Source: Chrysophaeum taylorii
Taxonomy: Eukaryota; Sar; Pelagophyceae; Pelagomonadales; Pelagomonadaceae
Reading direction: 5' to 3'
DNA: 43,907 nt
Assembly: GCA_029834535.1 (NCBI GenBank)
Contig: JAQMWT010000511.1
Coordinates: 1-43,907 of the forward strand
Both the position numbers and the translations under genes were made by a program. Below are positions 1 through 43,907 of the stretch, piece after piece. Numbering within the stretch: position 1 is the stretch's first letter; every line of letters begins with the position of its first letter. The notes beneath the pieces are model-generated. The model did not search any database. It saw only the letters and a list, made by a program, of their open reading frames with translations, and was not told the origin of the DNA.

Positions 1-272
1 GCGTAGTTTGGCACCTATTCGCCTCTCGGGCGGGCGGTTGGCAGCCGGAACGTTCGCAGTGGGACGGGGTATGGCCGGGGGGCGCAGACGGAAAAGGTCA
101 TCGACGAGTTGGTTGTCAGTCACATCGCGGTCTCCTCGTCGCATGGCGACAAGCTTGATGATCACTCTCCGCCGACCCACCTTTCGGCGCCCCTCGTCTA
201 CAGGCCCGTGATTCCGACTGCTCCCTGTCGGTCCAGGCCTGGTATATGCTCGGTAAGGTCTGAAGTTAGTTA
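1..272 (+). mobile_element. Short LINE-derived element, copy 1 (cut by window edge)
   Basis: This matches the short repeat found complete at 9596-9957, beginning inside it at the GCGTAG-TTTGGCACC segment and ending in the tail GAAGTTAGTTA. It has drifted more than the other copies: there is an extra AA after the GGGGGGCGCAGACGG stretch and several changes near the 3' end. To its right is the 3' part of copia copy A. The left flank is outside the window, so no target-site duplication can be tested. It has no credible gene of its own. Confidence 0.85.
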
Positions 273-334
273 AGGATTGTAAAAATTGACGTATAGGATG
301 TGTTGCATTGGGTAATGGCTCCATAGAGGAGCGT

Positions 335-526
335 TTAAAGCACAACTGATGGTAAGTACACTCGGTTGAACAGAGTGAGTACGTTGCTCGTGAGCCTGTT
401 GTGAGTGAAGGCGAAGTAGTAACATATTGAGGGATTCAAGGTCAGCCATAGTAAGCTGAGCAGAACCTGTGCGAGAGTAAGGTGCAAACGTTTTAGGAAT
501 GGATATGTATGGAGGATCGGGAACAC
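335..526 (-). pseudogene. C5-methyltransferase variable region, decayed (copy A)
   Basis: This short open frame continues the copy A methyltransferase after another frame change. It contains the segment YYFAFTHNRLTSN, which copy B also has (about 9000-9060). It corresponds to the target-recognition part, between motif VIII and motif IX, a region that varies among C5-methyltransferases. Motifs IX and X of this copy would lie further left and are not in the window. Confidence 0.5.
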
Positions 527-753
527 CGGATCCAGTCTTTGGTTAGGTGATTAGGTAGCCAAAGGCGCTTGGGAATAGCTTGTAGATCATCCACGATCTT
601 TAGGAAGGGGCGTGGATGGAGGATGGGCCACGATGATAGTTTAACTGGTCCAGTAGAATATCTGCGGGCGACGGCATATCCACCTTTCTCTAGATTGGTA
701 GTCGCCACATAGGTAGGTCGGGAACCTATCAACAACATCGACACAGTAATCAA
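493..753 (-). pseudogene. C5-methyltransferase, continuation after frameshift (copy A)
   Basis: This frame continues the methyltransferase that ends in the wrong frame at 641. It reads VARRYSTGP, then SWPILHPRPFLKIVDDLQ, matching the in-frame continuation in copies B and C directly after the QSRER motif. The frame change comes from one extra base near 675 relative to C. It covers the start of the target-recognition region and breaks off again near 493. Confidence 0.65.
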
Positions 754-3508
754 GGGTAGTATAGATAAGGTTGGCCACTGTGATGTGGTCTTGATGACAG
801 TACTTATGCGGAGGCGTCATCTCAGCCAGTAGTACCAAGGGCTGGAGTAGCTTGATGACAGACAGCATGCTGTCGAAAAGAGAATCGTCCAGCAGACTGT
901 GTAAGTCTTCTGACTTTTGTTGTTTTAGTAAATTCCTGTTTGTGCAGGGAGGAGTGATCTCAATTATATCACAATAGAATGAGCGCCTTTCCTCGGGTGA
1001 GATTAGGTGAAGATGGTTAATAAAGGCGGGGAGAGATTCAAATAATAGTACAGTAGGAAAACGGTGGCGTAACATACGAACAAGCGTATCATCAGACTCA
1101 ACAACAACTTTTACATTGATATTTAAGCCGAAGTTATTAGTGGCTTGAGACAGGAACGCCGGAGTTGACAAACCAGAACAAAGTAACATGACAGAGGGTT
1201 TGCGGATATTGGACTCTTGTGAGAGAAAAACTGGGCGTGAGAGTATGCAGGTTAATGGCTGCGTGTTTTGCTGAACAAGCTTGTTCTGTTTCCGAAGATT
1301 GAGAACCAAAGGGCGAATCCACGGGCGATCTGGTAAAACTCTTTGGAGTAGGTAGTTGTAGTATGCCAGTAGATCCCTGTTTTCATGGTATCGCCTGAGG
1401 GGAAATGCGAGAGAGCGAAGTTCCAGCCGCTTGTCGCGCGCGATGTTGTAAGTGAGACAAGGGAGAGCGGGTAAATTAGCTGCTACATAGTGTATGGGTA
1501 TACGTACATCTTTGTCTATGCGGCTCGTGACAGCACTGAGCTTTGGCTCAGCTCGATCGTTGAACACGGTGGTAAGATTGGTCTGGTTCCATTCGAGCAT
1601 ACTCAGGATAGCGAGATGTCGGTCACGCACTGGTTGAAGACATAAAGCGAAGTGGATCTTAACGTAGCCAATTTGTGGATGATCTGGTAGGGGAATAACG
1701 ATGTTGCGCGTTAACATCATGTGTGATGCCCGTTGTTGTCCTGTTGCCGTCTGAATAACAATCGGAGCGTACTTAGAGTCCAATGGTATTATATGATTGG
1801 GTATAGCGAAATCGCAGGTGGACATCAAGGAGATGGTAGCACAAGAGTCAAAATATAGGAAAGAGCAATGTGGAGGGACACTGTTTACCTTCATGTAGTT
1901 GGTGAGGAAGGCGTTTTCCGAATGTGGGCAAGTAGTGGAAAGACTAGCGGTAAAGTAATTCTTCAGCAATAACAGATTCGTTGGAATAATGATCGGTTGA
2001 ACAGGTGGTGATGGCTCGTCAGCCTCATCAGCCATGCCGTGCTTTTCGTCAAATGACGATAGGGAGTGTGACATCCCTTTGGTTTCGGCTTGTGATGGTA
2101 GGTTGAGGGCAGATTGGACCTGTGAAGATAGCGAGGACAATAATGCTGGTGGTAAAGCCGAGATGGCGGAAGCGGTAAAGAGGTTAGACACAGTATTGGA
2201 AGGATTACCCTGTGTGTTTGTAGTAGGAGGAGTTGTTGTTGGGGTGGGAGCAGTAACGACAGTATGGTGTTGTGGCTCCACGTAGTTTAACGACTTTTCG
2301 GTCGAGGATAGATGAACGTCTACATCATAAATGATGTCTTCTGCAAACATGAGCTGTTCGTTTAGACGAAGTAAACTACTGTTGTCCTCAGTAGATGTTG
2401 TTGACAGGATATCGGCTGATTGTAATAGAGTCTCAAATAACTTGTTGATATTCTGTTGTAGCTGAGCCGTGGTATCATTATCTGTCACATGCTTCGTGAG
2501 TTCGCTACACTGTTCTCGCAGGGTGTTTAAGGTGTGGTTTGTTCGATCTAATAATTTCATGTTAGACCGAGAGGACCTGTCAAAAGTGCGGGGGTAAATT
2601 GGACGGTCATGGGACTGTCCGGCAGTTTTCTTGGTGACGTAAGAATCACCAGGACGATAATACGATAAATCGCTGCGAGAGAAAGGCTGGCGAGCATCAT
2701 TAGAGTTACGCAAGCGTCTAGCATTAAACGTGGAAGATGTACCAGGTTGGGACGAAGTGATGAAGGCGAGTGTGTTAGCAGTTTGAGTCAGACTTTTGTC
2801 TGATGAGTCCAAAGTATGTGTAAGTAGTAACTTTGGCTTTGGTTGAGATGATAAACCTTCGACATAGGGTTGCCAAGAAACAGGGCGTTCTAAGCGTCTT
2901 TTGTTCGACCCATTTGATACGACATTGTAAAGGTCTAATGCGTATTCTAAAATGTAGCTTGGGTTGGTAGGGTGACACAATCGTTCAGCTTCTGGCACAG
3001 GTCGAGATGAAGATCGGGTTTCGTACATATAACACCAATCTACCCAACCACGATCGTAACGGTTGTTGCTGGTATTATCGGCATAATGCCGATGTATCTC
3101 TTCATAGATTTTTCTGCAAAGAGTGCCAAAGTCGAATTGAAGGTCAGTCTCTTCCTGGTTAAGTTGGTAAGAGATTTGCCTAAATGCTAGGACAGCTTCG
3201 ATAAATACATGGACATACCAGTTAGGATTATAAACAACAGAGTTAAATTGCTGTTTCAAATAAGACACATCAGTAGTCGTAACAGACTCGTAGTGACTAA
3301 AGGCGATGAGCATAATAGCTCGAGCCTTGTTGGGTAAATAGCTTTTGTTGTATATCTCATTGATGGCGGGCCAGGCCGCAAGTGCCGGTTTTCCAACACT
3401 TTCAAGATTGAAGTAAGTATGCAAGAATGTAGCGTACGTGTTCTGGTAAGTGTGCCAGTCAGCTGCAGTTAACGAAAACATGGTAACCGGGGCACGAACA
3501 CGCAACAC
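641..3508 (-). CDS. Gag C-terminal part, aspartic protease and C5-cytosine methyltransferase polyprotein (copy A)
   Basis: An open frame of 955 residues. Residues 1-400 are gag-like with no CCHC zinc knuckle visible. STEKSLNYVEP at 402-412 is a candidate protease site. The aspartic protease has its active site at FDSCATIS (Asp554). From about 755 onward is a C5-cytosine DNA methyltransferase: motif I VMLLCSGLSTPAFL (773-786), the acidic VVVESDD (801-807), motif IV with catalytic Cys855 in ITPPC, motif VI LLAEM with Glu896, and motif VIII QSRER (938-942). The frame is lost after WICRR by a one-base insertion. The upstream gag part (3459-4112) is in another frame because of 5 extra bases near 3500, so the apparent start methionine is not a real start. 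The C5-MTase assignment rests on ordered motifs seen by eye. Confidence 0.8.
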   Translation of the reverse strand: MLRVRAPVTMFSLTAADWHTYQNTYATFLHTYFNLESVGKPALAAWPAINEIYNKSYLPNKARAIMLIAFSHYESVTTTDVSYLKQQFNSVVYNPNWYVHVFIEAVLAFRQISYQLNQEETDLQFDFGTLCRKIYEEIHRHYADNTSNNRYDRGWVDWCYMYETRSSSRPVPEAERLCHPTNPSYILEYALDLYNVVSNGSNKRRLERPVSWQPYVEGLSSQPKPKLLLTHTLDSSDKSLTQTANTLAFITSSQPGTSSTFNARRLRNSNDARQPFSRSDLSYYRPGDSYVTKKTAGQSHDRPIYPRTFDRSSRSNMKLLDRTNHTLNTLREQCSELTKHVTDNDTTAQLQQNINKLFETLLQSADILSTTSTEDNSSLLRLNEQLMFAEDIIYDVDVHLSSTEKSLNYVEPQHHTVVTAPTPTTTPPTTNTQGNPSNTVSNLFTASAISALPPALLSSLSSQVQSALNLPSQAETKGMSHSLSSFDEKHGMADEADEPSPPVQPIIIPTNLLLLKNYFTASLSTTCPHSENAFLTNYMKVNSVPPHCSFLYFDSCATISLMSTCDFAIPNHIIPLDSKYAPIVIQTATGQQRASHMMLTRNIVIPLPDHPQIGYVKIHFALCLQPVRDRHLAILSMLEWNQTNLTTVFNDRAEPKLSAVTSRIDKDVRIPIHYVAANLPALPCLTYNIARDKRLELRSLAFPLRRYHENRDLLAYYNYLLQRVLPDRPWIRPLVLNLRKQNKLVQQNTQPLTCILSRPVFLSQESNIRKPSVMLLCSGLSTPAFLSQATNNFGLNINVKVVVESDDTLVRMLRHRFPTVLLFESLPAFINHLHLISPEERRSFYCDIIEITPPCTNRNLLKQQKSEDLHSLLDDSLFDSMLSVIKLLQPLVLLAEMTPPHKYCHQDHITVANLIYTTLDYCVDVVDRFPTYLCGDYQSRERWICRRPQIFYWTS

Positions 3509-4112
3509 GAGTGTCGAAAGCTAGTGCCTTCGGGTGCGCGCGATTTAAGATTCGTTCCTCTTCTAAGAAACGAGCGTTGATTTCAGGACGTAATGCCTTG
3601 ACTTCATAGTCGTAACAGACGGTAGTTAGCTGAGCTACTTCTGCATCAGGTAAGTGGGGGAAAGCTTCGTTGGTGAAATGCCATTCCTGATACTCAGGGG
3701 GTAACTCATCAACAGCTAAACGGAGATCAGCAGCCCTATCGGTCTTCCATTCCAGGAAAACGCGATCGAGAATTTGATTCCGGAGGATTTCGTAGTCCTT
3801 GCATGACCGAGTATATGCTTCATACGAGTCGTACTCGAGGAAAGCATCGGCATGACTGGACCGTAGTAATTGCTTGATATGCTTGATTTGCAAGGATACC
3901 TTGCGGTTCTGAAGCTGAAAGCGGTTGCCCTCATTAAGAAACTCAACTACAGGAGCTTCGAGCTTCAATATATCCGCACCTGTGATCGCCTTAGGTGCGG
4001 CTCGTGCTGCGTGTTCTGCCATAGCAGTTGACGGGGAACCTGTGGGTTCAGTCACGCAGTTGACACTGTCTAGACATTCTAAGGGGGTCTGTCTATCGGT
4101 GTCTATGTACAC
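3459..4112 (-). CDS. Gag N-terminal part (copy A)
   Basis: A 217-residue frame beginning MYIDTDRQTPLECLDSVNCV, just inside the LTR and primer-binding site, as expected for gag. Copies B and C have the same start, which supports the initiator methionine. It is acidic and lysine/arginine-rich with likely helical segments, and has no recognised domain. The last dozen residues (ACSCPGYHVFVNCS) are out of frame: copy C reads straight through into VRAPVTMFSLTAADWH, which in A is the start of the next frame. Gag would form the particle in which reverse transcription occurs. Confidence 0.7.
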   Translation of the reverse strand: MYIDTDRQTPLECLDSVNCVTEPTGSPSTAMAEHAARAAPKAITGADILKLEAPVVEFLNEGNRFQLQNRKVSLQIKHIKQLLRSSHADAFLEYDSYEAYTRSCKDYEILRNQILDRVFLEWKTDRAADLRLAVDELPPEYQEWHFTNEAFPHLPDAEVAQLTTVCYDYEVKALRPEINARFLEEERILNRAHPKALAFDTRVACSCPGYHVFVNCS

Positions 4113-4163
4113 TCATCGATTTTTCGATGGAAAATGTGTCTATATGACGACTGTGCAAGCTGT

Positions 4164-4198
4164 GAGTCCAGAGTAGTGTCGCTAAGCGTAGTCACTCA
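4164..4198 (-). other. Candidate primer-binding site resembling half of initiator tRNA-Met (copy A)
   Basis: Directly inside the LTR, the minus strand reads TGAGTGACTACGCTTAGC and then ACACTACTCTGG. From memory, blocks ACGCTT and ACTCTG, spaced by a GC and C-rich stretch, match the complement of the 5' half of eukaryotic initiator tRNA-Met up to the anticodon. Copia itself uses such a half-tRNA primer. Copies B and C keep the same segment. This is an inference; the host tRNA is unknown. Confidence 0.4.
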
Positions 4199-4845
4199 GG
4201 CAGCTGGTTAGTTTTGGTGCTCTCAAGGAGCTTGTTAAGTGCATTGCCATGGAATGTACGAGTGGACGTACCCAAAATATTCCATAACATGTGTGCAAGA
4301 GTACAGGTTAGCCAATTACACACACATCAACATTGACATGACAATACGATGCTATGAACAGGTGCACACAAGGTTACACGATCACGTGCGCTTAAAAGAT
4401 ATTATATACAGCCCAATGGTAATAGCGATACATTGACAAGCGTGTCACATGTCGAGGCTGAGCTGGCGCGGTAACAGCCCAATACCCATAGGTTACGTGC
4501 ATGTTGACACATGGTTTCTCAGGGACCCGCCTACAGAGTATTTAGCAAGCAGTGGTAAGTCACCTGGGAAACCATCCCGTCTCATCGTGTACGTCTGGAA
4601 AAGGTTAATTCGGGGAATGAAGGTTATGTTCCCTATATCCTCAGAACACGACAGGCGGCATCTAGAACTACACGAGAAAGGTTAAGTGTATAGTGCTACA
4701 TACCTCGGGACGCGCTAGACCATGATGATGAGCGTAGGCACAAATCAGAGGACTATTTGATTGTGTAGAAAGGAAGAAGAAGGGTAAGGAAGAGATCACG
4801 CTCTCAACGGACGGATAAGGGTAAGAGGCAGCAGATTTCTCTGCA
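4199..4845 (-). repeat. LTR of copia copy A (5' LTR)
   Basis: About 647 bp, reading TGCAGAGAAATCTGCT at its start (plus-strand position 4845) and ending next to the candidate primer-binding site. Closely related copies are at 13465-14122 and 27421-28082. All three stop at the same base on the right, followed by different DNA, which fixes the outer border. A TATA-like box (TGTATATAAT, minus strand, near 4402-4410) lies after an inverted CCAAT-like CCATTGGGC, so U3 is probably the half near 4845. The inner border is inferred. Confidence 0.7.
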
Positions 4846-4859
4846 GTTGCTCTCGAGGA

Positions 4860-5651
4860 ATGCATAATCCAGCATTTCTGCATGTTCAAGTACTAACAGG
4901 AACGCTCCGCTACTTGCGCAAGCCCGAAAATCGTAATCTTCGCCTCTGGTACTACTCTGGTTCTTCCGCTCTAATGGACCATCTTCGACTTCTTATCGGT
5001 AATCGTACTGACATGGCCACCATGTTGGACTACACAAAAGAACAAGTTAATTCAGGTAATTTTGATCCACTGGTCGCATTCGTTGATGCCGATAATGCAC
5101 CCTCTTATGAACAATACCGCAAATCTACAACCGGTTACGCTATCTTTTTGTTTGGTTCTCTCATCACTTGGAAGTCTAAGCTGCAACCTATTACAGCTAC
5201 TTCTACGCATGAGAGTGAACTTATCGCCCTTAATATGTGCGCCGATGATGTGGTCTGGTTACGCAGATTGCTAACGGAAATGGCATTCGTATTAAATCAT
5301 CACTTCTATCTCCGCCAACCTTCAGGGAAAGACCTGCTACTAACTTATGATGCTCACGACAATCCCCTCCCATCGGACATGTCGTTCATACGCAACAGTC
5401 CTATACTTGGAGATTCGGCCTCTGCTATTCATCTATCTAATAATCCCGACAGCGCGACTAAGGCTAAAGCTATCGGCACACGCTGGTTCCGTATACGCGA
5501 CTACGTACAGTTAAAACGCATACGTCTACATCATGTTTCCGGTACCCATAATATCGCCGATGGATTTACCAAACCCTTTGGAGCTCCACTCTTCAGCAGA
5601 TTTCGCACGTTACTCGGCTTACAACAACCCATAGCTCAACAAGATGGTTAA
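4860..5651 (+). CDS. Copia RNase H domain (C-terminal pol, element D)
   Basis: 263 residues, intact. It shows the copia-type RNase H landmarks: VDADNAPSYEQ with Asp near 76 and 78, STTGYAIFLFGSLITWKSK, the STHESELIAL block (Glu118, Glu120), GDSASAIHLSNNP (Asp185) and the terminal NIADGFTKPF that closes most copia pol proteins. The annotated ATG is internal: the frame is open upstream into the LTR junction with a copia-like CSRGMH, so this is the C-terminal part of a polyprotein cut by insertion of copy A. It is homologous to, but clearly different from, the RNase H of element C. Confidence 0.92.
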   Translation: MHNPAFLHVQVLTGTLRYLRKPENRNLRLWYYSGSSALMDHLRLLIGNRTDMATMLDYTKEQVNSGNFDPLVAFVDADNAPSYEQYRKSTTGYAIFLFGSLITWKSKLQPITATSTHESELIALNMCADDVVWLRRLLTEMAFVLNHHFYLRQPSGKDLLLTYDAHDNPLPSDMSFIRNSPILGDSASAIHLSNNPDSATKAKAIGTRWFRIRDYVQLKRIRLHHVSGTHNIADGFTKPFGAPLFSRFRTLLGLQQPIAQQDG

Positions 5652-5725
5652 TCATTACCCTTCATTATGTCCGAAATGACTTTAAACTAACCCTGCTATG
5701 TAAAGGAATACTGGCTCGCTAAAAT

Positions 5726-6663
5726 GTGAAATGCAATAAAAGATGTGATGTGGAGATCCCTTTCATGATGAATCCCACTAAAAACAAAGATGCTGCGAGC
5801 CGACGCCACTCTACCCTGAACCGTGGTCGCGGTGGTGCACTGTCACTATCCCCACCTTTTAATGCTCTAACTCCAAGCGTTGCACCGACTAGTTCCCCTA
5901 ATCGGAAACATCAAACCTATTTGTCGGTGGCTCAAGGACATCAATCTACGCCCGTGACGCCCAAGGCGCCCAAGGCAACTGTCCAACAACAGTCTAAATC
6001 GCAAGCAGCGAAGTCTGAGTATTTCCTGCTCAAACACTGCAAGTTTGACGTACTGGCGATGATGTCCGGGAACGTTACTGCTCTTGGTTCTTCGCAACCC
6101 AATTTTCTCATTCCGCAACATAAGGACCCCCAGTGCTGGCTTAAGTCTTTGCAGTAGCTGCTTACGGAAGCACAACAGATAGAGTTTGTAGATAACGTCC
6201 TATACCTCAGTTCATTGCTGTGCGTCAAAGCAAAGCGCATTCGGAATGCCCCCGCTATATCTCCTAATGAAGGGATACGCCTTCATCGCTTCCCACCCAT
6301 TAAAGGGGTTGTCAAAGTACATGTGACGTATACAAAGTGCTACAATAAAACTGAGATGCCGGGCACACCAGTCGTGCTCATCATCTGTACTGAAGATGAA
6401 CTTAAAACTGACAGGATTCGCCAAATTATTGAGGATCATCTCGCGTCTGAGCAACATGCATCGCACTGCTTTGACGTACCGCGCCCTTTCTTTTTGTTGA
6501 TTTGTGTGATGTGCAATTTGTCACACCATGGGATAGCTTTAATTCGCAACAGTCAGCATCCCTTCCAACTCTCTTGTTTTAATGATCCAGCTGCCCACAC
6601 AAGAGCTATAATCCTCCGCCTTGGAAAGTCAATTGCTATTAACAAGCAGCTCAAAGAGGCAAC
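5726..6663 (+). pseudogene. Post-pol ORF of element D, N-terminal part (in-frame stop)
   Basis: Begins 75 bp after the RNase H stop. The first 143 residues are basic and rich in Ser, Pro, Thr and Gln. An in-frame TAG at 6155-6157 (after LKSLQ) is followed by LLTEAQQIEFVDNVLYLSSL in the same frame, which continues open to the insertion at 6664. I do not recognise the protein. Together with 7112-7711 and 7721-8224 it would make one product of about 680 residues. A second post-pol ORF is unusual for copia; some plant copia elements carry env-like ORFs there, but I see no signal peptide or membrane segment. Confidence 0.6.
6651..6663 (+). repeat. 13-bp target-site duplication, left copy (TCAAAGAGGCAAC)
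   Basis: TCAAAGAGGCAAC is repeated exactly at 7098-7110 and brackets the short LINE-derived element. Removing the insert plus one copy (447 bp) keeps the post-pol ORF of element D in frame. Confidence 0.9.
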
Positions 6664-7097
6664 TCCCCCTAACCCTGCGATCGCTAACCCTAACCCTGCG
6701 ATCGCTAGCCGTTGGTTGCGATGGAGGACGGCGCCTAACACGCTTGCTCCCTGCGGCGGCCCCGGCCGTCCCGGAGTGAGACGGTGCCTGCTCGCCTCCC
6801 GGGCTGGCCGGTTAGCACCCGGAAAGTCCGCGCTGGGATGGGGTTCGCTCGGTTGGGCAGAACGCGACGGACAGGTCGATTGTTCGTAGACCAACACGTT
6901 TGCGGCCTGCGACGCTTTTGCACGACTTCGCACAAGACCGCGCGCAGTGGCGGTCCGTCATCAACGAATCCTCGTCCCTCGCCTCGGCCCCAACTGCGTG
7001 ATTTTCCTCAGTGATTCCGGATCGGCTCCTGCCTGTCCGGCCTGGCTCCCATGCTCGGGAGAGGTCTGAAGTTAGTTAGTTAGTTAGTTTAGTTAGT
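6664..7097 (+). mobile_element. Non-autonomous LINE derivative with both LINE ends, internal deletion
   Basis: The first half (CGGCCGTCCCGGAGTGAG onward, then GGCCGGTTAGCACCCGGAAAG) matches the 5' end of the LINE at 18371-21767. The second half, from the CACGACTTCGCACAAGACCGCG segment to GGCTCCCATGCTCGGGAGAGG, matches its last roughly 150 bp. The RT and most of the endonuclease are absent. It ends in TTAG-type repeats and has perfect 13-bp target-site duplications. It also has about 100 bp at its 5' side that the LINE copy here lacks, including two copies of a CTAACCCTGCGATCGC unit. This is good evidence that the LINE machinery mobilises short partners. Confidence 0.88.
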
Positions 7098-7110
7098 TCA
7101 AAGAGGCAAC
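7098..7110 (+). repeat. 13-bp target-site duplication, right copy
   Basis: Exact repeat of TCAAAGAGGCAAC at 6651-6663, directly after the TTAG-type tail of the inserted element. Confidence 0.9.
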
Positions 7111-7111
7111 C

Positions 7112-7711
7112 ATGCAGACTGCAACATCCCTTAAAGTTGATGCCTCTAAAATCATTGTTAAGCTTGACGATAACGCTATGCTCTTACTTCAGCTGCCCTT
7201 TATTTCGAGTGTAAATCTTGAGATTCTTGTAGCAACTTGGTCTTTGTTACAGTCCGTTGAAGATAAAGTATGTGTAGTGACCAACTCTGATGAGCTACTT
7301 AACGTGCTTGTCGAACGCTTCGTTAACGATGTTTCCCACCAATTTGACGTAACTTCTTCCGAGACGGTACCGCCAATGCTTAATTATTTTCGTCAACTAT
7401 CACTTGACCAGCAAACTGCCTTTAAAAATGTGCTAATCCAGGTTGGCTGCCCCTCGGACATAATTGACGTCTTTTCAGATAATACCTCTTCTGAAGATGT
7501 TTCACCAGCGCCGATCGACAATCCACCCGCTGAACCCACGCCAGATAAAGCTAACGACAATATGGCTGAATCTTTACACCAATTAAAAGAAGAGGCTTGG
7601 TCTTTATCCTTACGTCTCACTAATACCGAACAGCAATTGATGGCGCGAGATCAACAACTATCGCTTGCACTAACGTCTCTCACACAGATGCAAGAGACAT
7701 ACGAAAATTAA
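7112..7711 (+). pseudogene. Post-pol ORF of element D, middle part
   Basis: About 199 residues in the same reading frame as 5726-6663 once the insertion and one duplication are removed. It begins MQTATSLKVDASKIIVKLDD, but that methionine is internal. The C-terminal third (MAESLHQLKEEAWSLSLRL to LTSLTQMQETYEN) looks like a coiled coil. It ends at an in-frame TAA at 7709-7711, with the frame continuing as NTQVIENIKHV. No family is recognised. Confidence 0.6.
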
Positions 7712-7720
7712 AACACTCAA

Positions 7721-8224
7721 GTGATCGAGAACATCAAGCATGTGTCACTGTTAGGCAGCATCTTGTCAAGTCTCCAGATGCATCAGGACACCATAATCCC
7801 GTCCTCTGCTGTATTTGTCCATATCATTTCTCGGTCGCTTATCTCATCTATTGTACAGCTCCCTCCAGATACGTATAATGAGGCACAGCGAGTTCAAATC
7901 GACGCAGCAGCTCATCACCTCCACACAGCTATGTCTGATGCACATGATCGTGTTATTCCTGCATTGGATCTACACGCTCTTACACCAGATGCTGCTATGT
8001 CTTTCCTTTCGTCTGTCATGTCACCCTTGGTCACCTTGAGTGATGCAATGACTACGCACAATACCAACACTGCTAACGACCTATCCTCTGATGATCATAA
8101 TTCGTCTTCTCCAGAGTTAAAGGAACTGGACGATAATAGCGAGGATGAACTGGACCACACATCTGATGTTGTGGATACCGATACAGCTTCTTTGCGCAAC
8201 ATCACAACACGCTCGACATCATAA
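7721..8224 (+). pseudogene. Post-pol ORF of element D, C-terminal part
   Basis: 167 residues, in the same frame as the two preceding segments and separated from them only by a TAA. The middle is helical. The C-terminal 50 residues are very acidic (SSPELKELDDNSEDELD and following) and the true stop is at 8222-8224. It could be a nucleic-acid mimic or a chaperone-like tail, but nothing specific supports that. Unrecognised. Confidence 0.55.
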
Positions 8225-8665
8225 TTAACTTGTCCTGTTCTGTTGTTGTTTGTTCCACTGTTCACTGTTCTCATGTATATTGCACAAGTTCCGCTTCAAG
8301 AACGTCTGAAGTGCATAAACCGTTTTCACACGTTGAGGGGGTCCAGAGAGCTACACTACTATGTGTGCGACACTGGAACATTTCACACCTATCTCTACAC
8401 GAGGGTTTTCTCTCCGTAATACGGTTTTCCCTCGTTCCTCATTCCTTCTTTCCTTACCCTTCCGCCCTTTTTTTTCTCAGATTACGAAGAACCCAATCTG
8501 AAGCTCTTTTCCAACATGGAGTAGGCCTCCAGGTGCGTACCGTCAGGTACGGGGTTTTCTGTTTAGTTAACAGAGACTTCGTTCCTCGTTGTCAGTGTAA
8601 ACGCTTCTATGGGACCTAATGTCCTTAAGGAGTTAGGGCTTAAATCCCTACCTTGTGTAGTAGCA
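8225..8665 (+). other. 3' untranslated region and probable LTR of element D
   Basis: No coding frame is credible here. A polypurine run (GTTGAGGGGGTCC, about 8333-8345) could be the plus-strand primer in front of the 3' LTR. A TTCCTTACCCTTCCGCCC stretch resembles the TCCTTACCC-type stretch in the LTRs of copies A-C. The junction with copy B is somewhere between 8611 and 8690. CA at 8664-8665 is a possible LTR end, but I could not confirm the borders. Confidence 0.35.
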
Positions 8666-8689
8666 TGTGACAAGCGGAATGGTCTGTAC

Positions 8690-9585
8690 ACGCCTAAGAC
8701 TGCACGCAGTCTCCACCATGTACCCGGAGAGGGTCAAATCTCTCCAACCGGTTAAGAAGTAGGTGTTGTGTGATGTTGATGAGGTTGTAAGTAGTAACCT
8801 ATGTGACGGTTGGTCAGTTTCGAAAACGGTTATGCAATAGGACACAGGAGTGGGTGAGTTAGCGTCAATCTGGCAAACACGTTATATAGGATGGTGAAGG
8901 CCTTGATTGCAATGGATTAGTTGCATGTGGCAGTGGTTCCATGGAGGAGCGTTTGAAACACAGCTGATGATAAGTACACTCGGATTGAGCAGAGTGCGTG
9001 CGTTGCTCGTGAGCCTGTTGTGAGTGAAGGCGAAGAAATAATAAATTGAGTGTTTCAAGGTCGGTCATAGTAAGCTGAACAGAACCTGTGCGATAGTAGG
9101 TGCAAAAGTTTTAGGAACGGGGACATCTGGGGGATCGGGGAACACCCGGATCCAGTCTTTGGAGATATCTTTGGATAGCCAAAGTCGTTTAGGAATGGCT
9201 TGTATGTCATCCACGATCTTAAAGAAGGGGCGTGGGTGGTGGATAGGCCATGAAAGTATGTTGATTGGTCCAGTAGATTACCTTCGTGCGATGCAGATCC
9301 ATCTTTCCCTAGATTGGTAGTCTCCACATAGGTAGGTCGGGAACCTGTCAACAACATCAACACATTAATCGAGTGTGGCATGGATGAGATTGGCCACAGT
9401 TATGTGGTCTTGATGACAGTACTTGTGGGGTGGTGCCATCTCAGCCAGTAGTACCAAGGGCTGGAGAAGTTTGATGACAGACAGCATACTGTCGAACAGA
9501 GAGTCGTCGAGCAGGCTGTGTAAGTCTTTGGTCTTATGCTGCTTTAGTAGATTCCTGTTAGTGCAAGGACGAGTTATCTCAATAA
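8690..9585 (-). pseudogene. C5-methyltransferase, catalytic C-terminal half (copy B)
   Basis: Minus-strand frames from 9585 leftward show CDIIEITRPCTNRNLLKQH (motif IV with the catalytic Cys; Pro-Pro has become Arg-Pro), LLAEMAPPHKYCHQ (motif VI), and after a frame change the target-recognition segment (SWPIHHPRPFFKIVDD) and LLLTTSSTSHN. It matches copy C closely up to about 8690, then is replaced by element D. The N-terminal half is on the other side of the insertion at 9596-9957. Several frameshifts make it non-functional. Confidence 0.65.
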
Positions 9586-9595
9586 TATCGCAATA
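9586..9595 (+). repeat. 10-bp target-site duplication, left copy (TATCGCAATA)
   Basis: TATCGCAATA is repeated exactly at 9958-9967 around the short element. The same site in copies A and C is uninterrupted. Confidence 0.85.
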
Positions 9596-9957
9596 AACCC
9601 TTACCCTGATCGCCGACTGCGGTTGCGATGGAGGACGGTGCCTCATGAATCCTGAGCCTTGCGAGGGCATCCGCCCTCCCGGCGTAGGTTGGCACCTATT
9701 CGCCTCCCGGGCGGGCCGGTTGGCAGCCGGAACGTGCGCAGTGGGACGGGGTATGGCCGGGGGGGGCAGACGGAAGGTTATCGACGAGTTGGTTGTCGGT
9801 CACATCGCGGTCTCCTCGTCGCATGGCGACAAGCTTGATGGTCACTCTCCGCCGACCGACCTTTCGGCGCTCCTCGTCTACAGGCCCGTGATTCCGGACT
9901 GGCTCCTGTCGGTCCGGCCTGGCTCCCATGCTCGGGAGAGGTCTGAAGTTAGTTAGT
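9596..9957 (+). mobile_element. Short LINE-derived element, copy 2 (full length)
   Basis: The reference copy: it begins AACCCTTACCCTGATCGCC and ends in GAAGTTAGTTAGTT. Its last 40-50 bp (GGCTCCCATGCTCGGGAGAGG plus tail) are nearly the same as the LINE 3' end at 18371-18430. Its 5' third resembles the LINE 5' end in the GGCCGGTTGGCAGCCGGAA region. A frame of 103 codons (9645-9956) stays open through it. Flanked by 10-bp duplications. It splits the methyltransferase of copy B just upstream of its catalytic PPC-type motif. Confidence 0.9.
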
Positions 9958-9967
9958 TATCGCAATA
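9958..9967 (+). repeat. 10-bp target-site duplication, right copy
   Basis: Exact repeat of TATCGCAATA at 9586-9595. Confidence 0.85.
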
Positions 9968-10237
9968 GAATTTGCGCCTTTCCTCTGGTGAGATTTGGTG
10001 AAGATGGTTGATAAAGGCGGGTAAAGATTCAAATAATAATACTGTAGGGAAGCGGTGGAGTAACATGCGCACGAGCGTATCATCAGACTCAACAACAACT
10101 CTTACATTGATATTTAAGCCTAGGTCATTAGTGGCTTGAGACAGGAACGCTGGGGTTGACAAACCAGAGCAGAGTAACATGACAGAGGGTTTGCGAATAT
10201 TGGGCTCCTGTGAGAGAAACACTGGGCGAGAAAGCAT
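9968..10237 (-). pseudogene. C5-methyltransferase, N-terminal half with motif I (copy B)
   Basis: Begins at ATG immediately after the TGA that ends the upstream gag-protease frame (TGAATG), as in copy C. It reads MLSRPVFLSQEPNIRKPS, then motif I VMLLCSGLSTPAFLSQ (the S-adenosylmethionine loop) and VVVESDDTLVRMLLHRFP, and breaks off at RRKFYCD where the short element is inserted. The catalytic half is at 8690-9585. Confidence 0.7.
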
Positions 10238-11869
10238 TCATGTTAATGGCGGAGTGTTTTGCTGGACGAACTTGTTATGTTTCCTAAGATTAAGAACCAA
10301 AGGGCGAATCCACGGGCGATCTGGTAAAACTCTCTTGAGGAGATAGTTATAATATGCCAGTAGATCCCTGTTTTCGTGGTATCGCTTGAGCGGAAATGCG
10401 AGGGAGCGCAGTTCGAGTTTCTTGTCGCGAGCGATGTTGTAGGTGAGACAAGGGAGAGCAGGCAAGTTAGATGTTACGTTATGTATGGGAATACGCACAT
10501 CTTTGTCTATGCGGCTCGTGACAGCGCTGAGCTTTGGCTCAGATCGATCACTGAACACAGTGGTCAAGTTCGTCTGGTTCCACTCGAGCATGCTCAATAT
10601 AGCGAGATGTCGGTTGTGCACTGGCTGAAGACATAAAGCGAAGTCAATCTTCACGTAACCGATTTGTGGATGATCTGGTAGTGGGACAACTATGTTACGT
10701 GTTAACATCATATGTGAGGCACGTTGTTGTCCAGTGGCAGTTTGTATAATAATCGGCGCGTATTTGGGATCCAGTGGAATAATATGATTTGGAATCGCAT
10801 AGTCGTAGCTGGACATTAACGATATGATAGCACAAGAGTCAAAATATAAAAAGGAACAATGTTGGGGAGCACTGTTTACCTTCATATATTTCGTTAGAAG
10901 TGCATTTTCCGAATGCGGGCTAGTAGTGGAGAGACAGGCAGTGAAGAAGTTATCCAGAAATAATAGGCTAGTTGGAATGATAGTCGGTTGAACAGGTGGT
11001 GATGGTTCGTCAGCCTCATCAGCCATGCCGCACTTCTCATCAAATGATGATAGCGAGGTCTTATCGACATCCCTTGTGGTTTCGGCTTGTTGTGGTTGGT
11101 TAATGGCTGATTGGACCTGTAAAGATAGCGAAGACAGTAACGCTGGTGGTAACGCCGAGATGGAGGAAGCAGAAAAGAGGTTAGGCACTATATCAGAGGG
11201 GTTACCCTGTGTATTGGAGGCATTCTTGGTATCTGTAGTAGGAGGAGTTGCCTTTGGGGTGGGAGCAGTAGCAACAGTATGATGTTGTTGCTCCACGTAG
11301 TTTAACGACTTTTCGGTCGAGGATAGATGAACGTATACATCATAAATGATGTCTTCTGCGAAAATGAGTTGTTCGTTTAGACGAAGTAAGTCACCATTGT
11401 CCTCAGTAGATGTAGTTGATAGAATATCGGCGGATTGCAACAGAGTCTCAAATAACTTGGTGATGTTCTGTTGTAGCTGAGCCGTGATATCATTATCTGT
11501 CACATGCTTCGTAAGTTCACTACACTGCTCTTGCAGTGTATTTGTGGTGTGCTTAGTTCGATCCAATAATTTCATATTAGATCGAGAGGACCTGTCGAAA
11601 GTGCGAGAGTAAATTGGATGGTCATGGGACTGTCCAGCAGTTTTCTTGGTGACATAAGAATCACCAGAACGATAATACGATAAGTCGCTGCGAGAGAAAG
11701 GCCGACGTGCATCGTTGGAGTTACGCAAGCGTCTAGCGTTAAACGTGGAGGATGTTCCAGGTTGAGAAGAAGTAATGGACGCAAGAGCGTTTGCAGTTTG
11801 AGTCAGGCTTTTGTCTGATAGATCCAGCGTGTTTGTAAGTAGTAATTTCGGTTTTGGTTGTGGTGTCAA
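10238..11869 (-). CDS. Gag C-terminal part and aspartic protease (copy B)
   Basis: 543 open residues. The first about 190 match the gag region of A and C. STEKSLNYVEQ (plus positions 11297-11318 at the DNA level) is the candidate cleavage peptide. The protease has FLYFDSCAIIS with the catalytic Asp-Ser, then TATGQQRASHMMLTRNIVVP, which is the most conserved stretch of the three copies. It ends NTPPLT followed by TGA directly next to the ATG of the methyltransferase frame, whereas copy A reads through this point. Upstream gag (12325-13008) is separated by the element at 11994-12276. Confidence 0.75.
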   Translation of the reverse strand: MTPQPKPKLLLTNTLDLSDKSLTQTANALASITSSQPGTSSTFNARRLRNSNDARRPFSRSDLSYYRSGDSYVTKKTAGQSHDHPIYSRTFDRSSRSNMKLLDRTKHTTNTLQEQCSELTKHVTDNDITAQLQQNITKLFETLLQSADILSTTSTEDNGDLLRLNEQLIFAEDIIYDVYVHLSSTEKSLNYVEQQHHTVATAPTPKATPPTTDTKNASNTQGNPSDIVPNLFSASSISALPPALLSSLSLQVQSAINQPQQAETTRDVDKTSLSSFDEKCGMADEADEPSPPVQPTIIPTSLLFLDNFFTACLSTTSPHSENALLTKYMKVNSAPQHCSFLYFDSCAIISLMSSYDYAIPNHIIPLDPKYAPIIIQTATGQQRASHMMLTRNIVVPLPDHPQIGYVKIDFALCLQPVHNRHLAILSMLEWNQTNLTTVFSDRSEPKLSAVTSRIDKDVRIPIHNVTSNLPALPCLTYNIARDKKLELRSLAFPLKRYHENRDLLAYYNYLLKRVLPDRPWIRPLVLNLRKHNKFVQQNTPPLT

Positions 11870-11980
11870 TCCTTCAACGTAAGGTTGCCCAGAAACAGGG
11901 CGTTCTAAGCGTCTTTTGTTCGACCCATTTGATACTACATTATATGAGTCTAATGCGCATTCTAAGATATAGCTAGGGTT

Positions 11981-11993
11981 GGTAGGGTGACAC
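11981..11993 (+). repeat. 13-bp target-site duplication, left copy (GGTAGGGTGACAC)
   Basis: GGTAGGGTGACAC is repeated exactly at 12277-12289, bracketing short element copy 3 within gag of copy B. Confidence 0.88.
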
Positions 11994-12276
11994 GGCGTAG
12001 GTTGGCACCTATTCGCCTCCCGGGCGGGCCGGTTGGCAGCCGGAACGTTCGCAGTGGGACGGGGTATGGCCGAGGGGCGAATACGGAAGGTTATCGACGA
12101 GTTGGTTGTCAGTCACATCGCGGTCTCCTCGTCGCATGGCGACAAGCTTGATGGTCACTCTCCGCCGACCGACCTTTCGGCGCTCCTCGTCTACAGGCCC
12201 GTGATTCCGGGCTGGCTCCTGTCGGTCCGGCCTGGCTCCCATGCTCGGGAGAGGTCTGAAGTTAGTTAGTTAGTTA
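11994..12276 (+). mobile_element. Short LINE-derived element, copy 3 (5'-truncated)
   Basis: Begins GGCGTAGGTTGGCACC, about 85 bp inside the full-length form at 9596-9957, and ends in repeated TTAG. The 5' truncation with a perfect 13-bp target-site duplication is the classic product of target-primed reverse transcription. It interrupts the gag frame of copy B. Confidence 0.9.
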
Positions 12277-12289
12277 GGTAGGGTGACAC
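12277..12289 (+). repeat. 13-bp target-site duplication, right copy
   Basis: Exact repeat of GGTAGGGTGACAC at 11981-11993. Confidence 0.88.
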
Positions 12290-12324
12290 AATCGTTCAGC
12301 GTCTGGCACAGGCCGAGATGAAGA

Positions 12325-13008
12325 TCAAGTTTCATACATATAACACCAGTCTACCCAACCACGATCGTAACGATTGTTGCTGGTATTATCGGCATAATGC
12401 CGATGTATCTCTTCATAAATTTTTCTACAAAGAGTACCAAAGTCGAATTGAAGGTCAGTCTCTTCCTGGTTAAGTTGGTAAGAGATTTGCCTAAACGCTA
12501 GGACAGCTTCAATAAAGACATGGACATACCAGTTAGGATTATAAACAACAGAGTTAAACTGCTGTCTCAGGTAGGATACATCAGTCGTCGTAACAGACTC
12601 GTAGTGACTAGAGGCAATGAGCATAATGGCGCGAGCCTTGTTGGGCAAATCACTTTTGTTATACACCTCATTGATGGCGGGCCAGGCCGCAAGTGCTGGT
12701 TTTCCAACACTTTCAAGATTGAAGTAAGTATGCAAGAATGTAGCATACGTGTTCTGATAAGCGTGCCAATCAGCAGCAGTTAACGAGAGCATGGTAACAG
12801 GGGCACGAACGCGGGTGTTGAAAGCTAATGCTTTCGGGTGCGCGCGATTTGAGATTCGTTCCTCTTCTAAGAAACGAACATTGATTTCAGGGCGTAATGC
12901 CTCGACTTCATTGTCGTAACAGATAGTAGCTAGCTGAGCTACTTCTGCGTCAGTTAAGTTGGGGAAAGCTTCATTGGTGAAGTGCCATTCCTGATACTCA
13001 GGGGGCAA
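12325..13008 (-). pseudogene. Gag, middle part (copy B)
   Basis: 227 residues matching gag of A and C, including LTAADWHAYQNTYATFLHTY and RYDRGWVDWCYMYET. Here gag runs without the frameshifts seen in A (near 3500) and C (near 26600), so it shows the ancestral arrangement of this part. It is cut on the left by the short element and upstream by a deletion near 13025. Confidence 0.7.
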
Positions 13009-13019
13009 TTCATCAACAG

Positions 13020-13377
13020 CTAAAACGCCATCGAGAATTTGATTCCGGAGGATCTCGTAGTCCTAGCATGACCGAGTGTATGCTTCGTACGAGTCGTACT
13101 GGAGGAAGGCATCGGCATGACTGGACCGTAATAATTGTTGAATATGCTTAATTTGCTAGGACACCTTGCGGGTTTGAAGCTGAAATCGATTTCCTTCGTT
13201 GAGAAATTCAACTACAGGAGCTTCGAGCTTCAGTATGTCCGCACCTGTGATCGCCTTGGGTGCGGCTCGTGCTGCGTGTTCTGCCATAACAGTTGACGGG
13301 GAACCGGTGGGTTCAGTCACGCAGTTGACACTGTCTAGACATTCTAAGGGGGTCTGTCTATCGGTGTCTATGTACAC
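13020..13377 (-). pseudogene. Gag N-terminal part with nonsense codons and a deletion (copy B)
   Basis: Starts MYIDTDRQTPLECLDSVNCV like A and C. A TAG replaces the Leu codon after RKVS (near 13156) and a second TAG replaces the Lys codon in SCKDYE (near 13065). About 40 bp present in A and C are missing near 13025, removing the segment around AADLRLAVDE. This copy cannot make full gag. Confidence 0.75.
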
Positions 13378-13429
13378 TCACGCGCTATCGATGAAAAAAG
13401 AACGTCTATTTGACAACTGTGCAAGCTGT

Positions 13430-13464
13430 GAGTCCAGAGTAGTTCCGCTAAGCGTAGTCACTCA
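13430..13464 (-). other. Candidate half-tRNA-Met primer-binding site (copy B)
   Basis: Minus strand TGAGTGACTACGCTTAGCGG followed by ACTACTCTGG, directly inside the LTR. Same argument and same uncertainty as for copy A. Confidence 0.4.
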
Positions 13465-14122
13465 TGGCAGCTGGTTATTTTGGTGCTCTCGAGGAGCTTG
13501 GTAAGTGCATTGTCGTGGAATGTGCGAGTGGACGTACCCAATATATTCCATAACATGTGTGCAAGAGTACAGATTGGCCAACTTACACACACATCAACAT
13601 TAACATGACAGCACGATACTATGAACAGGTGCACACAAGGTTGCACGATCACGTGTGCAAAATATGCTATATACAGCCCAATGGTAATGGCGTTGTATAA
13701 ACAAGCGTGTTTGCGTGGCGAGGCTGGACTGGCGCGGTAACTGTCCAAAACCCACAGGTTACGAGCACGCTTTAACACATGGCTTCTCAGGGACCCGCCT
13801 GGGCCCATAGCCTGCAGAGCATTTAGCATGCAGTGGTAAGTCACCTGGGAAAACCATCCCGTCTCATCATGAACGCCTGGAAGGTCAATTCGGGGAATGA
13901 TAGGTATGTTCCCTATATCCTCAGAACACGACAGGCGGCATCTAGAACTACACGAGAAAGGTTAAGTGTATAGTGCTACATACCTCGGGGCGCGCTAGAC
14001 CATGATGATGAGCTTGAGCACAAATCAGAGGACTAATTGACTGTGTAGAAAGGAAGAAGGGTAAGGAAGAGATCGCGTTCTCAACGGACGGATAAGGGTA
14101 AGAGGCAGCAGATTTCTCTGCA
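13465..14122 (-). repeat. LTR of copia copy B (5' LTR)
   Basis: About 658 bp, homologous to 4199-4845 and 27421-28082, with the outer border at the same TGCAGAGAAATC. A TATA-like CTATATAC lies at 13667-13674. The right flank is the open post-pol frame of element C (SRDHLDYQIFIE reads up to the border). This LTR could instead be read as the 3' LTR of C shared in tandem, but that does not explain why C's frame is cut mid-codon-run. Confidence 0.68.
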
Positions 14123-14516
14123 GTTCTATGAAGATCTGGTAGTCCAAGTGATCGCGAGATGCGTAGATGGAATCAATTGCCTTGAATAGGTCCGTATGTA
14201 GAAAGGATGATAAGAGGCCGGTGAAAGGAGTTTTGAATTTTTGGTCTGGCGTGATAGATGATCCATGTTCCTGCTGATAAACATTTAAAACGACAGCATC
14301 GGCAAACGTGGCTAGGGGGTTGGAGCCAGGCCGGATCGCAGCAGCAGAGGATGAGAGCAGACGAGTAATGTCGTCGCGATTCGGTTTCCTACGGTTCGGA
14401 GGAGTGTTGGTAGACGACTCAGCGGGCGTAAGTGTGCGAGGTAGCTCGCGTCGGGCGGTCGTGACTCCACGTGGGTGGTTGCTGCGCCAGTGATGCATTG
14501 GCGACGACGTACACAA
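14123..14516 (-). pseudogene. Post-pol ORF of element C (truncated by copy B)
   Basis: Starts soon after the RNase H stop at 14574. About 131 residues are its own: an Arg/Pro/Thr-rich N-terminus (NPRPP-like basic stretch, TPPNRRKPNRDDITRLLSS), then ATFADAVVLNVYQQEHGSS and SSFLHTDLFKAIDSIY. The rest of the apparent frame to 14025 is LTR of copy B. It does not look like the post-pol ORF of element D, although both occupy the same place. Unrecognised. Confidence 0.5.
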
Positions 14517-14573
14517 AAAGGTAGTGGCAAAAGACGAGGGCTAGTTTAATAACATTGCGGTCAGGGCTAGAGA

Positions 14574-15365
14574 TTAGGTATCTTCTTGGTCTGAGTCAGT
14601 AGCATGGTGCATACCTAGAAGAGAACGGGGCGTGGTAAAGTCGGCTGCAAGAGGCTTTGTGAAGCCATCAGCTACGTTTAACTTGCCAGGGACATGGTGA
14701 ACGCGAATTTTCTGTAGTGCGACATATTCGCGAATTTTGAAACATCGAGTGGAAAGGGCTTTGCTGCGAGAAGAACCGTCAGGGTTGTTGGACGTGTGCA
14801 CAGCTGCAGCATTATCAGACTAAAGAGTAAGGCTTCTGATGAAGCGCATATCCTCGACAAGAGGATTGTCGTCAGCGTCAAAATCGGAAGGAGGGTCAGT
14901 TAGCGTATTCATATATAATGTCGGATTAACAACAAACGAGAGCTCAAGAAGTAACTTACGGAGCCAGACTGCTTCGTCAGCGCAGATGCTGAGAGCGATA
15001 AGCTCAGCTTTGTGGGTAGAACACGAAACTATGGGTTGTAGTTTGCTTTTCCAGGCGATGAGGCAGTTGAACAGGTAGAAAACAAAGCCAGTAGTGGACG
15101 TTCTGTTTTCCTGTTCCAGTGAAGGAGCGTTGTCGGCATCCACCATAGCAACTAGAGGGTCGAAGTTGCCAGCAGCGATGTCTTTGTCCCGGTAGTCGAT
15201 TATTGTTGACAGGCCAACTCTATTAGATAAAATAACGCGTAGGTGGTTTTCGATGGCATTCCCTTTAGGGTGAAACCAGAGACGAAGAGCTCGATTGGCA
15301 GGTTTGCTGAGGTACCTTCGGAGGTGACAGAGCATTTGGACATGCACATAGGTGGGAGAGTGCAT
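14574..15365 (-). pseudogene. Copia RNase H domain with in-frame stop (element C)
   Basis: Reads MHSPTYVHVQMLCHLRRYL, VDADNAPSLEQENRTSTTGF, WKSKLQPIVSCSTHKAELIA and, after a TAG at 14820-14822, SDNAAAVHTSNNPDGSSRSK and NVADGFTKPLAADF. All are copia RNase H landmarks. In the STHKAEL block, Lys stands where element D has Glu. The TAG falls just before the SDNAAA active-site block, so this copy is inactive. It closes pol, with stop at 14574. Confidence 0.85.
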
Positions 15366-15799
15366 ACCTCGGGAACAGCGTCCTAGAGCTTAGGATAAAT
15401 CGGGGCGACAAGCAACTTGCATGAAGACCAATTTACCAAGTAGAGTAGCGAAGTGATCGTGGATATAATTTCCACGTCGGTAGGAGGTGATCCTTCTTTA
15501 TAAGTAAAAGTGGATGACATAGGATACCGTAGTGGGGTGAGGTTTTTTAGTAAGTGATGGTCGGTAAATAATGCCTCTAGTTTGCCTTCGACATCTAACG
15601 ATATGGATCCATCCGACGTTCGGCAGACACGCATTACCAGAAGAGTATGGACTGGCTCGAATTGTTCCAGAGAAGCGCTCATGTAACGCTTCTTGTAACT
15701 CTGTGCGGAGAGTGTCATCATTTGACACTATAACAATGTCGTCCACTGATAAACTGCAAATGACAAAGTGAGTGTGGGATGTGCGCACATATAAGCACG

Positions 15800-15811
15800 T
15801 ATCCGCATGGA
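15800..15811 (+). repeat. 12-bp target-site duplication, left copy (TATCCGCATGGA)
   Basis: TATCCGCATGGA is repeated exactly at 16182-16193 around short element copy 4. Confidence 0.88.
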
Positions 15812-16181
15812 CTAACTAACTAACTAACTTCAGACCTCTCCCGAGCATGGGAGCCAGGCCGGACCGACAGGAGCCAGTCCGGAATCACGGGCCTGTAGAC
15901 GAGGAGCGCCGAAAGGTCGGTCGGCGGAGAGTGACCATCAAGCTTGTCGCCATGCGACGAGGAGACCGCGATATGACTGACAACCCACTCGTCGATAACC
16001 TTCCGTCTTCGCCCCCCGGCCATACCCCGTCCCACTGCGAACGTTCCGGCTGCCAACCGGCCCGCCCGGGAGGCGAATAGGTGCCAACCTACGCCGGGAG
16101 GGCGGATGCCCTCGCAAGGCTCAGGATTCATGAGGCACCGTCCTCCATCGCAACCGCAGTCGGCGATCAGGGTAAGGGATA
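15812..16181 (-). mobile_element. Short LINE-derived element, copy 4 (full length)
   Basis: Minus-strand copy with the same start (CCCTTACCCTGATCGCC) and the same AGTT-type tail (plus strand CTAACTAACTAACTAACTT) as copy 2. Exact 12-bp duplications flank it. The 103-codon frame is open here too and happens to be in frame with the upstream RT, giving a misleading fused ORF at 15820-16401. Confidence 0.9.
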
Positions 16182-16193
16182 TATCCGCATGGA
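16182..16193 (+). repeat. 12-bp target-site duplication, right copy
   Basis: Exact repeat of TATCCGCATGGA at 15800-15811. Confidence 0.88.
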
Positions 16194-16974
16194 GTCGCTT
16201 ATATCCAAGACTCCGAAAGAAGCCGTCGATCTCTTTGTTCCAGAGAGAGGAATATTGTCTGAGTCCATAGAGGGATTTCAGCAACTTGGGTAAGCGACGG
16301 CCACGGTATTTATCGTCGTGAGGATCAAGTAGTTTGATGCCATCCGGGAGTTGAACGTAGACGTGTGCGTTGATGTCGGACTGGACGAACGCGTTGGGCA
16401 CGTCACTATGGTAGACCGGTAGTTTTTTGTACGCCGCAATTGTAAGATGACACGTATGGCGGTCGTAGTTGCCATAGGGCTGAACGTCCCTAAGAAATCA
16501 GCGCCAAGTGAGGCTAGAAATCCACGCAAGACTAATATGGCCTTGTGCTTGATGTAATCGCCGGACGCGTTCGTCTTGATCTCGAGGACGAGCCGGCTGT
16601 CAATTGGACGAGTAGAGCCATCAGGTAGAGATAGCTTAAAGCAGCCGAAGCGCACTATATCATGCAGTTCCTTTGCGACGGCCTTGACATAGGCTTGTCT
16701 GTCTTCCGGGGAAAGGCCTTGAATACACCTGCGCTTGTACTCGTCGATGGAAACGTCGGCCTCTTGGACTTTGTATTCATTCGGACCTATAGTGGCTGGA
16801 GAGCCGTAGTTTAACGACGTTTCGGTCGAAGCAGTGTAGAGGACTTCAGGATGTGCGTGAGTGGCACAAGTGGAGGGGGTAGAGTGGTCAGGTTCCAAGG
16901 CAACAACCAGGAGGGGTTCCTCATGAAGTAACTGGGTGGTGTACTCGGTAGTGCATAGAAGGTATTCCTCCAGG

Positions 16975-18363
16975 TCAGACAATCGGCGGATGTAGCGCCA
17001 AACTCAGATGGCGAGTGATCGATGAGACTGGTGGGTGCCAGGTAACAGTAAGCGTATTGCAATGGAGAGACACCAAACGCGGAAGCATGTTGAACATAGC
17101 GACAAGTGAAGGCGGGAGGTGCCCACTAGGAGTGGCATCGGTGAGGAGGTGTGTAGCTACTGGGATGCTGGATGCGCATTTGGTTTGCGAGAAAGCACCA
17201 TCGAGTAAGGGGTAGCGAGATAGAAGATCGGTGCGCAATGGAAGGAGGTGTTTGACCAGCAGAGCCTGTTCCCCCTCTGGGCAGAGAGCCGTCCAGTGGA
17301 TGCCACCAGAGGTGTTGAGGGAGGAGAGGGTGGGTGATTTGAAATCGAGAAAGCGATGTTGAAGGTCCCAGCGGAAGTCAGCGAGTTTGCCGCCAGCGGC
17401 TTTATAGGTACCAACCGTAGAAGCTTGGAGCCGAGCATTGACAGACGTCATGGAGGAGGCTTTACGCTGGTTGGGGCGCTTAGTCCCCGGGACAAGTTGA
17501 AGGTGGTCTGGAGAGAACAAGTCCTTGTAGGAAGGGAGAATTGGCTGTGGCGAAATGGTATTGTCGTCAGGAGAAGTAGTGTCGTCAGCAAGTGGTGAGG
17601 CTGCGGATGTAGGCCTAGGAGAAGGAGGCGGAGTAGGCGACGGAGCAGGAGCGGGCGTGCGCCCCCTCTCAGGATGAATCCCCCTCTGCAACGCATCATC
17701 GGGGTCTTCATCTCGATGAGGGTTAATGTCGAAGGATACTGGCGGAGCCTCGGGTGGAGGGGCATGTTCAGGATCCAAGGGGGCGGCGGATCATGTAGGT
17801 GAAGGTCAGTTTAGAGGTGATGCGAAGCTGGCCATTTTCAGGATTAAGGACAACATCAGCTTGGTGGTCAACATGAGGAGAGACAAGTGGGTTTTGGGGG
17901 TTGGCGCAGCACAGGTAGAGATAGCGGCGCCGAGAGGGCTCATACTTGTGGTGTTCATGAGGCTCAAGGAGGAGGAAGCACTCGCTGCCAACGATCTGGA
18001 GGAGATCATGTTGAGGTGTTCCTTGTTGATTATAGAGAAACTGTTGAGGGCGGATGATGGCGTGGTGAATGCGTTCGAGTGAGGCATTTGGCAATAGGTT
18101 GTATGATTGGATGGTGTGGATCACAGCCCACGGGAAGTGGATGGCAGGTTCCACGATCTTGGCGCCACGGTAAAGGGCATTGAGAAGGTTGCGGAGGCGA
18201 GTACTTCGGATGCGAGTACTTCCGAGGCGAGTAGAGGAGGCGGGGGCAATAAAGCCTATGCTCTGTTCGACTTCGCGGTTAGAATGGTGAAGGTAAGGTG
18301 GGAAAGCAACAAGGTTGATGCCGTGTTCGACCCTGTAGGGAGTAGTTATGTGTTGGCTGAAGT
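16975..18363 (-). pseudogene. Copia integrase, C-terminal part and linker to RT (element C)
   Basis: Continues the integrase beyond the LINE: FPPYLHHSNREVEQSIGF holds the catalytic Glu in the copia-like N-R-E-V-E-Q context, then VEPAIHFPWAVIHTIQSYNLLP. The position expected to read S-D-N-G reads V-E-H-G, so the second catalytic Asp is not conserved. After a stop near 17768 the frame 17778-16975 is a proline/serine-rich linker (APAPSPTPPPSPRPTSAASP) and then SYKDLFSPDHLQLVPGTKRP and further sequence. This linker length is normal between copia integrase and RT. Confidence 0.7.
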
Positions 18364-18463
18364 ACGGCCGGAACTAACTAACTAACTAACTAACTTCGGA
18401 CCTCTCCCGGGCATGGGAGCCAGGCTGGGCCGGCAGGAGCCGGTCCAGGACCACAGAGCAAAA

Positions 18464-19342
18464 TCACACAGTTGGGGTAGGGGCGAGGGATGAAAAGGCG
18501 TTGATGGCGGACCGCCACTGTGCGCGGTCTTGTGCGAGGTCGTGCCACGAGTTGAAGGGGATGTCGCATTTCCGGTGTGCCTTGGCGAGCGTCCTCCCGT
18601 ACGTCATCTGCGGAGCCCTCGGTGGGCGCTTGGAGCGGACCCAAGACGAGAGCATCTTGAGAGGGAGTCGGGAGAAGGGCATGCGGGCGACGAGACCGGC
18701 CCAGCGGAGCTGGCGGCGCGTGACGTAGACGTCGATGGACTCGAGGCCGAGGCGCCGCTGCAGGATCTCCGTTGAGATGTGGTGGAGCCAGGTGTGCTTC
18801 CGGGTCACACGACACATAACGCGAGCGCACTGCGCGTGGAAGCACCGCAGCCGGCGGAACAGGACCTCGGTGAGGCACCACGATTCCGCACCGTGAAGGA
18901 TGGCCAGGACGAGCGAGACGTAGACGAGGCGCTTGGCGCGAGCAGAGACGGACTTCGAGGCGAAGATGAAGTCCCGCAAGGCACCGAAGGCCTGAGGCGC
19001 CTTCTTGATCCGCGCGTCGACGTCTGAGTCGTCGCGGCAGTCGCGCGAGAGGACCGAGCCGAGGTACTTAATTAAACTGGTCGACGACCGGTATGAAGCG
19101 GCCGCGCCCGAGCTCGATGTCCGAGAGGTCCGTGTCGTCGAACGACTTCGGGTCGCCGTACAGGTGTGCCGGGCGAGCGACGAACAGCATCTCCGTTTTG
19201 GACGCCGCCTTCGTGTGTCGGTTGCCGCAATGCGCCTCCATGCCCCAGGCGTCGCAGTGTTCGATGAGGCGCGGTGTCTCGCTGGCGTTGATGTGGCGGT
19301 CCCAGAAGAGAAAGGCGATGTCGTCGGCGTACGCCGATTCAT
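18464..19342 (-). pseudogene. LINE ORF, C-terminal region after RT
   Basis: The informative part runs from IKYLGSVLSRDCRDDSDVDA through RLVYVSLVLAILHGAESWCL, RVTRKHTWLHHISTEILQRR and TRRQLRWAGLVARMPFSRLP, to the stop at 18464. These blocks follow RT in many LINEs. It is in a different frame from the RT (19068-20741); the change falls at about 19075, where the RT frame stops after VVDQFN. A one-base indel there most simply explains it. Confidence 0.75.
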
Positions 19343-20741
19343 CGAAGGGAAACTCGTCGCCGCGAGCGGACGAACCCCGGTTCGTCATCTGAAAGTCCTC
19401 CTGCGCACGGTTGACACACGGGGCGCGGCCATGGCGTCGTCGAAACGACGTCGTCGGTGCCGCCATAAACAGCACGAACAGGACGGGGCCGAGGACGTCG
19501 CCCTGCTTGACGCCGATGGTCGAGTCAACCGAGGCGACGACACCGCTGGCCGAGAAGTGGACCTGGATTCGGTGGAGGCCCTTGGTGACTTCGACGAGCT
19601 TCGGCGGGACGCCGAACTTCAGGAGCACCTCCCAGAGAAGCTCTCGCGGGACGCGGTCGAACGCCTTAACGAAATCGATGAACAGTACCCACGAGTCCTG
19701 ACCGTGCTCGCGCCGTTTCTTCAGCGTCAGCTTGAGCGAGATGGTGGCGTCGGACGTACCTCGCTCGGGTCGGAATCCACATTGGGACTCGTGATCGAGG
19801 GCCTCGCATATGACGTTGAGTCGCGCACGGACGATGTTCGAAACGATCTTCTGCGCGACCTCGAGCATCATGATCCCGCGGTAGTTGCCAGGCAGGGACA
19901 GGTCCCCCTTCTTGGGGAGAATCCCGAGGAGGCCTACGTCCCACTCGGCCGGCTGGACTTCGGACTCCCAGAACTCGAGGACTACACGCACCAACAGCGG
20001 GAGCGTGCGAGCGTCGGTGGCGAGCGCCTTCCAGACCTCCGCGCGCAGGCCCGATTCGCCGGGCGCGGTGCAGTTCAGCTCACAAACGGCCCGTTTTATC
20101 TCCTCCTGCGTCGGTGGTTCCCCGAGTTCCGGACGGATCGGCAAGTGGCCAGCGTCGTTGATCACGGTGGGGTCGCAGCGAGCTTGTCGACTGTAGACCT
20201 GGTTGAAGTGCGCCTTGAACACGCCGGCGTTCTCCTGTGGCGACGAGCACCTGCTACCGTCGGCCTTCGTCATCTGTACCTGCCTAGCCAATGTGGCTTT
20301 CGTGAGACCGCGTCGGTGCCGTCCGACCGTGTTCCAGTATTTCGAGGTGCCGCCGAGCGACTCGATTCCCGCGTTGAGTCCGTCGCACAGACGAGTAATC
20401 CATCGCTCTTTCCCCCGTGCTACGGCCTTCGCGAGCCGCGACTTGATCGCCCGAAGGTCGTCGAGGACCGTGGACGCCGAGCGAAGACGGCGCCGGGCAC
20501 CGAGCGGGAGCACAAACGCGTGGAGCGAGTTGCGTCGCTCGATCAGGCTGGAGCTCTTCCGCCGCGTCCTCAAACCATCCGGGTCGGAGGCGTCGGATCT
20601 TCGGCAGTAAGGCGTCAGAGGCCGAGGCCGCCGCCCGCGCAAGGCGGGAGTACGGCGAGGACGGCGAGGCCCGGTCGGCGTCGGGTACCCCGTCCGTGGC
20701 GTCGGTCGGTGCGTCGTCGGTCGCGTCGTCATGTGACCCAC
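19068..20741 (-). CDS. LINE reverse transcriptase
   Basis: The credible protein begins around residue 60 of this 557-residue frame. Landmarks in order: EEIKRAVCELNCTAPGESGL, ILPKKGDLSLPGNYRGIMML (RT block 2a-like), CGFRPERGTSDATISLKL, FIDFVKAFDRVPRELLW (catalytic Asp of motif A), GVKQGDVLGPVLFVLFM (motif B) and ESAYADDIAFLFWD (YADD, motif C, near 19310-19335). All catalytic residues are present. The frame ends early at 19068 by a frameshift. It copies LINE RNA at a nick made by the endonuclease and probably also serves the short elements with the same 3' tail. Confidence 0.88.
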   Translation of the reverse strand: MGHMTTRPTTHRPTPRTGYPTPTGPRRPRRTPALRGRRPRPLTPYCRRSDASDPDGLRTRRKSSSLIERRNSLHAFVLPLGARRRLRSASTVLDDLRAIKSRLAKAVARGKERWITRLCDGLNAGIESLGGTSKYWNTVGRHRRGLTKATLARQVQMTKADGSRCSSPQENAGVFKAHFNQVYSRQARCDPTVINDAGHLPIRPELGEPPTQEEIKRAVCELNCTAPGESGLRAEVWKALATDARTLPLLVRVVLEFWESEVQPAEWDVGLLGILPKKGDLSLPGNYRGIMMLEVAQKIVSNIVRARLNVICEALDHESQCGFRPERGTSDATISLKLTLKKRREHGQDSWVLFIDFVKAFDRVPRELLWEVLLKFGVPPKLVEVTKGLHRIQVHFSASGVVASVDSTIGVKQGDVLGPVLFVLFMAAPTTSFRRRHGRAPCVNRAQEDFQMTNRGSSARGDEFPFDESAYADDIAFLFWDRHINASETPRLIEHCDAWGMEAHCGNRHTKAASKTEMLFVARPAHLYGDPKSFDDTDLSDIELGRGRFIPVVDQFN

Positions 20742-21767
20742 GGCCCAAGCCGAAGATGTCGAACACTTTCGAGCACCACCGGCGCCGGAATCCGAAACGC
20801 GTGCTTTCTGAGCGCAGGGGAGCGTAGTCGAGGCGCGCCACAGAGGGCCGTGTGCCAGGAAGCCGTGCGAGGCGGACTTTGACGCGCAGGATGCACTTGA
20901 GAGCGCGGTGGTCCGAGTCCACGAGGTTGCTGGTCAAACCCACATCAGCGAACCGGTGCACGTCGCGCCGCCGTGAGATCATGTGATCGAGCTGGTACGT
21001 CTTCCAGGAGCGCGGGTGCAGCCACGACGCGTAGGCGCGCTTGCGGACGAACCTGCCGACCGACGCCAGGCGCCGTGTTGCGAGGAACGTTTGGAGACGG
21101 CGGCCAGCGTCGTTGACGTAAGGCGCCCCGCCCCGTACGGCCCACAGGGGCCGTCGACGACGTACTTGGAGCGCACCCCGAGAGCCGGGTTCCCGTCCAT
21201 CCCCAGGACGAGGATGTCGTCCGGCCGCCGCGCTTGAAGCGCAAGGTCAATGTCGTCGAAAAACGCGTCCCATTTCTCGTCAGGCGCGGTTCTGACAGGA
21301 GCGTAGGCGCTCATGACGAAGAGGCCGAGGTCTCGATCGTCATCGTCTTGGACATCGAGTCGCAGCGCAATGACTCGCGCAGATGCGCGGATAACGGTCC
21401 TGCCGCTCGCGTGCCACGCCTGTTGCGCCGCAGGGGACAGCACCACGGCCACACCTTGGCTGCCGTGGGAAGACTGCTCGGAGGCTGCCAAACCGGAACA
21501 AACAGCGACGTCGCCGTGTCGCTCGAGCGACTCGTTTGCCGGTGAGCCATGTCACCTGCAACGTGGCCGCGAAGATGTCCCGCCGCCGTAAAGATGCGAA
21601 CAACTCTTCCTTCTTCTCGTCGCGTCGCAGACCGCGAACGTTTTGGTCCTCGAATAATCGACCCGTCCGTCGCGTTCTACCCAACCGAGCGAACCCCATC
21701 CCAGCGCAGACTTTCCGGGTGCTAACCGGCCAGCCCGGGAGGCGAGCAGGCATTGTCTCACTCCGGG
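20284..21767 (-). pseudogene. LINE AP-like endonuclease (frameshifted)
   Basis: Pieces in three frames: DQNVRGLRRDEKKEELFASL (the N-V-R-G-L start of the endonuclease/exonuclease/phosphatase fold), SQGVAVVLSPAAQQAW, FVMSAYAPVRTAPDEKWDAF, RRPDDILVLGMDGNPALG (usual G-D-x-N-A as G-M-D-G-N-P), QLDHMISRRRDVHRFADVGL and LVDSDHRALK (the closing S-D-H). The usual Q-E-T is read as Q-V-T, so the catalytic Glu is replaced in this copy. Frame changes lie near 21520 and between 20980 and 21100. The linker to RT includes an acidic and Ser/Pro-rich stretch. Confidence 0.75.
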
Positions 21768-21774
21768 ACGGCCG

Positions 21775-22583
21775 TAGGTGCACATTGAGTTGTGTTTTGC
21801 AAAAGTTATGCATGTAGTCTAATGCTTGAGTAAATTCGGTGGCGTTAGAAGTGCGAGTGAAGTAGGCGAGTAGGAAATTGGATAGTAGTTCGTTGAAAAC
21901 GACAATATGGGAGATGCCGCCCCATTCAGAAGGTATGATTACGTAGCCACCATCGCAGGCCCAGATTTCACAAGGTCGGTGGGCCTGTTCAAAGTTGGGC
22001 TTAGTTTCGTTAGTATGGGCGTGGCGGTGACGTTTGTCGTGGCAGTTGCAGTCTATGCACATATCCCTGTAGGGAATATCGGATGCTGAGAAGCGAGGGC
22101 GAGCAAGAACGTCTGGGGCTTTGGCGGCAACGTTATCAGGACAGTGATGTAATGTACATTGTGGAAGCGGTTGGCGCGTTCTTTGGCATTTTGGTGTTCG
22201 ACTGTGCCATGGGCGAGTGATTTGCGAGGGATTGCTTTGACCGGGATGTGTTTCTTCCGACGGACATTTAACTTGAGCTCAGTGGATGCGTCTAATGATG
22301 GGGCATCAGGATCATCGTTAATGTCAGCATCATCAGCAGTGGGAGTTATAGCAAGGGCTTCTTTCGGGGTTGTTCCCGAGGAACGGTAGTTTAACGACTT
22401 TTCGGTCCAGCTGCAGTTGGAAATGTGACTCATGAATGCAGCCGCCTGAAAGATAGTGCCTGAGCTGTGACTGGAAAGAAGCAGTTCACGGTTGAGGAAG
22501 GTAGCTACGCAAGTCTTCTTCAAGGTAGCACTGTCATGTTGAAAGGAAGGGTTCAACACAAGTGACTTCATATCGGCGACCAC
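21775..22583 (-). pseudogene. Copia integrase, N-terminal part (element C)
   Basis: Begins after the methyltransferase with the candidate cleavage peptide WTEKSLNYRSSG (22386-22407). An acidic spacer leads to KSLAHGTVEHQNAKERANRF and CIDCNCHDKRHRHAH, a possible His/Cys zinc-binding pre-integrase region (H..H..C..C). The core follows: RPCEIWACDGGYVIIPSEWG with the first catalytic Asp, and NELLSNFLLAYFTRTSNATEF. A frame change near 22057 separates the two parts. It is cut at QLNVHL by the LINE; the remainder is at 16975-18363. Confidence 0.75.
22386..22407 (-). other. Repeated 22-bp motif encoding TEKSLNY at the methyltransferase/integrase junction
   Basis: The same 22 bp occur at the gag/protease junction of A (2282-2303), B (11297-11318) and C (25510-25531), and with one mismatch at the integrase/RT junction of C (16806-16827, TETSLNY). 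They encode T-E-K-S-L-N-Y. Retroviral-type proteases often cut after hydrophobic or aromatic residues such as N-Y, so a cleavage site is plausible, but not shown. Confidence 0.55.
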
Positions 22584-24451
22584 GCGACAGATGTGGGTGT
22601 AAAGAGGTGATAAGTGCCCACAGGTAGAGCATTGCTAAGTAGGTCGCAGCATAAGTCTTTCTTCAATGAAAGTAGGAAGGACGTCTGGAAGCGAGTGTGG
22701 TTGTTGGCTTTGATAAGTTCGGCTCGCGTGGGGTAGCGGAGTTTGCCGTTGCGAGGGTCCAACAAGATGATATTGGCATATCCCCGGATAGTTGGCAATG
22801 GAGCCGACATAGAGTGAATTTTGGATCCGAGCTTGCGGTCGCTGCCGCGTAAGCAGCCAATATACCTGCTATGAGAAAGATGGTAATCTTCCAAGGAAAA
22901 ATATATGTCCTTGAAAGTAAATTGGTCGGAGGGTTGGTTGTACGAGAGACAGTCAGGTATAACAAGAGAGCACTGTTGGAGTAAGTTGCGGATGGCAGGG
23001 ACAGTGTTGTGGGGTGCGTTGACAAGGGGGTAGGCTTGCACTTAGCCATAGGTATCCCTGAAACGAGTCGAGATGGAGCTTCTTATCGGCGGGATTATCG
23101 CTGGCGGTTAGGGTGTAAGTAGATCCATATGCGTCAATGGAAGCCTGGTATTTGCTTGCATTGTTCTCAACTAGTAAGTTGCCATCAGAGTGGTGTCCAC
23201 CGGTAAGAGTGTTGATATTGAAGGTAGATGAGGAAGTTGTAAGAAATAGCCTAGGAGCGGGCTGGATTGTTTCGAAGATCGTAACATAGTAAGATACAGG
23301 TGTAGCATTGTTCGGCGAGATGCTGGCGGAAAAATTGTATAGAGTGATAAATGGCTTGAGGCGAAGAGGATGTGATAATCCGGGTAGTGGTCGATTAGAA
23401 GACCTCTTGAAGCCAAGGTGATGATAGGAACACTCCGAGTGCGTTTTATGTGTATGTTGTTCGAAAGCTTGCTGTGAATGAAGCCTGAGGAAGGGTAGGT
23501 TGAGGGTCTCAAGCTCATAGAAGCTTAACCGAACGGTGCCAGTACGAGAGTACAAGGGAAACGTCTTGGGGGAGTGAACCAATGGTGGATCTGGGTATGT
23601 GCGAACCCTGCCTTGAGACAGAGTCTTAGAGAGCCAGAGGGTTTTAGGCACGGAGTTAACGCCATCTGCTATGTCCAAGAAGCGCTTCGGGTGCTGGTTC
23701 GGCCAGGACAGGATGTCCATGGGTCCAGTGTTGTACCTGCGAGCAATGCAGATCCATCGTTCCCGAGATTGACAATCGGCCTGTAAGTCATCCACGATCT
23801 TTAGGAAGGGGCGTGGATGGAGGATAGGCCATGAAAATATGTTAATTGGTCCAGTAGAATACCTGCGCGCGATGCAGATCCATCTTTCTCTAGATTGGCA
23901 GTCGCCACAGAGGTAGGAGGTCGGGAACCTATCAACAACATCGACACAGTAATCGAGTGTAGCATGGATGAGATTGGCCACAGTTATGCGGTCTTGATGA
24001 CAGTACTTGTGCGGAGGTGTCATCTCAGCCAGTATAGTACCAAGGGTTGGAGTAGCTTGATGAGAGACAGCATGCTGTCGAAAAGAGAGTCGTCCAGCAG
24101 GCTGTGTAAGTCTTCGGTCTTGTGCTGCTTTAGTAGATTCCTGTTCGTGCAGGGAGGAGTAATCTCAATGATATCACTATAAAATTTGCGCCTTTCCTCT
24201 GGTGAGATTAGGTGAAGGTGGTTAATAAAGGCGGGGAGAGATTCAAATAATAATACTGTGGGGAAACGGTGGCGTAACATACGAACAAGCGTATCATGAG
24301 ACTCAACAACAACTTTTACATTGATATTTAAGCCTAAGTCATTAGTGGCTTGAGACAGGAACGCTGGGGTTGACAAACCAGAACAAAGTAACATGACAGA
24401 GGGTTTGCGAAGATTGGGCTCTTGTGAGAGAAACACTGGGCGAGATAGCAT
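22565..24451 (-). pseudogene. C5-cytosine DNA methyltransferase, full module (element C)
   Basis: The only copy covering the whole enzyme. In order: ATG after TGA at 24451, motif I VMLLCSGLSTPAFLSQ, VVESHDTLVRMLRHRFP, motif IV IIEITPPCTNRN (catalytic Cys), motif VI AEMTPPHKYCHQ, motif VIII CQSRERWICIARRY, a variable target-recognition region, motif IX as PTIRGYANIILLDPRNG (near 22774-22800), and motif X as LLSNALPVGTYHLF (22616-22636; the usual G-N-A-V-P is S-N-A-L-P). The motif VIII segment is present twice in tandem. A 2-bp insertion near 24030 and a frame change near 23045 disable it. It would methylate cytosines, perhaps in the element's own cDNA (inference). Confidence 0.8.
23700..23905 (-). 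repeat. Internal tandem duplication of the motif VIII segment
   Basis: DCQSRERWICIARRY, then TGP and SWP.HP..FL.I.D, occurs twice in a row (about 23905-23790 and 23785-23690) with several differences between the two. A and B have it once. The second copy is followed by a different continuation (DGVNSVPKTLWLSKTLSQG), so C looks like a recombinant between two related methyltransferase elements. Confidence 0.7.
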
Positions 24452-25716
24452 TCAGGTTAATGGCGGTGTGTTTTGCTGGACAAACTTGTTCTGTTTCCGA
24501 AGATTAAGAACCAAAGGACGAATCCACGGGCGATCTGGTAAAACTCTTTTGAGGAGATAATTGTAATATGCCAGTAGATCCCTGTTTTCATGGTATCGCT
24601 TGAGCGGAAATGCGAGGGAGCGAAGTTCGAGTTGCTTGTCGCGAGCGATGTTGTAGGTGAGACAAGGGAGAGCAGGCAAATTAGCTGCTATGTTGTGTAT
24701 GGGAATGCGTACATCTTAGTCAATGCGGCTCGTGACTGCGCTGAGCTTTGGCTCAGATCGATCATTGAACACAGTGGTCAGGTTCGACTGGTTCCACTCG
24801 AGCATGCTCAGGATAGCGAGATGTCGGTCGTGCACTGGCTGAAGACATAAAGCGAAGTCGATCTTAACATAACCAACTTGTGGATGATCTGGTAGAGGAA
24901 CAACTATGTTACGCGTTAACATCATGTGTGAGGCACGTTGTTGTCCAGTGGCAATTTGAATAACAATCGACGCGTATTTGGAGTCAGTGGAATAATGTGA
25001 TTTGGTATTGCAAAATCGTACGTGGACATCAATGAGACGGTAGCACAAGAGTCAAGATATAGAAAGGAACAATGTTGAGGGACACTATTTACCCTCAAGT
25101 AGTTGGTGAGGAAGGCATTTTCCGAATGCGGGCAAGTAGCGGAGAGGCTGGCTGTGAAGAAGTTCTCCAGCAATAACAGATGAGCTGGAATGATAATCGG
25201 TTGAACAGGTGGTGATGGTTCGTCAGCCTCATCAGCCATGCCGTGCTTCTCATCAAATGACGATAGCGAAGTCTGATCGACATCCCTTTTGGTTTCGGCT
25301 CGTGGTGGTTGGTTGATGGCAGATTGGACCTGTGAAGATAGCGAGGACAGTAACGCTGGTGGTAAAGCCGAGATGGCGGAAGCAGTAAAGAAGTTAGGCA
25401 CAATATTGGAGGGATTACCCTGTGTGTTGGAGGCATCCTTGGTATCTGTAGTAGGAGGAGTTGCCTTTGGGGTGGGAGCAGTAGCAACAGTATGATGTTG
25501 TGGCTCCACGTAGTTTAACGACTTTTCGGTCGAGGATAGATGAGTGTCTACATCATAAATGATGTCTTCTGCGAACATGATTTGTTCGTTTAGGCGAAGT
25601 AAGTCACTGTCGTCCTCAGTAGATGTCGTTGACAGAATGTCAGCGGATTGCAATAGAGTCTCAAATAACTTGTTGATATTCTGTTGTAGCTGAGCCGTGG
25701 TATCATTATCTGTCAC
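24452..25716 (-). pseudogene. Gag end and aspartic protease (element C)
   Basis: Frames 25716-24922, 25048-24716 and 24679-24452 together match the protease part of A. The STEKSLNYVEP peptide (25510-25531) precedes it. The active site reads LYLDSCATVSLMS, and QRASHMMLTRNIVVPLPDHP follows. A one-base loss near 24985 changes the frame, and the Lys codon in IDKDVR has become TAA near 24718. The last frame ends NTPPLT with TGA directly followed by the methyltransferase ATG. Confidence 0.78.
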
Positions 25717-25754
25717 ATGCTTCGTAAGTTCGCTACACTGCCCTTGCAGTGTAT

Positions 25755-27340
25755 TTAAGGTGAGTGCTTCGTTCGATCAAATAATTTCATGTTAGATCGA
25801 GAGGACCTGTCGAAAGTGCGGGGGTAAATTGGACGATCATGGGACTGTCCAGCAGTTTTCTTGGTGACATAAGAATCACCAGAACGATAATATGATAGAT
25901 CGCTGCGAGAGAAAGGCTGGCGAGCATCGTTAGAGTTACGCAAGCGTCTAGCATTAAACGTGGAAGATGTACCAGGTTGAGACGAAGTAATGGACGCGAG
26001 TGTGTTAGCAGTTTGAGTCAGACTTTTGTCTGATAAGTCCAACGTGTTGGTAAGTAGTAACTTTGGCTTTGGTTGAGATGATAAACCTTCGACATAGGGT
26101 TGCCAAGAAACAGGGCGTTCTAAGCGTCTTTTGTTCGACCCATTTGATACGACATTGTATAGGTCTAATGCGTATTCTAAAATGTAGCTTGGGTTGGTAG
26201 GGTGACACAATCGTTCAGCTTCTGGTACAGGTCGAGATGAAGATCGGGTTTCGTACATATAACACCAATCTACCCAACCACGATCGTATCGATTGTTGCT
26301 GGTATTATCGGCATAATGCCGATGTATCTCTTCATAAAATTTTCTGCAAAGAGTACCAAAGTCGAATTGAAGGTCAGTCTCTTCCTGGTTAAGTTGGTAA
26401 GAGATTTGCCTAAATGCTAGGACAGCTTCGATAAAGACATGGACATACCAGTTAGGATTATAAACAACAGAGTTAAACTGCTGTTTCAAGTAGGACACAT
26501 CCGTAGTCGTAACAGACTCGTCGTGACTAAAGGCAATGAGCATAATGGCTCGAGCCTTGTTGGGTAAATAATTTTTGTTATACACCTCATTGATGGCGGG
26601 CCAGGCAGCAGTGCTGGTTTTCCAACACTTTCAAGATTGAAGTAAGTATGCAAGAATGTAGCATACGTATTCTGATAAGTGTGCCAGTCAGCAGCAGTTA
26701 ACGAAAACATAGTAACAGGGGCACGAACACGGGTGTCAAAAGCTAATGCTTTCGGGTGCGCGCGATTTAAGATTCGTTCCTCTTCTAAGAAACGAGGATT
26801 GATTTCAGGGCGCAATGCCTTGACTTCATTGTCGTAACAGACAGTAGCTAGCTGAGCTACTTCTGCATCAGGTAAGTTGGGGAAAGCTTCATTGGTGAAA
26901 TGCCATTCCTGATACTCAGGGGGCAATTCATCAACAGCTAAACGGAGATCAGCAGCCCTATCGGTCTTCCATTCCACGAAAACGCGATCGAGAATTTGAT
27001 TCCGGAGGCTCTCGTAGTCCTTGCATGACCGAGTGTGTTCTTCGGACGAGTCGTAGTCGAGGAAGGCATCGGCAAGACTGGACCGTAATAATTGTTTGAT
27101 CTCTTTAATTTGCAAGGATACCTTGCGGGTCTGAAGCTGAAATCGATTTCCTTCGTTAAGAAACTCAACTACAGGAGCTTCGAGCTTCAATATATCCGCA
27201 CCTGTGATCGCCATGGGTGCGGCTCGTGCTGCGTGTTCTGCCATAGCAGTTGACGGGGAACCTGTGGGTTCAGTCACGCAGTTGACACTGTCTAGACATT
27301 CTAAGGGGGTCTGTCTATCGGTGTCTAAATGTACACTCAT
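25755..27340 (-). pseudogene. Gag (element C), frameshifted
   Basis: Frame 27340-26486 starts MSVHLDTDRQTPLECLDSVN and reads through the point where A is frameshifted. A missing base near 26605 (GCAGCAGTG against GCCGCAAGTG) moves the reading to 26585-25755, which carries RYDRGWVDWCYMYETRSSSR and FNARRLRNSNDARQPFSRSD. An extra base near 25760 breaks it again before the protease. No zinc knuckle is seen. Total gag length of about 550 residues before the cleavage motif is long for copia. Confidence 0.75.
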
Positions 27341-27385
27341 TCGTTATCGATGGGAAAATGTCTATTTGACAACTGTGCAAGCTGT

Positions 27386-27420
27386 GAGTCCAGAGTAGTG
27401 TCCCTAAGCGTAGTCACTCA
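27386..27420 (-). other. Candidate half-tRNA-Met primer-binding site (element C)
   Basis: Minus strand TGAGTGACTACGCTTAGG then ACACTACTCTGG directly after the LTR end CCA. Conserved in all three copies. The resemblance to the 5' half of initiator tRNA-Met is from memory and not aligned against a host tRNA. Confidence 0.4.
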
Positions 27421-28082
27421 TGGCAGCTAGTTATTTTTGGTGCTCTCAAGGAGCTTGTTAGGTGCAATACCATGGAATGTACGAGTGGACGTACCCAAAA
27501 TATTCCATAACATGTGTGCAAGAGTACAGGTTAGCCAACTTACACACACATCAACATTGACATGACAATACGATACTATGAACAGGTGCACACAAGGTTA
27601 AACGATCACGTGTGCAAAATATGCTATATACAGCCCAATGGTAATGGCGTTATATTGACAAGCGTGTCTGTGTGACGAGGCTGGACCGGCGCGGTAACAG
27701 TCCAAAACCCATAGGTTACGTGCACTCAGACACATTGTCTCTCAGGGACCCGCCTGGGCCCATAACCTGCAGAGCATTTAGCATGCAGTGGTAAGTCACC
27801 TGGGAAACCACCCCGTCTCATCATGAGCGTCTGGAAGTATTTAATTCGGGGAATGAAAAGGGATGCTCCCTATATCCTCAGAACATGACAGGCGGCATCT
27901 CGAACTACACGAGAAAGGTAAAGTGTATAGTGCTACATACCTCGGGGCGCGCTAGACCATGATGATGAGCTTAAGCACAAATCAGAGGACTAATTGACTG
28001 TGTAGAAAGGAAGAAGAAGGGTAAGGAAGAGATCACGCTCTCAACGGACGGATAGGGGTAAGAGGCAGCAGATTTCTCTGCA
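27421..28082 (-). repeat. LTR of element C (5' LTR)
   Basis: 662 bp if the candidate primer-binding site is right. The outer border TGCAGAGAAATC at 28082 is shared with the LTRs of A and B, and beyond it the flanks differ completely (here CATAAATC). It is the outermost element of the nest, so 28083 onward is probably the original host sequence. Confidence 0.72.
27624..27632 (-). promoter_or_regulatory. TATA-like box in the LTR of element C
   Basis: CTGTATATAGC on the minus strand, about 450 bp into the LTR and preceded by CCATTGGGC (CCAAT-like, inverted). The same arrangement is kept in LTRs A (4402-4410) and B (13667-13674). It would place U3 in the half near 28082. Confidence 0.4.
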
Positions 28083-28528
28083 CATAAATCAAAAGGTGGC
28101 AAAGATAAGGGATCTAACCCTAGAATAGGGGGAACTAACCCTAATTCAGATTTTCTATCTCTAGGCATCGTGCAGAGTAGAGCCACCTGGGGCCCCGCCT
28201 CCCCCGAGGGGCCAAAATACATCACCCCCATGTAGATTCTCCAAATTGGTAGCTACGGACTTCGTTCCAGTATCAAATCGGCATCATTTTTAGGTCAACT
28301 GACGACGGGCAAAAAAAAACGCCAGTCCTTGCGGATTTTTGGCCCGGGCGCGGGACCCCGCGTTCCTTGTCCGACCCTACCAAAGTGCCCTTCGCTCTGA
28401 CCTCTAACGATAACACAGCCTCTGACACTGGTGATGACAGCACTCCGCACGGTGTTTGAATCGAAATTCTTCTCGCCTCTCCTCATTTCTCTTGGGTTTT
28501 CTGCGTGTCTTTGCAATCTTGAAATTTC
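28083..28528. other. No gene seen; flank of the retrotransposon nest
   Basis: About 450 bp with no coherent coding frame. It contains two AACCCTA-like stretches and an A9 run, with no recognisable element. It is the likely pre-insertion host DNA next to element C. Confidence 0.5.
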
Positions 28529-28709
28529 GAGGGGGTGCCAAGGGGCAGCAAAAATAGCAGCCCTTAACACCACGTCGATTTTCCAAAATCCGCCCTCCGG
28601 CAGCTACCTACCTACCTCTCAACATACAGACACACTGATTTTAAGTATAGTTAAACGCTAACCCTACTCGGCTTAGCAGCTTTCGAAGGCTGGCCCCAGC
28701 GCTGACCAA

Positions 28710-29072
28710 GTGTACCAGATGAGCGCGGAGCTGCCTTGTTGCGGTTATGAGAAGGGGAAGAGGCAGGCGACGTGGCCGCCGGTGGCCGCGGGTTCAAAGT
28801 TTTGTGTGAAGGCGACGAAGTTGGACGGGGAAAAGGCTTGTGTGCATAGCCAATCCGTAACTTTCGAAGTGACGAGCTGTGGGGTCCGATGCTGCGAGTC
28901 CGGGTGCACGTCCAGTGATTTCGGCGAGTCGAACGCCGCGGACGGCGCCAGCACGACGGCGTCTCTGTTCCACTGCGACAAACATATTAAGTCAAAGCAC
29001 TCGCCGGCGAAGAAGACGACTAAGGCGCGCTCGATCACAAGTTTCTTCCAGCCGCAACCAAAAACGCCCTAA
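28710..29072 (+). CDS. Unrecognised 120-residue ORF, Cys-rich with SITSFF tail
   Basis: Contains TSCGVRCCESGCTSSDFGES, then LFHCDKHIKSKHSPAKKTTK and ARSITSFFQPQPKTP. The Cys pairs followed by H...KH resemble a small zinc finger of the BED or hAT kind, and SITSFF resembles a PCNA-interacting PIP box with the initial Gln missing. Both are weak. It lies inside the candidate transposon at 28529-30208 and may be an exon of its gene. No upstream or downstream partner exon is identified. Confidence 0.35.
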   Translation: MYQMSAELPCCGYEKGKRQATWPPVAAGSKFCVKATKLDGEKACVHSQSVTFEVTSCGVRCCESGCTSSDFGESNAADGASTTASLFHCDKHIKSKHSPAKKTTKARSITSFFQPQPKTP

Positions 29073-29197
29073 GATGAACTAATCGACCGCAGTGAACGAA
29101 CCGGCCACGGCCCCATTTGGTGGCACTCGTGATGATGAGGAGATAAGGATGTCGGGGACGACGACGACGAAACGCCGACGACGACGACGTTCTCACG

Positions 29198-29928
29198 CTA
29201 GAGCGGCAACCAATCGCTTCCTTGTCGGGCGAGGCCCCGGCCCTGGCTGAGTCCCACGAATTCGACGACGAGGACGAGGACTTCAAGAGTGATAAAAAAA
29301 TGAACGACGACAACGTCGTCGTCGACCTCTGCAGTGACGACGACGACGACGACGACGTCGTCGTCGTCGTCGTCGTAGACCTCTGAAGCGACGACGACGC
29401 ATTTTCGTCCGGTGAGGCGGGTTCGACGGTAAGCCATCCTGCTCAAGGTCGTGTCGCTCTTGCTGTTGCCCGCCGCGTCCGGCTCTGCTTCGATACTACC
29501 AGAAGACTCGACAACAACGGCGGGACCAAAACCTCGTTCGCGGAAGTCCAAGGGGAGCTCCCGGCCCCGCTGACTCTGTGCGCCGGCCTCCCCGGGCCGG
29601 GTCCGCTTCCCTTCATAACACATACTAACTGCCTGGTTGTTAGCGTCCACGACGGTCCGCTGCTTGCGGACGATGCTGCCACTTTCTTTTAACGATGTCT
29701 CGATGTCGCGTACGGGATCGTCCACCAAGTCCACGAAGCCACCAGCGCCCCGACACTTTCGGCCTTCTTCATCGTCAGCGGTCCCGCGTCAACTCCACTC
29801 AATCCCACAAACTCGCCGAGCGGCCTGAACGTGTCCACGCCGGCCGCAGCCATTTGATCGAAGTCGACATCGACCGCGTTACAATGGCGACTCCCCAGCG
29901 TCGGCGGCAAGAAGAATTTCCGTAGCAC
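29198..29928 (-). CDS. Unrecognised minus-strand coding remnant in two frames
   Basis: Frame 29928-29689 reads GSRHCNAVDVDFDQMAAAGV, FRPLGEFVGLSGVDAGPLTM and KKAESVGALVAS. Frame 29734-29198 takes over at VDDPVRDIETSLKESGSIVR and RGFGPAVVVESSGSIEAEPD. The composition looks protein-like across the frame change near 29720, which suggests one gene with an indel. The left end runs into the GAC/GTC repeat and becomes meaningless. No family recognised. Confidence 0.3.
29336..29376. repeat. (GAC)7 followed by (GTC)7, perfect palindrome
   Basis: Seven GAC units run straight into about seven GTC units, giving a palindrome of about 40 bp that could form a hairpin. Shorter copies of the same trinucleotides surround it (29308-29325, 29390-29400). 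Confidence 0.9.
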
Positions 29929-30208
29929 GGGTTGCGCCCTGGCGCCACGCGTTCGGCACGGAGACCATGGTCACATCGACACGCGAGCGACCCTCTTAGT
30001 ATTCTGGGCGCTGCGCCATCGCGCGACCAAGCGTAGGCGCGCCGTCAGTACCACTCATCGCCTCCTAACGAAGGAAATCGCTTCGAAATCGGAAAAAAAT
30101 TTTGTAATATAAAAACTTGAATCCGGCCCTAGCGGGGGCACTTACCTACCTACGTGGTGTCGGGGATTGGTTTTTTTGCTGCCCCTTGGGGGGTGCAGAG
30201 AAATCGGC

Positions 30209-31426
30209 CATTCATAAACCTCGTGCCGTCCGTTGCGAGCGACATCTCTCCGTCACCTGTCTTCTTCCCACAGCGCAATAGTCCCTTGCGTTGTGCTCAA
30301 GCTCCGCGCATGGCTTTGTGCGCCCCGTAGGTACGTACTTCTACATGCGAAGTTGAGTGTAGCTCTATGTGTCGTTTGTCGTGTGCCGAGGCTAGGGGAA
30401 CTAACCTCGTTCCCTGATCTCTAACCTGCCAGACTCGCACGGTGAGTCAAGATAGGTTCTTCAGTTTACTAACACTGCACATCAGAATCCTCTGGAGTGC
30501 AGAGATAGTCTCAGTCGACTGGGCTGTTCTTTTGGTACCATCATCCTCAGAAAGTCATCCCACGTGTTGTCAAGTTTTGTGGTCAGTGGTGACGGCGAGC
30601 AGGTCCATTAAGCTTTGAAGCCAAAAGACCTAACTAGCCGGGAGAGGAAGGCAGCGGAATCTGCTTTTCTGGCAGCAGATTCCGCTCCGCACAACCTCGT
30701 GATATCCCAGCGTTCCGCTAGCCTCAAAAAGAATCCTCTCGCGCGAAGTGAACATCAGTCTAACGAAGCTAATGAGATTGCACAAATGCAACTCTTGTGG
30801 AAAACATGTATTAAACGTATGAATGATTGCATGAGCGAAAGAGTTGTACGCTGCCGCACTCAGGAGTCGAATCGTCATCCCTCTCCAACAGCGTACCAGG
30901 AAAAGCTGTTGCGACAGTTATAAAGAGATACACCATACATCTCAGCTGCGGCTTTCAGAGCGATGCTGATAGTTATACTTGTGCATGTCAACACACACAC
31001 ACACACTGCATCCTATGCTTGCAGCTGCACGGACGTGGGAGTACAACTGAGCATCTGGATGGAGACTACACACGAAATGCACTACAAATCCCAAGACTCG
31101 TACGCCTTGCACTGTTGTCCGAAATACTTCAGGACCCTGTACACAGGTGTACGTTTCTGTTTTACCAGTGTATGCACGTGAGCATGCTGGTGGACGCACA
31201 CAAGCAAGTGGAGTTAATATCTTCTCTGACCCCTGTTCTTTGTGACCGGCTCGTGTTAAATTGTGCAAACAGTCCGCAAGTGTAAAACCATGTTTGACTA
31301 TGGCATATTGTCGCATACAGTTTACATACATTATAGCATAATTCACTTGAGATGTGAGCCTATGTGAAGGCACTTCGTCGCAGAGACAAATAATCACTCA
31401 TGCACCTGGACATTACCGCAACTTTA
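30209..31426. other. No gene recognised; contains a CA microsatellite
   Basis: Overlapping frames on both strands (30615-30923 and 30827-31285 plus, 30942-31397 minus) show no family and no biased composition. A CA dinucleotide run is at 30989-31006. The part next to 31426 may be the 3' untranslated region of the COG8-like gene, which runs on the minus strand. Confidence 0.45.
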
Positions 31427-32692
31427 TTAGAGGCTAAACATGGATCTAGCTGCATACGATGTTAAGGTGAGGAAGATCAAAAGACGCACTGGGTTAATGA
31501 CGTGCGATGAAACGTCGATTTCGAAGGTTGCTTCGAAGCGCTTAAGCAAAAGTCCCTTGCTCATAGACAACGCATGACAGGCCAACACAGCTCGAAAGTC
31601 ACCGGCAATGCGGCTAAGCGATGCCACGAACAACATAGAACTTTCTTCCGCACAGCACAGCTCAGTGTCATCCAGACAATGAATTTGTTTCAACAAGAGA
31701 AACTCCAGGTATGTTTGAGTTTGGTAAGAAAACCACACAGACACATGCAGCAACGCCATGAAATATGATCCAGCGCAGAGCTGTGACCGACACGAAGCAC
31801 CGAAGAGGGCAACATATTGAGAGACTACTTCACTCAAACTCGCGCTTCCCAACTGTTTCACCGATTTGTAACTAAGTGACTTCCCACACAGTGGACGAGA
31901 CCATGAGTCAAGGTATGCTTGCCAAATATTCATGGTGATCACAAGCTGCTGAGAGTTACAAGACGCACGCAATGGGCAGCCATAAGCAGCTGGCTGCTGT
32001 GGATACTTGTGATAGAAACCTATGCTTGCTGCGAGTTCAAACACTTGTGAGCGCAGCCGGATCGCCGGAAAGTAATCAACCGGCCAATTTCCCAGTATGG
32101 TGGCATCCAACTTTCGTAGTGATGATAATGTACTAAAGCACACCGCTAGGGGCGCCGTAGGACCAATACAAAGCGATAATTTTCGCCTCAATCTCCACAG
32201 ACACAAGCTTGTAGAAAAGATGAGCAGAATCACTAGACTTGGGAGGTATGGCACGGCTTTGCAACCTAACGGGCTAAGGTTACTCGCACAAGTTTTGAGT
32301 CGTGCTCGTCCTGTAAACTCTGCTATCATCAACGCTTCATCGATGAAATTACTCATTATGCAAGTATCAATTACCGCTGGCATTTCTAATATTTTGTGCA
32401 AGTCACGATGCTTTGTCATGAGCGCCTTGTGGCGTCGGATATCCTCGATGAATGCAAGTGAAAACACTCTATAGTCTTGCAGTACAACATCAAGTTGGAA
32501 GAGATCTTGAACGAGGTGGCTCGCGAATGCTATGAAATCATTTTTTTGGGACTTGACAAGTTTGACACAGGCATTCTCTTCGACTATCTTCTTGTGTCTT
32601 TTGCGCCATGACCAGGATGTTTTATTCACAATAGTTGTAGCATCAAATTCACAACAAAGCCTACTGTCGCCATGGATAAATTTTTGCTGCAT
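31427..32692 (-). CDS. COG8: Conserved oligomeric Golgi complex subunit 8-like protein (partial)
   Basis: 421 residues, no stop. KHRDLHKILEMPAVIDTCIM followed by FIDEALMIAEF matches the COG8 signature (H..ILE.P.LMDTC..N.YY.EAL.L). Later, SSLRKLDATIL fits the GYLRR.. region, SLSEVVSQYVALFG fits the LFD...QYRAIF block, and MLFVASLSRIAGDFRAVLAC fits the GLS..RVG.DFR..L block. COG8 is a subunit of the octameric tether for retrograde vesicles at the Golgi. Length and the missing first 80 or so residues suggest 5' truncation or unseen upstream exons: the fold-back element starts 130 bp upstream. A segment at 31949-32044 has no COG8 counterpart and may be an intron. It is the only likely host gene in the window. 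Confidence 0.62.
   Translation of the reverse strand: MQQKFIHGDSRLCCEFDATTIVNKTSWSWRKRHKKIVEENACVKLVKSQKNDFIAFASHLVQDLFQLDVVLQDYRVFSLAFIEDIRRHKALMTKHRDLHKILEMPAVIDTCIMSNFIDEALMIAEFTGRARLKTCASNLSPLGCKAVPYLPSLVILLIFSTSLCLWRLRRKLSLCIGPTAPLAVCFSTLSSLRKLDATILGNWPVDYFPAIRLRSQVFELAASIGFYHKYPQQPAAYGCPLRASCNSQQLVITMNIWQAYLDSWSRPLCGKSLSYKSVKQLGSASLSEVVSQYVALFGASCRSQLCAGSYFMALLHVSVWFSYQTQTYLEFLLLKQIHCLDDTELCCAEESSMLFVASLSRIAGDFRAVLACHALSMSKGLLLKRFEATFEIDVSSHVINPVRLLIFLTLTSYAARSMFSL
31949..32044 (-). other. Candidate 96-bp in-frame intron in the COG8-like gene
   Basis: On the minus strand, GTGTTTGAACTCG starts at 32044 and CTTGTAACTCTCAG ends at 31949. Removing it joins RLRSQ to QLVITMNIWQAYLDSW, which fits the COG8 spacing between the LR and the aromatic W better than the unspliced frame. 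Its length is divisible by three, so the ORF reads through it. The GT-AG choice is by eye. Confidence 0.4.
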
Positions 32693-32822
32693 CGTTGAGG
32701 CTTTCCAACCAAGCTCACCCTACGTTAATCATAACTCCGCAATTCTATGTCACGGCTGTTTCGCTACGGCGGCTTGGTGACAGCCCTCGCCAGAAACAAT
32801 AGTCAACTGTGTATCTTAATCT

Positions 32823-32852
32823 TAACTACTAATCGACAGATGTTTGTTTGTT

Positions 32853-32884
<32 letters not shown>

Positions 32885-33069
32885 CCTCGATTTAGGGTAA
32901 GGATCATGTAGGCCCGAGAGTAAGGATCAGGTAGGCGCGAGAGCCAGACAGTGATCCTCCAAGCCGTCTACGGCGACCTCGCAGACTATTTCCACGACCC
33001 GCGGCGGCTCTTTCAGCGCGCCATTCTCACGCCCCGTCGAAACGATGTTGTCGATGCTGACAACGCGCG
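32823..33069 (+). repeat. Left arm of the fold-back element
   Basis: Inverted partner of 34083-34329. From about 32952 it encodes, on the plus strand, VILQAVYGDLADYFHDPRRL, then FQRAILTPRRNDVVDADN, the part of Helitron/Pif1 helicase in which R-A-I-L-x-P-x-N and D-x-x-N are typical. The frame stops being helicase at 33069. Confidence 0.85.
32842..32884 (+). repeat. GTTT/GTCT tetranucleotide microsatellite
   Basis: TGTTTGTTTGTTTGTTTG followed by repeated TGTC. The mirrored copy is at 34267-34311 in the right arm. Confidence 0.9.
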
Positions 33070-33640
33070 AACTTACTGGGACCAGGTGAACTTACTGGGG
33101 TTTTTAGAGTAAAGGGTTTTTAGAGTAAACTCTAAGGTTGGCGGCGCGTGCAGATCAAAGCAGCTTGGATTGGCGGAGGCGAGAGCGACGAGCTCAAAGG
33201 AGTTGGTGTGAGCTAGGTGAACTTACTGACCAGGTGAACTTATATGAAACTTACTGGGAGCAGGTGAACTTACTGGGGTTAGAGATTGGGAGTAGGTGAA
33301 CTTACTGGCCTGCACTTGTCTCCCCAGTAAGTTCACCTGGTCCCAGTAAGTTCACCTAGTCCCAATCTCTAACCCCAGTAAGTTCGGTGTAAGCCCACTC
33401 GTGCTCACACCCACTCACCCCACTCTCCTTCGAGCTCGTCGCTCTCACCTCCGCCAATCTAAGCTGCTTTGATCCGTACACGCCGCTAGCCTTTGCGTTC
33501 ACTCTAAAAACCCCAGTAAGTTCACTTGGTCCCAGTAAGTTCACCTGGTCACTAAGTTCACCTAGTCCCAATCTCAAACCCCAGTAAGTCCACGTGGTCC
33601 CAGTAAGTTCACCTATAGTGCGCGTGTAGACGCCGGGAGG
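33070..33640. repeat. Inverted array of CCCAGTAAGTTCACC-type short repeats
   Basis: The 15-20-bp unit GAACTTACTGGGACCAGGT occurs several times between 33068 and 33310, and its reverse complement several times between 33318 and 33620, centred near 33313. Within it, a 110-bp segment with AAAGCAGCTTGGATTGGCGG (33150-33235) is also inverted at 33410-33490. No coding frame is credible. Confidence 0.8.
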
Positions 33641-34240
33641 GGGCTTATCGGCATTGCGCAGCACGTGTGGGGTAGGGTGGAGTCGTCGACCCAGAAGAGG
33701 ATATCCTCGGGGTTGCCGATCGACAGAGAGCCACGTCGAGCTGGACGTGGCAGAAGACGGGCTTCGCCAAGAGGACGCCGACCTCGCGGGACGTCTGGCC
33801 CTGGCTCTTGTTGATCGTTTGGCGTAGGCGGGCCTTAAGCGATACAGGTTGGAGGAGCCTCGGTGACAACGACACGATCGATCATGTATCTGGTACCGTT
33901 GCAGTGGCCGTGCGACGGGTCGAGGTTGCGAAGACTTTAAGCTCGCGATCAAAGTCAGCATGCCGTTGGTTGTCAGGGAGTTCAAAACTCGACCGTAAAG
34001 AGCGAGGCGTCGGCTTCCGACCCAACCTAGTCGGCCGAAAAGAACTCCGACGCCCCGTCTTCGGGAAAAGGCCGCGGTCATGCGCGCGTTGTCAGCATCG
34101 ACAACATCGTTTCGACGGGGCGTGAGAATGGCGCGCTGAAAGAGCCGCCGCGGGTCGTGGAAACAGTCTGCGAGGTCGCCGTAGACGGCTTGGAGGATCA
34201 CTGTCTGGCTCTCGCGCCTACCTGATCCTTACTCTCGCGC
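33640..34240 (-). pseudogene. Helitron Pif1-like helicase, C-terminal remnant
   Basis: From 34201 leftward on the minus strand: VYGDLADCFHDPRRLFQRAI, LTPRRNDVVDADNARM, VLNSLTTNGM, and in another frame LRQTINKSQGQTSREVGVLL and AKPVFCHVQLDVALCRSATP, then HVLRNADKPPPGVYTR. These are the final Helitron helicase blocks (N-K-S-Q-G-Q-T and H-x-Q-L-x-V-A-L). There are internal deletions and frameshifts. It ends abruptly at the short-repeat array. Confidence 0.75.
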
Positions 34241-34267
34241 CTACCTGATCCTCACCCTAAATCGAGG

Positions 34268-34311
<44 letters not shown>

Positions 34312-34329
34312 TCTGTCGATTAGTAGTTA
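34083..34329 (-). repeat. Right arm of the fold-back element
   Basis: Inverted partner of 32823-33069. It is continuous with the helicase remnant at 33640-34082, so this arm is probably the original and the left arm the inverted copy. Confidence 0.85.
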
Positions 34330-34619
34330 GGACAAGTGCAGCAGAGGCCCGGGGAGCCCTGGGTGGAGGGGCGTGGGGGTCAGGGGGTGTCCCCCGGCGG
34401 GGGGTTTGGGGGGCAGAGCCCCCCAATTCTTGGGGGGTTCGGGGGGTTCGGGGGGCTTGCCCCCCGAGAAAAAGGCCGGAAAAAACCCGACTTGGCCTTA
34501 CTATCCACAATAATTAATTGGGAAACGTGAGTCTGTCCGTGAGGAAACATCAACGGAACTATACTTTCTGTTCTTTCGAGCATGTATGCTCGAAACGGGC
34601 CGACAAAATCTGCGTTTGC
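34330..34619 (+). repeat. Helitron 3'-end unit, inverted relative to the array (copy i)
   Basis: Contains GTGTCCCCCGGCGGGGGG, GGGGGGCAGAGCCCCCC and GGGGGGCTTGCCCCCC (three GC hairpins), then CCACAATAATTAATTGGGAA, and the GTATGCTCGAAACGGGCCGA end. It is the reverse complement of the unit ends at 36245-36470, 38046-38300 and 39848-40100. Confidence 0.85.
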
Positions 34620-34916
34620 ACTAAACTAGGGGAGACAAGTGCAGCAGAGGCCCGGGGGGCCCTGGGTGGGGGGGCGTGGGGGGTCCGGGGGTGTCCCCCG
34701 GCGGGGGGTTTGGGGGGCAGAGCCCCCCAATTCTCGGGGGGTTCGGGGGGCTTGCCCCCTGAGAAAAAGGCCGAAAAAAACCCGACTTGGCCTTACTAGT
34801 CCACAATAATTAATTGGGAAACGTCAGTCAGTCCGTGACAACACATTACCGGACCTATACTTTCTGTTCAAATCCCTATGTATGTTCGAAACGGCCCGAC
34901 AAAATCTGCGTTTTGT
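34620..34916 (+). repeat. Helitron 3'-end unit, inverted relative to the array (copy ii)
   Basis: Second direct copy of the preceding unit, with AGTGCAGCAGAGGCCCGGGG at its start and AAAATCTGCGTTTTGTAAAG at its end. It abuts the GC-rich block at 34917, which is in the opposite orientation, forming a head-to-head junction. Confidence 0.85.
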
Positions 34917-34920
34917 AAAG

Positions 34921-35325
34921 CTCGTCGCGGTCGTCGCCGCGTTGTTCCTGGTCTTCGATCCGTAGGCGCTTCAGCAGTAGGACGCGAGGTTTGCGATGGC
35001 CAGAGCGCGGCCAGTCCCAGGACGTGGCGCGACCACCGTCGACCAAAGCGAAATCGCGGTCGCAGACGCGTCGAGCTCGACGACACCTCGACGAAGGCCG
35101 CGACTCGGGTCGTCGGCGCGTGGGCGCGCGGCGCGCTCGTCGCGGTCGTCGCCGCGTTGTTCCTGGTCTTCGATCCGTAGGCGCTCGAGTAGTAGGTCGC
35201 GAGGTTTGCGATGGCCAGAGCGCGGCCAGTCCCAGGACGTGGCGCGACCGCCGTCGACCAAAGCGTAATCGCAGTCGCAGACGCGTCGAGCTCGACGACG
35301 CCTCGACGAAGGCCGCGACTTTACG
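34921..35325 (+). repeat. 215-bp tandem repeat within the first GC-rich block
   Basis: CTCGTCGCGGTCGTCGCCGC starts at 34921 and again at 35136; the two copies run almost identically through CGATGGCCAGAGCGCGGCCA to CTCGACGAAGGCCGCGACT. A further copy is at 40633-40820 in the fourth unit. Confidence 0.88.
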
Positions 35326-35830
35326 GCGAGCCGTTGTCGCCCGCGGGGGAGAGTCCGAGGCCGCGGTCGGGACGGCGGTGGCCGCTCGCAGCGGCGACGA
35401 AGCCGCCGGCACGCATCGTATCGAAGGTGAAACGGTCTTGGATCCACCGAGTCGACGGTCGAGTCTCGTTCGCTCTCGCGCGTTCTCGAGGACGTCCCGT
35501 CGGAAGAGCGAGTCGTGGCCGTGGAAGCGGGCTTTGACCGCAGACGCGAGCGCGGCAAGCCGTTGTCGATTTCGGTGGCCGGTCGCAGCGGCGACGAAGA
35601 CGCCGGCACGCATCGCGCGCGTACCGAAGAGTTCGCGCGTAAAAAGGCGAAATCGCGTCGCATTTTTGCGCGCGCCAGAACCCCGAAAGAACATCGAAAG
35701 AAAAACCCCGGCATGCCATGCCGGCGTCGAGGCTCGCGTAGCGTCCCTGGCTCGAGCGCGTCGTCCCGTTTGCCGGGCGAAGGCTCCATCGCCGTCGCAC
35801 GCGGCAACCTTACTTCAAAAAAGATCGGCC

Positions 35831-36244
35831 GAGGGTTTGCATAGCAAAAAAAAAGGAAGAAGGGTAAGGAGTTTCTTTTTAGGAACATTAGGGGTTTTCT
35901 TCTTCGATATACTCTCGATTTTCACGACTACCAGCGTCCAATTTACTACGGGATTCGAACTCGAAACCAGGGACCTAGACGCACCACACGCCCGAAATTC
36001 GTCTTCACTCACACTCCCCAGGCTACACTCAGCATACAAATCGACCACCAGGATCCGAACTCGAGACGTACGCAACGCAACCACCCCAGATTCTCGCTCA
36101 AACTTCTTCGCTCTCTCCCATACTACAAGGCTCTCACAGATGCCAAGAAGAAAACATTTTATAAATAGCAGCGCTTGGGGCACATACATTAGCGAAAGAA
36201 CAGAAAGTAGGCCGCGGGTGAAGCGTTTTGAAATAAATCGGCTT
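35831..36244. other. AT-richer spacer block of unit 1 with tRNA B-box-like sites
   Basis: Minus strand GAGTTCGAATCCCG (35950-35963) and CGAGTTCGGATCC (36051-36063) resemble the RNA polymerase III B box (GGTTCGANTCC). A TAGCCTGGGGAG sequence about 75 bp upstream of the first loosely resembles an A box. Versions of one or both sites occur in the other units (37841, 39357, 39461, 41577). It may be a decayed tRNA-derived sequence. No intact tRNA can be folded by eye. Confidence 0.35.
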
Positions 36245-36700
36245 TACAAAACGCAGATTTTGTCGGCCCGTTTCGAGCATACATAGGGATATGAACAGAA
36301 AGTAGAGTTCCGTTAATGTGTTGTCACACACACACTCACGTTTCCCAATTAATTATTGTGGACTAGTAAGGCCAAGTCGGGTTTTTCCCGGCCTTTTTCT
36401 CGGGGGGCAAGCCCCCCGAACCCCCCGCCGGGGGACACCCCCGGACCCCCCACCGCCTCGACGGCCGCCGCGTCTCGGGAGCCGACCAAAAACGCCGTCG
36501 CACGCCGTGGAAATTCTGTCTTTTCGGTTCTTGAACTTGAAGATTTCTGCGCAATTTTTCGTTCTTGGGTTAGGGTGTGTACCGTTTTCCTTCCTTTCCG
36601 TTGCGCGAAGCGTTATGGGGGTTAGCGTTATGCCTGTTTATTTTTGGCTTTGCGTTTTTTGGGGATGGACTATGTGGTGGCGGATGGCGGCTTTCTTTAT
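36245..36700 (-). repeat. Hairpin block (Helitron 3' flank) of unit 1
   Basis: Begins ACAAAACGCAGATTTTGTCG, passes the CCCAATTAATTATTGTGGAC segment, and holds the GC hairpin GGGGGGCAAGCCCCCC and the CCGCCGGGGGACACCCCCGG stem. It lacks the middle GGGAATTGGGGGGCTCTGCC segment that other units have. It ends next to the helicase remnant. Confidence 0.8.
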
Positions 36701-36790
36701 TGGAGTATTTCCTTATAGACAATATTTTTGGTTGAGGCGCCGGGGTGGCGGCAGGCGTAGTGAGAAGGAGGGCGTGGCGCATAATCCATA
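36700..36790 (-). pseudogene. Helitron helicase C-terminus, remnant in unit 1/2
   Basis: On the minus strand this encodes a relic of the last helicase residues, comparable to RRHPGAYTKNIVYREIL at the right edge of the window (here the Pro-Gly-Ala-Tyr part is damaged). The stop and the following CATAGTCCATCC match the functional-looking copy near 43857. Confidence 0.6.
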
Positions 36791-37597
36791 GATAGCGGAC
36801 GCGCCGTCGCGGTCGACGGTCCAGAGGTTCTCGCGGTGAGGACGGCCGCTGCGGGAAGAGCGAGGCGTGGCCGCGGAAGCGGACTTCGCCGTAGACGCGA
36901 AAGGGGAGGTCTTCGTCTTCTTCTTCTCCGTCGGCGATGGCCAGAGCGCGGCCACGGGCGGTCGTCGTGGGCGCGCGCGGGCGCGCCGCGCCGCCCGTCG
37001 AGCGAGCCGCGGAGTTTTTATTCGGGTTGGTCGACTGGACGTCAACCCGCGGGCGAGTCCGAGTCCGCGGTCGCGACGGCGGTGGCCGCTCGCAGCGGCG
37101 ACGAAGCCGGCGGCACGCATCGTATCGAAGGTGAAACGATGTTCGATCCACCGAGTCGACGGTCGAGTCTCGTTCGCTCTCGCGCGTTCTCGAGGACGTC
37201 CCGTCGGAAGAGCGAGTCGTGGCCGCGGAAGCGGGCTTTGACCGCAGACGCGAGCGCGGCAAGCCCTTCTCGATTTCGGTGGCCGGTGTCGCAGCGGCGA
37301 CGAAGACGCCGGCACGCATCGCGCGCGTACCGAAGAGAGTTCGCGCGGAATAAAGGCGAAATCGCGTCGCATTTTTGCGCGCGCCAGAACCCCGAAAGAA
37401 CATCGAAAGAAAAACGCCGGCATGCCATGCCGGCGTCGAGGCTCGCGTAGCGTCCCTGGCTCGAGCGCGTCGTCCCGTTTGCCGGGCGAAGGCTCCATCG
37501 CCGTCGCACGCGTCAACCTTACTTCAAAAAAGATCGGCCGAGGGTTTGCATACAAGGGTTTTCTTCTTCGAAATACTCTAGATTTTTACGACTACAA

Positions 37598-37777
37598 CCT
37601 TACCCTGATCGCTGACTGCTGTTGCGATGGAGGACGGTGCCTCACGAATGCTGAGCCTTGCGAGGGCATCCCGCCCTCCCGGCGTAGGTTGGCACCTATT
37701 CGCCTCCCGGGCGCGCCGGTTGGCAGCCGGAACGTTCGCAGTGGGACGGGGTATGGCCGGGGGGCGAAGACGGAAGC
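37598..37777 (+). mobile_element. Short LINE-derived element, copy 5 (3'-truncated, in array unit 2)
   Basis: Starts CCTTACCCTGATCGCTGACT as the full-length copies do and stops after GGGGCGAAGACGGAAG, without the TTAG tail. A segment TAGGGTTTTCTTCTTCGAAA is found on both sides, about 45 bp similar and longer than an ordinary target-site duplication. Unit 3 has the same element at the same place. Confidence 0.85.
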
Positions 37778-38045
37778 TTAGGGTTTTCTTCTTCGAAATA
37801 CTCGCGATCTACGACTACCAGCATACAAATCGACCAACAGGATCCGAACTCGAGACGTACGTACAGCAACCACCCCAGATTCTCGCTCAAACTTCTTCGC
37901 TCTCTCCGATACTACATACTACAAGGCTCTCGCCGCAGACGCCAAGAAGAAAACATTTTATAAATAGCTTTGCTTTTGGCGCATACATTTAGCAAAGAAC
38001 AGAAAGTAGGCCGGAGGTGAAGCGTTTTGAAATAAATCGGCTTTA

Positions 38046-38465
38046 CAAAACGCAGATTTTGTCGGCCCGTTTCGAGCATACATAGGCAAAAGAACAGAAA
38101 GTAGAGTTCCGTTAATGTGTCGGGACTGACACACTGACATTTCCCAATTAATTATTGTGGACTAGTAAGGCCAAGTCGGGTTTTTTTCGGGCTTTTTCTC
38201 GGGGGGCAAGCCCCCCGAACCCCCCGGGAATTGGGGGGCTCTGCCCCCAAACCCCCCGCCGGGGGACACCCCCGGACCCCCCACGGCCTCGAGGGCCGTC
38301 GCGTCTCGGGAGCCGACCAAAAACGCCGTCGCACGCCGTGGAAATTCTGTCTTTTCGGTTCTTGAAGATTTCTGCGCAATTTTTCGTTCTTGGGTTAGGG
38401 TGGGTACCCTTTTCCTTCCTTTCCGTTGCGCGAAGCGTTATCGGGGTTAGCGTTATGCCTGTTTA
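38046..38465 (-). repeat. Hairpin block (Helitron 3' flank) of unit 2
   Basis: Same order as in unit 1, here with all three GC hairpins (GGGGGGCAAGCCCCCC, CCGGGAATTGGGGGGCTCTG, CCGCCGGGGGACACCCCCGG). It ends at GCGTTATGCCTGTTTATTT, where the helicase remnant is missing and the next GC-rich block begins directly. Confidence 0.8.
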
Positions 38466-39120
38466 TTTAGCGGCGACGAAGACGCCGGCACGCATCGTAT
38501 CGAAGCGCCGGGCCCGGCGGCGCGGAGCGCCGCCCGTCGAGCGCGCCGCCGAGCTTTTTTTCGGGTTTGTCGACTGGACGTCAACCCGCGGCCGAGTCCG
38601 AGTCCGCGGGCGAGTCCGAGTCCGCGGTCGCGACGGCGGTGGCCTCTCGCAGCGGCGACGAAGCCGGCGGCACGCATCGTATCGAAGGTGAAACGATGTT
38701 CGATCCACCGAGTCGAGGGTCGAGTCTCGTTCGCTCTCGCGCGTTCTCGAGGACGTCCCGTCGTAAGAGCGAGTCGTGGCCGTGGAAGCGGGCTTTGACC
38801 GCAGACGCGTGCGCGGCAAGCCGTTGTCGATTTCAGTGGCCGGTCGCAGCGGCGACGAAGACGCCGGCACGCATCGCGCGCGTACCGAAGAGTTCGCGCG
38901 GAATAAAGGCGAAATCGCGTCGCATTTTTGCGCGCGCCAGAACCCCGAAAGAAGAAGGAGCCCCGATGCCGGCGTCGCTCGCGTCGCGTCCCTGGCTCGA
39001 GCGCGTCGTCCCGTTTGCCGGGCGAAGGCTCCATCGCCGTCGCACGCGTCAACCTTACTTCAAAAAAGATCGACCGAGGGTTTGCATAGCTCGAGATGCT
39101 CTCGATTTTTACGACTACAA

Positions 39121-39278
39121 CCTTACCCTGATCGCTGACTGCGGTTGCGATGGAGGACGGTGCCTCACGAATCCTGAGCCTTGCGAGGGCATCCGCCCTC
39201 CCGGCGTAGGTTGGCACCTATTCGCCTCCCGGGCGGGCCGGTTGGCAGCCGGAACGTTCGCAGTGGGACGGGGTATGG
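39121..39278 (+). mobile_element. Short LINE-derived element, copy 6 (3'-truncated, in array unit 3)
   Basis: Same start and same insertion point (after TTTTTACGACTACAA) as copy 5, but it stops about 22 bp earlier, at GGGACGGGGTATGG. The shared position in units 2 and 3, and absence from 1 and 4, implies that it was inserted before those two units were duplicated. Confidence 0.85.
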
Positions 39279-39657
39279 TCTTCTTAACAAATACTACGGG
39301 TTTTCTTCTTCGAAATACTCTCGATTTTTACGACCACCAGCGTCCAATTTACTACGGGAATCGAACTCGAAACCAGGGACCTAGGCGCACTACGTATCCG
39401 AAAATCGTCTTCACCCACGCTCCCCAGGCTACTACTCTCAGGATTACAAATCGACCACCAGGATCCGAACTCGAGACGTACGCACAGCAACCACCCCAGA
39501 TTCTCGCTCAAACTTCAACGCTCACTCCGATACTACAAGGCTCGCCGCAGATGGCAAGAAGAAAACATTTTATAAATATTAAGGCTTTTGGTTCATACAT
39601 TTAGCAAAGAACAGAAAGTAGGCCGGAGGTGAAGCGTTTTGAAATAAATCGGCTTTA

Positions 39658-40310
39658 CAAAACGCAGATTTTGTCGGCCCGTTTCGAGCATACATAGGGA
39701 TATGAACAGAAAGTAGAGTTCCGTTAATGTCTAGTCACTGACTGACACACGTTTCCCAATTAATTATTGTGGATTTGGCTCATACATTTAGCAAAGAACA
39801 GAAAGTAGGCCGCGGGTGAAGCGTTTTGAAATAAATCGGCTTTACAAAACGCAGATTTTGTCGGCCCGTTTCGAGCATACATAGGGATAAGAACAGAAAG
39901 TAGAGTTCCGTTAATCTGTTGTCACACACGGACTCACGTTTCCCAATTAATTATTGTGGACTAGTAAGGCCAAGTCGGGTTTTTTTCGGCCTTTTTCTCG
40001 GGGGGCAAGCCCCCCGAACCCCCCGGGAATTGGGGGGCTCTGCCCCCCAAACCCCCGCCGGGGGACACCCCCGGACCCCCCTCCGCCTCGACGGCCGCCG
40101 CGTCTCGGGAGCCGACCAAAAACGCCGTCGCACGCCGTGGAAATTCTGTCTTTTCGGTTCTTGAAGATTTCTGCGTAATTTTTCGTTCTTGGGTTAGGGT
40201 GTCTACCGTTTTCCTTCCTTTCCGTTGCGCGAAGCGTTCTGGGGGTTAGCGTTATGCCTGTTTTTTTTCGGCTTTGCGTTTTTTGCGGATGGACTATGAG
40301 ATGGCGGATG
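39658..40310 (-). repeat. Hairpin block of unit 3 with a 190-bp internal duplication
   Basis: ACAAAACGCAGATTTTGTCG occurs at 39658 and again at 39848. The segment from CATACATTTAGCAAAGAACA to CAATTAATTATTGTGGA is duplicated; only the second copy continues into the GC hairpins and on to the helicase remnant. Confidence 0.82.
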
Positions 40311-40311
40311 G

Positions 40312-40412
40312 CCGCTTTCTTTATTGGAGTATTTCCCTATAGACAATATTTTTGGTGTAGGCGCCGGGGTGGCGGCGGGCGTAGTGAGAAGGAGGGCGTG
40401 GCGCATAATCCA
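40312..40412 (-). pseudogene. Helitron helicase C-terminus, remnant in unit 3/4
   Basis: Minus-strand translation gives HYARRHPGAYTKNIVYREIL, almost the same as the C-terminus at 43785-43835. Upstream on the minus strand the helicase is replaced by GC-rich repeat, so only the last about 25 residues remain. Confidence 0.75.
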
Positions 40413-41505
40413 TAGATAGCGGACGCGCCGTCGCGGTCGACGGTCCAGAGGCTCTCGCGGCGAGGACGGCCGCTGCGAGAAGAGCGAGGCGTGGCCGCGG
40501 AAGCGGACTTCGCCATAGACGCGAGCGGGGAGGTCTTCGTCTCCGTGGGCGCTGGCCAGAGCGCGGCCACGGGCGGTCGTCGTGGACGCGCGCGGGCGCG
40601 CGGCCGGTCGTCGGCGCGTGGGCGCGCGGCGCGCTCGTCGCGGTCGTCGCCGCGTTGTTCCTGGTCTTCGATCCGTAGGCGCTCCAGCAGTAGGTCGCGA
40701 GGTTTGCGATGGCCAGAGCGCGGCCAGTCCCAGGACGTGGCGCGAACACCGTCGACCAAAGCGAAATCGCGGTCGCGGACGCGTCGAGGTCGACGACGCC
40801 TCGACGAAGGCCGCGACTTTACGGCGAGCCGATGTCGCCCGCGGGGGAGAGTCCGAGGCCGCGGTCGGGACGGCGGTGGCCGCTCGCAGCGGCGACGAAG
40901 ACGCCGGCACGCATCGTATCGAAGCGCTGGCAGACGCGTCGAGCGCCGGCGCGCCGCGCCGCCGAGTTTTTATTCGGGTTGGTCGACTGGACGTCAACCC
41001 GCGGGCGAGTCCGAGTCCGCGGTCGCGACGGCGGTGGCCGCTCGCAGCGGCGACGAAGCCGCCGGCACGCATCGTATCGAAGGTGAGACGATGTTCGATC
41101 CACCGAGTCGACGGTCGAGTCTCGTTCGCTCTCGCGCCTTCTCGAGGACGTCCCGTCGGAAGAGCGAGTCGTGGCCGTGGAAGCGGGCTTTGACCGTAGA
41201 CGCGAGCGCGGCAAGCCGTTGTCGATTTCGGTGGCCGGTCGCAGCGGCGACGAAGACGCCGGGCAGCATCGCGCGTACCGAAGAGTTCGCGCGTAAAAAA
41301 GGCGAAATCGCGTCGCATTTTTGCGCGCGCCAGAAGCCCGAAAGAACCCCGAAAGAAAAGATGGAGCCCCCCGGCATGCCATGCCGGCGTCGAGGCTCGC
41401 GTCCCTGGCTCGAGCGCGTCGTCCCGTTTGCCGGGCGAAGGCTCCATCGCCGTCGCACGCGTCAACCTTACTTCAAAAAAGATCGGCCGAGGGTTTGTAT
41501 AGCAA

Positions 41506-41765
41506 ATAGCCAAAAAAAAAGGGAAAAGGGTAAGGGTTTTTTTCTTCGAATTACTTTCGATTTTTTACGACCAACAGGATCCGAACTCGAGACGTACGTA
41601 GCGCACCCTCCCCAGATTCTCGCTCAAAGTTCGTCGGTCTCTCCCAGAACACACAACACTCTCCTGCACTCCAGGAAGAAAACATTTTATAAAGAGCACC
41701 CGCTTTTGGCGCATACATTACCAAAAGAACAGAAAGTAGGTAGCGGGTGAAGCGTTTTTTGGCCT
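41506..41765. other. AT-richer spacer block of unit 4, joined to the Helitron helicase
   Basis: Matches the spacers of the other units up to GTAGCGGGTGAAGCGTTTT (near 41755). Then it switches directly to helicase coding sequence (GGCCTCGACGAGAACG). A B-box-like GGATCCGAACTCGAGACG is at 41577. The junction is a rearrangement breakpoint. Confidence 0.6.
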
Positions 41766-42470
41766 CGACGAGAACGACTTCTCGACGGATACCGTGGCGC
41801 GCATGTACGCCGTCTCTCCCAAGAACCAGGAGGCCTTCCACATGCGCGTCCTCCTGACAGTCGTCCGCGGGCCCACCTGCTACTCCGACTTGCGCATTGT
41901 GCCCGGGGAAAACAACGACAAGCCGTACGACACCTTCAAGGAAGCCTGCAAGGCGCGGAACCTCCTCCACGACGACGCCGAATGGACCAAGTGCCTCGAG
42001 GCCGCCGCGGTCTCCAACACCGCGTACGAGCAACGGTTGCTCTTCGCCATGCTCATCACTCACTGCGAGCTCACTAACCCCTTCGTCATCTGGGAAGCCA
42101 CGAAGAAAACCCTTACCACCGACATCCTCCGCCGGTACCGGACACATCACCGCAACCAGGACCTCGACCTCAACGAGAGCATGGAGAACGAAGCCCTCCT
42201 CGACATCCAGGCCCACCTCGAAGGCGCCGGCATGACAATGCGCCAAGTCGGCTTGCCCGAGCCCACGCAGGCCGAGCAGCTCACGTCGCGGTTCGTCGCC
42301 GAGGAACTCCGCTTCGGCGACACCCGGAGAAGCGCGCCGCCCTCGCCGAGATCCTGCGCCGCAACCTCGAAAGCATGCGCCAGCACAACCAGCCGCAGCT
42401 CGACGCCTTCAACGAGATCATGATCTTCGTCTACCCAGGTAGTCCCCCCATGCTCCTCGCGCCCGGCGCC
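41761..42470 (+). pseudogene. Helitron helicase, region before the ATPase domain
   Basis: ARMYAVSPKNQEAFHMRVLL, TVVRGPTCYSDLRIV, TFKEACKARNLLHDDAEWTK and LLFAMLITHCELTNPFVIWE are the typical Helitron blocks just upstream of the Pif1 helicase domain (R-x-Y-x-V-x-P, R-G-P-T-x-x-x-D-L-R, T-F-x-x-A-C). The frame is lost near 42325; RAALAEILRRNLESMRQHNQ and QLDAFNEIMIFV continue in another frame. No Rep (HUH) nuclease is present: the unit junction at about 41760 lies where the upstream part would be. Confidence 0.82.
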
Positions 42471-42484
42471 GCCTTCTTCATACG

Positions 42485-43120
42485 GCGGCCGCGGGAACCG
42501 GCAAGACTTTCCTCTGCCAGACGCTCCTCGCAGCCGTGCGCGAACGCCACCACGTTGCGCTCGCCACCGCGAGCTCCGGCATCGCCGCCACGCTCCTCCA
42601 GGGCGGCCGCACCGCGCACTCGCGTTTCAAGATCCCGCTCAACGTGTCCGACACGAGCGTCTGCAACGTCGCGAGAAACAAGAAGGACCGCACCCGCGAC
42701 GTCCTCACCAAGGCCAAGCTCATTTTGTGGGACGAAGCGCCCATGACGAAAAAGGACACGCTCATGACCGTGGACCGCACGCTGCGCGACATCCTCATGA
42801 CCGACGCGCCCTTCGGCGGCAAGGTCATCGTCTTCCTCGGCGACTTCCGCCAGACGCTGCCGATCGTCAAGCGCGGCCGCCGGTACGAAATCGTCGGCGC
42901 CTGCATCAAGAACGCGCCCGTCTGGGCCCACGTTCGTGTCCGCGAGCTCACCGTCAACATGCGCGTCAAAATGTCTGGCGGCCAGGACCAAGTCGACCTC
43001 CAGGAGTTCGCCGACTTCCTCCTCCGCGTCGGAGACGGCACGCTGCCCACCGAGCCCGCCCTCGGCGACGACTGGATCAACTCGGCACCCACGCCCCACG
43101 TCGACAGCCCGCCGACTTGA
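42485..43120 (+). CDS. Helitron Pif1-like helicase, ATPase core
   Basis: In the frame of 42494: GTGKTFLCQTLLAAVRERHH with Walker A (42494-42508), ATASSGIAATLLQGGRTAHS, KAKLILWDEAPMTKKD (Walker B), VIVFLGDFRQTLPIVKRG (the G-D-F-R-Q-T-L-P block), ELTVNMR and LQEFADFLLRVGDGTLP. These match the superfamily 1B Pif1-type helicase carried by Helitrons, which would unwind DNA during rolling-circle transposition. The core is intact, but the segment before Walker A is in another frame (change near 42480) and the frame stops at 43120. Confidence 0.88.
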   Translation, partial: AAAGTGKTFLCQTLLAAVRERHHVALATASSGIAATLLQGGRTAHSRFKIPLNVSDTSVCNVARNKKDRTRDVLTKAKLILWDEAPMTKKDTLMTVDRTLRDILMTDAPFGGKVIVFLGDFRQTLPIVKRGRRYEIVGACIKNAPVWAHVRVRELTVNMRVKMSGGQDQVDLQEFADFLLRVGDGTLPTEPALGDDWINSAPTPHVDSPPT

Positions 43121-43860
43121 CTCGCCCGCGCCTACGGCGAAGCTCGCTTCGACGACCGCGTGTGGTTTTCGAACGCGCGGTCTCACGCGCAAGAACTCGA
43201 ACGTCGACCATTACAACGCCGAGATGACCGCGACCTTCCCCGGCTCCACCGTCCACACCTTCCACTCGGCCAACGTAGTCGCACGAGGACGACCCCGTCC
43301 TCTACCCCATCGAATTCTTGAACTCCTCACGCCCAGCGGTACGCTCCCTCACTTAGCAATACGTAACTGAACGAAGTACACGGCATGCCCGTCATGCTCC
43401 TTCGAAACGCCACCCCCTCCACTCCAACGGGCACGCGTTCGTACTCCGCGCGTCGTAACCGACTGCCTCCTCGAACTCGCCACCTGGATCAAAGACGAAG
43501 CCGGCGTCCCCCAACGACACACGCTCCTGGTCCCCGCCTCCCCGTTTCCGACCACCGCAAACGACTCCCCCTTCACATTGCGACGCCGCCAGTTCCCACT
43601 GCGCCCCGCTTTTCGCGATGACCATCAACAAATCCCAAGGCCAAACCCATAAAAAGGTTGGCCTCCTCCTCCCGAACCCGTCTTTTCCCACGGCCAACTA
43701 TACGTCGCCCTTAGCCACGCGTCGGCCGCCGTGACACTCTGACTTCTACGCCCAGAACAACACCTTCGTCCGCGACTACGCCCGCCGCCACCCCGGCGCC
43801 TACACCAAAAACATTGTCTACCGGGAAATACTCAATAAAAACGGCCCTCGGCATCCATAG
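43121..43860 (+). pseudogene. Helitron helicase, C-terminal part (frameshifted)
   Basis: Pieces in different frames: RKNSNVDHYNAEMTATFPGS and TVHTFHSANV, YPIEFLNSLTPSG, MPVMLLRNATPS, MTINKSQGQTHKKVGLLLP (near 43617-43675) and HGQLYVALSHASAAVTL (near 43690-43740), and finally YARRHPGAYTKNIVYREIL ending by about 43857. The order is that of an intact helicase, so only small indels separate it from an open frame. After it, CATAGTCCATCCGCAAAAAA matches the flank of the array units. Confidence 0.8.
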
Positions 43861-43907
43861 TCCATCCGCAAAAAAGCAAAGCCGAAAATAAACGGAGCAT
43901 AATCTTT

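Follow-up and report, generated by a model that had tools for sequence, protein, structure and literature searches.

DNA methylation is usually viewed as a host weapon against transposons. Mobile elements with a DNA methyltransferase (DNMT) of their own have nevertheless been described among LINE, DIRS and Gypsy elements, and Copia elements of Symbiodinium are presented without any DNMT domain in the accessible part of the same study (PMC5890265). Another paper, likewise available in part, places some DNMT3 within LTR Copia and DIRS elements, citing a 2018 paper (PMC12344493); we read "Copia" as a slip, since the cited work describes Gypsy, although further data may lie behind the wording. A literature search that covered titles, abstract openings and selected passages, largely of freely accessible journal papers, found no copia family with the order protease-MTase-integrase. 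The window analyzed here, i.e., the whole 43,907-nt stretch of DNA forming contig C511 of a 70.8 Mb assembly (G000), holds three related elements that probably represent a Ty1/copia LTR retrotransposon, whose Pol is headed by a C5-cytosine DNA methyltransferase (C5-MTase) that would be translated past a TGA codon and would methylate element DNA.

All three elements lie on the minus strand of the window, with 5' ends at 4845 (copy A), 14122 (copy B) and 28082 (copy C). Their copia family is termed family A, whereas family B designates a separate, second copia family and not copy B. Copy A opens with a 5' LTR (4531–4845) that starts TGCAGAGAAATCTGC, matches the 3' LTR of the copy on contig C42 at 97% and shares its 5' end with other copies. 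ORF1 of copy A (1247–4022), delimited by frame reading and continuous in other copies, contains one frameshift near 3500; it gave no Pfam match, and Gag is assigned by position alone. Within the frame from 3520 to 641, Gag-like sequence is followed by FDSCAT (~1852–1835), which we take to be a retropepsin-like protease motif, and from 1246 onward by MTase motifs. Assuming that the C5-MTase motif names (I, IV, VI, VIII, IX, X) apply to family A residues, this frame carries in order motif I (VMLLCSGLSTPAF, ~1192–1151), motif IV (ITPPC, ~961–935), motif VI (AEM, ~829–809) and motif VIII (QSRER, ~697–683), at approximate coordinates worked out by hand. Sequence comparison assigns 674–1246 to the N-terminal MTase part (residues 1–191, motifs I, II, IV, VI, and VIII), and alignment assigns 292–717 to a frameshifted remnant (residues 176–319). 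The first-pass annotation had reported these ordered motifs in one frame behind a protease-like motif, and their positions are confirmed. Its placement of the MTase at 641–1250 holds for motifs I–VIII only, since the domain falls out of frame near 674, and its claim that the MTase directly follows the protease applies to copy A, where the codon at the family's conserved TGA site (1247–1249) is TGC, but not to most copies read, in which TGA intervenes.

Copy B retains a 5' LTR (13812–14122, by terminal-repeat comparison) and an MTase broken into pieces, aligned as residues 1–93 (9959–10237), directly after a TGA at 10238–10240 in a TGA ATG context, and as a degenerate stretch of residues 75–374 (8747–9649). 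Element C (14123–28082) is chimeric: two subfamilies meet within its MTase, and a short motif-VIII segment is duplicated where they join. By alignment, its MTase residues 1–139 (24035–24451), beginning with an ATG right after the TGA at 24452–24454, are 91% identical to the copy at locus L015, and the remainder (22413–24035, motifs VIII, IX, and X) belongs to a diverged subfamily that is ~70% identical where cleanly aligned (71% over 144 residues including motifs IX–X). The region 22568–23041 does hold motifs IX and X as first annotated; motif X stands as LSNALP, and motif IX is better assigned to RYPTRAELI (RYPTRxELI) than to PTIRGY. Further downstream, alignment places the integrase region (17780–22152), split by a LINE-like insertion (19068–20933, RVT_1 3.3e-24), and the RT and RNase H (14820–16982), the latter identified by its frame and an alignment of locus L054 to 15526–14530. 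Elsewhere in the window, we observed a PIF1-like helicase (42443–43120, PF05970 1.2e-64), perhaps Helitron-borne, a Dor1-like frame (31427–32719, PF04124 1e-10) that is a probable host gene, and a region (34331–41500) of long direct repeats ~1.5–2.4 kb apart with tandem units of 187–296 nt.

Fuller copies in the genome reveal the overall layout, with Gag-protease, an in-frame TGA and then a single frame of up to 1691 codons for MTase (~600 residues), integrase and RT, followed by RNase H and flanked by LTRs (Gag by position, protease by motif). Pfam analysis of the post-TGA frame yielded RVT_2 at 3.8e-42 and, below cut-offs, SH3_retrovirus (2.9e-4) and rve (0.0074); the integrase D, D, and E residues, read by eye, lie upstream of RVT_2, as in Ty1/copia elements. 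In the C42 copy, the one copy tested, LTRs of about 315 nt (~313 nt for the 3' LTR) are 92.7% identical between ends, and these matching terminal repeats yield an element span of ~11.85 kb. Stop codons precede the RNase H region of this copy. A first genome search recovered at least 52 stretches at 89–100% identity, in at least ~48 places (48 of 1928 candidates scored), and an MTase query gave at least 74 matches (69 of 1604 candidates scored). Over 1758 nt, four RT-RNase H loci show 1 to 9 differences, hence some copies are young.

Direct searches with the MTase gave little. The PF00145 match that the first-pass annotation had put forward as a check was not obtained for family A itself: neither the window fragments nor the full L015 domain has a Pfam match, and contig C511 is not among the matches (at least 124, with 123 of 474 candidates scored) of a PF00145 scan of the genome. 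Family A matched no PDB sequence, and family B gave one weak PDB row (8yf3, 0.035). The protein database returned nothing at E 1 for the Gag-protease-half MTase of family A and nothing at 0.01 for the family B MTase. No relatives were found in the viral contigs searched, nor in a scan of prokaryotic genomes using the genome's own locus L019, presumably DNMT2-like, as query; a chlorophyll a/b-binding frame (PF00504 1.2e-13) adjoins L019 and points to a photosynthetic eukaryotic host, probably an alga. Relatives were reached only via an integrase-RT query, which matched 134 proteins at E ≤1e-10; among the 120 listed, the best two, P0007 and P0008 (proteins from ENA records), both bear a C5-MTase. 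P0007, with the N-terminus MFRIGTVCSGLL, has no PF00145 match itself, yet aligns with family A at 8e-12, and again across motifs IX–X at 6e-4, as well as with the MTase stretch of P0008 at 2e-6, whereas P0008 matches PF00145 at 1.8e-9 together with RVT_2 at 2.5e-38. Family A is thus joined to PF00145 members via intermediates, from A to P0007 to P0008, with P0008 and family B matching the profile.

Scores against the families' own profiles are biased, as reversed family A scores 9e-4 and reversed family B 2.3e-6, and we therefore relied on a search in which the P0007 domain was compared with 127 proteins and with the reversed sequence of each. The domain matched family B at 6.6e-15, family A at 4.8e-14 and P0008 at 9e-7, compared with 2.4 for the best decoy, 3 for the top-scoring copia protein among the remaining 118 and 5.6 for L019. 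Of 31 genome matches to P0007, those placed beside family A matches (contigs C334, C331, C14, C679, and C589) resemble family A itself; on contig C37, the RT part of the match and L015 share 98.7% identity across 299 residues. In fold comparison the best matches are C5-MTases, in rows that lie level with bacterial DNA MTases to within 1 Z. Family A carries motifs I, IV (PC), VI (E), VIII (QxRxR), IX and X in order, a pattern that none of 20,000 shuffled versions of the intact domain reproduces, though written after sequence inspection and so tailored that P0007 and P0008 fail to match it. A ten-row alignment with other MTases is good across all rows only up to motif VIII. The missing direct Pfam match might point to chance resemblance, contamination or assembly error, an explanation that is scarcely credible for a domain found in ~48 or more genome places, with homologues in ENA records and under purifying selection; chance resemblance was rejected mainly by the reversed-sequence decoys (best 2.4 vs 4.8e-14 for family A). 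Judged by its sequence, the family A MTase is a member of the C5-MTase superfamily with catalytic residues kept. Its initial placement between copia protease and integrase is supported by the downstream RVT_2 and the homology chain, with C5-MTases as the best fold matches. Of the two observations that the first-pass annotation named as jointly refuting its reading, family A thus shows the missing PF00145 match, whereas the best fold matches speak against the other, a fold without the MTase core.

The protease/MTase boundary was compared in 30 fetched loci and the three window copies, of which 32 were readable (L033 excluded). The boundary codon is TGA in 29 of these, TGC in one (copy A), TGG in one, and deleted in one. 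Two TGA contexts occur, TGA CTA with few variants and TGA followed by ATG or ATA. UGA CUA is a high-readthrough consensus in humans, according to the portion of the source available (PMC4359377). A search for RNA structure downstream of the TGA as a readthrough stimulator gave no signal. Ribosomes may pass the TGA by readthrough or by restart. Passage solely via re-initiation, implying a separate ORF2 and an MTase-Pol never fused to Gag-protease, has in our estimation somewhat under an even chance: one subfamily has an ATG immediately after the TGA, and P0007 begins with Met at the MTase (the choice of a gene caller), whereas the other subfamily mostly reads TGA CTA with its first ATG at MTase residue 20, copies translated across the TGA keep the same frame on both sides, and in family B and P0008 protease and MTase share one open frame with no stop at their boundary.

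The family A MTase is under purifying selection, with a mean NG86 dN/dS of 0.186 over 91 pairs of 14 stop-free copies (14 of 15 distinct clean copies, L014 being left out for a deletion), a value somewhat lowered by choosing stop-free copies; the family B MTase gives 0.153 (6 pairs). By region, dN/dS is 0.265 in the linker (81 pairs), 0.105 in the core (91), 0.25 in the TRD-like region (91) and 0.129 in motifs IX–X (90). Family A shares with the retrotransposon-encoded DNMTs of de Mendoza (2018) both a C5-MTase within the element coding region and purifying selection. Among family A copies, C-to-T change amounts to 5.40% at CpG vs 5.24% elsewhere (ratio 1.03) and change is highest at CT sites (6.1%); this lack of a CpG excess counts against strong CpG methylation of family A copies. 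Without a CpG-decay footprint, and with a very diverged domain whose motif VI is AEM rather than ENV, family A could have retained a C5-MTase by descent whose sole role within Pol is structural or in DNA/RNA binding, lacking catalysis. We regard this as unlikely, because the PPC cysteine, the motif VI Glu, both QSRER Arg and the motif X Asn are invariant in 15 aligned copies (picked stop-free), other MTases share the cysteine, the Glu and one of the Arg residues, and dN/dS of the core lies below that of the TRD-like region. Still more improbable is a DNMT2-like activity on RNA, be it primer tRNA or element RNA, instead of DNA, given the tie of the fold rows with bacterial DNA MTases, the large TRD-like region and the published retrotransposon DNMTs, for which the accessible part of their description discusses DNA methylation in particular contexts (PMC5890265).

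The best reading is that Pol brings along an active DNA C5-MTase, for which target, timing and benefit can be proposed. Some ribosomes would pass the TGA, by readthrough at TGA CTA and by restart at TGA ATG; Pol would enter the particle, and the protease would release the MTase. Either prior to integration or shortly afterwards, the enzyme would then methylate cytosines in newly made element DNA or in other copies, allowing the element to imitate or tune host silencing. Methylation of the element's cDNA or silencing of relatives had been suggested in the first-pass annotation.

Family B, found by the PF00145 genome scan, matches this profile at 1.1e-9 in one copy and at 9.8e-8, with RVT_2 at 1.3e-17, in another. 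Its copies (L049–L053 and, by eye, L021–L028) show a protease-like motif DGGAS, the PF00145 MTase, integrase, and RT, and L049 reads from protease to MTase in one frame. An RT tree was built from 52 rows, four of them MTase-bearing and 48 selected among the 115 usable ones of the 118 other matches. The four MTase-bearing copia rows are set apart from the rest by a branch supported at 100/99, in a tree with bootstraps not fully settled and several long branches. A single old MTase capture in copia would be the simplest reading. The same genome harbors a Ty3/gypsy-type element with RT_RNaseH (3.3e-24) and rve (5.4e-11) in one frame and a C5-MTase between a protease-like part and RNase H/integrase (PF00145 2.6e-5 and 6.3e-9 at two places), typed by its RNase H and integrase, with Gag and protease read by eye and the full layout read at one place only. 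It is represented by L059, L056, and L060 (one place on contig C386) and by L057 (contig C38), and many further rows of the PF00145 scan that likewise match only the motif I end may belong to it. Comparison of its MTase with the copia MTases detected no relationship, and it is apparently an independent capture. Locus L020 holds a frame of 2086 codons (PF00145 7.9e-18 in the part read) that we take to be a DNMT5-like host gene, so the host may have DNA methylation of its own.

A Ty1/copia clade with a selected C5-MTase, young copies, and relatives in other sequence records extends element-borne DNMTs to another superfamily, and such elements may deposit the very epigenetic marks by which hosts silence them. 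Since a single genome apparently contains two separate captures next to the protease, the question of why elements keep an MTase can be put directly. More speculatively, an old copia clade with a C5-MTase heading Pol, metered in one family by a leaky TGA, and an independent gypsy-type capture might together mark a recurrent post-protease docking point for MTases that act on cDNA in the particle, with parasites partly writing the host methylome, a picture we consider possible but doubtful.

Among described systems, KnitGypsy-Dnmt3 of Klebsormidium nitens resembles family A in being an LTR-class retrotransposon whose Pol includes a C5-MTase, with Ka/Ks <0.2 vs 0.186 overall in family A, and differs in its Gypsy domain set, DIRS-like repeats and Dnmt3-type enzyme, as far as the available text describes it (PMC5890265). 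Family A, in turn, has a Ty1/copia RT, the order protease-MTase-integrase and a diverged MTase. SymbioLINE-Dnmt and SymbioDIRS-Dnmt3 of Symbiodinium likewise contribute many element-borne C5-MTases to one algal genome, but are LINE and DIRS elements in the same partial source (PMC5890265). Sola1-1_Ec32 of Ectocarpus is likewise mobile and encodes a DNA MTase of its own, yet the accessible part of its description concerns a DNA transposon with an MTase of the N4/N6 class encoded on the opposite strand (PMC12477816). With Ty1/copia elements (Pseudoviridae), family A shares RVT_2, an integrase before the RT and LTRs starting TG, and is distinguished from them by an extra ~600-residue MTase and a TGA between the protease and the rest of Pol.
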